A stretch of 64,000 nucleotides of DNA. Origin: Cymodocea nodosa (taxonomy: Eukaryota; Streptophyta; Magnoliopsida; Alismatales; Cymodoceaceae). Below, piece by piece: positions 1 to 64,000 of the stretch. Numbering within the stretch: position 1 is the first letter of the stretch; every line of letters begins with the position of its first letter. Both the position numbers and the translations under genes were made by a program. The DNA lies in the NCBI GenBank assembly GCA_036874045.1, contig CM072341.1, positions 6,150,501-6,214,500 on the forward strand, read 5' to 3'. The notes below the pieces were generated by a model that worked only from the letters and a program-made list of their open reading frames with translations, had not been told where the DNA came from and searched no databases.

Positions 1-1
1 T

Positions 2-154
2 TATCCTTATGGAGCTATTGAAATTGAAAATCCTAAAAATCAGAATATATTTAAAGTAAATGGACAAAGACTTAAACCTATTCTGAAAACACCAAAAAGC
101 TCCTTTGGAATTATAGAAGAAGTCAGAGTAGAGGACTACTTGAGTTTTACTTAG
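2..154 (+). pseudogene. integrase C-terminal tail (element A)
   Basis: Fifty codons are open before a TAG at 152-154. The peptide (YPYGAIEIENPKNQ, then a KVNGQR segment) matches the C-terminal tail of Ty3/gypsy integrases, where the sequence after the 'GPY.V' motif contacts DNA. The same tail ends pol in element B (stop 23681-23683) and element C (stop 41020-41022). It is partial only because the window starts here. Confidence 0.85.
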
Positions 155-229
155 TAAAAAAATAATTTTTATGTTTATATATATATATATATATATAAAC
201 ATTAAAAATATATATAAAACATAAAAATA

Positions 230-505
230 GTTGCGGTTCAACCGACTGGATCCATCAGTATGGACGGAAAATTAAAAAATATTTAAGTCTAACCGAAGCG
301 TAGCATCGGTATGACCGGAACATTAAAAAAATATTAGTTTTACCGAAGCATAGTATTGGTTAAACCGGAAAAAAATTGTATATTAATTTTTAGAAAAAAT
401 ATTGGTTTTACCGAAACATAGTATCGGTTCAATCGAAAGAAAAATAAAAAAATAAAAAATATTTAGGTCTGACCGAAGCATAGTATCGGTTAAACCTGTA
501 AAAAA
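230..505. repeat. ACCGA/TCGGT dyad array
   Basis: About five diverged copies of a 20-bp imperfect palindrome, consensus ACCGAAGCATAGTATCGGTT, are spaced 50-60 bp apart and separated by A-rich linkers. The same array follows the integrase stop in B (about 23380-23640, minus) and C (about 41075-41390, plus), so its position is conserved. Confidence 0.8.
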
Positions 506-554
506 ATAGAAAAACTATTCTTTGTAATATTTTTATTATTATATTTGCTTGTAC

Positions 555-660
555 GAGGAGTTTGTTGTGTTACGCTTAACTCAACGAGCTTACTCCGTTA
601 AGTTTTGAGTTAGTCAACGAGCATATTCCGTTGAGTTACCTGTAAAACAACGGAGTACTG
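555..660. repeat. CTCAACGGA/TCCGTTGAG dyads upstream of env-like ORF
   Basis: Motifs such as 'aactcaacgagcttactccgttaagtt' type half-sites occur in both orientations and form short imperfect inverted repeats. Equivalent clusters lie upstream of the env-like ORF in B and C and upstream of the gag exon in all three copies. A regulatory role is inferred. Confidence 0.7.
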
Positions 661-837
661 TAGGTAAGACCGCAGATAAAATAGTAATAGTTGGTTCGGG
701 AAATGACCCGATTACCCGCCTAAACTTAGTGCTTATTTAAACTAAAACCTAGGGTTTTGGGGGCATTATCCGACAAATCATTTAGAATCTAGAATAGTAG
801 AAATCAGAGCGATTATGTGCTGTTGTGTAACTTCACG

Positions 838-2804
838 ATGATGAAGATGATGCCTGAATCCAGCGTAAGTCCCGACTCTGGTTCAAAAGATGAATCTGTA
901 GACAAGTTAAACGGGGATCTGGGAGCAAGAAAGGAAAGCAAATGAAGAGGCAACTTAAGAATGGGAGGAACCAACTACTGAAAGACCTGTTCCTGAGGAG
1001 CAGCAGTCTGGACCTTCAGTTCCACCATTTAAGCCATTGGCACGAGCAGAAATGATGAGGCCTTCGACTGAAGAAGAAATAAGAGAATTTGCAGAACTGG
1101 TTCAAGTTGGAAAAAACCAAGGAGAATTAGAAGATTTGGCAGTGGCTAAAGCACACTTGGTGTTTGATGCACTGTACAAAAAGAGGGCTGTAGAAAAGTT
1201 AAAAGCCCAATATAAAATTAAAGTGGAATAGCATCAAGAAGCTACTGCTAGAACTGCTGTTAGAGATGCTGCAAAAGAAGTTGAAGCTGGTCCTTCGAGA
1301 CCAGCAATTATTGGAAGAATTAAACAGGAAGAGCTAGTACCTATGGTTCGAAAGCCTGTAGAGCCTATTTTTGTAGATTTAATTTCAGAAGATGAAGAGG
1401 AAGAACAGGCACAACTAATCAGAAAAAAGAAAGAAAAAGAAAGTGTCTGATTATGAAGAAATTAAATCTGAAGTACCAATTTTTACAAGGCCTGTGGAGC
1501 AGATTTTTATTAACCTGCTATCCGAATCTGAGGAGGAGCAGGAGGAGCAAAGAAAAGAAAAAAATCAGGCTGAAATTAGTTTGCAGCCTGTACAAGAAGA
1601 AACAGAAATTAGGGCAGAAACTGAATTGCCCGTGACTCCATCCCAATCTATTACAGAATCAGAAAGAACAGTAACAAAACAGATTGGTAGTCAGGAGGAA
1701 GAAAAAAGAGTAGAAAATGAAGAGGCTGAAAGAAGCCATTTGGACAAAAATAATTTCACAGATTCCACTGAAGAGCAAGAAACTCTTCAGGAAATTATGG
1801 AAAGAATTCAAGACAGAGTGGAGAGTTTTGCCGGCTCACCACCATAGACAGAAGCAAAAGCAAAAGTTCAGGAATTTGAAGAGAATGTCCAAATGCAGCC
1901 TATGCTGGAGGAAGAGTAAGAGCAAACCCCTCTGGAGCAACAAAGTCACCTTCCTGACCCGACTGAAACAACAATTTTGAATGAAGTACATTTTTGTAGT
2001 CAGGAAGCTTATACCAAATACCAAGAAATAAGGGGTTACGATATTATTTACAGTAGACCAGTAAATTGAGATGGAATGCAAGAAATCAAAGATCTATTTG
2101 AATTCCAAGGTCTACTGCAATTTATATCTCAAGATAGAGGGCATGCAGTATATGAGAATTTAGTGCCTTGTTTCTATGCAAATTTAAGAGAAGGAGAAAG
2201 AGGATTAATTTCAAACGTGGAGGAAGCTGATGTACAAATAACACCAGAGCTTCTCCACAACATATTTGGTTTAAAGAATGAAGGAACAAAAATTTTGGAG
2301 GATACAACTGCAGTTGAATGGACTGAGCAGCAAATTAAGGATTGTTTAGCTATCAATCCTAGTGTGCCATTATTAAACAGATTGAAGCATTTAAATGGTA
2401 AAGCACACATGGTCGCTAACATTCTAATTAAGAATGTCTATCAACGATAGGGCCATGACATAGAATTAAGTCAATTTGTCAAATGGGCCACGTATGCAGT
2501 TGTAAATAAGATCCAAATAAATTGGTCTGCAGTTTTTATCTCCAAGCTGAAAACAGTAAAGAAGAAATTATTTTATGGAGATTTGATTCCACTACTGATG
2601 GTGGATAGTATTGATTTCACTAAATGGACATCAAAAAGGATAAGATCTAGAACCATTTCAGTGAAAGAATACAGAAATTTTGTAGCTGTAGAATTAGCTG
2701 TACCTTCTAGAGAAATTGTAGGAGCAGTAGAGAGGATAAATCAATTAGAGCAGCAATTAGAAAAACTCCAGAAGGAAGTAGATGAACTTAGGCATAGAGA
2801 TTAA
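838..2804 (+). pseudogene. env-like ORF with plant-transposon-type domain (A)
   Basis: This is a broken ORF at the env-like position, downstream of integrase. The N-terminal part is shortened relative to B: an internal deletion joins the first codons to the segment starting near 868. A Glu/Gln-rich low-complexity middle follows (about 1040-1980). A compact domain then spans about 1980-2700, with motifs ELFEFQGLL-like, LVPCFYANLRE, VQITPELLHNIFGL and NILIKNVYQR, and a terminal coiled coil (INQLEQQLEKLQKEVDELR). From memory the compact domain corresponds to the Pfam 'putative plant transposon protein' family; an HMM search would settle it. In-frame stops occur, for example TAG at 2448-2450 where B has a Gln codon. 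Its role in the element is unknown. Confidence 0.75.
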
Positions 2805-3239
2805 ATTGTATTGTTCGTCTACTTGTGTAAAATTGTATGAAATTGTATGATGTACTTGTAATGTAATTGATTCATATTAATGAATATAATTTTTTAGATG
2901 CAATTTTCATACTTATTTGAATGTGAAATGAATAGAATTTATTGAATATTATGTAATTTGTGGAACTTTATGAATATGTAACAGATTTACAATTTGCTGA
3001 ATGACAGGATAACTACTTAAAAATTTCTGCATGTTATAAGGTAAAATGTAAATTCTGCATAACATAAAATGACCTGCAATTTAAATCTTTATATAATGTT
3101 CAGATTTAAATGTATTTTAATCAAAATGAGGCATTAATGACATAGATTTAACTTTATTATAGTTAGCAGAATGACAAAGAAAAAAAAAAAAAAAACAGAG
3201 TAGAAAACTTACGAGAGTGAAACTTAGAAGTTGCTAAGT
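2805..3239 (+). other. spacer after env-like ORF
   Basis: AT-rich noncoding DNA with a poly-A run near 3180-3195. Related sequence lies at the same place in B and C. I see no gene. Confidence 0.6.
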
Positions 3240-3425
3240 GTTAACTCAACGAAGTAAGTCCGTTGAGTTAACCGTAACTCCACGAGGTTAGTAATATAAT
3301 ATAAGGTCACTCCGTTGAGTTATCTGTAACTCAACGAAGTTAGTCTGTGGAGTTAGCAACAGTAACCGACTATGTTCTGTTGAGTAATCTGTAACTCAAC
3401 GATGTTAGTTTGTGGATTAAGTAGA
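3240..3425 (+). promoter_or_regulatory. dyad cluster of the internal gag promoter (A)
   Basis: At least six half-sites of the CTCAACGA / CCGTTGAGT type in alternating orientation lie 160-340 bp upstream of a TATA-like motif. The arrangement is retained in B (20450-20600, minus) and C (44470-44650). Promoter or enhancer function is inferred from position. Confidence 0.55.
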
Positions 3426-3582
3426 ACGGTTATTCTTTTAACCACAAACGAAACTTCGTCGGTTTAGCAGTTACCAAAATTTGAAATTAGTAGTGGTACA
3501 CGTACCCATTAAAACAGGAACCATGATGCACGTTGCAAGACACGTTCTTGCAACGAGATTTATTCACTTTATGGATGCGCAG

Positions 3583-3590
3583 TATATATA
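3583..3590 (+). promoter_or_regulatory. TATA-like box of internal gag promoter (A)
   Basis: TATATATA sits at the position where B has TATAAATA (20306-20313, minus) and C has TATAAATA (44814-44821). It lies about 120 bp before the ATG-containing short exon of gag, in a conserved segment that reads open (3481-3726) but whose open frame is not the one continued by gag. Confidence 0.5.
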
Positions 3591-3725
3591 TGAAACAGAA
3601 TGTTATTTACGAGTTACCAGCACTTTTAAGAGAAAGGAGAAAGCGTTGGAGGAACTGGAAGGAGAAGCAGCTGATTCAACCTTCATCCGAAAACAAATAT
3701 TTATAGAATGGAAAGCTTCAGACTA

Positions 3726-3826
3726 GTATGTAATTAATCTTCTGTTATTTATTTATGAGCACATGGACTCATTCTCTAAGCACTAAACGATTAGTAAGAA
3801 CACCTATCTAGGAATTTTCATTGCAG
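3726..3826 (+). other. intron 1 of gag unit (A)
   Basis: GTATGTAATTAATCTTCT donor and TTTTCATTGCAG acceptor. The aligned introns in B (20172-20057, minus) and C (44955-45070) keep GTATGT and an AG acceptor. Removing it joins the ATG exon in phase with gag. Confidence 0.7.
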
Positions 3827-3890
3827 AGGGGTACTGAAAAATTTTCTGAATTGAACTTTAACGAAATTCTTTGGGGTGTAGCTAACCTTT

Positions 3891-4322
3891 CTTTAAAAGA
3901 GAACGTAGAGATGGCTGCTCTAGTAGAAAAACCATTAGGAGAGATTCTGTATCCTGAATTAATTGATGAACCTTCATGTATTCGATTGCCAAACTTTGAG
4001 GGAGATAGGTTTGAACTGAAATCTAATTATATTAGTCAATTGCCACATTTTCATGGATTAGAAAGAGAGGATGCCTATTATTTCCTTAGAGAATTTAACG
4101 AAGTTTCTTTAAAAGAGAACGTAGAGATGGCTGCTCCAGTAGAAAAACCATTAGGAGAGATTCTGTATCCTGAATTAATTGATGAACCTTCATGTATTCG
4201 ATTGCCAAACTTTGAGGGAGATAGGTTTGAACTGAAATCTAATTATATTAGTCAATTGCCACATTTTCATGGATTAGAAAGAGAGGATGCCTATTATTTC
4301 CTTAGAGAATTTAACGAAGTTT
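3891..4322 (+). repeat. 216-bp in-frame tandem duplication in gag
   Basis: The segment starting 'ctttaaaagagaacgtag' at 3891 recurs at 4107, with one substitution noticed (gctcta / gctcca). It is absent from gag of B and C, so it arose after those copies diverged and keeps the frame. Confidence 0.9.
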
Positions 4323-5339
4323 GTCAAATGATGAGAATGCTGAACATGAGTATAGATGCTATTAAACTTAGATATATCCCTTTTGCTTTAAAAGATACAG
4401 CTAAGAGATGGTTATATACTCTATCGCCTGATTCAATTTCTACATGGACTGAATTTTGCTCTGTTTTTCTGGAAAAATACTATCCAACACATCAAACGAT
4501 TAAAAAGAAGAAAGAAATATTAATGTGTAGCCAAAAACAGGGTGAATCATTCTGGAAATATTTTGAAAGATTTAAAGATTTACTGACTCAATGTCCATAT
4601 CATGCAATGAGTAAAGCACAATTAATAGGCATAATTTATGAAGGCATAGATGTTTCGACGAAATCTTTATTAGAATCTACTTGTCAAAATGGATTTTTAA
4701 AATTATGTAGTGAAGAAGCATGGGCATATTTAGAAAATTTTGCAAAAAGAACTACACAGTGGGAAAATTCGGCTGAAGCTATTGTAGATAAAAGATTATT
4801 GCCAAGAGGAATGCATGAAATAGATTCCAATACTATGCTTGAGGTGAAATTAAATGAATTAACAAAGAAAATAGAAGAGTTATCATTAAATCAAAAGCTA
4901 GCAGAAAAGAATACAAACATAAATGACTTAGATATTATTTATGCTAGAAACTAGAGAGATAACTTGGGAAATTCTTATAATCCTAATTGGAGAAATCACC
5001 AGAATTTATCTTGGAGAAACAACAATTTCCAAGGAGGAGAAAATATAAATGAGAAGAACATAAGTTACGAAGTATTAATTGAACAAGGAGCTAGAATAGA
5101 GAAATTAGAAAAGATAATCCAACAAGTAAACAGTCGTCTAGAATTTATATTTGGAAATGTTGTAAATCAAAATCAGAATAGAAATATACCACTTAGAGAG
5201 AAGGAACCAATGGAAGTTAGACCTACTAGAGGATTGCCAATACAAGCTATACCTAATCTTGTCAATAGAACAGTTAATGAAATTGATACCTCATTTGGGA
5301 GGGCAGCTGAATGAAGCAGCATATCTGAAGCAACTATCT

Positions 5340-5500
5340 GTATGTATATATGTTTTTATTTTTATTTTAAGTTAATAGTATCGTAGAGTTAATTTTTAAC
5401 TCAACGAACTTAGTCCGTTGAGTTATGCTTTAACTCTACGAGGGTGTGCAGTAGTTATGTTAATTTTTGTCTCTGCTAAATTTTTGTTTTTATTTTACAG
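5340..5500 (+). other. intron 2, between gag and F-box ORF (A)
   Basis: Donor GTATGT at 5340 and a T-rich tract ending TTTTATTTTACAG at 5500. The intron contains one CTCAACGA / TCCGTTGAG dyad (5398-5450). B (18577 to about 18745) and C (about 46377-46555) keep the acceptor TATACAG or TTACAG and a GT donor (GTAAGT in both). It begins 26 bp after the gag stop, so the F-box ORF lies on the next exon. Confidence 0.65.
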
Positions 5501-5509
5501 AATCGACAA

Positions 5510-6649
5510 ATGGAATTAATGCAATTACCGTTGGATGCACAAAGGGAAATACTAAGTAACTTGTTAGCTAAAGATCTGTGCAAGATGTGTTGTGTATCAA
5601 AGGAAATTAAAGACTGTATTGAAGAAGAATATTTTCAGGGACTACAAGCTGCAAAAATGACTAAGATTAGAGATGGATTCATATGGAGGTCATTTAATTG
5701 TAGTTCAAATACCTATGAATATTTGGCTATGGAAGAAACTATTGGAACTCCACCCAATGCATTAGAAGGAATGAGTTATATTATGGGGATAGATGAAGGA
5801 TTAATCATATACAAGACGAGACCAAGGTATGCAAGTTTATCATTACCTGAGATTTTGATAAGAAATCCTATAACAGGAGAAGAATGTAATATAGGAAGAC
5901 CTAATATATTTGAAGCACCAACTGAAAATTGTGGGTCAGCTTTAATATTTTCTGATAAAAATTCTGCAATTCCTGAAAAATTATATTATTGGAGACCTAC
6001 AGGAAATTGGGGTGAAGATTGACGCTTAAGTGTATATAATTTTCTAAACAGATCTTGGAATGAAAACATTATAATATATCTAGGACAGAAATCACTAATT
6101 AACCAAACACATGTCATACTTGATGGTTATATATATTTAGTCACGGAGATATCTATAGCATATAGATCTGATTTATACATAGTGAGCATAGATAGTTATG
6201 ATGATTATATAGAAATTTTACCTGTACCGAGTGAAATAGCTAAACCACCATCTGAAAAATTTAATAAAATTCAAATAGGAATGTGGTATAATGAACAAGA
6301 TGATCCTACTTTATGTCTGATAAAATGGTGGGATGAACTGAAGAAATTTCAAATATGGATTATGGAAGACATGAATGAATGGAAGTGGGAAGAGGAGTAT
6401 ATTGAAATAGATGTAGAAATAGAAATAGCTACATTACCCTGGAACCAAAAAGGATCTCTTTCTGCATTACATATCATTAATGGTAATACACTCGTATTAG
6501 GAATTTATAATATATTGCATGTTTACAAATTAAAAAGGACCAAGAACTGCATTAAAACAGAATTAATAGCAAGAAGAACTATGCCTAAAAAGTTTGCTTG
6601 GACTGATACATTTATTCCATTTGTTTCTACTTTTCAATCATGTTCTTAA
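5510..6649 (+). pseudogene. captured F-box/FBA-like gene (element A copy)
   Basis: The ORF starts 9 bp after the intron 2 acceptor. Residues 4-40 form an F-box: LPLDAQREILSNLLAKDL..., then VSKEIKDCI. The remainder resembles an F-box-associated domain (LIRNPITGEE, then a long IEIDVEIEIATLPW and INGNTLVLGI region). F-box proteins are substrate adaptors of SCF ubiquitin ligases. One TGA at 6020-6022 (TTA/CTA in the other copies) splits an otherwise open frame of about 379 codons that ends TAA at 6647-6649. The gene sits between gag and the 3' noncoding region of a retrotransposon and recurs there in A2 and B, so it travels with the element. Confidence 0.75.
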
Positions 6650-8380
6650 GCTGTGATTTTGTGTGTTTAATGTTGTGTATTCTGCATTTAATTTAAAAAA
6701 AAAAAAACAAAACAAAATATCAATCCAGTTTGTTGGTATTTGTTCTGGGAAACCAAATGGCTTGCTTGTGAGCCACCAAAGGCATAGGAGAGCCTGGGTT
6801 CCACACAAGACACTGATTTATTAATATTTGTTAAATGTTATTTTGTTTTATATTCTGTGTTTATCTGGGAATGAAAAGTTGTTCAGAATCAAAAATCGGA
6901 ATATGCAAAAAGAGATACAAATGGAACAAGGTATGTAACCAATTACTTATCCTGAATTTTAAATCAAACAAAACTTTATTCGTGCCTGCTACAATTACTG
7001 TACTTATTGCCAAATCTTTTACATTAAGGACAATGCAAAATGTAGGTATGAGGGGAGGTAATTAAAGTAACAGCCATGTAAGTTTGTTAATTAAAGGAAT
7101 TAAAATGGTACTGCAAAGTTTTGAGGAAACTGAAAATTTTTATGAACTTACTGTAACTATCTGATAATTGAGACTGTAAAATTTTTATAAACTGCTTGAA
7201 TGTTATATTTAGAAGGCTATAGAAGATGCTATAGAATTTATTATTTATGTAAATCTAGATATAGTATCTTATGATTTTTCTGAATTTCATGAGTTTAACA
7301 GTTTCACGATTTTAAAATGAAATCAGAATATTTAATACTTAATCAGAAAATTATCTGAAGTCCTGAAGGAGCTGAGATGTGAATTCTAGATTAAATGAAA
7401 CACATATGATGAAAGATACATTTACTTTGACTGATTGAACTTGTAGAATGATTTATGTGTAGATCTTATTAAACTACAGATAAAGTATGAGCTTATTGTT
7501 ATGGATTCATATCTTTAGTAAATGATAGAAGTAGGATTATATGAGATTGGTGTTTTACTGCATCTGTATTAATGAAATACGTGCATATACAGTATGTGAT
7601 TAATGCTTTGTTTTGTGTGTGCATTTATTTATTTTTTTTTTAAAAAAGAGAAAAAAAATATATATATATTGAGAGTTTATTGACTTGTTTGATCACGAGC
7701 CTTTTGTACTTGAGCAGATAGGTATGTAAGGATTGTTGACCTGAAAAAGGACTCTGAAAATCTGGCAACCTATGATCTTGATCAGATTTAGGATTGTTGA
7801 CTGAAAGCTCGTTACATGGGTACATTAGAAAGCTCTTGCATGATTCAAGCTTGTCAAATTAACTTTTAAAGTACACACAAAAAAAAGAAAAAAAAAGAAA
7901 AGAAAAAAACATATACTGTTCTGAAAAGATACAAGTGTTTTGTGAAATGCAGATATCTTATGAATCGAGTATATTTTCTGTTATCTAGAATTGCTGAAAT
8001 ATGAATCTGGAATTGACTTTTGAAGTTGTTTAATGGAAATACAATTCTTTATTCTACTTGTCTTAATCAGATTGAATTGGATTATACTTTGATTCGTATG
8101 TTGTTGAAATTTCTTCTAGAAAACTTATTGGAAAATTCAGGATTACAGATGATGAAAAGAAGAACAAACGATAATATAATTAACACCTATATGAAGATGA
8201 TATACTTTGTATATAATTTACATATATTCTAAATATCTTTGCAGGTTGATTATTGAAACATACAGAATATATGTTTATGCTAAACAAAAGAAAAAAAATA
8301 AAAGGGGAAGAATTAATTCTAGCACTTTTTGAAAGACCAATTAATTAGATCTTAGTTTGCTAAGGGACTAGCAAAATTTA
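6650..8380 (+). other. conserved 3' noncoding region (A)
   Basis: No credible ORF. Blocks are well conserved with A2 and B, notably about 6725-6815 (a relatively GC-rich stretch, 'gagccaccaaaggcatagg') and about 7680-7840 ('gatcacgagccttttgtac'). Poly-A and TA runs occur near 6695 and 7640-7670. It contains a second PPT-like tract. Confidence 0.65.
7043..7059 (+). promoter_or_regulatory. internal PPT-like tract (A)
   Basis: 'taggtatgaggggaggt' is preceded by 'ggacaatgcaaaatg'. The true PPT context is 'gggactagcaaaatttaggtatgggggaag', so the two look like duplicates. The tract is conserved in A2 (11313-11327) and B (16956-16973, minus). Confidence 0.55.
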
Positions 8381-8393
8381 GGTATGGGGGAAG
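8381..8393 (+). promoter_or_regulatory. polypurine tract of element A
   Basis: 'ggtatgggggaag' immediately precedes the TG that opens the 3' LTR. The same purine run precedes the 3' LTR in A2, B and C. Confidence 0.85.
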
Positions 8394-9596
8394 TGCTTAG
8401 AAAGAAAAAGTGCATATTATTAACGGTTAAATGATGGTTAATTGCATAATATTTAGCTTATCATATGAGAATTAAGCCATTATGTTATAATTGCACTGTT
8501 ATATGCTTTAATTGAAGAATCTGCTTAATTTTGGGGAATTAATGTTAATTTAGTACATTTATGAACTGTCGGTAAATTGTAGGCTGTGAAATTCTTAAGT
8601 ATCTGAAAATGCATCTGAGCATCGGATAGTTATACCTGTAACTCTCCGGAATGTTATTTTATGTTTAAACTAATGCTGACACGTGTTGAGAGCTGGTAGA
8701 TTTATTTACGTTATAACTCGTTAAGTTAGTATAACTACATGCGTTGAGTTACATGAAAATACACTAAGGCAACGCGTTAGGTTAGCGTTATAAACTTAAG
8801 TTGTTATTTTTGCACGTGTTTTATAGTTAAATCAATGAAGGAAGTCCGTTGAGTTATCTGTAACTCCACGGACTATATATTTTCTAATATGCCACTATAG
8901 CGGTTGTAGGAACAAACAATTGGAAGGAAAAACCACGTTTGCACGTATCACGCAGGAATTCAATCGCGTAGGGAGAAAGAAATCATCGCCGTTGATCTGA
9001 AGGAAGGAAATCCAACCGACCATTCAAGTAGAAGCAGTTACCACTGAAGAAATATAAAAGAAAAGAAGAAAAAAAAGAAAGAGTGTGATCGATGGACGAC
9101 CAATGTATACAGAGGAGGAGCATCGAGCTTTCTACAGACAGTATCGGCGATTCTCCGAAGTATCACACCAACCATCTTATCACCACCATAATCACTAATC
9201 ATCGGAGGTCTGTGAGGATACTTGCCTGATGTCGAGTCGATTCCGAGCCAAACACAGTGCCTGACAACCATTGTGAGGAGTGATCGCGTCGTGGGAAGGG
9301 AAGACATTTTCACCAAGCGCTTATTGAAAATATAAATTTGATTGTTAAAAATGGAACAGTTCTCAATTCTTAAACAATTCTCTATGGGATCGACCTATAC
9401 TTGCACACTAATGCAATAGACACTATGCACTTGCAGTTAAAATACAAATTGGAATTAATATCTAATTTGTGTGAAAGGTTGTTTGTTTACTTCTAAAAAA
9501 GGAATAGGCATAAAGATAAATTAACTAAGTAAAAATAGAAGTTATCAAATCCAAGTTTTTCTGGTGCGTTGCTGGAGATCCAAACTAGTTTTCTGG
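8394..9596 (+). repeat. 3' LTR of element A, internally deleted
   Basis: Begins TGCTTAGAAAGAAAAAGTGC, like the TGTTTAGAATG starts of the other LTRs. It is about 1.2 kb against about 2.0 kb in B, because sequence is missing at about 9320 ('caccaagc' joined to 'gcttattga'). It contains TATAAAA at 9054-9060 and two PBS-like relics near its 3' end. The exact end is uncertain by about 20 bp. Confidence 0.8.
9054..9060 (+). promoter_or_regulatory. LTR TATA box
   Basis: GAAATATAAAAG is conserved in every family LTR here: 14857-14863 and 29643-29649 (minus), 36563-36569, 47526-47532 and 56415-56421 (plus). It is the probable genomic-RNA promoter. Confidence 0.6.
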
Positions 9597-9618
9597 TGTC
9601 GTGTTGGGTAACCAAATA

Positions 9619-10034
9619 GCATACTTAGAAAACTTTGCAAAAAGAATTGCACAATGGGAAAACTCAACTAAAGCTATTACTAATAAAATAATATTGCCAA
9701 GGGGAATGCATAAAATAGATTCAAGTACTATACTTGAAGTTAAATTAACTGAGTTAACAAATAAAATAGAAGAGTTATCATTAAATCAAAAGTTAGTAGA
9801 AAAGAATGCAAATATTAATGACTTAGATATTATTTATGCTAGAAACTAGAAAGATAACTTGGGAAATTCTTATAACCCTAATTGGAGAAATCACTCGAAC
9901 TTATCTTAGAGAAATAACAGTTTCCAGGGAGGAGAAAATATAAATGACAAAAATATAAGTTATGAAGCATTAATTGAACAAGGATCTAGAATAGAAAAGT
10001 TAAAAAAGATAATTCAACAATTAAATAATTGTCT
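9619..10034 (+). pseudogene. gag C-terminal fragment (A2)
   Basis: Homologous to gag of A from the 'AYLENFAKR' segment to just past the coiled coil. Stops are TAG at 9847-9849 (Gln in B) and TAG near 9908 (Trp in A). It is fused by a deletion at about 10035 to the middle of the F-box gene. Confidence 0.85.
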
Positions 10035-10840
10035 AGATCATATTCTGAGGATGGATGAAGGATTGATTATTTACAGAACCAAACCAAGGTATGCAATTCT
10101 ATTACCCAATATTTTGATTAAAAATCCTAACACTAGAGAAGAATAGAATATAGGAAGGCCTAATAGATTTAATGTACCAACTGAAAATTGTGGGTCAGTT
10201 TTAACATTTTCTGATAAAAATTCAACCATTCCTAAAAAATTGCATTACTGGAGACAAACTAGAAATTGGGATGAGGATCTATGTTTAAGTGTGTATAATT
10301 TTTTGAATAGATCTTGGATTGAAAATACTATGATATATCTTGGATAGAAAGCATTAATTAACAACATACATGTCATACTTGATGGATATATATATCTAGT
10401 CATAGATATATCAGTTGCATTTAGATTTGATTTATACATAGTAAGCATAGATAGTTATGATGATGACTTTATAGGAATATTACCTATACTTAGTGATATA
10501 GCTAAACCACTATCTACAGAACATGATAAAATTCAATTAGGAGTATGGTATAATGAACATGATGATCCTACTTTATGTCTGATAAGATGGTGGGATGAAC
10601 TGATGAAATTTTAAATATGGATTATGAAAGACCTAAATGAGTGGAAGTGGGAAGACGAATATATTCATTAATGGTAATACACTTATATTTAGTATTGAAA
10701 ATATACTGTAAGTTTACAAGTTAAAAAAGAGAGTAGACTACATTAAAACAGAATTAATAGCAAGAAAAATTATGTCTAAAAAGTTTGCTTAGACTAACAC
10801 ATTTATTTCATTTGTCACTACTTTTCAATCATGTTCTTAA
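10035..10840 (+). pseudogene. truncated F-box-like gene (A2)
   Basis: Starts at the 'MDEGLIIYRTKPRY' region, so the F-box itself is missing. It continues through LIKNP, VILDGYIYLV and DDPTLCLIRWWDE to TAA at 10838-10840. It has several stops (TAG near 10144 and 10347, TAA near 10612) and a deletion near 10663. Its sequence is closer to the B copy than to A. Confidence 0.8.
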
Positions 10841-12626
10841 ATTGTGATTTTGTACTTTTAATGTTGTGTGTACTCTACATTTATTTTTAGAAAAAAAGAA
10901 GAAAAGAAAAATAAAATATCAATTTAGTTTGTTGATATTTGTTCTGGGAAACCAACTAGCTTGCTTGTGATCCACCAAAGGCATAGGAGCTTGGGTTCCA
11001 CACAAGACACTGATTTAACAATTTATGTTTTGTTGTTAAATATTATTTTATTATATATTCTACTTTTATTTGTGAATGAGAAGTTTTTCGAATCAAAAGT
11101 CGGAAGATATTGAAGGAGATACAAAAGAACAAGGTATGTCATTGATTACTTATCCTGAATTTATATTCAAACACAATTCGTGGAATTATTCATTAACTCA
11201 ACAAATTAAGTTCATTGAGTTAGGTGCTAAGTCAATGAAACAATATTCATGCTTGCTAATAGTTACTGTATTTATTGTAAAATCTTTTACATTAAGGACA
11301 ATGTAAAATGTAGGTATGGGGGGAGGTAATTAGATTAAAGTCAAGTAATTTTGTTAATTAGAAGAAATAAGATGATGCTTCAAATTTCTATGGAAACTAA
11401 ATTTTTTTTTATGAATTTGCTGTAACTATCCGATAATTGAAACCGTAAAATTTTTAAGAACTGTAACTACTTGAATGTTATATTTAGAATCTTATATAAG
11501 ATGCTACAAATTTTACTATTAATACAAACCTGGATATAGTATCTTATGTTTTTTCTAAATTTTATGAGTTTAATAGTTTCATGATTTTAAAAAGAAATCA
11601 AAATGCTTAACTGAAACTCAGGAAATGATCTGAAATCCTGAAAGAGCTAAAATGTTGATTTTTGGATTAAATGAAATACATATGATCAAAGATACATTTA
11701 ATTTGATTGATTAAACTTATAGAATGATTTATGTGTAAATCTTATTAAACTACAAAAAAAGTATGAGCTTATTGATATAGATTCATGTTTTCAGTAAATT
11801 ATAGAAATAGGATTATATGAGATTTTTGTTTTATTGCATCTGTATTAATGAAATACGTATATATATTGGGTTGAAAAGAAAAGAAAAAGAGGAAAAAGAA
11901 GAAGAAAAACTTTGAGAGTTTATTGATTTATTTGATCACGAGCCTTTTGTACTTGAGTTGATAGGTATGTAAGGATTGTTGACCTGAAAAAGGACTCTTT
12001 AAATCTGACAACCTAGGATCCTAATCAGATTTGGGATTATTGATTGAAAGCTCGATACATGGGTACATTAGAAAGCTCTTATATGATTCAAACTTTTCAA
12101 ATTAACTTTTAAAGTACAAATATGCATATATTGTTTTGAAAAGATAAAAGTGTTTTGTGAAATACAGATATCTTTTGAATCTAGTATATTTTTTGTTATC
12201 TAAGATTACTGAAGTATGAATCTAGATTAGACTTTTGAAGTTGTTTATTTAAGATACAATTCATTATTCTTCTTGTTTTAATCATATTGAGTTGAATTGT
12301 GTTTTGAATTGTAAGTAGTTGAAATTTATTATGGAAATCATATTGGAAAATTCAGGATAATAGATGTTTGAAAAGAAAAAAGTTGATAATATAATTACCA
12401 CCTATGTGATGCTAATATATTTTGTATAAAATTTACATATATTTAAATATATTTGCAGGTTGAAGAGGAGAAAACAATGTTAAAATAGATTACTGAAAAA
12501 TATAGAATATCTTTATAGCAATCTAATCTAGGTGTTCTGAAGAAAAAAATGAGGAATTAGTTCTAGCACTTTAGAAAGACCAACTAGTTAGATCTTAGTA
12601 GTTTGCTAAGGGACTAGCAAAATTTA
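10841..12626 (+). other. conserved 3' noncoding region (A2)
   Basis: Aligns with 6650-8380 of element A, including the 'gatcacgagccttttgtact' block (about 11934-11955) and a PPT-like tract at 11313-11327. No gene seen; the ORF at 11076-11306 is not conserved. Confidence 0.65.
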
Positions 12627-12735
12627 AGTATGGGGGAAGTGTTTAGAATGAAAAAGTGCATAATATTAATGGTTAAATGATGATTAATTGCATAATATTT
12701 AGCTTATCATATGAGAATTAAGCCATTATGTTATG
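12627..12735 (+). repeat. PPT and truncated 3' LTR of A2
   Basis: Purine tract ending 'tatgggggaag', then TGTTTAGAATGAAAAAGTGC at 12640. LTR similarity stops near 12735, where copia LTR sequence begins. Confidence 0.8.
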
Positions 12736-12984
12736 GAAAACACGTGAAAACTTAAAATATTAAAAACACACATGTAGATAACTTAACTGTATGAGTTTTT
12801 AACATAGCTCTTCGACTAAATCAAAACGTTAACTATTTGAAAATTTAACTATCTGAAATTTTAAATGAAACTTTTCGATAACTTGTCAACATTTAATTAC
12901 GTGACTATTACACTTAGAAAATATTATTTAGACTTATTTATAAACTTTAATAAAGCATTCATCATCAAAACAAAATTCCTAACA
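12736..12984 (-). repeat. 3' LTR fragment of copia element F
   Basis: Nearly identical to 49205-49486. Read on the minus strand it starts TGTTAGGAATTTTG. It is truncated at its far end by the Athila fragment. Confidence 0.8.
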
Positions 12985-12998
12985 ATCTCCCCCTTTTT
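12985..12998 (-). promoter_or_regulatory. PPT of copia element F
   Basis: Plus strand 'atctccccctttttg', minus strand CAAAAAGGGGGAGAT, directly before the LTR start TGTT. This is the usual SIRE/Maximus-type copia PPT. Confidence 0.85.
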
Positions 12999-13324
12999 GA
13001 TGATGTCAAAACCTAATAAGTCAAATAATCTTTCTTCTCTCCCTTTTTGGCATTATAAAAAAGTAATTAATATGTAAGGAAGAAATTTGCTAAGTATATA
13101 TCATTTAAAAAAGAAATTTTTAAACATGCATAACTTTTCGTGGATAAGAATAAACTGTTTAAATAAAAACTATTTTAAACAATAATTGTCAAAAATAAGT
13201 GTATGACATTAAATTCAATAAACGGTTTACATCATGCAATTTTAATACATAATTAATTTTGGTAACAAATTACAATGAATAAACCATGCAATACATAATT
13301 TGTTTATATTCACAAGCCTCTTTG
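12999..13324 (-). other. copia F 3' untranslated region
   Basis: AT-rich DNA between the env-like stop and the PPT. No gene seen. Confidence 0.6.
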
Positions 13325-13644
13325 TCATTGAAAAATATTTAGTAGAGTATCTGAAATTTGCATTGCAATTTCTATACTTACTTTGTTTATCTGATCAATT
13401 ATTGCTTGATCTAAATCTGAATGTGAAACTTGTGATGGTTGCTGTAAGAAATCTATATATAAATCTGTATATGTATCTGTATGTATACCTGTATATTGTT
13501 CATCTACTATATGTTGTTGTTCTGAAAAATGTGTCGACTGTTGTTGTTGCTGCTATGACTAACTTGGCCTCTTGTTGTTGTTGCTGTCGAATTACAAGTG
13601 TATTTATTTCCTAGTATTTTTGAAGTTCTTTTGCAAAGAAAGAT
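13325..13644 (-). pseudogene. C-terminal end of copia F env-like ORF (right piece at 30469)
   Basis: On the minus strand this reads a Gln/Asn-rich segment (CAA/CAG repeats) then a hydrophobic-acidic tail (DLDQAIIDQINKVSIEI) to TGA at 13325-13327. Copia element D has the same layout (Q-rich run, then DLDVVLNDIRNDIG). The reading continues at 30469 once element B and one AAGAT copy are removed. The plus-strand ORF 13300-13614 is its shadow. Confidence 0.7.
13640..13644. repeat. target site duplication of element B (left)
   Basis: AAGAT, matched by AAGAT at 30464-30468. Confidence 0.9.
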
Positions 13645-15677
13645 TGGTTGGATTTTTAGGCAGCACCAGAGAACTTATTTAGTTCCCCGGCAATAGCGCT
13701 AGAAAACTTGTCTACCTTGTTAACTTTTGTTTGTAACGTAGTTAATTTATCTTATGCTTATCATTAATTCCTTTTTAGAAGTCAACAAACCATCTTTCAC
13801 ACAAATTAGATATTAATTCCAATTTGTATTTTAACTGCAAGTGCACATTGTATATTATATTTGTGTGCAAGTACAAGTCAATCTCATAGAGAATTGAGGA
13901 AGAATTGTGTACTGTTCCATTTTTAATAATGAAATTTATATCTTCAGTAAGCACTTCGTTGAGTTATAGCTAACTCAACGAACTAACCTCATGAAATTGA
14001 AGTAACTCAACGAAGCTATCTATCCAATTTAATACTGCCATTTACAAAGGAATTCAGTCAACCATTGAGCGGTTCCACAAATTGTAAATAATATCAATTA
14101 AGCTCTTTAATGCTAGTTAATATTAAATTTATCATTCAGCAACACTAACATTCAGATATTTCAAACAGTAATTATTAAAATCTTTAAGTATCAGGAATGA
14201 TTCAATTTCGCTAAATTGTAAAACTATTTTCTATTTTCTAAATTTAAACAAACATGAAACATTCCAAACACTAACAATCATAACAATAATCACAATACAA
14301 AACAAACAATACAATACTCAAATACTAACTATAAACAAAAATAAGTTATTTTTGGTATTTTTGTTTTTATATGATCATGCAAATGGACGAAAGGTGAAAT
14401 GTAAAAGTAATCTCTATTGACAGTAAAAACTTCCGTCACTACATGCGATGTGATTACACCACTGAAAATTTAACCACTTACAATTCTGTCTCTCCTCTCT
14501 ATAGAATTGCGAGTCCAGAATTGCAAGTTGATCTCCTCTTCAGCATATTGGCATCAACCCGAAACCAAGGCTAGAAGATTTATGATCTCTTGAGATATGA
14601 GTCGGTGCTTGGTGAAAATAGCTTCCCTTCCCGCGACGCAATCACTTCTTACAATGGTTGTTAGGCATCGTGTTTGGCTCGGAATCGACCTGACATCAGG
14701 AAAGTATCCTCACAAACCTCCGATGGTTGGTGATTATGGTGGTGGTGGTGATGGTAGTGTGGAACTTCAGGGAACTTCCGTCGCTGCCTGCAGTTAGCGC
14801 GGTCCTCTTCCTCTACACACACATTGGCCACACCCTTCGTATTTTTTCTCCTTGTCTTTTATATTTCTTAGAAGTAACTGCTTCTACTTCGATGGTCGGT
14901 TAGATTTCCTTCATTCATATCAACGATGGTGATTTCTTCTTCCTTCCATGAGCGATTTCCTACGTGATACGTGTAATCGTGGTTTTCCTTCGAATGTCTT
15001 GTTTCTGTAACCGCTAAAGTGGCATATTAGAAAATAAATGGTCCGCGGAGTTACAGATAACTCAACGGACTTACTTTGTTGATTTAACTATAAAACACGT
15101 GCAATAAAGAAATAAGCCACTAACATAACGCATTACCTTAGTGTGTATTCATGTAACTCAACGCATTTAGTTATGCTAACTTAACGAGTTAAACATGTGC
15201 ATCTCACGTGATATACTAAAGCATTTAAATTCAATACGTGCATAATTCTATCTTAACAAGTACAAATATTTCGGACACTTACAAACCTAACTATCCGATG
15301 CTCAGATGCATTTCAGATAGTTACAGATAACCTTCTGAAAATCCACTTAAGTCTTGCATTGTAGTTTTAACACGTGTAATCTAAGAAATAATAAAATATT
15401 CTTTAAGCATTTAAAACATAACTGTCCAATACATTAAACATAACTCTCCGAAATAACAGAAAATTCAGATACTTAAGAATTTCACAGCCTGCAATTTACC
15501 GACAGTTTAGAAATGTACTAAATTAACATTAATTCCCTGAAATTATGCAGATTCTTTCATTAAAGCATATAACAGTGCAATTATAACATAATGGCTTAAT
15601 TCTCGTATGATAAGCTAAATATTATGCAATTAACCATCATTTAACCGTTAATATTATGCACTTTTTCATTCAAAACA
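13645..15677 (-). repeat. 3' LTR of element B
   Basis: On the minus strand it starts TGTTTTGAATG and ends ...AATCCAACCA. 2033 bp against 2024 bp for the 5' LTR, with scattered differences. TATA box at 14857-14863. It contains CTCAACG and CTATCCG dyads and PBS-like relics at its end (13679-13700). Confidence 0.92.
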
Positions 15678-15691
15678 ATTCCCCCATACTT
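15678..15691 (-). promoter_or_regulatory. polypurine tract of element B
   Basis: Minus strand 'aagtatgggggaat' abuts the LTR start. Confidence 0.88.
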
Positions 15692-17442
15692 AAATTTTGC
15701 TAGTCCCTTAGCAAACTAAGATCTAACTAATTGGTCTTTCTAAAGTACTAGATTTAATTCTTCATTTCGCTCTTCTTCAGAATAATAAATTAGATTACTA
15801 TATAGATATTCTGTATGCTTCAGTAATATGTTTTAACTTTGTTTTCTCCTCTTCAACCTGCAAATATATTTAGAATATATGTAAATTACATACAGAATAT
15901 ATTAGCATCACATAGGTGTTAATTATATTATCATTTTTTCTTTTCAGCATTTGTCATCCTGAATTTTCCAATATGATTTCCAGAATAAATTTCAAGTACA
16001 TAAAAATCAAAGCACAATCCAATTCAATATGATTAAGACAAGTAGAATAAAGAATTGTATCTCAAATAAACAACTTCAAAAGTCTATTCTAGATTCATAC
16101 TTCAGCAATTTTAGATAACAAAACATATACTCAATTCAGAAGATATCTGTATTTCACAAAACACTTGTATCTTTTCAAAACAGTATATGCATATTTGTAC
16201 TTTTAAAAGTTAATTTGACAAGCTTGAATCATACAAGAGCTTTCTAATGTACCCATGTATTGAGCTTTCAGTCAACAATCCTAGATCTGATCAGGATCTT
16301 AGGTTGCCAGATTTAAAGAGTCATTTTTAGGTCAATAATCCTTACATACCTATCTGCTTAAGTGCAAAATGTTCGTGATCAAACAAGTCAATAAACTCTC
16401 AAAATTTTTCTCTTTTTTTTTTTTTTTTTTTCTTTTTTAACGCATTATATGTATGTATTTCATTAATACAAATGCAGTAAAACACCAATCTCATATAGTC
16501 TTACTTCTATTATTTACTGAAAATATGAATCCATATCAATAAGCTCATACTTTTTTCTGTAGTTTAATAAGATCTACACATAAATCATTCTACAAGTTTA
16601 ATCAATCAAATTAAATGTATCATTGATCAAATGTATTTCCTTTAATCCAAAAATCAACATTTCAGCTCTTTCAAGATTTCAGATAATTTGTTGAGTTTCA
16701 GTTAAACATTTTGATTTCTTTTTAAAATCGTGAAACTGTTAAACTCATAAATTTCAGCAAAAACATAAGATACTATATCTAGATTTGTATAAGTAGTAAA
16801 ATTTGTAGCATCTTATATAAGATTCTAAATATAACATTCAAGTAGTTATAGTTCTTAAAAAAAAATTACAGTCTCAATTATCAATTTCCACAAAACTTTG
16901 CAGTATCATTCTAATTCCTTTAATTAACAAACTTACATGGCTGTTACTTTAATTACCTTCCCCCCCATACCTATTTTTTTTGCATTGTCCTTAGTGTAAA
17001 AGATTTGACAATAAATACAGTAATTGTAACAGGCATGAATATTGTTTCGTTGACTTAGAATCTAACTCAACGAACTTAATTCGTTGAGTTAATGAATAAC
17101 TCCATGAATTGAGTTTAAATCTAAATTCAGGATAAGTAATCAATTACATACTTTGTTTCGTTTGTATCTCCTTTTGTATATTCCGATTTTTGATTCTGAA
17201 AAACTTTTCATTCATAGATAAAAGTAGAATATATAACAAAATAACATTTAACAAATATTGATAAATCAGTGTCTTGTGTGTAACCCAGACTCCTATGCCT
17301 TTGGTGGCTCACAAGCAAGCTAGTTGGTTTCCTAGAATAGATACCAACAAATTGGATTGATATTTTTGTTTTTTTTTTTTCTAAAAATAAATGCAGACTA
17401 CACACAACATTCAAAACACAGAATCATACTTTAAGAACATGA
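15692..17442 (-). other. conserved 3' noncoding region (B)
   Basis: Counterpart of 6650-8380. It includes a PPT-like tract (16956-16973) and the conserved blocks near 16215-16390 and 17270-17345. A poly-T run lies near 16410. No gene seen. Confidence 0.65.
16956..16973 (-). promoter_or_regulatory. internal PPT-like tract (B)
   Basis: Minus strand 'aggtatgggggggaaggt', 1.3 kb upstream of the true PPT, in the same place as in A and A2. Confidence 0.55.
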
Positions 17443-18565
17443 CTAAAAAGTAGTAACAAATGGAATAAGCATGTCAGTCCAAGTAAACTTTTTTGGCATG
17501 ATTCTTCTTGCTATCAATTTTGTTTCAATGCAGTCTATTTTCCTTTTTAATTTGTAAACTTGTAGTATGTTATCAATACTAAATATAAGTGTATTTCCAT
17601 TAATGAAATGAAATGCAGAAAGAGATCTTCTTCTATTCCAAGATAGTGTGGCTGTTTCTATTTCTACATCTATTTCAATATATTCCTCTTCCCACTTCCA
17701 TTCATTTAGGTCTTTTATAATCCATATTTGAATTTTCTTCAATTCATCCCACCATCTTATTAGACATAGAGTAGGATCATCATATTCATTATACCACATT
17801 CCTAATTGAATTTTATCATATTCTGTAGAGGGTGGTTTAGCTATATCACTTGGTATAGGCAAAATTTCTATATAGTCATTATCATAACTATCTATGCTTA
17901 CTATGTATAAATCAGATCTAAATGCAACTGATATATCTGTGACTAAATATATATATCCATCAAGTATGACATGTATGCTATTAATTAAGGATTTCTGTCC
18001 TAGATATATCATAGCGTTTTCAGTCCAAGATCTATTCAGAAAATTATACACACTTAAGCATAAATCTTTATCCCAATTTCCTGTAGGTCTCCATTAATAT
18101 AATTTTTCAGGAATGGTCGAATTTTTATCAAAAAATATTAAAGCTGACCCACAATTTTCAGTTGGTACTTCATATTTATTAGGTCTTCCTATATTCCATT
18201 CTTCTCTTGTGAGAGGATTTCTAATCAAAATATCAGGTAACAGAATTGCATACCTTGGTTTGGTTCTGTATATAATTAATCCTTCATCCATCCCCATAAT
18301 ATGATCTATTCCTTTTAATGCATTGGGTGGAATTCCAGTAGTTTCATCCATATTCAGATATTCATAGCTGATTGAACTATGATTAAATGACTTCCATAAA
18401 AATCCATCTCTAATCTTAGTCATTTTTGCAGCTTGTAGTCCATGAAAATATTTTTCTCTAACACAGTCTTTAATATCTTTTGATACACAACACAATCTGC
18501 ATAGATCTTTAGCTGACAAGTTACTTAGTACTTCCCTTTGTGTGTCTAGCGGACAAGAATTCCAT
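17443..18565 (-). pseudogene. captured F-box/FBA-like gene (element B copy)
   Basis: ATG at 18565-18563 aligns with the start in A, but a 5-bp deletion just inside it shifts the frame. The frame matching A resumes at about 18519: LSAKDLCRLCCVSKDIKDCV is the second half of the F-box. It continues through NPLTREEWNIGRP, a TAA at 18094-18096 (Tyr in A), VILDGYIYLVTDI and DDPTLCLIRWWDELKK to TAG 17443-17445. It is clearly homologous to A throughout, with many conservative replacements, and occupies the same site between intron 2 and the 3' noncoding region. Confidence 0.75.
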
Positions 18566-18576
18566 CAATTGTGATT

Positions 18577-18745
18577 CTGTATAACATAAACAAAAATTTA
18601 GCAGAGACAAAAATTAACATAACTACTTCACACCCTCATGAAGTTAGGTCATAACTCAACGGATTAAGTTCATTGAGTTAAGTAATAACTCTACGATACT
18701 ATTAACCATAAGTAAACTTACATTTTTTTTTTTTTTTCTACTTAC
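18577..18745 (-). other. intron 2 (B)
   Basis: Minus-strand donor GTAAGTAG (18745) and acceptor GTTATACAG (18577). It contains a CTCAACGGA dyad at about 18653-18700. Confidence 0.55.
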
Positions 18746-18778
18746 TATATTATACATAGTTACTTCAGTTATACTGCT

Positions 18779-20190
18779 TCATTCAACTACCCTCCTAGAG
18801 GAGGTATCAATTTCATTAACAGTTCTGCTAATAGGGTTAGGTACTGCTTGCATTGGCAATCCTCCAGTAGGTCTAACTTCTATTGATTCTTTCTATCTAG
18901 GGGGTATATTTCTATTTATACTTTGACTTTGAATTGCAGCATTTCCAAATACAAAATCTAGATGATTGTTTAATTGTTGAATTATCTTTTCTAATTTCTC
19001 TATTCTAGATCCTTGTTCAATTAATGCTTCATAACTTATATTCTTGTCATTTATATTTTCTTCTCCATGGAAATTGTTGTTTCTCCAAGATAAATTCAGG
19101 TGATTTCTCCAATTAGGGTTATATGAATTTCCAAAGTTATCTTTCTGGTTTCTAGCATAAATAATATCTAGATCATTAATGTTTGCATTCTTTTCTGATA
19201 GTTTTTGATTTAATGATAACTCTTCTATTTTCTTTGTTAATTTAGTTAATTTCACTTCCAACATAGTGCTTGAATCTATTTCATGCATTCCCCTTGGCAA
19301 TATTCTTTTATCTGCAATAGCTTCAGTTGAGTTCTCCCACTATGTAGTTCTTTTTGCAAAATTTTCTAAGTATGCCCATGCTTCTTCACTACTCAATTTT
19401 AAAAATCTATTCTGACAAGTAGATTCTAATAAAGATTTTGTTGAAACATCTATGCCTTCATAAATTATACCTATTAATTGTGCTTTACTCATTGCATGAT
19501 GCGAACATTGAGTCAGTAAATCTTTAAATCTTTCAAAATATTTCCAAAATGATTCTTCCTATTTTTGGCTACACATTAATATTTCCTTTTTCTTTTTAAT
19601 CATTTGATGTGTTGGATAATATTTTTTCAGAAAAACAGAGCAAAATTCAGTCCATGTAGAAATTGAATTAGGCAACAAAGTATATAACCATCTCTTAGCT
19701 GTGTCTTTTAAAGCAAAATGGATATATCTAAGTTTAATAGCATCTATACTCATATTCGGCATTTTCATCATTTGATAAACTTTGTTAAATTCTCTAAGGA
19801 AATAATAGGCATCCTCTCTTTCTAATCCATGAAATTGTGGCAATTGACTAATATAATTAGATTTCAGTTCAAACATATTTCCCTCAAAGTTTGGCAATCG
19901 AATGCATGAAGGTTCATCAACTAATTCAGGGTATAGAATTTCCCCTAATGGTTTTTCTACTAGAGCAGCCATATCTTCATTCTCTTTTAAAGAAAGGTTT
20001 GCTATACCTCTAAGGATTTCGTTAAAGTCCAATTCAGAAAATGTTTTAGTATGCTTCTATGTTAAATACTCCTGGGTAGGTGTTCTTACTAATCGTTTAG
20101 TGCTAGGAGAACGAGTCCATGTGCTTATAAACTCTTAGCATATAGTAAAACAGCAGAAGATTAATTACATACCAGTCCAAAGCTTTCTAT
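18779..20190 (-). pseudogene. gag: spliced gag gene of element B
   Basis: Gag aligned with A across its whole length (LPQFHGLEREDAYYFLREF, AKRWLYTL, YNPNWRNH and a coiled coil), ending TGA 18779-18781. Exon 1 is in phase but its start codon position reads ATA (20190-20188) where A has ATG. Three in-frame TAGs (19559-19561, 19340-19342, 18893-18895) stand at positions that are Gln in A or expected as Gln. It has no tandem duplication. Intron 1 spans 20172-20057. Confidence 0.85.
20057..20172 (-). other. intron 1 of gag unit (B)
   Basis: Donor GTATGTAATTAATC at 20172, acceptor TTTAACATAG at 20057. Splicing preserves the phase seen in A. Confidence 0.65.
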
Positions 20191-20305
20191 TCAATAAATA
20201 GTTGTTGACGAATGAAGTTGAATTAGCTGCTTCTCCTTCCAATTCCCCAATGAATTTTCTTTTCTCTCAAAAGTGTTGGTAACTAGTAAATAACATTTTG
20301 TTCTA

Positions 20306-20313
20306 TATTTATA
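20306..20313 (-). promoter_or_regulatory. TATA box of internal gag promoter (B)
   Basis: Minus strand GCATTATAAATATAG. A good plant TATA consensus about 115 bp before the exon 1 start-codon position. Confidence 0.55.
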
Positions 20314-20449
20314 ATGCGCGTCCATAAAGCAAATAAATCTCGTTGCAAGAATGTGTCTTGTGACGTGTAGTGTGGTTCCTACTTTTCTGGATACATGTGC
20401 CACTTCTAATTTCAAATTTCAGTAACCGCTAAACCCACGAAGTTTCGTT

Positions 20450-20600
20450 CGTGGCTAAAAGAATAACCGTTTAGCTTAATCCACGAACTAACCTCATTGA
20501 GTTACAGATAACTCAACGGAGTGACCTTATATTATATTACTAACCTCGTGGAGTTAAGGTTAACTTAACGGACTTACATCGTTGAGTTAACACTTGGCAA
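20450..20600 (-). promoter_or_regulatory. dyad cluster of internal gag promoter (B)
   Basis: Several CTCAACGGA / CCGTTGAGT half-sites in both orientations, in the same arrangement as at 3240-3425. Confidence 0.55.
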
Positions 20601-20786
20601 CCTCTAAGTTTACTCCTTGTAAATATTTTTCTACTCTTCTACATTTTTCCAACTTAAATAAAGTTAAATACATGTCATTAATGTAGCATTCTAATTAAAA
20701 CTCATTTAAATCTAAACATTATATAAATTTACAACTTAATTAGATATTTTTCATACAAATATATACAAGTAGACAAACAATACAAT

Positions 20787-23015
20787 TTAGTCTCTTCTCC
20801 TAAGTTCATCTACTTCCTTCTAGAGTTTATCTACTTATTGCTCTAATTGGTTAATCCTTTCTACAGTTCTTGTAATTCCTCTAGAGGGTTCAACAATCTC
20901 TACAACTACATAATTTCTGTACTCTTTCACTGAAATGATTCTTGATCTGATCCTTTTGGATGCCCATTTAGTGAAATCGATACAATCCACCATCAATAGT
21001 GGAATCAGATCTCCATAAAACAATTTCTTCTTCATTGTTTTCAGCTTGGAGATAAAAACTACAAACCAATTTATTTGAATTCTATTTACAACTACATATG
21101 TGGCCCACTTGACAAATTGACTCAGTTCTATATCATGGCCTTGTCGTTGGTAGACATTCTTAATTAGAATGTTTGCTATCATGTGTGTTGTACCATTTAA
21201 CTGCTTTAGTCTATTTAATAACGACACACTAGGATTGATAGCTAAATAATCCTTGATTTCCTCTTCTGTCCACTCAACGGTAGTTGTGCTTTCCAAAATT
21301 TCTTTCCCTTCATTTTTCAATCCTAAAATGTTGTGGAGAAGCTCTAGTGTTATTTGTACATCAACTTCCTCCACGTTGGAAATTAATCCTCCTTCTTCTC
21401 TTAAGTTTGCATAAAAGCAGGGCACTAGATTCTCATATACTACATGCCCTCTTTCTTGAGAAATAAACTTCAATAGACCTTGGAATTCAAATAATTCTTT
21501 GATTTCTTGCATTCCGTCCCAATTTACAAGTCTACTGTAAAAGATAGTATAACCCCTAATCTCTTGGTATTTGTCATAAGCTTCCTGACTCCAAAAATGT
21601 ACTTCATTTAAAACTATTGCTTCAGAAGGATCAGCAATATGCATTTGTTGCTCTTAAGGGGTTTGTTCTTAAATTTCCTCTTCCAAATGCTGAACTTGTA
21701 CTTGCTGAAAATGCTCCACAGATTCTAGCATTTTTGCTTCTACTTTTTTCTATGGTGGTGAGCCAGTAGAACTCTCCACTCTGTCTTCAATTTTTTCCAT
21801 AAATTGCTGAAGATTTTCTTGCTCTTTAGTGGAATCTGTTGAGTCTTCTCTTTCCATTTATACTTGTTTAGCTTCTTGTTCATTATTTTCTTTTTCTTCT
21901 TCCTCCTGACTACCAATCTGCATTGTCACCATTTTTTCTGATTCTGTGGTAGATTGGGATGGAGTTCCGGGCAAATCAATTTCTACCCTAATTTTAGTTT
22001 CTTCTATTTGTATAGGCTGCAGACTAGTTTCAGCCTACTTTTCTTCTCCTCTTTACTTTTGCTGCTGCTCCTCCTTAGAATCAGATAGTAGGTTTACAAA
22101 AATAGGCCCTACAGGCCCTATTGACATTTGTCTTTCAGATTTAATCTCCTCTTGAGATTTAGACACTATCTCTTTTCCTTTCCTTTTTCTAATTAATTGT
22201 GTCTGGTCTTCCTCTTCCTCGTCTGAAAGTAAATCCACAAAAATAGGCTCTGCATGCCTTTAAGCCATAGGTATTGGCTCTTCCTATTTAACTCTTTCAA
22301 TAATTACTGGTCTCGAAGGACCAACTTCATCTCCTTTTGCAGCAAGTCTAGCAGTAGCTTCTTGATGTTGTTCCACTTTGATTTTATATTGGGCTTTCAA
22401 CTTTTCTGCAGCCCTCTTTTTGTAAAGTGCATTGAATATTAGGTGTGCTTTAGCCACTATCAAATCTTCTTATTCTCCTTGGTTTTTCCCAACTCGAACC
22501 AGTTCTTCAAATTCTCTTAATTCTTCTTTGTTTGAAGGCCCCATAACTACCACCCTTTCTAATGGTTTAGGAGGTGGATTTGAAGGTCCTGGCTGCTATT
22601 CCACAGGAACATGTCTTTCAGTAGTCGGCTCCTCCTATTCTTCCTTTTCTTTCCTTTGTTGCTCCCGTCTAATTTCTCCCCTTGCACAACCAACAATGTT
22701 CCTTTTGAACCATAGTTGAGACTTACATTGGATTAGTTTTAGGGCAACTTCATTGTTTGGCCTGATTTTTCTCTCTTTGCATACAACAATTTCCGTAGCA
22801 ACCTTTATTCTTGTTTCCATTATTTGAGGTATTTGTATACCCAAATCTACTAAAACTCTTCTCTAATTGAAAAGTTCAGATTCTAGCTTTTGTAGTTCTT
22901 TTTCTCTTGTCGTATTCCTGATTTTCTGCCTCGTGTGCCATTCTTCCAAGTCTTTATGAAATTCTGAAGTGTCTCCTGCCTTTTTCCAAAACTTAGGTGT
23001 CATCTTCCTCATCAT
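20787..23015 (-). pseudogene. env-like ORF with plant-transposon-type domain (B)
   Basis: ATG at 23015, TAA at 20787-20789, about 740 codons. The N-terminal part (KFWKKAGDTSEFHKDLEEW, IPQIMETRIKVATE, ALKLIQCKSQLWFKRN) is basic and helical. A Glu-rich low-complexity middle with repeated 'PIFVNLLSDSEEE'-like units follows. The C-terminal third (21644-20835) is an uninterrupted 269-codon domain with LFEFQGLLKFIS, LVPCFYANLRE, LLHNILGLKNEGKE and NILIKNVYQRQGHDIE, then a coiled coil. I count about 14 internal stops, all TAG or TAA. No transmembrane helix or signal peptide is evident, so 'env-like' refers to position only. Confidence 0.75.
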
Positions 23016-23174
23016 GGAGTTATGCAACGGAACGGAGTCGCTCTGATCTCTACTATTCTAAGTTCTAAATGATTCTACGGATAATGCCCCCAAACCCTAA
23101 GTTTAAGTATAAATAAGCCCTAAGTTTAGGTAGGTAATTGGGTCATTTCCCATACAAAACTCTCACTTTCTCAT

Positions 23175-23330
23175 CCATGGAATTATGGTTAACTCCATGG
23201 ACTAAGTCCGTGGACTTAACTACACTACTCCGTTGAGTTATAGTTAACTCAACGGGGTAAGTTCATTAACTAATCCTAGACTCAACAGAGTAAGTTCGTT
23301 GAGTTAAGCGTAACTCAACAAACTTCCCGT
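23175..23330 (-). repeat. CTCAACGGA dyads upstream of env-like ORF (B)
   Basis: Repeated 'gttaactcaacgggg', 'ccgttgagtta' and 'ccatggactaagtccgtgg' units form short inverted repeats. Confidence 0.7.
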
Positions 23331-23379
23331 AAAGTTATATCTAATAAAAATACTTAAGATAATAATTTTTCTTCGATCA

Positions 23380-23640
23380 AGACCAAAGAATTTTCGATCT
23401 AACCACTCTTACTTTTTTCATATTTTAAAAATTCTTCTATCAAACCAATATGTTCCTCGGTTGAACCGAAATTAAATATTTTCTTTCTTTCTTCATTTTT
23501 TTTTTACCAGTTGAACCGATACTATGCTTTGGTAAAATCGACGTTTTTACTAAATAATATATAAAAAAAATTTATGTTTTTATGTTTCAGTCAAACCAAT
23601 GGATCCTATCGGTTGAACCGTAACAATTTTTTAAATAAGT
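23380..23640 (-). repeat. ACCGA/TCGGT dyad array (B)
   Basis: Diverged copies of the ACCGAAGCATAGTATCGGTT-type unit between the integrase stop and the env-like leader. Confidence 0.7.
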
Positions 23641-23680
23641 TTTTTTTTTTTTCTCAAGATATATACTTAGAACTTTCTTA

Positions 23681-25010
23681 CTAAGTAAAGCTTGAGTAGT
23701 CTTCTACTCTTACTTCTTCTACAATTTCAAAAGAACTTTTTGGTATCTTCAAAATAGGTCTAGGTCTTTGTCCATTTACTTTAAATATATTCTGATTTTT
23801 AGGATTTTCAATCTCAATAACTCCATAGGGATAAATATTTCAAACTATGTAAGGTCCTGCCCATCTAGATCTTAATTTTCCTAGATGGTTATGGAGTCTA
23901 GTCATATAAAGATATACTTCTTGTCCTATTTTAAAGGTTTTTGGAATAATTTTCTTATCATGCTAGAACTTCATTTTCTCTTTTTCTCCTACAGTTTTTG
24001 AATAAGCTTCATTCCTAAATTCTTTTAATTCAATCAATTGTAATTTCCTATTTTCATCAGCTTGATTTAAATTAGTGTTCAGAGTTTTTAATGCCCAATA
24101 AGCTTTATGTTCAATTTCAGCTGATAAACGACAACTTTTTCCATATACTAGCCTAAAAGGTGACATACCTAAGCTTGTCTTATAAGCAGTTCTATAAGCC
24201 CAAAGTGCATCTATCAATCTATTAGCCCAATCTGTTCTAGTAGGATTTACTACGTTTTCTAAGATTAACTTAATTTATTTGTTGGCACTTTCTACTTGTC
24301 CACTTGTTTGCGGATGATATGATGTTGCAATTTTGTGGTTCACTCCATAATTCTTCATTAAGGTTTCAAAACTTCTATTATAGAAATGAGTTCCTCTATC
24401 ACTGATAATAGCTTTAGGTATTCTAAATTTGGCAATTATATTGGTTCTTATAAAATGTATTACCACTTTATTGTCATTAGTTTTTATAAGAATAGCTTCT
24501 ATCCATTTAGATACATAATCCACCTCCAATAATATATAATTAAATTGATTAGACATAGGAAATGGACCCATAAAATCTATTCCCCATACATCAAAGATTT
24601 CAACCTCAATAATAGGATTAAGAGGCATCATGTACCTCTTTGATATTCTTCCTATTTGTTGACATCTTAAACAACTTAAGCAATGTTTATGAGCATCTTT
24701 GAATAGTGTTGGCCAATAAAATCCACATTTCAGAATTTCTGCAGTAGTTTTCCTCGAACCAAAATACCCTCCACATGCTTGGTCATGATAGAAAGACAAT
24801 ATGCTTTGATATTCAGTTTCTAGAACACACCTCCTTAAAACCAGATCAGGACATTTCTTAAATAAGTATGGGTCTTCCCAATAGTAATATTTTACTCTTG
24901 AGAAAAACAATTTCTTATCCTCTCTATTCCAATCCTTAGATGTTAAACCAATAACTAAGTAATTAATTATGTCTGCATACCAAGGCATTGTGTTGATGGT
25001 CATTAACTGT
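23681..25010 (-). pseudogene. int: integrase (element B)
   Basis: The N-terminal zinc-binding region has FYHDQACGG and CLSCLRCQQ, but the second His of the HHCC set is Tyr here (GGYFG; element E has GGHFG). The DDE core shows D in GIDFMGPFP, D in ISDRGTHF and E in QVESANK. A C-terminal region with [14 protein letters not shown] and an RLHNHLGKLR segment follows, ending TAG 23681-23683. Stops lie near 24272-24274 and 23960-23962. The enzyme would insert element DNA into the genome. Confidence 0.88.
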
Positions 25011-25039
25011 TCATCAGGAAAATTATCCTTAATTTCAAT

Positions 25040-25440
25040 ATTTGATTTTTCTATTTGTAATCTTGATAAATGATCTACTACTACATTTTCACAACCTTTT
25101 TTATCTTTAATTTCTAGATCAAATTCTTGTAATAATAATATCCATCAAATCAATCTAGGTTTAGTCTCTTTCTTTACAATTAGGTGTTTTAAAGCTGAAT
25201 GATCCGCGTATACTATTACTTTAGCTCGAATCAGATATGATCTAAACTTCTCTAAGGCAAACACAACAGCTAACAGCTCTTTTTCAGTAGTTGTGTAATT
25301 AACTTGAGCATCATTTAAGGTTTTGCTTACATAATGAATCACTCTAGGAGATTTTTCTATCTTCTATCCCAACACTGCTCCTACAGCAAAATCAGATGCA
25401 TCGCACATTAATTCAAATAGATGGCTCCAATCAGGTGCTT
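25040..25440 (-). pseudogene. RNase H (element B)
   Basis: Motifs [46 protein letters not shown] and the terminal DHLSRL give the acidic residues of the gypsy RNase H fold. Stops at 25361-25363 and 25142-25144 interrupt it. Confidence 0.85.
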
Positions 25441-26240
25441 GAATTATAGGAGTTGAAATTAAGCTAGTATTAAGCTTGAAAAATGCTTCTTTGCAATTTT
25501 TATCAAAGTTGAATGGGACATCTTTTAATAGATTAGTTAAAGGTCTAGCTATTTTGCTAAAATCTTTAATAAATCTTCTATAAAATCCAGCATGTCCTAG
25601 AAATGATCTAATATCTTTTTCTGATTTAGGCTCTAGTAGATTAGAAATTACTTCTATTTTAGCTTTATCTACTTCCAACCCCTTCTTTGAAACAACATGA
25701 CCCAAGACAATTCCTTGATTAACCATGAAGTGACATTTTTCCCAATTTAGAACCAGATTTTTTTCCACACACCGTTTTAATACTTGGTCCAAATTGTTTA
25801 AACACACTTCATATGAAGTTCCATAAACAGTAAAATCATCCATAAATATTTCTAAAAAATCTTCAATCATTCTAGTGAATATGCCTTGCATACACCTTTG
25901 AAAGGTGGCTGGTGCATTGCATAATCGGAATGGCATTCTCTTAAAAGCATAAGTTCCATTAGGATAGGTGAAAGTTGTTTTCTCTTGATCCTCTAATACT
26001 ACTAGAACTTGGTTATATCTTGAATACCCGTCTAGGAAACAAAAATATTCTTTCCCTACTAATTTCTCTAGCATTTGATCTATAAAAGGTAAGGGAAAAT
26101 GATCTTTCCTAGTTACAACATTCAATTTTCTATAGTCTATACACACTATCCAGTCTGACTGAATTCTAGTAGGTATCAAGCCTGACTTTCATTCCTAATT
26201 ACTGTTAATCCAGATTTCTTGGGAACTACATGGATTGGAC
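25364..26240 (-). pseudogene. reverse transcriptase (element B)
   Basis: Athila-type RT: CIDYRKLNVVTRKDHFPLPF, QMLEKLVG, FCFLDGYSRYNQ, TTFTYPNGTYAFKRMPFRLC, NAPATFQRCM and catalytic FMDDFTVYG, then LGHVVSKKGLEVDKAKIE and FLGHAGFYRRFIKDFSKIARPLTNLL. The 271-codon core is open; a frameshift near 26185 separates it from the upstream linker. Confidence 0.92.
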
Positions 26241-26795
26241 TAACCCATGAGCTATCAGAAATCGGATAAATTATGTCATTATCTAACCATTTCACTATTT
26301 CCTTCCTAACTACTTCTTTAAGATTTGGATTTAATCTCCTCTCAGGAATTCTAATAGGTTTAGCATTCTCCTCTAAATATATATGGTGACAGCATAAAGT
26401 TGGACTTAATCTTTTATATCAGTCATAGTCCATCCTATTGCTTCTTTATACGTTTTTACTATATCTTTTAATTTAGCTATTTGATCCTCTTTTAAATCTG
26501 AAGCAATAATGATTGAACATGTTCGTTTTTCTTCTAGAAATATATAGGTTAATTCAGGAGGTAAATGTTTTAATTCTAAATGTTGCCCATCAGAAGCAAG
26601 AGCTCCTAATTGAACATCCTCATTTTCTAAATTAACTTCTTCTTGATCTCCTTCTATATTTATGCTTTCACATTCCTCTAAAGTTTCAAAATTGAGTTGC
26701 CTATTTAATTCTTCTTGAATCACATCATCTAGCATATCTCCTTCATCCTCTAAAAAGTCTATAGTATGTAAGGACGTTTCTAACTTCTCAAACTT
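26241..26795 (-). pseudogene. acidic linker between protease and RT (B)
   Basis: Contains a Glu-rich stretch and the conserved LKHLPPELTYIFLEE / TCSIIIASDLKEDQ segment that precedes RT in this lineage. Stops and a frameshift occur at both ends. Confidence 0.7.
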
Positions 26796-27320
26796 TTATG
26801 GTTTGAAAATGTTTAATTGAGTATCCTCATTGCCATATGATAACTTCATTACTCCACTTGTACAATTTATAACCACCCCTGATGTTGCTAAAAATGGTCT
26901 TCCCAAAATTAAAGATGTATCATTATTTTTATGCTTAATTTGTTGGGAATCCAAAATTACAATATCAATAGGATATATAAAGTTTTTGATTTTAAATAAG
27001 ACATCCTCTATTTTTCCTCTAAGGTATCTTATACTTCTATCAACTAATTGAATAACCGTACTAGTAGGAGTTAAGCCTTCTAATCCTAAGGATGCAAATA
27101 TATCACTTGGCATAACATTTATACTAGCACCTAAGTCTATTAAGGTTCTTTCTAGAATGGTATTTTCTATGGTGCATGATATAACAAGGATTCCAGGATC
27201 AGATAACTTTTGAGGAATTTGTGGTAGAAATAAGGAACTACTTTGCTTAGCTAAAAAGATTTTCTTTAAAACTTTTCGCTCTCTTTTCTTAGGTACACCA
27301 ATCCTTAAGAAATTTAGCAC
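26796..27320 (-). pseudogene. aspartic protease (element B)
   Basis: Retropepsin-like domain with DLGASINVMPSDIFASLGL (active-site Asp), SIRYLRGKIEDVL and LILGRPFLATSG. Preceded by the KLSDPGILVISC segment typical of the Athila protease. Confidence 0.88.
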
Positions 27321-28332
27321 AATGTGGCATTGTCTGTAATAAGTCTAACAAAGGAATGTTCACTTGTACTTTTTCAAAAATTTCTCTAATTTTTTCTTGT
27401 TTTTCAGGAAATGTTTGTTGTAATCTTTCAAGATAGGGTGCTAATGATTGTGATTTAAAAGATTCTTTTTCTTTCATTTGATTTGTTTGATCATTCTTAG
27501 TCTCATTTTTTGATTCAAACTTTTCATCATTGATTTCTATATTTTCAGATATTATATTTTCATTATCATTTTGATTTGTATTCTTACCCATCTTTATATT
27601 ACTTTCTTTTTGAATTCTTGGTGGTATATCAGTTCCAGATCTTAGTGTTATATATACATCTTCCAGATTTTCATTACTCTCATGATGTTCTTGTATATTA
27701 TTTTCGTGATTATGATCTTCAATTGTTTTTAGTTTTAAAGTACATTCTTTAAATTCTATTGCATTGGTATTCTCTTTTGTCTGTATATCTTGCAAATTAT
27801 GCAAATCTTTAACATTATAATTTTCATTTGTGTTATCCTGTTGCATAACTTGTAATTTCATTGTATATTCGTCCAATGCTTTTAGTTTTCTTTCTAGATC
27901 ATCTAATCTCATTGCATTCAATTTTTGATCAATTTTTATTATGGTTTTTTTAGTTTCGTAAATGATATCAATTTTAGGTTCTGAATATGCTTCCTTATAG
28001 TTTAATTGGTTGACTTCTTGTTGTTGACATATAAAGTGTTCTAATTTATCCATGTTTTGCTCTATACTACACTCCAATCTGTCATACCTATCCTAAACTT
28101 CCGTGTCTCTCAACATATTACACATTCTATACTAACCATCAGTTGGGTAAACTATAGGATTCTCATTCTTGGCTCTATTATATTGAAGATAATTCATTTG
28201 TTGTTCATGTGATCTAACCATCTACAAACGTCTCAGTTTAAATCAATCAGAAATGTCGTGACCTTCAAAATTGCAGAATTCACATATGCTAACTACAGGT
28301 TTCAGAAATCTTTGAGCATAAGCATATGCCAT
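27289..28332 (-). pseudogene. zinc-knuckle ORF opening the internal region (B)
   Basis: ATG at 28332-28330, about 80 bp after the PBS. The first ~45 residues carry a CX2CX4HX4C nucleocapsid-type knuckle (CEFC..EGHDISDC in C; the B copy reads the same region with a stop). A long charged linker then leads into the SLAPYLERLQQTFPEKQEKIREIF segment before protease. In other Athila elements a capsid domain would precede this; here none is present between PBS and knuckle. Confidence 0.75.
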
Positions 28333-28414
28333 ATTCTCAATTATAGAAGAAAACACACAACACCCCTCTTGCTATTAAAACAAAACAGCACTCACAATTG
28401 CTTAGCTACTCAAT

Positions 28415-28432
28415 TCCCCGGCAACGGTGCCA
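28415..28432 (-). promoter_or_regulatory. primer binding site, tRNA-Asp type (B)
   Basis: Minus strand TGGCACCGTTGCCGGGGA, 7 bp from the LTR end. This is the usual Athila/gypsy PBS with one change (TGGCGCC to TGGCACC). Confidence 0.85.
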
Positions 28433-28439
28433 AAAAAAT

Positions 28440-30463
28440 TGGTTGGATTTTTAGGCGGCACTAGAGAACTTATTTAGTTCCCCGGCAACGGCACTAGAAA
28501 ACTTGTCTGCCTTGTTAACTTCTGTTTGTAACGTAGTTAATTTATCTTATGCTTATCATTAATTCCTTTTTAGAAGTCAACAAACCATCTTTCACACAAA
28601 TTAGATATTAATTCCAATTTGTATTTTAACTACAAGTGCACAATGTATATTGTATTTGTGTGCAAGTACAGGTCGATCCCATACAGAATTGAGGAAGAAT
28701 TGTGTACTGTTCCATTTTTAATAATGAAATTTATACCTTCAATAAGCACTTCCTTGAGTTATAGTTAACTCAACGAACTAACCTCGTGAAATTGAAGTAA
28801 CTCAACGAAGGTATCTATCCAATTTAATACTGCCATTTACAAAGGAATTTGGTCAACCATTGAGCGGTTCCACAGATTGTAAATAACATCAATTAAGCTC
28901 TTTAATGCTAGTTAATATTAAATTTATCATTCAACAACACTAACATTCAGATATTTCAAATAGTAACCATTAAAATCTTTAAGTATCAGGAACGATTCAA
29001 TTTTACTAAACTGTAAAACTATTTTCTATTTTCTAAATTTAAACAAACATGAAACATTCCAAACACTAACAATCGTAACAATAATCACGATACAAAATAA
29101 ACAATACAACACTCAAATACTAACTATAAACACAGATAAGTTGTTTTTGGTATTTTTGTTTTTATATGATCATGCAAATGGATGAAAGGTGAAATGTAAA
29201 AGTAATCTCTATTGACAGTAAAAACTTCCGTCACTACATGCGACGCGATTATACCACTGAAAATTTAGCCACTTACAATTATGTCTCTTCTCCCTATAAA
29301 ATCACGAGTCCAGAATTGCAAGTTGATCTCCTCTTCAGCATACTGGCATCAACCCGAAACCAAGGCTAGAAGCTTTACGATCTCTTGAGATATGAGTCGG
29401 TGCTTGGAGAAAATGGCTTCCCTTCCCACGATGCGATCACTCCTCACAGTGGTTGTCAAGCACCATGTTTGGCTCGAAATCGACCCGACATCAGGAAAGT
29501 ATCCTCACAGACCTCCAATGGTTGGTAATTATGGTGATGGTAGTGTGGAACTTCAGGGAACTTCCGTCGCTGCCTGTAGTTAGCGCGGTCCTCCTCCTCT
29601 ACACACACACTAGCCACACCCTTCGTATTTTTTCTCCTTGTCTTTTATATTTCTTAGTAGTAACTGCTTCTACTTCGATCATCGGTTGGATTTCCTTCAT
29701 TCATATCAACGATGATGATTTCTTCTTCCTTCCACGAGCGATTTCCTACGTGATACGTGCAATCGTGGTTTTCCTTCGAATGTCTTGTTTCTATAATTGC
29801 TATAGTGGCATATTAGAAAATAAATGGTCCGTGGAGTTATAGATAACTCAACGGATTTACTTCATTGATTTAACTATAAAACACGTGTAATAAAGAAATA
29901 AGTCGCTAACATAACGCATTACCTTAGTGTGTATTCATGTAACTCAATGCGTTCAGTTATACTAACTTAACGAGTTAAACATGTGCATCTCACGTGATAT
30001 ACTAAAGCATTTAAATTCAATACGTGCATAATTCTATCTTAACAAGTTCAAATATTTCAGACACTTACGAACCTAACTATCCAATGCTTAGATGCATTTC
30101 GGATAGTTACAGATAACCTTCCGAAAATCTACTTAAGTTATGCATTGTAGTTTCAACACATGTAATCTAGGAAATAATAAAATATTCTTTAAGCATTTAA
30201 AACATAACTGTCCAGTTCATTAAACATAACTCTCCAAAATAACAGAAAATTCGGATACTTAAGAATTTCATAGCCTGCAATTTACCGACAGTTCAGAAAT
30301 GTACTAAATTAACATTAATTCCTTGAAATTATGCAGATTCTCTCGTTAAAGCATATAATAGTGCAATTATAACATAATGACTTAATTCTCGTATGATAAG
30401 CTAAATATTATGCAATTAACCATCATTTAACCGTTAATATTATACACTTTTTCATTCTAAACA
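28440..30463 (-). repeat. 5' LTR of element B
   Basis: 2024 bp, minus strand TGTTTAGAATG...AATCCAACCA. TATA box at 29643-29649. A PBS-like relic (28477-28496) lies inside its 3' end. Confidence 0.92.
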
Positions 30464-30468
30464 AAGAT
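30464..30468. repeat. target site duplication of element B (right)
   Basis: AAGAT, identical to 13640-13644. Confidence 0.9.
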
Positions 30469-32740
30469 CTTGACTTTAATCTTTTCTATGGCCAAGGTGT
30501 AATATCTGTTTGACTTGTCACAATTCTTAAAAGTATATCACCATAAAATAATTTACTTTATAAGTGTAAAATATGATAAACAAAAATATCATACCAGTTC
30601 ACCTATATATGGTTAATCAACGCATATGTAGCATAAAGACAACATCTACCAACCTTTACTCTATGACCAAACCTCTGAAACATTGAAGCATGCAATATCT
30701 TTGCAATAAAATGTGTTGGCCATTTAAATCATTTAGTAATCTCATTTGATTGTTGGCAATTAGATCTTTGGCTAAACTTTTATTATCTCATCCCAATTGA
30801 TAGACTTGCTTTCTTTCTGATAATTTAACTACATTTTTCAGTCCAAGTACTTGATAAAGTATTTCTAGAGTTAAATATATATCTAATTCTTATATATTTG
30901 AAACAATAATACCATCTTCTATTGTTAAGTTTAAGTAAAAGCAACTTACAATTTTTGGTATAATAAGATGGCCTAGTTGTTGTGAAAGTAGAGTCAACAA
31001 GCCTTGAAATTCAAACATCTCTCTTACATTTGCCATCCCTTCAAACTTAACTGGTCTTGAATATAAAACTGTAAAAATTTTATATGTTTGAAATTTTTCA
31101 TAATAGAATCTATTTCTAAACCATAATAATGTATTTTCTTCTAAATTCTATTCAAGATTAGGTATTTTCCTGTCATGATTTTCTAACCTGAGACTTGTTT
31201 CAATATTGTCAATAGCATCATCATATTTAGATCTGTCAAAACTAGAGAAGTTTCTATCAAAACTTGTAAAAATGTCTGAAGTATCTGGTATGATCATATG
31301 AATAATATGTTGGACTGCCTTTGTTTGATCTTCTTCAAACATATCAGCAACTGACATTTCTATATCATTATCAACAGTCAATGTAGTATGCTCTGTATCA
31401 GCAACATTTACTTCTATAAGTTATCTGCTAAACAACTGTCTCTGTATAAAAGAATGTTTTATATCTGTCTGTGTAATAGAGTCATTTTGTAATTCTGAAA
31501 TTTCTATAAATGAGATATTAGCAATGTTATATTCTATTTGTAACTTTGTATTTTCCTGATTATATACAATTGTCAACAAATATACTGTATACTGTAACAG
31601 ACATAACCAGATGTATAAAATGTAGTATATGCAACTATACCAAAAATTAAAAGTCTCTATCCGAGATACAATAAGAGGAAAAATATCTGTGCATTCCTCT
31701 TCAGATGATTATCTTCAAAATTCATTCAGTGTCTATGTCATCAAAAATGTTATCATAATTGATATCATCTGTATATATATCATCAAAATTTCCCACATTT
31801 TCTATTTCCGTAGGAAAAGAATGGTGGCTTGCAGCGTCATATAAAAAACTGTCCATTATATTGAAAGTAACATTATGAACTAATGTGACACAATACCTTA
31901 AAGTATATGCTTGTAATCCAATATTTGTCACATCTGTTGGGATTCTTGAAACAAAATCCTATCCAGCTTGTGCAATGGAACATAGTTTTTCATTTTTCAA
32001 AGATTCTTCTCTTTGCTGCAATATACCTTGTACACTTGTAGTTAGTCCAAAATATTCTATTGTCTTCTTCTTTTTTCGATTATATATCTATAGTGTCTCA
32101 AGTTGTTCAGGAGGTTCAAATGTTTACTTTATTTCTCCTATTAAAGGCACCTATGGTCTTGATGTTCCTTCACCATATTACCTAGGTTGCAATAATGGAA
32201 TATAGATTTTTAAGCTCTCAACCTTAGCAATTTGCAATTTATAAACATTTTTTCCTTCACTTCGAATGCCCATTTTCCAAATGGTAGTTTTCTATTCAGT
32301 AATAAATTTCTGTATGTTATCTAAAATAGCCAAGGGAAAATAATGTTGGGAATACAAAGATTCTAATTCCCTATTGGCATTTTCTATCATGGGTTCCCAT
32401 TTCTTTCAGTAATAAGTAATAGACTGTATCGATTTTTCAAGTACTTGTCTAGAACTTGTAACAACCTCAGGGTTAGGTTATAATGTTCTTTTCCATATTT
32501 GTAACACAAAAAGTTCAGACTATTTTAGTCTAAACTGTGTCTCAGCATAGTTTCTAATAAATTTCCAATAGAAATTTTTCTCGTCTTGAATAGCTTTTTG
32601 AATTTCATGTAGTACTTCATTTGAAAAAGTATACCTAGTGTAAATGTTGTTGATCTCACATTCTATTTTCTACAGTACCATCTCTCTTTTCTGCACTTTT
32701 GTCATTCTACCATGTTCTCTTCCACATCCTAACATTGTCG
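30469..32740 (-). pseudogene. env-like ORF of copia element F
   Basis: Lies downstream of copia RT/RNase H on the minus strand. From about 32738 it reads an N-terminal helical region (VLHEIQKAIQDEKNF, LYSQHYFPLAILDN), then an acidic middle, then a domain at about 31100-30480 with AKILHASMFQRFGHRVKVG, CCLYATYALIN, VNWYDIF and KLFYGDI. The motif order matches the Athila env-like domain (NILIKNVYQR.GHDIE, NRIQINWF, KLFYGDLIP). Many stops. The C-terminus continues at 13644. Confidence 0.7.
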
Positions 32741-32844
32741 ATTAATCTTCACTATTCACTGTAGAACTTAGTGGAAGTAAAGATTGTGAAACTAGGGTTT
32801 TACCAAGGTAGAAACACGAAAGGTTGTCAGTAAAACATTTATAA

Positions 32845-33280
32845 CTCTTCGAGTTTATAAACAGATTCAATCATTGAAATCATAAATATAAGATTCGTTA
32901 CTGATAAATAACTTGAATGCTTACAATAATTGTACGAGTTTTACAACCTATAAAAGCAGAAGACTTAGCATAACTATTCGTGTAAAGAAAATAACTACTA
33001 GTTAAGTAAAAATGAGAAACTCAAAGACTTATGATAACTATTCAAGTTTTATGAGTAGTAAAGCACATAACTATATGACAAACTAGAATAGTTATTGTCA
33101 TATATTAAGTCTGTCATAAAAATATAATAATATTAAGTTAACTGTTCGAGTTTCTCAAACAGATATACTAAAAAGTTAAAGACTTAAGCATAACTGTTCG
33201 AGTTTCTTAAAAGGATAAATTATAATAATGTAAATCAAAAACTCAGAGAGAAACCTAACTATTCGAGTTTGTAGAAGAAT
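32845..33280. repeat. AACT..TCGAGTT palindrome array
   Basis: Motifs such as 'taactcttcgagttt', 'taactgttcgagttt' and 'aactattcgagttt' recur at least five times just upstream of the copia env-like ORF. The position is equivalent to the dyads of the Athila-like family. Confidence 0.65.
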
Positions 33281-33506
33281 AAAACATAACTATACAAAAA
33301 ACTTGGATGGTTATTTATCTATATACGAGATAAAATAGCAAATATCAAGTGAAATACATAACTGTATGTTAAACGAATTGAATGAGTCTAACTTTTTATC
33401 AGTATAAGTTCCAGAATATTTGCACTTGATTAAATTTACTATTTTTTTCTTTGTTTGCTCCTCCTACATAAATGTAGTAAAGAGAAACTATGATGTATTT
33501 AATATT

Positions 33507-33710
33507 AGGTTGCCAAGCCCTAATAGATTTGTCATTAATTCCAAATAACTAACATAAGTAGGTTGCTAAGACTTAAATTTTCCATTTAAGTTCAAATAGC
33601 ATACTTAAACTAGGTTGCCAAGTCCTAAATTTTTCATTTAAGTTCAAATGGCGTACTTAAACTAGGTTGGCAAATCCTAAATTTTTTATTTAAGTTCAAA
33701 TGGATTCTAA
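33507..33710. repeat. 52-53 bp tandem repeat, about four units
   Basis: Units begin 'aggttgccaagtcctaaat' at 33507, 33560, 33612 and 33664. Confidence 0.8.
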
Positions 33711-34673
33711 TCTGTCTCCCTCTTCTTCTTTTTTTAAGTAAAATATAGAAATAAGTAGTAGATTTAACAATTTAGACTTTCAGACTTTTATTTTATTCAA
33801 TTTACAAAAGAAAATTCATAGAGATATACATTTAGGTAACTTAAAAGAATTCAATAATGAGTACTTAAACTTAAGAAAATAAATGCATTACATTATATGT
33901 AAAGAATAGGTAATAATAAAAAATAACAAAAATTATATGCACAGATTATGGTAGAATTGTTATAACATCTATAAAATAAACTAAGCTTGAGTACATTGCC
34001 CCCTTTATATATATATAATATATAATATATATATATATTTATATCTTATGTATTATCTCCTACAATATCATCTTTTTACGTGATCATAATCCTTTGCTTA
34101 AGGGAAAGATAACTAGTTACTCAATGATAAATGAGAACAGGTAATTTTTTTTTTTTAAATAGAATCTGAATTACTTGTAAAATGAGTTTTCAATCAGTAC
34201 ATCCTAAACTAATTAGTTCAAGTGACTAGGGTTTAAGATCCTCCAACGGACTTAATTACTCAAGTAATTGCAAACAAATAAAATACCACAATAAATTAAA
34301 TAAGATGCAACCGCAAGACTTAATTTTTCTAACAATATGTTAATAACTTTCCTTTAATAAACGGTACATATTTTCTATGTATTTTTCAGTTAAAATCTCT
34401 ATAGTGGCATATACATAAGTAACAAAAATGTAGTTGGTACACATATTGAATTAAATCAACTTTCCTTAAGTAACCTTTTCTGAATTTTTTTTTTTAAAAT
34501 AAATTGACTTCAATAACAATCAGAATTTCATAAATTCTTAATTACTAGTAAACAATAATTCTAAAATAGATATCTTGAGTCTTTTTTTTAATATAAAGAA
34601 ATTAAATTCTAAACTCCTCTATAACAAACCAAAAAATTATGTAATGAATAGGACAATTTAAACATCAGATAAC

Positions 34674-35769
34674 CTATAGATACAAAGTTCTAATCATAAT
34701 TTTGAAAAGGTATTATCATCTAAGGGTTTTGTAAATAGATCTACTAATTATTCTGTGGTTGGAATAAAATTTAATACCATTTTTCCTTTTATCACATTAT
34801 CCCTTAGAAAATGATATTGAACTTCTATATGTTTAGCTCATGAGTGTAAAATAGGATTTTTAGACAAACTTATTGCAGAACTAATATCACAGAAAATCTT
34901 AGTTAGTTCATAGGCTAAATTAAAATCTTTTAAAGTTTGTCTAATCCACAAGATACGAGCATAGCAAAGTGTAGTAGCTATATATTTAGCTTCTGTTGTA
35001 GATAATGCTACACAATTTTACTTTTTGCAAAACCATGACACTAAAGAATTTCCTAATAATTGACAAGTGTCACTAGTACTTTTTCTTTCAGACTTACATC
35101 CGGAAAAATCAGCATCACTATAACCTATTAAATTTAAAGAACTGTATTTCAAGCAAAACAATTTGAAATTGATGGTTCCTAATAGATATTTAAAAATTCA
35201 TTTAATAGTAAGTAGGTATGATTCTTTAGGATTAGATTGATATCTAGCACAAGTACACACGCTAAACATAATATCTGATCGGCTAGCTGTTAAATAAAGT
35301 AATGAACCAATCATACTTCTATATTTTTTATATCTACAGTTTTTCCAAAGCCATCTTTATCCAACTTAGTGATAGTACTCATTAGTGCATTTTTCATTTT
35401 AGTATTGTCTAATCCAAACCTCTTTAATAAATCTCGAGTATATTTTTCTTATGAAATAAAAGTACCCTATTCTAACTGCTTAATTTGTAAGCCTAAGAAA
35501 ATTGATAGTTCACCCATCATACTCATTTCAAATTGATTAGTCATGTCATTCGAAAAAGACTCAACTAATTTTTCATTTGTTGCTCCAAATATAATGTCAT
35601 CTACATAAATTTTAACAACCAATATATCTATTTCAACCTTCTTGATAAAAAGAGTGTGATCTGCCTTTCCCAAAGAATACCCTTTTTCTATAAGAAATTT
35701 AAATAACCTCTCATACCAAGACCTAAGGGCTTATTTAAGGCCATATAGTGCCTTTTTAAGCTTATAAAC
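34674..35769 (-). pseudogene. copia RT (3' part) and RNase H (element F)
   Basis: Ty1/copia RVT_2-type sequence: KIYVDDIIFGATNE (catalytic YVDD) with GELSIFLGLQIKQ at 35467-35673. Downstream are RNase H motifs VALSTTEAKYIATTL (near 34985) and the terminal DLFTKPL (near 34720), with stop at about 34674. Several stops and frameshifts. The 5' part is cut off by element C at 35769. Confidence 0.88.
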
Positions 35770-37713
35770 TGTTTAGAATGAAAAAATGCATAATATTAAG
35801 GGTTAAATGATGGTCAATTGTATAATATTTAGCTTATCACATGAGAATTAAGCCATTATGTTATAATTGCACTATTATATGCTTTAATGAAGGAATCTAC
35901 ATAATTTCAGGGAATTAATGTTAAATAATTACATTTTTGAACTATCGGTGAATTGTAGGTTGTGAAATTCTTAAGTATCCAAATTTTCTGTTATTTCGAA
36001 GAGTTATATTTAAAGTACCGGATAGTTATGTTTTAAACGCTAAAAGAATATTCAGGTACACAGTAACAACTCGTTGAGTTAAATGCTTAATGATGTAAAA
36101 GGTACAGTAACAACTCGATGAGTTAGTAAGTAAAAATCGTAAGTTGTATATCTGAACTCGTTAAGTTAGAATTATGCACGTGTTGAATTTAAATACTTTA
36201 GTATATCACATGAGATGCACATGTTTAACTCGTTAAGTTAGCATAACTATACGCGTTGAGTTACTTGAATATACACTAAGGTAACGCGTTATGTTAGTAG
36301 CTTATAAGTTATTTCTTTATTGCATGTGTTTTATAGTTAAATCAATGAAGTAAGTCTGTTGAGTTATCTATAACTCTACGGACCATTTATTTTCTAATAT
36401 GCCACTATAGCAGTTGCAGAAATAGGGCATTCGAAGGAAAACCACAATTACACGTATCACGTAGGAATTCACTCGTGGAAGGAAGAAGAAATCACCATCA
36501 TTGATATGAATGAAGGAAATCCAACTGATCATTTAAGCAGGAGTAGTTACTATTGTAAGAAATATAAAAAACAAAGAAAAAGTGTATGTAGAGGTAGAGG
36601 ACCGCGCTAACTACAGGCAGCGTCAAAAGTTCCCTAAAGCTCCACACCACCACCAAAATCACCAACTATTAGAGGTCTGTGAGGATACTTTCCTGATGTT
36701 AGGTCAATTTTGAGCCAAACATAGTAACTAACAATCATTGTGAGGAGTGATCGCATCACGGGAAGGGAAGCCATTTACACCAAGCACCGACTCATATCTT
36801 AGGAGATCGTAAAACTTCTAGCCTTGGTTTCGGGTTGATGCCAGTATGCTAAAGAGATCATCTTACAATTCTTGATTCATGATTCTATAGGGAGAGGAGG
36901 CAAGATTGTAAGTGATTAAGTTTTTAGTGGTGTAATCACATTGCATGTAGTGACAGAAGTTTTTACTGTCGATAGAGATTTTTACATTTCACCTTTCGCT
37001 CATCTTCAGGAACATATCAAAACAAAAATACCAAAAACAACAAATTATCTGTGTTTACATTTAGTATTAAAGTGTTGTATTGTTTGTTTTGTATCATGAT
37101 TAATGTTATCATTGTCAATATTATGAATGTTTTATGTTTGTTTGATTTAAAAAATAGAAAATAGTTTTATTGTTTACTAAAATTGATTTGTTCCAGATAC
37201 TTAAAAATTTTAATGGTTATTGTTTGAAATATCTAAATGTTAGTATTGCTTAATGATAAATCTAATATTAACTAATATTAAGAGCTTAATTGATGTTATT
37301 TACATTCTATGGAACCGCCTAATGGTTGGCTGAATTCTCATGTAAATAGCAGTATTTAACTGGAAAGATAGGCTCGTGGAGTTAACTTAAGTCCATGAGA
37401 TCAATCCGTTGAGTTAGCCATAACTCCATGAACTAAGTCTATTGTGTTAACTATAACTCAATGGAGTGCTTACTAAACACATTTATACTCCAATATAAAA
37501 ATCAGAACAGTACACAATTCTTACTCAATCTCAGTGGGATCAATACAATATACACTATGCACTATGCAGCTAAAATACAAATTGGAATTAATCTCTAATT
37601 TGTGTGAAAGGTTGTTTGTTTACTTCTAAAAGTAATTATTTATATAAGCATAAAAACAAATTAAACAAGTTTTCTATTGCCGCTTAACAAATAGAAGTTA
37701 ACAAATCCAATAC
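35770..37713 (+). repeat. 5' LTR of element C
   Basis: Starts TGTTTAGAATGAAAAAATGC; ends near 'aaatccaataca'. TATA box at 36563-36569. CTCAACG-type dyads at about 36060-36380 and 37375-37460. Confidence 0.85.
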
Positions 37714-37721
37714 AAGTTTTC

Positions 37722-37739
37722 TTGTGCCGTTGTCGGGGA
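37722..37739 (+). promoter_or_regulatory. PBS of element C (decayed)
   Basis: TTGTGCCGTTGTCGGGGA, a decayed tRNA-Asp type site. Confidence 0.75.
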
Positions 37740-37820
37740 TTGAGAAGCTAAGCAATTGTGAGTGTTGTTTTGTTTTAATAGCAAGAGGAGTGTTGTGTGT
37801 TTTATTCTATAATTGAGAAT

Positions 37821-38820
37821 ATGGCATATGCTTATGCTCAAAGATTTCTAAAACCTGTAGTTAGCATATGTGAATTCTGCAATTTGGAAGGTCATGATAT
37901 CTCTGATTGTTTGAAACTGAGACGATTACAGATGGTTAGATCCCATGAACAACAAATGAATTATCTTCAATATAATAGAGCTAAGTATGAGAATCTTATA
38001 GTTTACCCAACTGATGGTTAGTTTAGAATGTGTAATATGTTGAGAGACAAGGAAGTTTGGGATAGGTATGATAGACTAGAGCGTAGCTTAGAGTAAAACA
38101 TGGACAAATTGGAACAATACATGTGTCAGCAACAAGAATTCAACCAATTAAACTATAAGAAAGAATATACAAAACCTAAAATTGATATCAATTACAAAAC
38201 TGAAAAAATCATAATGAAAATTGATCAAAAATTGAATACAATTAGATTAGATGATTTGGAAAGAAAATAAAAAGCATTGGACGAATTTACAATGAAATTA
38301 CAAGTTATGCAATAGAAAAACACAAATGAAAACTTTAATGTTACAGAAGTGCATAATTTGCAAGACATACAGCAAAAAGAAAATACCAATGCAATAGAAT
38401 TTAAAGAATGCAATTTAAAACTAAAAATAGTTGAAGATCATAATCACGAAAATGAAATACATCATGAAAGTAATGAAAATCTGGAAGATGTATATATAAC
38501 ATTAAGATCTGAAACTAATATACCACCAAGAATTCAAAAAGAAAGTGACATGAAGGTGGATAAGAACAAAATTCAAAATGATAATGAAAATATAATATCT
38601 GAAAATGTAGAAATCAATGAAGAAAAATCTGAATCTGAAAATGAGACTAAAAATGATAAAACAAATGAAATGAAAGAAAAAGAATCTTTTAAATCACAAT
38701 CATTAGCACCCTATCCTGAAAGATTACAACAAACATTTCCTAAAAAACAAGAAAAAATTAGAGAAATTTTTGAAAAAGTACAAGTTAACATTCCTTCGTT
38801 AGACTTATTATAGAAAATGC
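37821..38820 (+). pseudogene. zinc-knuckle ORF (C)
   Basis: ATG at 37821. An intact CX2CX4HX4C knuckle (CEFCNLEGHDISDC) lies at residues 21-34, followed by a charged linker (154 open codons at 38349-38813). Stops lie at about 38020 and 38093 and before protease. It starts about 80 bp after the PBS with no capsid domain ahead of it. Confidence 0.78.
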
Positions 38821-39340
38821 CACCTTGTGCTAAATTTCTTAAGGATTGATGTACTAAGAAAAGAGAACGAAAAGTTTTAAGGAAAGTCTTTTTAGCTAAG
38901 CAAAGTAGTTCCCTATTTCTGCCACAAATTCCTAAAAAGTTATCTGATCCTAGAATCCCTGTTATATCATGCACCATAGGAAATACTATTCTAGAAAGAA
39001 CCTTAATAGACCTTAGTGTAGGTATAAATGTTATGCTGAGTGATATATTTGCATCCTTAGGATTAGAAGGCTTAATCCCTACTAGGACTGTTATTCAATT
39101 AGCTGATAGTAGTATAAGATACCCTAAAGGAAAAATAGAGGATGTCTTAATTAAAATCAAAAATTTCATATATCCTATTGATATTGTAATTTTGGATTCC
39201 TAACAAATTAAGCATCAAAATTACGATACATCTTTAATTTGGGAAGATCATTCTTAGTAACATCAGGGGCTATTATAAATTGTAAAACTGGAGTAATGAA
39301 GTTAGCATATGGTAATGAGGATACTCAATTAAACATTTTC
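38821..39340 (+). pseudogene. aspartic protease (C)
   Basis: Homologous to 26796-27320. The active-site segment reads DLSVGINVM, so it is degraded (DLGAS in B). A frameshift lies near 39235. Confidence 0.8.
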
Positions 39341-39964
39341 AAACTAGAAAAGTTTGAGGAGTTAGAAATGTCCTTATATACTATAGATATTTTAGAGGAT
39401 GAAGGAGATATGCTAGATGATGTGATTCAAGAAGAATTAAATAGGCAACTAAATTCTGAAACTTTAGAAGAAAGTGAAAGCATAAATGTAGAAGGAGATC
39501 AAGAAGAGATTAATATAGAAAATGAAAATGTTCAATTAGAAGCTCTAGGTTCTGATGGTCAACATTTAGATTTAAAACATTTACCTTCTGAATTAACCTA
39601 TATATTTCTGGAAGAAAAACGAACATGTCCAATCATTATTGCTTTAGATTTAAAAGAGGATCAAATTGCTAAATTAAAAGATGTAGTAAAAACTTATAAA
39701 GAGGCAATAGGATGGACTATGACTGATATAAAAGGGTTAAGTGCAACTTTATGCTGTCACCACATATATTTAGAAGAGAGTGTTAAACCTATTAAAATTC
39801 CTAATAGGAGATTAAATCCAAATATTAAAGAAGTAGTCAAGAAGGAAATAGTGAAATGGTTAGATATTGACATAATTTATCTGATTTCTAATAGCTCATG
39901 GGTTAGTCCAATCCATGTAGTTCTCAAGAAATCAGGATTAATAGTTATTAGAAATGAAAATTAG
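39239..39964 (+). pseudogene. protease end and acidic linker (C)
   Basis: 241 open codons: SFLVTSGAIIN, then the Glu-rich linker and LKHLPSELTYIFLEEKRTC, then VKKEIVKWLDIDIIY, which opens the RT region. Confidence 0.75.
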
Positions 39965-40784
39965 GACTTGATACCTACTAGAATTCAATCAGGCTAGAGA
40001 GTGTGTATAGACTATAGAAAGTTGAATGTTGTGACTAAGAAAGATCATTTTCCCTTACCTTTCATAGATCAAATGCTAGAAAAATTAGCAGGGCAAGAAT
40101 ATTTTTGTTTCCTAGACAAGTATTCAGGTTATAACTAAGTTCCAGTAGCATTAGAGTATCAAGAGAAAACAATTTTCACCTGTCCTAATGGAACTTATGC
40201 TTTTAAGAGAATGCCATTCAGATTATGCAATGCACTAGCTACCTTTCAAAGGTGTATGCAGGGCATATTTACTAGAATGACTGAAGATTTTTTAGAAATA
40301 TTTATGGATGATTTTACTATTTATGGAACTTCATATGAAGTGTGTTTAAACAATTTAGATCAAGTATTAAAATGCTGTGTGGAAAAAAGTCTGGTTCTAA
40401 ATTGGAAAAAATGTCACTTCATGGTTAAACAAGGAATAGTCTTGGGACATGTTTCAAAGAAAGGGTTGGAAGTAGATAAAGCTAAAATAGAAGTAATTTC
40501 TAATTTACCAAAACCTAAATCAGTAAAAGATATTAGAGCATTTCTAGGACATGTTGGATTTTATAGAAGATTTATTAAAGATTTTAGCAAAATAACTAGA
40601 CCTTTAACTAATCTATTAAAAGATGTCCCATTCAACTTTGATAAAAATTGCAAAGAAGTATTTTTCAAGCTTAAGACTAGCTTAATTTCAACTCCTATAA
40701 TACAAGCACCTGATTGGAGCCATCCATTTGAATTAATGTGCGATGCATTTGATTTTGCTATAAGAGCAGTGCTAGGACAAGAAG
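39965..40784 (+). pseudogene. reverse transcriptase (C)
   Basis: CIDYRKLN-like start (VDYRKLNVVTKKDHFPLPF), stops near 40137, FMDDFTIYG catalytic motif, SKKGLEVDKAKIE, FLGHVGFYRRFIKDF. It ends in the first RNase H strand (CDAFDFAIRAVLGQ), where the deletion begins. Confidence 0.88.
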
Positions 40785-41022
40785 TATATCTTTACATGAC
40801 TAGACTCCATAACCATCTAGGAAATTAAGATCTAGATAGGTAGGACCTTACATAATTCGAAATATTTATTCCTATGGAGCTATTGAAATTGAAAATCCTA
40901 AAAGTCAGAATATATTTAAAGTAAATGGACAAAGACTTAGACCTATTTTGAAAATACCAAAAAGTTCCTTTGGAATTATAGAAGAAGTAAGAGTAGAGGA
41001 CTACTCGAGCTTTACTTCGTAA
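40785..41022 (+). pseudogene. integrase tail fused to RNase H start (C)
   Basis: EVYLYMTRLHNHLGN and the tail also seen at 2-154 follow directly on RNase H residue ~15. The joint lies in the short similarity 'ggaca(a)gaag' present at both breakpoints in B/E. Stop TAA 41020-41022. Confidence 0.85.
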
Positions 41023-41074
41023 GAAATTATCTAAGTGTGTATTATATATAAAAAAAAAATTATTTAAACATAGT

Positions 41075-41390
41075 CACAGTTCAACCAAAAGGAATTATCG
41101 GTTTTACCGAAACATATATTAAAAGAAAAAAATCGTTGCAGTTCAACCAATAGATCCATCGATCTAACTGAAATATAAAAACATAAAAAAATCTATATAT
41201 TATATTAAGTAAAAATCTTGATTTTACCGAAGCATAGTATTGGTTCAACCGACAAAAGAAGAAAAAAAGAGAGTATTTAATTTCGGTTCAATCGAGGAAA
41301 ATAATGGTTTGACTGAAATGCTAAAATGTTGAAAAATTAAGAGTCAATTAGACTAGAAATTCTTCGGTCTAGACCGAAGTAAAAACTATT
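41075..41390. repeat. ACCGA/TCGGT dyad array (C)
   Basis: Diverged units such as 'accgaagcatagtattggtt', at the same place as in A and B. Confidence 0.7.
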
Positions 41391-41399
41391 ATTATAAGT

Positions 41400-41590
41400 A
41401 TTTTTATTAGTTATAACTTTACGGGAAGTTCGTTGAGTTACACTTAACTCAATGAACTTACTCCATTAAGTCCAGGATAAGTTAACGAACTTACCCCATT
41501 GAGTTAACTATAACTCAATGGAGACTGTAGTTAAGTCCATTGACTTAGTTCGTGGAGTTAATTGTAACTCCATAGAGAGGTAAATGAGAG
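41400..41590. repeat. CTCAACGGA dyads upstream of env-like ORF (C)
   Basis: Alternating 'cgttgagtta' and 'taactcaatg' half-sites. Confidence 0.65.
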
Positions 41591-41745
41591 AGCGAGAGTT
41601 TGCGTAGGAAAATGACCCAATTACCCGCCTAAAACTTAGGGTTTATTTATATTAAAACTTAGAATTTGGGGGCATTATCCGCAGACTCATTTAGAACTTA
41701 GAATAGTAGAAATCAGAGCGATTCCGTTCTGTTCCATTACTCCAC

Positions 41746-44011
41746 GATGACAAAGATGACGTTAGAGTTCTAGGTAGAAGCAGTTAACACGACAAGATTT
41801 CTCAAAGAATCTAAAGTATGGCATACAAGATAGAAGATAAGAAATACAACACGAGAAAAAACACTATAAAAGGTAGAATCTGACATTTTCTATTAGAGGA
41901 AAGTTTTAGTATATTTAGGCATAAAAATACCTCAGATTATAGAAACAAGAATCAAAGTAGCTACAGAAGTTGCATTAAATAGAGAGAGAAAAATCAAACC
42001 AAATAATGAAGTTGCCCTATAATTGATCCAACGTAAGTCCCGACTATGGTTCAAAAGATGCATTGGTGGACATGCCTAGTGGGCAATCTAGGAACAACAA
42101 AGGAAAGGAAATGAAGAACAAGCAACTGAAGAACAAGAGGAATCGACTGCTGAAAGACCTGTCTTTAAGGCATAGTAGCCAAGACCATCCATTCCACCGC
42201 TAAGGCCATTAGAAAGAGTAGCATTTTTGGGGCCATCTACGCCAAAGGAATGGAAAGAATTTGCAGAGCTGGTTAAAGTTGCCAAGAGTCAAGGAAATTA
42301 TGAGGATATGACTATGGTAAAAATGCATTTACTATGTGATGCACTCTGTAAGAAAAGGGCCAAAGAAAAGTTGAAGGCCCAATATAAAATTAAAGTAGAG
42401 AAACATTAAGAAGCAGCTAGATCAATGGCTGCAAAAGAAACTGAAGCTGATCCTTCGAGACTAGTAATTATAGAAAAGGTAAAGCAGGAAGAGCTAGTAC
42501 TTGTGGCTTGAGGGCCTAAAGAGCCTATTTTTGTAGATTTAATCTTAGAAGAAGAAGAGGAAGATCAGGCACAACTAATTAGAAGAAGGAAAGGAAAAGA
42601 GATAGTGCCTGAACATCAAGAAGAAATTAAACCTGAGCTAGCAATATCAGTAGGACCTACAGAGCCAATTTTTGTAAACCTGCTATCTGAATCTGAAGAA
42701 GAGTAGGAACAGCAGTAGCAAGAGCAAAGAGAAGAAGAAAAATAGGTTGAAACTAATCTGCAGCCTGTACAAATAGAAGATACTGAAATTAATGCAGAAG
42801 CTAATTTGCTTGTGACTCCATCCCAATCTGCCACAGAATCAGAAAGAACAATGACAATGCAGATTGGTAGTCAAGAGGAAGAAGAAAGAGAAGAAACTAA
42901 ACAAGAAGTTGAACAAGAGCATATGGAACAAAAAGGAAATATCTCGATAGATTCCATTGAAGAGCAAGAGACTCTTCAGTAAATTTTGCAAAGAATTCAA
43001 GAAAGAAGAGTGGAGAGTTCTATCGGCTCACCACCATAGACAGAAGCAGAAGCAAAAAGGCTGGAATCTCTGGATCATTTTCAACAAAGTCAAGTTCAGC
43101 ACATGGAAGAGAAAATTCAAGAACAAACCCCTCTAGAGCAACAAATTTAAATTTCTGACTTGATTGAAGCAACAGTTTTGAATGAAGTACACTTTTGGAG
43201 TTAGGAAGCATATAATAAATATCAAGAGATTAGGGGTTATGATATTACTTACAGTAGACCAATAAACTAGGACAGTATGTAGGAAATCAAAGAATTATTT
43301 GAATTCCAAGGTCTACTGCAATTTATTTCTCAACAGAAAGGGCATGCAATATACGAAAATCTAGTGCCATGTTTCTATGCAAATTTAAGAGAAGAAGAAG
43401 GACAATTAATTTCCAACATGGAACAAGCTGATGTACAGATAACACTAGAGCTTCTCCACAACATTTTAAGATTTAAAAATGAAGGGAAAGAAATTTTGGA
43501 AAGCACAACTGCTGTTGAATGGATAGAACAAAAAATTAAAGACAGTTTAGCTATCAATCATAGTGTGCCATTATTAAATAGACTGAAGCACTTAAATGGT
43601 AAAGCACACATGGTAGCTAACATTTTGATTAAAAATGTCTACCAATGACAAGGCCATGATATTGAACTAAGTCAATTTGTCAAGTGGGCCACATATGTAG
43701 TTATGAATAGAATCCAAATTAACTAGTGTCAAGTCTTCTTGTCTAAGATAAAATATTCAAAGAAGAAATTATTTTATAGAGATTTGATACCTATATTGAT
43801 GGTGGACTGTATTGACTTCACGAAATGAACATCTAAAAGGATAAAATCAAGAGCCATTTTAGTGAAGGAATACAGAAATTACAATGCTGCAGCTGTTGAA
43901 GTACCTATACCTTCTAGAGACATTATTGGAGCTATGGATCGAATAAATCAATTAGAGCAATAACTAGAAAAACTCTAGAAGGAAGTAGATGAACTTAGGA
44001 GAAAGGACTAA
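41746..44011 (+). pseudogene. env-like ORF (C)
   Basis: Counterpart of 23015-20787. ATG at 41746, TAA 44009-44011. Same three-part layout, with a conserved domain of 94 open codons at 43364-43648 (FYANLREEEGQLIS, LLHNILRFKNEGKE, NILIKNVYQ). Many TAG and TAA stops. Confidence 0.72.
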
Positions 44012-44465
44012 TTGTATTGTTCGTCTACTTATATTTGTATTGAAAAATATTTGACTGAATGTAAATGTAACTATTCATATAAATGAATGTTTGAAATTCA
44101 GATTTTTTTACATTCGTGTTTTAGAATGAATGATATAATTGATGAACTATATTGAATATTATATAACTATTTGAACAATGTGCAAGACTATTTAAAAGAT
44201 TTACAAATTTTCTAAATGACATGGTTAAATGCATGATAATTAGTTAATGCTGAAAATATCTACATGCTAAAAAGTAAAATGTAAATTCTGCACAATAGGA
44301 AATGAACTGTAAGTTAAATATACATATAATGTTCAGATTTAAATGAGTTACATTAGAACACTACATTAAAGACATGTATTTAACTTTAAGTAAGTTAACA
44401 AAATGTAGGAGAAAAAAATATATATATAGATGTTAATACAATGAGTAAGTTTTAGAAATTTGCTA
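44012..44465 (+). other. spacer after env-like ORF (C)
   Basis: AT-rich, aligned with 2805-3239. No gene seen. Confidence 0.6.
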
Positions 44466-44469
44466 AGTG

Positions 44470-44650
44470 TTTACTCAACGGAGTAAGTCCGTTGAGTTAA
44501 CCTTAACTCCATGAGGTCAATAATAAAATATAAGGTCACTCTGTTGAGTTAATTGTAATTCAACGAGGTTAGTCCGTGGAGTTAGCAAAATAGTAACCAA
44601 AGCTAGTCCGTTGAGTTAACTGTAACTCAATGAGGTTAGTTCGTGGATTA
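44470..44650 (+). promoter_or_regulatory. dyad cluster of internal gag promoter (C)
   Basis: CTCAACGGA / CCGTTGAGT half-sites in alternating orientation. Confidence 0.55.
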
Positions 44651-44813
44651 AGCTAAACAGTTATTCTTTTAGCTACGAACGGAACTTCGTGGGTTTAGTG
44701 GTTATTGAAATTTAAAATTAGAAGTGGAACACGTATCCATAAAAATAGGAACCATATTACATGTTACAAGACACGTTCTTGCAACGAGATTCATTTGCTT
44801 TATGGACGAGCAT

Positions 44814-44821
44814 TATAAATA
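44814..44821 (+). promoter_or_regulatory. TATA box of internal gag promoter (C)
   Basis: GCATTATAAATATAGAAC, the same as in B. Confidence 0.55.
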
Positions 44822-44954
44822 TAGAACAGAATGTTATTTATGAGTTACCAGTACTTTTGAAAGAAAAGAAAATTTGTTGGGGAACGGGAAGGAGAAGTAG
44901 CTGATTCAACTTCATCTGTCAACAACTATTTTCTGAAAACAAAGCTTCAGACTG

Positions 44955-45070
44955 GTATGTAATTAATCTTCTACTATTTTACTTTATGTTAAGAGTATAT
45001 GAGCACATAGATTCGTTCTCCTAGCACTAAACGATTAGTAAGAACACCTACACAGGATTATTTAACATAG
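44955..45070 (+). other. intron 1 of gag unit (C)
   Basis: GTATGTAATTAATC donor and ATTTAACATAG acceptor. 116 bp, the same length as in B. Confidence 0.65.
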
Positions 45071-46346
45071 AGGCATACTAAAATATTTTCTAAATTGGAC
45101 TTTAATGAAATCCTTAGAGGTGTAGCTAACCTTTCTTTAAAAGAGAACGAAGATATAGCTGCTCTAGTAGAAAAGCCATTAGGGAAAATTTTGTATCCTG
45201 AATTAGTTGATGAACCTCCATGTATTCGATTGCCAAACTTTAAGGGAGATAGGTTTGAACTGAAATCTAATTATATTAGTCAATTGCCACACTTTCATGG
45301 ATTAGAAAGAGAGGATGCCTATTATTTCCCTAGAGAATTTAACGAAGTTTGTCAAATGATGAAAATATCAAACATTAGTATTGATACTATTAAACTTAGA
45401 TATATCCATTTTGCTTTACAAGACACAACTAAGAGATGGTTATATACTCTATTGGCTGATTCAATTTCTACATGGACTGAATTTTGCTTTGTTTTTCTGG
45501 AAAATAATTATCCAATACATCAAACGATTAAAAAGAAAAAGGAAATATTAATGTGTAGCCAAAAATAGGGAGAATCATTTTGGAAATATTTCGAAAGATT
45601 TAAAGATTTACTAACTCAATGTCCACATCATGCAATGAGTAAAACACAATTAATAGGTATAATTTATGAAGGCATAGATGTTTTAACGAAATCTTTATTA
45701 GAATCTACTTGTCAAATGGATTTTTAAAACTATGTAGTGAAGAAGCATGGGCATATTTAGAAAACTTTGCAAAAAGAATTGCATAGTAGGAAAACTCGGC
45801 TGAGGCTATTACAAATAAAAGAATATTGCCAAGGGGAATGCATGAAATAGATTCAAGCACTATGCTTGAAGTTAAATTAACTAAATTAACAAAGAAAATA
45901 GAAGAGTTATCATTAAATCAAAAGCTAGCAAAAAAGAATGCAAACGTTAATGATTTAGATATTATTTATGCTAGAAACCCAAAATATAACTTTGGAAATT
46001 CTTATAAACCTAATTGGAGAAATCACCCGAATCTATCTTGGAGAAACAACAATTTCCAAGGAGGAGAAAATATAAATGACAAAAATATAAGTTATGAAGA
46101 ATTAATTGAACAAGAATCTAGAATAGAGAAGTTAGAAAAGATAATTCAACAATTAAACAATCGTCTAAATCTTGTATTTGGAAATGCTGCCAATCAAAAT
46201 CAAAATATGGATAAAAATATACCCCCTAGACAGAATGAATCAATAGAAGTAGACCTACAGGAGGATTGCTAATGCAAGTAGTACCTAACCCTGTCAGCAG
46301 AATTGTTAATGAAATTGATACCTCCTATGGGAGGGAAGTTGAATGA
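45071..46346 (+). pseudogene. gag: gag gene of element C
   Basis: Gag aligned with A and B. In-frame TAGs at 45566-45568, 45784-45786 and 45787-45789 (Gln, Gln and Trp in A). A 1-bp deletion lies near 45715 and another frameshift near 46250. The exon 1 start codon is lost. No 216-bp duplication. Confidence 0.85.
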
Positions 46347-46376
46347 AATAGTATAACTAAAGTAACTATGTATAAT

Positions 46377-46555
46377 ATAGTAAGTAGAAAAATATAAAAA
46401 GAAAAAAAATGTAAGTTTAATTGTAGTTAGTAATATCGTAAGGTTATTACTTAACTCAACGAACTTAGTCTGTTGAGTTATGACCTAACTCCACGAGGGT
46501 ATGTAAGTAACTATGTTAATTTTGTCTCTATTAAATTTTTGTTTATGTTATACAG
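46377..46555 (+). other. intron 2 (C)
   Basis: GTAAGTAG donor (about 46380) and TTATACAG acceptor. Contains a CTCAACGAA / CTGTTGAGT dyad. Confidence 0.5.
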
Positions 46556-46566
46556 AATCACAATAG

Positions 46567-46600
46567 ATGGAATTGATGAAATTACCATTGGATAATACAG
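46567..46600 (+). pseudogene. F-box gene remnant (C)
   Basis: Only about the first nine codons (ATGGAATTGATGAAATTACC) remain before the sequence jumps to the 3' noncoding region, as at about 12503 in A2. It shows that C once carried the F-box gene. Confidence 0.75.
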
Positions 46601-46720
46601 AATATCTATCTAGTAATCTAATTTATGTATTCTGAAGAAGAACAAAATGAACAATTAATTCTAGAACTTTAGAAAGACCAACTAGTTAGATCTTAGTTTA
46701 TTAAGGGACTAGCAAAATTT

Positions 46721-46734
46721 AAGTATGGGGGAGG
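46721..46734 (+). promoter_or_regulatory. polypurine tract of element C
   Basis: 'aagtatgggggagg' directly before the LTR start TGTTTAG. Confidence 0.87.
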
Positions 46735-48368
46735 TGTTTAGAATGAAAAAGTGCATAATATTAAAGGTTAAATGATGGTTACTTGCATAATATTTAGCTT
46801 ATCATATGAGAATTAAGCCATTATGTTATAATTGCACTTTATATGCTTTAATAAAGGAATCTACATAATTTCAAGGAATTAATGTTAATTAAGTACATTT
46901 TTGAACTATCGATGAATTGCAAGCTATGAAATTCTTAAATATCAAATTTTTTGTTATTTCGAAGAGTTGTATTTAAAGTACCAGACAGTTATGTTTTAAA
47001 TGCTAAAATAATATTCAGGTACACAGTAACAACTTGTTGAGTTAAAGGCTTAAAGATGTAAAAGGTACAATAATAACTCGTTGAGTTAGTGAGTAAAAAT
47101 CGTAAGTTGTATATCTAAACTCGTTAAGTTAGAATTATGCACGTGTTAAATTTAAATACTTTAGTATATCACGTGAGATGCACATGTTTAACTCCTTAAG
47201 TTGGCATAACTATATGCATTGAGTTACTTGAATATACACTAAGGTAACACGTTGTGTTAGTAGCTTATAAGTTATTTCTTTATTACAAATGTTTTATAAT
47301 TAAATCAACGAAGTAAGTCCGTTGAGTTATCTGTAACTCCACAGACCATTTATTTTCTAATATGCCACTATAGTAGTTGCAAAAATAGGACATTCGAAGG
47401 AAAACCACGATTACACGTATCACGTAGGAATTCACTTGTGGAAGGAAGAAGGAATCACCATCATTGATATGAATGAAGGAAATCCAACTGATCATTTAAG
47501 CAGGAGCAGTTACTACTATAAGAAATATAAAAGATGAAGAAAAAGTGTGTAGAGGTGGAGGACTGCGCTAACTATAGGTAACGTCGGAAGTTCCCTAAAG
47601 CTCCACACCACCACCAAAATCACCAACCATCGGAGGTCTGTGAGGATACTTTCCAAATGTCGAGTCGATTTCGAGCCAAACACAGTGACTGACAACCACT
47701 ATGAGGAGTCATCGCATCATAGGAAGAGAAGCCATTTTCACCAAGCACCAACTCATATCTCAGGAGATCGTATAGCTTCTAGCCTTGGTTTTGGGTTGAT
47801 GCCAGTATGCTGAAGAGGAGATCATCTTACAATTCTTGATTCACAATAGGGAGAGGAGGCAAGATTGTAAGTGATTAAGTTTTCAATGGTGTAATCACGT
47901 CGCATGTAGTGACGGAGGTTTTTACCATCGATAGAGATTTTTACATTTCACCTTTCGCTCATCTTCAGCAACATATCAAAACAAAAATACCAAAAATAAC
48001 AAATTATCTATGTTTACATTTAGTATTAAAGTATTGTATTATTTGTTTTGTATCGTGATTAATGTTATCACTGCCAGTATTGTGAATATTTTATGTTTGC
48101 TTGATTTAGAAAATAGAAAATAGTTTTATTGTTTACTGAAATTGATTCATTCTAGATACTTAAAGATTTTAATGGTTACTGTTTGAAATATTTGAATGTT
48201 AGTATTGCTTAATGATAAATCAAATATTAACTAACATTAAGAGCTTAATTGATGTTATTTACATTCTATGGAACTGCCTAATGGTTGGCCGAATTCCTCT
48301 GTAAATAGCAGTATTTGACTAGAAAGATAGGCTCCTAGAGTTAACTTAAGTCCACGAGATCAGTCCAT
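46735..48368 (+). repeat. 3' LTR of element C, truncated
   Basis: Aligned with 35770-37400. TATA box at 47526-47532. Similarity ends at 'cagtccattc', where copia LTR sequence starts. Confidence 0.87.
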
Positions 48369-48864
48369 TCAAGGATCAAACCATTCCTACACACCAAAAG
48401 AAAAATCTTTTTCAGGGATCAAAAACACCCCTTCAGGCAAAATCTCTCAAGTGGAAGAAAATTTAATGAAGCAAAAAAGGTTAAATTTATGTCGCTGAAG
48501 ATTTGAAGTATCAAGTGAAAGCAAATTTGGTGAAGTAGAGAAAGACAAGATATTCGTCACTGAAGAATTGCGAAAGAAGAAAAAGAAAGATCTCAAACAA
48601 GGAGAAAAGTTTTAACTTCCACAAATTAGTTTTCTTTGTTTGTAGTCATGAAATTGTTTAGATGATACATGGTATTGAGTTATAATTGCATCTACAATTT
48701 CTAAGGAGAATTGAATTGTATATTGTAATTGAAACGTTGAATAAAAGTGATTTTATCAAAACAATGTCTCGACTTATTTTTGAGTTTTAAAGTTTCAATT
48801 ATATTTCAAAAAAGTATTAAAAATACACAATTCACCCTCCTCTTGTGTAGCCATATGATCCTAC
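48369..48864 (+). repeat. copia LTR 3' fragment, plus orientation
   Basis: Reverse complement of the D LTR around 61352-61860 ('accattcctacacacc', ending 'catatgatcctac'). Confidence 0.75.
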
Positions 48865-49486
48865 TAATACACAAGAATTTCCACTATGTCTACTTTCTAT
48901 TTTGAATTTCCACTTTCTCCACTATCATTTTGAATTTCCACGATCTCATATCGTAGATCCATTGAAACTTTATCTTCCTAGAGATTTGTAGAATATCTTC
49001 TAAGTCACCATTTTAGTCGAACACTTATCCTTTAAGTCCTATAAAAACTCAAACACTTATCTATAACTCTTCAAGTTCTTACACCTGCAAAACACATGAC
49101 TGAACAAAGAAAACTTATGTGTTTGTTAGTCAATTTTATAAAACTTGAACAGTTATCTATCCATGTGTATAAAAACTCGAACAGTTATCTAACTCTTCGA
49201 TTTTAATTACCAAACGCACATGAAAAACATGTGGAAACTTAAAATATTAAAAACACACATGTAGATAACTTAACTATATGAGTTTTTAACATAACCCTTT
49301 GACTAAGTTGAAACATTAACTATTCGAAAATTTAACTATCTTAAAGTTAACTATCCGAAATTTTAAATGAAACTTTCTGATAATTTGTCAACATTTAATT
49401 ACGTGACTATTACACTTAGAAAATATTATTTAGACTTATTTATAAACTTTAATAAAGCATTCATCATCAAAATAAAATTCCTAACA
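48865..49486 (-). repeat. copia F-type LTR (5' LTR remnant)
   Basis: 49205-49486 nearly matches 12736-12984. The remainder has 'aactcgaacagttatc' motifs. The flank after 49486 is not a PPT, so this is the 5' LTR end of a minus-strand element, probably F. Confidence 0.6.
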
Positions 49487-49739
49487 ACGGTTAAGATTTT
49501 GGCCTTCATATAAAGAAAAATTACCATTTCCAATAGCCATATTACCTTAGATTTTTCAACCTATAAGATTTTAAACCGTTTAAACTTTCAAAAACAACTT
49601 GAGCCTAAAATCAACAAAATTAAACCTATGCTCAGATATTTATTTCTGTTTAAAAACAAGGAAGGTAGAACAAGCTCTAATATTAATTAAGTTGTTATCG
49701 ATTTTATATCAAAGATTATTAACCAACTCTGATACCACT
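49487..49739 (-). other. copia leader and tRNA-iMet PBS (element J)
   Basis: The minus strand from 49737 reads TGGTATCAGAG, the initiator-Met PBS used by copia elements, 2 bp from the LTR. The following leader is interrupted at 49487 by the F-type LTR. Confidence 0.75.
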
Positions 49740-51468
49740 TGTAGGATTGAATGGTTACACAAGAGGGGGGTGAAATGTGTTTTTCAACACTTTCAATTAT
49801 AATTGAAACTTCAAAATTAAAAACAAGTCGAGACACTATTTTAATCAAATCATTTTATTCAAAGTTTCAATTACAATATACAATTCAATTCTCCTTAGAA
49901 ATTGTAGATGCAATTATATAACGATACCATGTTTCATCTAATCAATTTCATAACTACAAATAAAGAAAACTAATTTTGTAGAATTTAAAACATTTCTCCC
50001 TGTTTGAGATTTTTCTTCTTCTTCTTTTGCAAATCCTCAATGACTAATATCTGACTTTCTCTACTTCACCGAATTTGCTTTCTTATGATTCTTCAATTCT
50101 TCAGTGACATATATCTAACTTTCTCTTCTTCACTAAATTTTCTTCTATCTGAGAGCTTTTCCCTAGAGAAGTGTTTGATTTCTGAAAATATATTTTGTTT
50201 GGTGTGTAGGGATGATTGATCAATGAGAATTCTGTCTTTTATACTGTATCTTCATTTCATGCATATCTTCCACATTTAACCACAATTAGTTTTCCACTCT
50301 TCATGTCTTCTCTTTTTCCTTCATCAAAATACACACATTTTGACCCACATTTTCCTCTCGAATTTTCTTTAATCGTCAATCCTAGATCTTTGAAAAATTT
50401 CCTGCAAAATAAACTTTCTCGTCTAAAAATTTTTCATCAAATGTAATAACAAGTTGTTGTGTCAATGTTAACTAAATGAGTAAAACAAGTAGATTTATAA
50501 CTTAACGTATCTAACTTAACGAGTTCATCATGTACCAATTCACGTGACAAATACTGTAGCTAACTTAACAAACTAAGTCAGTGGTATTACAGTTAACTCA
50601 ATGAACCAGCTTAACCTGTCTTTCAAAAGGTTAGATGCTAACTCATCGAAAAATGTTTAAGTATCGGATAGTTAAGTTTTCAAAGTATCCAAAGTACCTT
50701 TTTACCATAAAAACTAGTGAGACACATGTCGTGACTTGGAAATGTGACTTAAGTTATCTTTCGGAAGGTTAGATGCTAACTATCCGAAATGAGTTTGAAT
50801 TTTGAATAGTTATGCTTGTAAGTATCTGAAAATCCTCTGATAACTCACCGATCCAATAATAAATAAATGTTTTAAACAATAAAATATTTACCATGTGCAA
50901 TAATAATAACTTTAAGTTTATAACGCTAAATATAGCAACTCAATGTGTGTAGTTATGTTAACTTAACGAGTTAAAAGTGTAACTCATGTGATACAATATA
51001 ACATTCATAAACTTCAATTTCACCACGTGTATAATACTAACTTAACAAGTTCGTCTCTTCACCTTAACGTTTTGTACACTAACTCAACGAGTTCTCACGT
51101 GACCTATTTTTACCTTTAAGCTTATAACTCAATGAGTTCTCACGTGACCTTTTTACAAATAAAGTACTAACTCAACGAGTTGTCTTAATGTGCACTGTAC
51201 ATGATATAGAAAATATAACTTTAAAACATATCATGCTTTTCAATAAAAACATACATTAACTTAACGTTTAGTTAAATGAAAATTTAGTATAACTTAACGA
51301 CTAGTTATTTAACTTAACATAATTTCAAATCCATTATAGATAAGTATTTATATCAGTAAACTTTTTTTGTATTAATTGATATTCTTAATTTACTTTCACA
51401 AATAATAGTAATTAAGTAAATATGATTACATTCGTTTAATACACATCATCAAAACAAAATACTCAACA
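49740..51468 (-). repeat. 5' LTR of copia element J
   Basis: The plus strand begins TGTAGGATTGAATGG and ends ACTCAACA, as in the LTR of D. It has many AACTCAACGAGTT and CTATCCGA dyads. No gene; the ORF at 50216-50446 is not conserved. Confidence 0.75.
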
Positions 51469-51990
51469 CATTTCATGCATGTCCTCCACATTCGTCTACG
51501 ATTAGTCTCCACTTTCCATGTCTTCTATTTTACTTTCAAATTCAAATTTCAAAATACACATGTTCTAGTCCATGTTTTCTTCTTGAATTTTCTTGAATCG
51601 TCAATCTTGGATCCTTTGAAAAATTTCCTACAAAATAACTTTCTCGTCTAAAATTTTTCATGAAATATAATAACAAGACGTTGTGTTAATACTAACTAAA
51701 CACATAAAACAAATAGACTTATAACTCAACGCATCTAACTTAATGAGTTTAGTATGTGCCATTCATGTGATATACTCTATTGTGTAAGTTGCTAACTCAA
51801 CGAACTATGTCTATAGTGTTACGTTAACTCAATGACTAACTTCATGGTATTACAGTTAACTCAACGAACCAATACAAATGTTTAAATAATAATATATTTA
51901 TCACTTGCAAGAATAATAACTTTAAGCTTATAATGCTAACCTAACATGTTTCCTTAGTATTCAATACAGTAACTTGTTCCTTGTTCTTGT
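51469..51990 (-). repeat. second, partial copia LTR next to J LTR
   Basis: Matches 50252-50930 ('catttcatgcatgtcctccac', 'gtcaatcttggatcctttg'), so it is a tandem partial duplication. Confidence 0.65.
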
Positions 51991-52014
51991 TTACTTAAAT
52001 GTATATATATATAT

Positions 52015-55000
52015 TTTTTTTATAAGTAAACAAACAATTTTCATGAATAAGATATTAAATTCAATTTATAATTAACTACAAGTGCACAGTGTCTATCATA
52101 TAAGTATGCAAGTATAGGTCGAACCCATACGGAACTATCGAAATCACTTTGTTTAATAAATTTTCATAGCCAAGATATAATGTATATTCACAATATGCTC
52201 ACTCCATTGATTTACAGTTGACTCAATAGACTCACCTCATAGAGTTATAGTTAACTCAATGAGCTCTCAAGTAACTTATAATTAAAATTGTAGTTTGCAT
52301 AAGAATACAATCATCCATTAGGCGATTCTATATATTACAAACAACCTCAATTAAGCTCTTGAATGCTAATTCATCTTACATTTATCATTAATCGATTCTA
52401 ACAATCAATAAATCTAAATAGCAAATTTTCTTAAATCAAGATTTCAAAGATTTGTATTAAAATACGATTTTCTATAACTACAATTAAATAAACATAAAAC
52501 ATTTAACACTACTAATAATACAAATATAAAAATACAATATAGATTTAATAAGCTTAAAACATAGATAATAAGTTTTTTTTTTTTTTTGTTCCTTCAAATA
52601 AGCAAAGGGTGAAAGATAAAATTTTCTATAGATAGTAAGAAAAACTTATGTCACTACATGTGACACGATTACACCACTAAAAACTTAACCACTTACTGTC
52701 AAGTACTCTTCTCCCTACTAGATTGCGAACCTAGACTTTTGTAAGTTGATCTCCTCTTCATCATAATGACATGTAACACTTTTATGTGTTATTAAATTAA
52801 ATGACTAAAGTGCAAATTTTACATTTATAACCATAAGCGCATAGTGCCCATTATAATAAGCATGTAAAGTATAAGTCAAATCCACAAGGAGTTTGTCTTA
52901 AATAATTTTATTGAAATGATTATTCGATAAAATATCCACACCATTAAATCCATAATTAAAACTCTAATCACATATAATTAAGTTACAATTTACATAAATA
53001 CAATAAAGATTTCAAAGATAGCATAAAACCTATTAATTCCTAGAGTTAATAGCTAGAAAACTCAAGCAAATCATTATTTCACGTCTCTGAAATCACAGAA
53101 ATTAAGTCCAAATTCTAATGCTTCTTCCTTCCAACCTAGACATTGAAAAATCTAGAGAAAATATTGGTTGGAAAGGTCATCGAGTTATATTTAAAATGGT
53201 AGTGATTTTCAGGACTAACTCACTCTAGGTTGTTGCCAAAGTTGGATTTACGAATAGTGTGCAAAACAATTCTAAAAACTTTCCAAAAATGCATTGTCGA
53301 TGTAAAAGTCATAACTCAATCAAATCTCTACAAAACACTACGAAATCAATGTGCCTTGAAAGATAACTCGTTGTTTAAATAAAGAAAATTTATAGGAAAA
53401 CATTTCAAAATACACAAGAGCAAGGCAACACAAAGGCATTGAGCATAATTTCTAATACTCGACCAATAAAATTGAACAAATGCTACCTTTGAAAGATAAA
53501 TCTTAAAACTAAAGAAATACATTCTTATCTAAAAACACTACAAATGTATTGTACACTTGAAGTACTTATAAAAAAAACTATAACACGACATAAAACTCAA
53601 TGGAATTGAATCATAAAACATATAACAAAATGAAGCTTGTACTAGAATTTACAACAAATAGGATATACACGCATTCACAAGGGTTAAGAATTAGTTTTAT
53701 GCACAACATTTACACATTCACATGAAACAACCATTTTCCACGAAATATATTGTAAAATAACTAATATTCTTAAACAAAATCATCATTCAAATAACTTATT
53801 ACATGTGCACATAACAAATAAATTAAAAACCTAAATACTCATACACATATGATATGAAAATTTGATATTCAAGTATGAGGATCTCTCCTCTCCAATATAC
53901 CTTTAAGTTCTTCACCTTCCTTCAAGTAAGAGCTCCCTTTTGACCTTGAATCATGTTAATCCATCACACCATAGGGCTGTCACTACCTATAGCATGTCCA
54001 AAAGAAGTCTTCTAGGGTTTCCTTGAAGTGGTGGTTGCACGTTCTCAATCACTTCCAAGATGCATGGATTTGTTGGCTTTCCTCTTCAACTTTGATGCTT
54101 CCTAATTACCTCACCTTGAAGATCTCATCCTAAACTCTTCCAATGATGCACATGTGCCTCCAATGCCATCAAATTGACTTGTGGAGATCCTTCCATATAA
54201 TGACTTAGAGTGGAGAAAAGGAGGTCGTTTAGGATGAGGGAGAAGATGCCTAAGCTCACCAATCTTGGAGAAAAACTTGTCCACACTCTTGGATAGAAGA
54301 AGGGGGGCTAAAACTTGGAGTTGGAGCTTTTGCCTTCTATGTGGAGGAGAGAGGGGAGATACTCTTTCCTTTGGTCAACCCTCCTCTTTTGTCTTCCATT
54401 GCTATTCATCTGTGGAAAGATTTCAAACTTCTTCCAATTGAGACCTCCTAAATTTACTAAGTCTTGATGATTGCTTGATTGATTAATTAATTGATTGGAA
54501 GCATGAAATGGATGACCATGGGTTGTTAATTTCCCATGATTTAATCCAAGGGTCCACATCCTTCACCTATTATCAACAACTCAAAAGTAACATTAAATAT
54601 ATATGCACATGCCACATAAATTCCTATTAGATTATAAAGCAAAAAATGAAATGTGCATAATGTGTTGCTTGCGCAATTGAAGATTATTTGATTTTATATC
54701 TAAATGATAATTCTTTTAAGACATACATGAAATCAATATATAAATTACTTATATCTACACATGGGCTAATTGACTAGGTGTTAATTTAATAAATGATAAA
54801 TTTGTGCATTAATTAACTTTTAACCAATAAAACATGCATAGTTCTAAAATATGATTTTCACGTAATTCTTCATAAGAACATATATAATGACGACTTATAA
54901 TCCTTAATATGCATGAATTAACATATATAAAATACATAAATTGATACTTTACACGGCATCAACCCGAAACCAAGGCTAGAAGTTTTACTGTCTCTTGAGA

Positions 55001-55254
55001 GATAATTCAGTGCTTAGTGAAAATGTCCTTCCTTCCATTGACGTGATCATTCCTCACAGTAGTTGTCAATCATTATGTTTGGCTTGAAATCGACTTGACA
55101 TTTGAAAAGTATCCTCATAGACCTTCGATAGATGATGGATGGTGGTGTTGGTGGGAGCTCAAGGAACTTCCGACGCTTTTTGTAGTTAGCGTGGTTCTCC
55201 ACTTCCTCTCTTCATTCTTTCTCTTTTCCTTTTATATTTCTTTTCGTAATAATT
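52015..55254 (-). repeat. old Athila-like LTR remnant with insertion
   Basis: 52015-52771 and 54954-55254 together align with 13775-14870 of the B LTR ('actacaagtgcacagtgtct', 'catcaacccgaaaccaagg'). Strongly diverged and truncated at both ends. Confidence 0.75.
52772..54953. mobile_element. LTR-like insertion, 2.2 kb, unidentified
   Basis: Interrupts the LTR remnant. It begins TGTAACACTTTTATG and ends GATACTTTACA (TG...CA), flanked by 'tgaca' and 'cggca', so any target duplication is imperfect. It contains 'agtcaaatccacaaggag', a phrase common near plant gypsy LTR ends. No conserved ORF. Best guess is a solo LTR of another family. Confidence 0.5.
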
Positions 55255-55387
55255 TGTAGGATCAAATGGCTACACAAGAGAATGGTGAATTGTGTTCTTC
55301 AACATATAATTGAAACTTCAATATTAAAAACAAGTCAATACACTATTTTAATCAAATCATTTTATTCAATGTTTCAATTACAGTATA
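55255..55387 (-). repeat. copia LTR fragment
   Basis: Plus strand TGTAGGATCAAATGGCTACA, matching the start of the J and D LTRs. Cut at 55387 by insertion of element E. Confidence 0.8.
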
Positions 55388-57612
55388 TGTTTAAAATGAA
55401 AAAGTGCATATTATTAACGGTTAAATGATGGTTAATTGCATAATATTTAGCTTATCATATGAGAATTAAGCCATTATGTTATAATTGCACTATTATATGC
55501 TTTAATTGAAGAATCTACTTAATTTTGGGGAATTAATGTCAATTTAGTACATTTCTGAATTGTCAGTAAGTTGCAGGCTGTGAAATTCTTAAGTATCCGA
55601 ATTTTTTGATATTTCGAACAGTTATGTTTAGCATACCGGACATATTTCAGATAGTTATGTTTAACATACCGAACATATTTCGGACAGTTGTGTTTAACAG
55701 ACCGAACATGTCGGATAGTTATGTTTAAATTGCCAAACAGTTATGTTTTGAAAGAATATTTTATTATTTCCTGAAGTACACATGTCGAAACCATAATGCA
55801 AGACTTAAGTGAACTTTCAGTGAGTTATCTATAACAATCCGAAATTGCAGCTGGGAATCGAACAGTTATATGTGTAACTCTCCGAAATCTCTTTTTATTT
55901 ATAAAATAGCTGAGGACACGTGTCATGTTCTGGGAAAGTGACTTAAGTGGATTTTCGGTGAGTTATCTCTAACTATCCAAAATGCATCTGAGCATCAGAT
56001 AGTTACCTCAGTAACTCTCCAAAATGTTATTTTATGATTAAACTAATGCTGACACGTGTTGAGATCTAGTAGATTTACTTAAGTTATATATCAGTGAGTT
56101 ATCTGTAACTATCTGAAATGCATCTGGGCATCAGATAGTTATGTTTATAAGTATCCAAAATGCACCTGAGCATCGGATAGTTAAATTTATGCACGTGTTT
56201 TATAGTTAAATCAACGAAGAAAGTCCGTTGAGTTATCTGTAACTCCACGGACTATTTATTTTCTAATATGCCACTGTAGCGGTTGTAGAAACAAGACAGT
56301 TGGAAGAAAAACCACGACTGCATGTATCGCACAAGGAGAAGAAAGCATCGCCGTTGATATGAATGAAGGAAATCCAACCGACCAATCAAGCAGAAGCAGT
56401 TACTACTGTAGAAATATAAAAGAAAAGAAGAAAAAGAAGTAAAGGTGTGATCGATGGACAGCCAATGTATATAGAGGAGGAGCACCGAGCTTTCTACAGA
56501 TAGTATCGGCGATTCTCCGAAGTATCACACCAACCATCATTACCACCACCACAATCACCAACCATCGAAGGTCTGTGAGAATACTTTCTTGATGTCAGGT
56601 CGATTCTGAGCCAAACACAATGCTTGACAACCACTATGAGGAGTGATCGCGTCGCGGGAAGGGAAGCCATTTTCACCAAGCGTCGACTCATATTTCAGGA
56701 GATCATAAAGCTTTTAGCCTTGGCTTCAGGTTGATGCCTGTATGCTGAAGAGGAGATCATCTTGCAATTCTAGACTCGCGATTCTATAGGGAGAGGAGAC
56801 AAAATTGTAAGTGGTTTAATTTTCAATGGTGTAATCACGTTGCAAGTAGTGTCGGAAGTATTTACTGTCAAGTGAGATTACTTTACATTTCACCTTTCTC
56901 CCATTTCCATGTTCATATTAAAACAAAAATACCAAAAACAATTTATCTATGTTTGTATGTTGTATTTGAGTGTTGTATTGTTTGTGTTGTATCGTGATTA
57001 ATGTTATCTTTGTCAGTGTTGTGATTGTTTTATATTGTTTTAGTTTTACAGTTTACTGAAATTAGTTCATTCAAAAGACTTAAAGATTTTAATGGTTTCT
57101 GTTTTAATTATCTGAATGTTAGTATTGCTTAATGATAAATCCAATGTTAACTAACATTAAAGAGCTTAATTAATGTTATTTACAATCTGTGGAATCGCCC
57201 AATGGTTGGCTGAATTCCTCTGTAAATAGTAGTATTAAAAAGAAAAGACAGGCTCGTGGAGTTAACTTAAGTCCACGAGGTTAGTCTGTTGAGATAATTG
57301 TAATTCAACGGAGAGCTTATTGAATATATAAATTTGATTATTAACAAACGAACAGTTCTCAAGTTCTTCAGCAATTCCCTATGGGATCGACCTATACTTG
57401 CACATTGATACAATAGACACTGTGCACTTACAATTAAAGTACAAATTAGAATTAATATCTAAATTGTATTAAAGGTTGTTTATTTACTTCTAAAAGAAAA
57501 GAATAGGCATAAAGATAAATTAAGTAAAAAAATAGAAGTAACAAATCCAAGTTTTTCTGGTATGTTATTGGAGATCTAATCAGATATTTTGGTGTCGTGT
57601 TGGGAAAACACA
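55388..57612 (+). repeat. 5' LTR of element E
   Basis: TGTTTAAAATGAAAAAGTGC start. TATA box at 56415-56421. Many CGGATAGTTA / TAACTATCCG dyads at 55600-56190. It ends with two PBS-like relics before the true PBS; the end is uncertain by about 60 bp. Confidence 0.85.
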
Positions 57613-57623
57613 AATAAGTTTTA

Positions 57624-57641
57624 TGGCGCCGTTGCTCGGGA
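57624..57641 (+). promoter_or_regulatory. primer binding site, tRNA-Asp type (E)
   Basis: TGGCGCCGTTGCTCGGGA, near-consensus. Confidence 0.85.
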
Positions 57642-57702
57642 ATTGAATTGAATTGAATTGAAATTGAATTGAATTGAATAGAATAGAATAGAATTGAATA
57701 GA
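57641..57702. repeat. AATTG pentanucleotide microsatellite
   Basis: About twelve units of AATTG / AATAG directly after the PBS. Absent from the B and C leaders. Confidence 0.85.
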
Positions 57703-57771
57703 TATAAGCAACTGTTAGAGATGTTTCGTTTTAATAGCTAGAGCTGTGTGTTTTCTTCTGTAATTGAGAAT

Positions 57772-58760
57772 ATGGCATATGCTTATGTTCAAAGATTTCT
57801 GAAACCTATAATTAGTATATGTGAATTCTGCAATTCTGAAGGACATGACATTTCTGACTGTTTGAAATTGAGACGTTTACAGATGGTTAGATCCCATGGA
57901 CAACAAATAAATTATCCTTAGTATAATAGATCTGAGTATGAGAATCCTATAGTTTACCCAACTAATGGTCAGTATAGAATGTGTAATATGTTGAGAGACA
58001 CTGAAGTTTGGGATAGGTATGACAGACTAGAGCATAGTATAGAGCAAAATCTAGACAAACTAGAATACTTTATGTGTCAACAACAAGAAGTCAACCAATT
58101 AAATTATAATGAAGCATATTCATAACCTAAAAAGGATATAATTTATGAAACTGAAAAAACCATAATGAAAATTGATCAAAAATTGAATGCAATGAAATTG
58201 GATGATCTGGAAAGAAAATTAAAAGCATTAGACGAATATACAATGAAAATACAAGTTATGCAACAAGACAATGAAAATTATAATATTATAAACCTGCATA
58301 ATTTGCAAAATACATAGCCAACAGAAAATATTAATGCAAGAGAATTTAAAGAATGCACTTTAAAACTAAAAACAATTGAAGATCATAATTACGAAAATGA
58401 TATACAAAAACATCATAAGAGTAATGAAAATCTGGAAGATGTATGTGTAACATTAAGAACAGGAACTGATATACCACCAAGAACTCAAAATGAAAATGAT
58501 ATGAAGGTGGATAAGAGTAAAAATCAAAATGATAATGAAAATGTAATAACTGAAAATCTAGAAATCACTGAAGAACAATCTGAATTTGCTAATGAAGCTA
58601 AAAATGATCAAACAAATCAACTGAATGAAAAAGAATCTTTTAAATCAAAATCTTTAGCACCCTATCCTAAATGATTACAACAAACAATACTTGAAAAACA
58701 AGAAAAAATCAGAGAAATTTTTGAAAAAGTACAAGTTAACATTCCCTTATTAGATCTATT
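57772..58760 (+). pseudogene. zinc-knuckle ORF (E)
   Basis: ATG at 57772, knuckle CEFCNSEGHDISDC, then charged linker. Stops include TAA near 57909 and TAG near 58316. Same layout as B and C, with no capsid domain upstream. Confidence 0.78.
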
Positions 58761-58767
58761 GTAGAAA

Positions 58768-59280
58768 ATGCCACCTTGTGCTAAATTTTTGAAGGATTGG
58801 TGTACTAAGAAAAGAGAGCGAAAAGTTCTTAGAAAGACCTTTTTAGCTAAGCAAAGTAATTCCCTATTTCTACCACAAATTCCTAAAAAGTTATCAGATC
58901 CTGGAATCCCTGTTATATCATGCATCATAGGAAATACCATTCTAGAAAGAACCTTAATAGACTTAGGTGCAGGTATAAATGTTATCACAAGTTATATATT
59001 TGCATCCTTAGGATTAGAAGGCTTAACTCCTACTAGTACGGTTATTCAATTAGCTGATAGAAGTATAAGATACCCTAAAGGAAAAATAGAGGATGTCTTA
59101 ATTAAAATCAAAAACTTTATATATCCTATTGATATTGTAATTCTGGATTCCCAACAAATTAAGCATAAAAATAGTGATACATATTTAATTTTGGGAATGC
59201 CATTTTTAGCAACATCAGGGGCTGTTATAAATTGTAAAACTAGAGTAATGAAGTTAGCATATGGTAATGAGGATACTTAA
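58768..59280 (+). pseudogene. aspartic protease (E)
   Basis: 170 open codons: KLSDPGIPVISC, DLGAGINVITSYIFASLGL (Ser of DLGAS replaced by Gly), LILGMPFLATSG. Ends TAA 59278-59280, where B has Gln. Confidence 0.87.
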
Positions 59281-59960
59281 TTAAATATTTTCAAACTAGA
59301 AAGGTTTGAGGAGTTAGAAATGTCCTTACATACCATAGACTTTTTAAAGGATAAAGGAGATATGTTAGATGATGTGATTCAAGAAGAATTAAATAGGCAA
59401 ATCAATTCTGAAACTTTAGAGTAAAGTGAAAGCATAAATATAGAAGGAGATCTAGAAGAAATTAATTTAGAAAATGATGATGTTCAATTAGGAGCTCTAG
59501 CTTCTGATGGGCAACATTTAGAATTAAAACCTTTACCTCCTGAACTAACCTATATATTTCTAGAAGATAAACGAACCTGTCCAATCATTATTGCTTCAAA
59601 TTTAAAAGAGGATCAAATTGCTAAATTAAAAGATGTAGTAAAAAGTTATAAAGAAGCAATAGGATGGACTATGATTGATATAAAAGGGTTAAGTTCAACT
59701 TTATGCTGTCACCACATATATTTAGAAGAGAATGTTAAACCTGTTAGAATTCCTGAGAGGAGATTAAATCCAAGCCTTAAAGAAGTAGTCAGGAAGGAAA
59801 TAGTTAAATGGTTAGATAATGACATAATTTATCCGATTTCTGATAGCTCGTGAGTTAGTCCAATCCATGTAGTTCCCAAGAAATCAAGATTAACAATTAT
59901 TAGGAATGAAAGTCAAGACTTGATACCTACTAGAATTCAATCAGCCTAGAGAGTATGTAT
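59281..59960 (+). pseudogene. acidic linker (E)
   Basis: Aligned with 39340-39964 (LKPLPPELTYIFLED, KEIVKWLDNDIIYPIS). Stops near 59421 and 59851. Confidence 0.7.
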
Positions 59961-60690
59961 AGACTATAGAAAGCTGAATGTTGTGACTAGGAAATATCAT
60001 TTTCCCTTACCTTTTATAGATCAAATGTTGGAAAGATTAGCAGGGCAAGAATATTTTTATTTCCTAAACGGGTATTCAAGGTATAATCAAATTTCAGTAG
60101 CATTAGAGGATCAAGAGAAAACAACTTTCACTTGTCCTAATGGAACTTATGTTTTTAAGAGAATGTCATTCGGATTATGCCATGCACCAGCTACCTTTCA
60201 AAGGTGTATGCAGGGCATATTTACTAGAATGACTGAAGATTTTTTAGAAATATTTATGAATGATTTTACTGTATATGACAATTCATATGAAGTTTGTTTA
60301 AAAAATTTAGACTTAATATTAAAACGTTGTGTGGAAAAAAATTTGGTTTTAAATTGGGAAAAATGTCACTTCATGGTAAAACAAGGAATAGTCTTAGGGC
60401 ATGTTGTTTCTAAGAAAGGGTCGGAAGTAGATAAAGCTAAAATAGAAGTAATTTCTAATCTATCAGAACCTAAATCAGTAAAAGATATTAGATTATTTCT
60501 AGGACATGTTGGTTTTTATAGAAGATTTATTAAAGACTTTAGCAAGATAGCTAGACCTTTAACTAATCTATTAAAAGATGTTCCATTTAACTTTGATAAA
60601 GATTGTAAGGAAGCATTTTTCAGACTTAAGACTAGCTTAATTTCAACTCCTATAATTCAAGCACCTGATTAGAGCCATCCATTTGAATCA
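59961..60690 (+). pseudogene. reverse transcriptase (E)
   Basis: YRKLNVVTRKYHFPLPF, FYFLNGYSRYNQ, FKRMSFGLCHAPATFQRCM, SKKGSEVDKAKIE. The catalytic motif reads FMNDFTVYD, with the second-to-last Asp of FMDD replaced by Asn, so the enzyme is dead even where the frame is open. Confidence 0.9.
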
Positions 60691-61040
60691 ATGTGCGATG
60701 CATCTGATTTTGCTGTAGGAGCAATGTTGGGACAGAAGATAGAAAAATCTCTTAGAGTGATTCATTATGCAAGCAAAACCTTAAATGATGCTCAAGTTAA
60801 TTACACAACTACAGAAAAAGAATTATTAGCTGTTGTGTTTGCCTTAGAAAAGTTTAGATCATATTTGATTGAAGCTAAAGTAATAGTATACACGGATAAT
60901 TCAGCTCTAAAACATCTAATCAAGAAAAAAGAAACTAAACCTAGATTGATCCGATGGATATTATTATTGCAAGAATTTGATCTAAAAATTAAAGATAAAA
61001 AAGGTTGTGAGAATGTAGTAGCAGATCATTTATCAAGATT
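60691..61040 (+). pseudogene. RNase H (E)
   Basis: [50 protein letters not shown]. Open frame continuing into integrase. Confidence 0.87.
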
Positions 61041-61351
61041 ACAAATAGAAAAATCAAATATTAAAATTAAGGATAATTTTCTTGATGAACAATTAATGAC
61101 CATCAACACAATACCTTGGTATGCAAACATAGTTAATTACTTAGTTACTGGTCTAACACCTAAGGATTGGAATAGACAGTATAAGAAATTGTTTTTCTCA
61201 AGAGTAAAATATTACTATTGGGAAGACCCATACTTATTTAAGAAATGTCCTGATCTGATTTTAAGGAGGTGTGTTCCAGAAATTGAATATCCGAGCATAT
61301 TGTCTTTCTATCATGACCAAGCTTGTGGAGGGCATTTTGGTTTAAGGAAAA
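61041..61351 (+). pseudogene. integrase N-terminus, interrupted (E)
   Basis: [20 protein letters not shown] and [13 protein letters not shown] (zinc-finger His pair intact), then cut by the copia D LTR. Confidence 0.9.
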
Positions 61352-62932
61352 TGTAGGATCGTATGGCTACACAAGAGGGGTGAATTGTGTACTTTTAATA
61401 TTTTGTGAAATATAATTGAAACTTTAATTCTCAAAAACAAGTCGAGACATTGTTTTCATAAAATCATTTTTATTCAAGGTTTCAATTACAATATACAATT
61501 CAATTCTCCTCAGAAATTGTAGATGCAATTATATTTCGATACCATGTATCATCTAAACAATTTCATAACTACAAATAGAGAAAACTAATTTGCGGAATTT
61601 AAAACTTTTCTCCCTGTTTGAGATCTTTCTTCTTCTTCTTTTTCTTCTTCAGCAATTCTTTAGTGACGAATATCTTATCTTTTCATGCTTCACCGAATTT
61701 GCTTTCTTCTGATACTTCAAATCTTCAGTGACGAAAATCTTACCTTTTTATGCTTCACTGAACTTTCTTCCACTTGAGAGATTTTTCCCGAAGAGGTGTT
61801 TTTGATCTCAGAAAAAGATTTTTCTTTTGGTGTGCAGGGATGGTTTGATCCTTGAAAAGATTTTTCTTTTTGTGTGCAAGGATGGTTTGATTAACGAGAA
61901 TTCTATGCCTTTTATACTATATCTTCATTTCATGCATATCCTTCACGTTTAACCACCACCAGTTTTCCACTTCTCCACGTCTTTTCTTTTTCCTTCATCG
62001 AAACACACACGTTCTAACCCACGTTTATATTTCAAATTTTCTTTAATCATCAGTCTTGGATCTTTGAAAAATTTCTTGCAAAATAAACTTTCTCGTCCAA
62101 AAGTTTTTCATCAGTGTAATAAGAAGTCGTTACTTTAATGTTAACTAAACGAGTAACACAAGTATATATATAACTTAACGTTTCTAACTTAACGAGTTCC
62201 TCATGTGCCATTTCACGTGACAAGTACTGTAGCTAACTCAACGAACTAAGTCTGTGGTGTTATGCTATCTCAACGAACCATCTCCGTTGTGTTATGATAA
62301 CTCAACGAACCAGTAATAAACAAATGTTTTTATAATAAGAATTTTACCACGTGCAAAAATAACAACTTAAGTTTATAACGCTAACCTAATGCGTTGCCTT
62401 AGTGTTCAATATAGCAACTCAACGCGTTTAGTTATGTTAACTTAACGAGTTAAACATGTGCACCTCACGTGATACAATACAACATTCGTAACTTATAATT
62501 TCACCACGTGTATAACACTAACTTAACGAGTTCATCTCTTCTTTTACTCACTAACTTAATGAGTTATCACATGACCTATTTTAACCTTTAAGCCTCTAAC
62601 TTAACGAGTTCTCACGTGACGTCTATACAAACAAAACTCTAACTTAACGAGTTGTCTAAACGTGCACTGTTCATGATACAGAAGATATAACATTAAAACA
62701 TATCATGCTTTTTAATAAAAACACACGTTAACTTTACGTTTAGCTAAATGAGAAATTAATGCAACGAAACGACTAGTTATTAACTTCAGATCCAATATAG
62801 ACAAGTATTTATATCAGTAAGCTTTTTTTTTGTATTAATTGATGATTTTAATTTCTTTTCACAAGCAAAAGTAATTGAGCAAATATGATTATTTTCATTC
62901 AGCACACATCATCAAAACAAAAATACTCAACA
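61352..62932 (-). repeat. 3' LTR of copia element D
   Basis: Minus strand TGTTGAGTATTTTTG...CGATCCTACA, 1581 bp. Contains AACTCAACGAACTAAG and AACTTAACGAGTT dyads (about 62160-62660) and CACGTGA motifs. Confidence 0.9.
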
Positions 62933-62946
62933 ATCTCCCCCTTTTT
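62933..62946 (-). promoter_or_regulatory. polypurine tract of copia D
   Basis: Minus strand CAAAAAGGGGGAGAT next to TGTTGAG. Confidence 0.88.
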
Positions 62947-63433
62947 GATGATGACAAAACCATGTTAAATCAATTATGAAATATGTTTAACTCAATAAAG
63001 CACCTTCGTTGAGTTAACTTTTAATTCAACAAACTTGTTTGTTGACTTAGGTTCACTTAAGCTTATTTCTATTGTTTGTGTAAATTTTACCTCTCAGAAC
63101 TAAAACTCTCAGATGTCAATAATTATATAAGTATCAGTTTTCTAATTATCATCTGTCAAATTACAATAACCATTTAAATAGCATCTCCTTTTATAATATA
63201 TATATGCAATTAAGATCATAATCATCTTTTTATAATATTTCTCCCCCTTTTTGTCATTAATCAAAAAGATAATTACAGAGAATATATATATATATATAAG
63301 AGATATAATTACAACAACTCTTTCTGTAAACAAGAATAATAATTGAAGACATTTACAGAAAAATGTATTGTTCAATCAAATCAAACAAGTAATACAAACA
63401 TTACATTTTGTATTCAGAAACAAACAAAAATAG
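62947..63433 (-). other. copia D 3' untranslated region
   Basis: AT-rich, with a TA run near 63280-63298 and one CTTCGTTGAGTTAAC dyad near 63005. The ORF at 63142-63375 is low-complexity and not supported. Confidence 0.6.
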
Positions 63434-64000
63434 TTATCGACCCCTCCTAAGTATATCACTTATAGCATTACATATTTTATCTCCTAGATGCCCAATATCA
63501 TTTCTGATGTCGTTAAGCACTACATCTAAGTCAGGAGGTAGCTGGGTTTGCTGTTCTGCTTGAACTGAATAACTTTGTTGTTGTTGTATATGGTCTGTAT
63601 CAGGTTGTTGTTGTTGTTGTTGTTGTCATTGAGGTTTATGCATGGCATGGAATTTTTGCAAATCTTTGACACTAAATGCTCTCATCTCATGCCTTTAGTT
63701 TCAGAGGGCCAGTCAGAAAAAGTCAATTGGCTTGCAAGGATTCTACATACAGCATCACCATAAAATAACTTTCAACTCATATGCTGTAGTTGAGACATAA
63801 AAACATCAAACCAATTTATTTGAATTCTATTCAGTAGGCCATAAGTTGCATATAAACAGCTTCTGCTAACTTCCAAATTGTGTCCAACTCTCTGAAATAA
63901 ATTTGCATGCAATATATTTACAATAAACATTGCCTCTACATTCAGATTTTTCATTAATCTCATTTCAAAATATACATCTAGAATTTTTGATAAAGACTGA
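63434..64000 (-). pseudogene. env-like ORF C-terminal half (copia D)
   Basis: On the minus strand: MRLMKNLNVEAMF, NILHANLFQRVGHNLEVS, CLYATYGLLNRIQINWFDVF, then FSVKDLQKFHAMHK. A Gln-rich run (CAA repeats near 63605-63625, with one stop at about 63627) and a tail DLDVVLNDIRNDIGHLGDKI ending TAA 63434-63436 follow. Homologous to copia F (30469-32740 plus 13325-13644) and to the domain of the Athila env-like ORF. Confidence 0.75.

What the first reader, a model, noticed from the sequence alone, without database searches (positions are those of the whole stretch)
13645..30463. Permuted retrotransposon: gag lies downstream of pol and env
Seen: complete element B, bounded by a perfect AAGAT duplication, has only a zinc-knuckle ORF between PBS and protease. 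The capsid-type gag lies about 3.6 kb beyond integrase, after the env-like ORF. C (35770-48368) and A (1-9596) repeat the integrase-env-gag order, and C and E repeat the PBS-zinc knuckle-protease order. Known: Ty3/gypsy elements place gag first, with capsid and zinc knuckle in one protein. Inference: an Athila-like lineage split capsid from nucleocapsid and moved capsid to a separate 3' transcription unit, possibly changing Gag:Pol stoichiometry control.
Basis: partly seen in the sequence, partly recalled or inferred. Interest (0 to 1): 0.92.

Follow-up and report, generated by a model that had tools for sequence, protein, structure and literature searches.

The report
Retrotransposon with capsid gene last
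A family of plant jumping genes carries its capsid gene at the far end of the element instead of the front, and several old copies share this swapped order, which suggests the element multiplied with its parts rearranged.

Summary
Element B (13645-30463, minus strand) has 2-kb LTRs (93.5% identical), a perfect AAGAT duplication and a PBS. Its order is PBS, CCHC zinc-knuckle ORF, protease, RT, RNase H/integrase, an ORF called env-like, capsid-type gag (PF03732), F-box gene, PPT. About 80 bases separate PBS and knuckle ORF, so no capsid fits there. The 5' order recurs in B, C and E, the 3' gag in A, B, C and D. B and C have different flanks, apparently different genes of one older Ty1/copia element, so the permuted order was copied through RNA. 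Against a neutral null fitted to non-coding pairs, 3' gag, knuckle, RT, env-like ORF and part of the F-box show purifying selection in their more diverged pairs; B-C gag pairs do not, and 1 of 15 control frames also passes. No relic LTR was found before gag or F-box. "Env-like" is unsupported: no transmembrane segment. TATA-like and splice-like signals precede gag, so a separate 3' transcription unit is plausible but unproven. No genome-wide or cross-species survey could be made, so the family norm is unknown. Nine literature searches listed no title or abstract start describing a gag-last element.

The parts
28439..30463 (-). B 5' LTR
   Evidence: 93.5% identical to the other LTR over 2040 columns; starts TGTTTAGAATG; AAGAT duplication outside
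13645..15681 (-). B 3' LTR
28415..28432 (-). B primer binding site
   Evidence: 14-base core: 5 matches with up to 3 mismatches in the window against 0.11 expected; the tRNA-Asp assignment is recalled, with PMC1142308 passages for the lineage
27289..28332 (-). B 5' ORF, with stops: CCHC zinc knuckle near its N-terminus, then a long charged region (coiled-coil-like by eye); the same frame continues into protease in C and E, stops apart
   Evidence: three-frame reading of B, C, E; selection test
26796..27344 (-). B protease-like stretch
   Evidence: PF13650 E=1.3e-4, 23.0 bits against a cutoff of 24.3
25364..26188 (-). B reverse transcriptase
   Evidence: PF00078 E=6.1e-24
23684..25363 (-). B RNase H and integrase, in pieces
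   Evidence: PF17921 E=2.4e-10 and PF00665 E=7.2e-13 in 25144-24275; tail to 23684 read by eye
20838..23057 (-). B so-called env-like ORF, in pieces: acidic repeats of the form IFVDLxSxEEE, basic clusters, PF20167-like C-terminal part
   Evidence: PF20167 E=2.2e-4, below cutoff; pieces; no transmembrane segment; selection test
20155..20313 (-). B candidate internal promoter and leader ahead of gag: TATAAATATAG from 20313 down, donor-like GTATGTAATTAATCTTCT from 20172 down; acceptor-like end at 20057
   Evidence: TATA-like box also in C; donor-like stretch identical in A, B, C
18893..19972 (-). B capsid-type gag, no CCHC seen; in-frame stops at codons 138 and 211
   Evidence: matches copy A's PF03732 ORF; stops
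17443..18564 (-). B F-box gene (one in-frame stop)
   Evidence: PF00646 E=7.4e-9 in 18564-18097
3812..5311 (+). Copy A 3' gag (72-codon tandem duplication near its start; one in-frame stop after 4951)
   Evidence: PF03732 E=1.9e-19
5480..6649 (+). Copy A F-box gene (two pieces of one frame)
   Evidence: PF00646 E=9.5e-8; FBA_1 E=0.0079, below cutoff
8394..9622 (+). Copy A 3' LTR (right end about 9620); A lies inside copy D's gag
9623..12734 (+). Copy D, 3' part: end of gag, F-box lacking its start, 3' non-coding region, LTR start
   Evidence: self-comparison, phmmer, alignment
35770..48369 (+). Copy C: 5' LTR, knuckle ORF, protease, RT, integrase tail, env-like ORF, gag, truncated 3' LTR
55388..61352 (+). 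Copy E: 5' LTR, PBS-like site 57628, knuckle ORF, protease, RT, RNase H/integrase start; cut by another LTR at 61353
30464..35769 (-). Older Ty1/copia element H (taken as one element): C borders its RT, B lies in its 3' ORF
   Evidence: RVT_2 E=4.9e-15 in 35730-35470; flanks of B matched to relative F

Best explanation
This is a Ty3/gypsy family, most likely Athila-like, that replicates with a permuted gene order. The 5' polyprotein starts with the nucleocapsid zinc knuckle and runs through protease, RT, RNase H and integrase. Capsid is a separate gene near the 3' end, after an accessory ORF and before an F-box gene. Shown: the order, its presence in several separate insertions, and selection on both 5' and 3' genes in the more diverged pairs. 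Inferred: capsid is made from its own short mRNA, from an internal TATA promoter with a small leader intron or by splicing of the long RNA. The knuckle carried on Pol would bind genomic RNA and bring Pol into shells built by the separate capsid. Capsid dose would then be set by transcription or splicing rather than by a Gag/Pol stop or frameshift.
For: B complete with AAGAT duplication and PBS. Knuckle ORF 80-130 bases after the PBS or PBS-like site in 3 of 3 copies that reach it (B, C, E). Gag 3' of the env-like ORF in 3 of 3 copies holding both (A, B, C); F-box after gag in 3 of 4 (A, B, D; not C). B and C have different flanks, with no similarity beyond the LTRs at E 1e-10 and 150 bases; B lies in H's 3' ORF, C borders H's RT. 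Selection against a null fitted to non-coding pairs (simulations at or below the observed dN/dS, of 1000): gag A-B 0, A-C 2, B-D 1, C-D 14; knuckle E-B 6, E-C 4; knuckle-ORF remainder B-E 3; RT B-E 0; env-like 0 and 0; F-box second part A-B 0, B-D 0. Capsid-like pieces found only at the 3' gag sites in six frames. TATA-like box in B and C, 18-base donor-like stretch identical in A, B, C.
Against: Everything comes from one 64-kb window, so the order could be one branch of a family whose other copies are canonical. Plain dN/dS overstates selection: the same method gave 0.30-0.95 on 21 non-coding frames, 13 of them with p under 0.01. With the fitted null, 6 of 19 coding comparisons are not below the 5% mark: gag B-C (201 and 107 of 1000), F-box first part A-B (287), F-box second part A-D (55), knuckle ORF B-C (78) and protease B-E (300); RT B-C is marginal (47). 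One of 15 control frames also gave 0 of 300. The codon-phase test is clear for gag A-B (p=0.007) but borderline for gag A-C (0.056), RT B-E (0.055) and knuckle ORF B-E (0.063), as is an LTR control (0.065). No transcript data. The gag model was unusable (mean pLDDT 38), so the capsid fold rests on PF03732.
Confidence: 0.6

Rival explanations
1. A semi-autonomous family: the 5' capsid was lost and particles are supplied by canonical relatives in trans; the 3' gag is an acquired accessory gene (a competitor or helper capsid), not the element's main capsid.
For: Pol-less Athila families that keep gag under purifying selection, and recombination between families, are reported in Arabidopsis (PMC2410132, passages). 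Retand clusters without GAG (7 of 63, and 2 more without GAG and AP) exist (PMC11963269, passages). Here the env-like block is older between copies than gag (dS 0.52-0.62 against 0.15-0.24 among A, B, C and up to 0.34 with D), so modules do shuffle.
Against: The 3' gag is the only capsid-type ORF found in the window, is present in 4 of 4 copies that reach that region, and is constrained like RT in the more diverged pairs.
Confidence: 0.22
2. Nested origin: a gag- and F-box-carrying non-autonomous element inserted once behind the env-like ORF in an ancestor, lost its LTRs and became fixed; the 5' capsid decayed later. Today's order is real but its origin is a nested insertion.
For: Dyad motifs of the LTR kind precede both gag and F-box; gag-only elements are known in plants (TR-GAG, mentioned in PMC11728184, passages).
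Against: With dyads masked, similarity of the gag upstream region to B's LTR falls to the shuffled level (38 against a mean of 37.4); no direct or inverted repeat of 150 bases flanks the block in B.
Confidence: 0.13
3. Artefact: mis-assembly, or rearrangement after insertion of one copy that was then duplicated with its surroundings.
For: The region is a dense nest of related elements, where assemblies can fail.
Against: B and C LTRs differ by roughly 15-20%, their flanks are unlike, and A and D add two more insertions.
Confidence: 0.04

Closest known systems
Athila lineage of Ty3/gypsy (Athila, Calypso, Cyclops, Diaspora)
   Same: PBS of tRNA-Asp type a few bases after the LTR (type recalled), long LTRs, single CCHC knuckle, 3' ORF with weak PF20167 similarity, PR-RT-RH-INT order
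   Different: In the described members that I saw in passages, gag precedes pol, with capsid and knuckle in one protein; here capsid is 3' of pol and the accessory ORF, and an F-box gene follows
BARE1 (Ty1/copia), spliced gag-only RNA (PMC3735527, outline and abstract)
   Same: A separate RNA for capsid protein is the proposed principle
   Different: BARE1 is one ORF; only the RNA is separate
Grande gene23 and other 3' accessory ORFs (PMC7264820, passages)
   Same: A 3' gene with its own promoter inside a plant LTR retrotransposon
   Different: Antisense accessory gene, not the capsid
Foamy viruses (recalled)
   Same: Pol made without a Gag-Pol fusion and packaged through RNA, the proposed working analogy
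   Different: Gag is still first; Pol is the separately expressed gene
TR-GAG elements and pol-less Athila families
   Same: gag maintained outside a gag-pol unit
   Different: They have no pol; here gag and pol share one element

Membership tests
Ty3/gypsy (Metaviridae) | LTR-bounded element with PBS and PPT | tested here: met
   PPT-like AAGTATGGGGGA next to the 3' LTR, read by eye
Ty3/gypsy (Metaviridae) | PR-RT-RH-INT order | tested here: met
   protease (below cutoff), RVT_1, RT_RNaseH_2, Integrase_H2C2, rve in that order in B
Ty3/gypsy (Metaviridae) | gag encodes capsid and nucleocapsid together and comes before pol (PMC7879559, whole text; PMC6317226, passages) | tested here: not met
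   knuckle in the 5' ORF, capsid in a separate 3' ORF without a visible knuckle
Athila lineage | RT/INT phylogenetic placement | not testable with these tools
   protein database off; two viral-contig scans found no relatives; the genome search did not complete
Athila lineage | PBS complementary to tRNA-Asp | tested here: inconclusive
   PBS found; its match to tRNA-Asp is recalled, with PMC1142308 passages for the lineage
Athila lineage | 3' ORF of Athila-ORF1 / PF20167 kind | tested here: inconclusive
   PF20167 E=2.2e-4 (B), 3e-4 (A), 0.015 (C), all below the curated cutoff; a sunflower Athila 3' ORF has partial similarity to the same family (PMC11728184, passages)
Env-bearing plant retroelement | 3' ORF with transmembrane segment | tested here: not met
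   highest 19-residue hydropathy 1.22 over ten stop-free pieces of A, B, C; the remaining pieces were not scanned
TR-GAG / pol-less Athila | gag without pol | tested here: not met
   B holds both

The most novel reading that the evidence does not exclude
A stable Ty3/gypsy lineage in which capsid and nucleocapsid have become separate genes at opposite ends of the element. Nucleocapsid is fused to Pol. Capsid, together with an F-box protein, is run from an internal promoter, and each 3' gene is preceded by a DNA dyad that also sits in the LTRs and could let one regulator switch all units.
Probability: 0.4. Interest if true: 0.86.

Novelty: new variant of a known kind. Interest (0 to 1): 0.72.

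Why it matters
Gag-first order and capsid-nucleocapsid fusion are treated as standard in LTR retroelements, and an excess of Gag over Pol is usually explained by stops, frameshifts or splicing of one transcript (recalled). A lineage that multiplied with capsid as a separate 3' gene would show that the order is not required for packaging or reverse transcription, and would let capsid dose vary independently of Pol. The main reference survey of plant elements removed every element with domains in unexpected order as a likely misprediction (PMC6317226, passages), so such lineages could have been filtered out systematically.

Tried and rejected
Relic LTR upstream of gag or F-box: apparent similarity to B's LTR is the dyad motif; masked scores equal shuffled ones. 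Dyads as RNA hairpins: departures from the consensus are asymmetric (94) rather than symmetric (7), no better than shuffled pairing (170 of 500 reach it), so DNA sites fit better. Gag duplication: no homology found between the 3' gag C-terminus and the knuckle ORF; the profiles hold two to four sequences, so this is weak. A reading frame overlapping the TATA-like box (20418-20194): no codon-phase bias, taken as non-coding. Structure models of gag and of the env-like domain: mean pLDDT 38.0 and 33.1, not used; no fold search was made.

Selection statistics: the p-values are not relied on. One search, run as a check, showed that the same method gives low dN/dS on non-coding DNA; one search replaced it with a null fitted to five non-coding pairs (context-dependent substitution rates). 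Of the controls, the LTR pair and the two 3' non-coding pairs are also among its training pairs; the gag-upstream pairs are not. Left out were two F-box first-part comparisons with D, knuckle ORF C-E, RNase H/integrase B-E, protease B-C and the out-of-frame one. In one search the comparison labelled envNA was out of frame by mistake and is not counted. In one search the A-D gag row is offset by two bases and was not used. In one search the knuckle query was out of frame and found nothing.

Literature: ten searches were answered and one was turned back for a sign in a term, after which asked it in other words. Nine of the ten aimed at gag position, element structure or F-box (two searches returned no paper); one search concerned spliced gag RNA. 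I saw titles and abstract starts only, 2 to 20 rows where papers were returned. Passages were read in seven papers (PMC6317226, PMC1142308, PMC7264820, PMC2410132, PMC11963269, PMC2577118, PMC11728184), the whole text of PMC7879559 and the outline and abstract of PMC3735527. The library lacks most subscription journals.
Full report
What is there. The window is a nest of plant LTR retrotransposons. Self-comparison and boundary reading define five copies of one family: A (1 to about 9620, 3' part, plus), B (13645-30463, minus, complete), C (35770-48369, plus, with internal deletions), D (9623-12734, 3' part, plus, interrupted by A within its gag) and E (55388-61352, 5' part, plus). B's LTRs are 93.5% identical over 2040 columns and C's 90.9% over 1644. 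B has AAGAT on both sides. C's duplication cannot be checked because its 3' LTR is cut at 48369.

Gene order. In B the PBS lies at 28415-28432 and the first ORF begins at ATG 28332. It opens with MAYAYAQRFLKPVVSICEFC and a CX2CX4HX4C knuckle, intact in C and E; B has lost the last Cys. In C and E the same frame runs on into protease, stops apart; B has shifted frame there. Pfam identifies RT (PF00078, 6e-24), integrase (PF17921, 2e-10; PF00665, 7e-13) and a protease-like stretch just below its cutoff. After the integrase tail come an ORF with weak PF20167 similarity, then capsid-type gag and an F-box gene. Gag was called by PF03732 in copy A (1.9e-19); B, C and D pieces match A's gag. No CCHC motif is visible in the 3' gag pieces of A, B and C. 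Of ten family queries against all six frames (pieces of 20 residues or more, E up to 0.01), the two gag queries hit only the 3' gag sites of A, B, C and D; the knuckle query was out of frame and uninformative.

More than one accident. B's and C's flanks share no similarity beyond the LTRs at the threshold used (E 1e-10, 150 bases). The stretch 35769-30464 (minus) reads as an older Ty1/copia element, H: RVT_2 at 35730-35470 (E=4.9e-15), then a 3' ORF. That it is one element is the simplest reading, not proven. C borders H's RT on the one side that can be read. B lies in H's 3' ORF: the left flank matches a relative, F, up to about F position 295 (tblastx E=9e-28), and the right flank resumes at about 322-334 (tblastx E=0.005, blastn E=7e-7, partly Gln-rich repeats, filters off). 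So an RNA with this order was reverse transcribed and integrated more than once. It is not a rearrangement of one inserted copy.

Selection. Plain pairwise dN/dS: gag 0.18 (A-B), 0.28 (A-C), 0.18 and 0.26 (C-terminal part, B-D and C-D), 0.49 and 0.40 (B-C); knuckle 0.21 and 0.26; knuckle-ORF remainder 0.31-0.66; protease 0.51 and 0.59; RT 0.22 and 0.42; RNase H/integrase 0.65; env-like 0.18 and 0.20; F-box 0.27-0.64. A check showed that these values are biased: 21 non-coding frames gave 0.30-0.95. I therefore simulated neutral change with context-dependent rates fitted to five non-coding pairs, which puts the neutral median at 0.58-0.73 for the coding rows. Against that null, simulations at or below the observed value, of 1000, were: gag A-B 0, A-C 2, B-D 1, C-D 14, B-C 201 and 107; knuckle 6 and 4; knuckle-ORF remainder B-E 3, B-C 78; protease B-E 300; RT B-E 0, B-C 47; env-like 0 and 0; F-box second part A-B 0, B-D 0, A-D 55; F-box first part A-B 287. 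Of 15 control frames one (B's two LTRs, frame 0) gave 0 of 300 and one more 9 of 300. Selection on gag, knuckle, RT, env-like ORF and the second part of the F-box is thus supported in the more diverged pairs, with a false-positive rate that is not negligible. B-C pairs say little, as expected for copies that separated shortly before insertion: half the summed LTR divergence, about 8%, is close to the 6-10% seen in gag windows.

Mosaic history. The env-like block is more diverged between copies (dS 0.52-0.62) than gag (0.15-0.24 among A, B, C; 0.24-0.34 with D), RT (0.13-0.27) or knuckle ORF (0.20-0.32) (these dS values carry the same bias as dN/dS). Identity along B-C is 89-95% in ORF5-RT, 70-88% over most of the env-like block (93% in its first window) and 90-94% in gag. 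Recombination between relatives has shuffled modules, as reported for Arabidopsis Athila (PMC2410132, passages), and offers a route by which gag could have moved.

Upstream signals. Alignment of 681-691 bases ahead of and into gag in A, B and C shows TATAAATATAG in B and C (TATATATATG in A) and an 18-base GTATGTAATTAATCTTCT identical in all three. Acceptor-like ends follow 101 (A) to 116 (B, C) bases after the donor start (CATAG in B and C, TTGCAG in A), and the gag ATG (ATA in C) lies 85 bases after those. A donor-like GTAAGT and an acceptor-like TACAG also lie between gag and the F-box in B and C, and an acceptor-like end in A. A GTGAGTG donor-like site follows the PBS in B and C. The splice consensus is recalled. 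These are candidates only.

Shared dyad. GTTGAGTTA-N4/5-TAACTCAAC clusters occur in the LTRs, ahead of the env-like ORF, gag and the F-box, and after the F-box in B and D. The pattern gave 0-3 matches in 20 simulated 64-kb sequences (one strand). The arms do not co-vary, which favours DNA sites over RNA hairpins.

The env-like ORF. Ten pieces show no transmembrane segment. It has repeated IFVDLxSxEEE stretches that resemble SUMO-interacting motifs (recalled) and basic clusters. A sunflower Athila 3' ORF with partial similarity to the same Pfam family carries predicted nuclear localisation signals (PMC11728184, passages). A related ORF occurs in H (phmmer E=1.3e-19) and in F (6.4e-15), though Pfam found no match in those pieces. 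H is Ty1/copia by RVT_2; F's type is only recalled from the look of its PPT and LTR. So the module appears to be shared across superfamilies, resting on H.

How it may work (inference). The long RNA makes knuckle-Pol; a shorter RNA makes capsid, and perhaps the F-box protein from the same unit by alternative acceptor use. The knuckle on Pol replaces Gag as the RNA tether, and capsid assembles around it. The F-box protein may redirect a host ubiquitin ligase, for example against silencing factors; that idea has no evidence here beyond the domain and partial selection.

Known or new. Metaviridae are described with capsid and nucleocapsid in gag, in the order gag, pol, env (PMC7879559, whole text). 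The plant reference survey removed elements with unexpected domain order (PMC6317226, passages). The searches named in Tried and rejected listed no title or abstract start about a gag-last element.

Noticed in passing
window LTRs, 23232-23298, 20496-20548, 18638-18672, 17049-17083 (B) and matching sites in A, C, D: Dyad GTTGAGTTA-N4/5-TAACTCAAC recurs in LTRs and ahead of each 3' gene. Around the F-box the spacer is 5 and the pairs are 34 bases apart (five of five pairs); elsewhere the spacer is mostly 4.
   Followed up: partly
31540-30500 (H, minus) and 63999-63437 (F, minus): A Ty1/copia element (H) and a second element (F, type not tested) carry a 3' ORF related to the env-like ORF of the Ty3/gypsy family B: a module apparently shared across superfamilies.
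   Followed up: partly
3888-4322: A 219-base, 99.5% identical tandem duplication near the start of copy A's gag, in frame by the repeated MAA start.
   Followed up: no
28479-28492 and 13684-13697: A second PBS-like sequence lies inside the end of each B LTR: exact in the 5' LTR, two mismatches in the 3' LTR.
   Followed up: no
5480-6649, 17443-18564, 10034-10910: An F-box gene carried by the element in 3 of 4 copies that reach the region; its second part shows selection in 2 of 3 pairs, its first part not in the one pair tested.
   Followed up: partly
22259-22056, 1232-1844, 42512-42703: Repeated IFVDLxSxEEE stretches in the env-like ORF look like tandem SUMO-interacting motifs (recalled resemblance).
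   Followed up: no
32740-31725 (minus): A broken ORF of unknown kind between the RNase H end of element H and its 3' ORF; the one piece scanned had no Pfam match.
   Followed up: partly
window non-coding stretches used: Substitution rates between copies are highest for C-to-T and G-to-A in CG and CHG contexts, as expected for methylated plant repeats; this biases simple dN/dS tests.
   Followed up: yes
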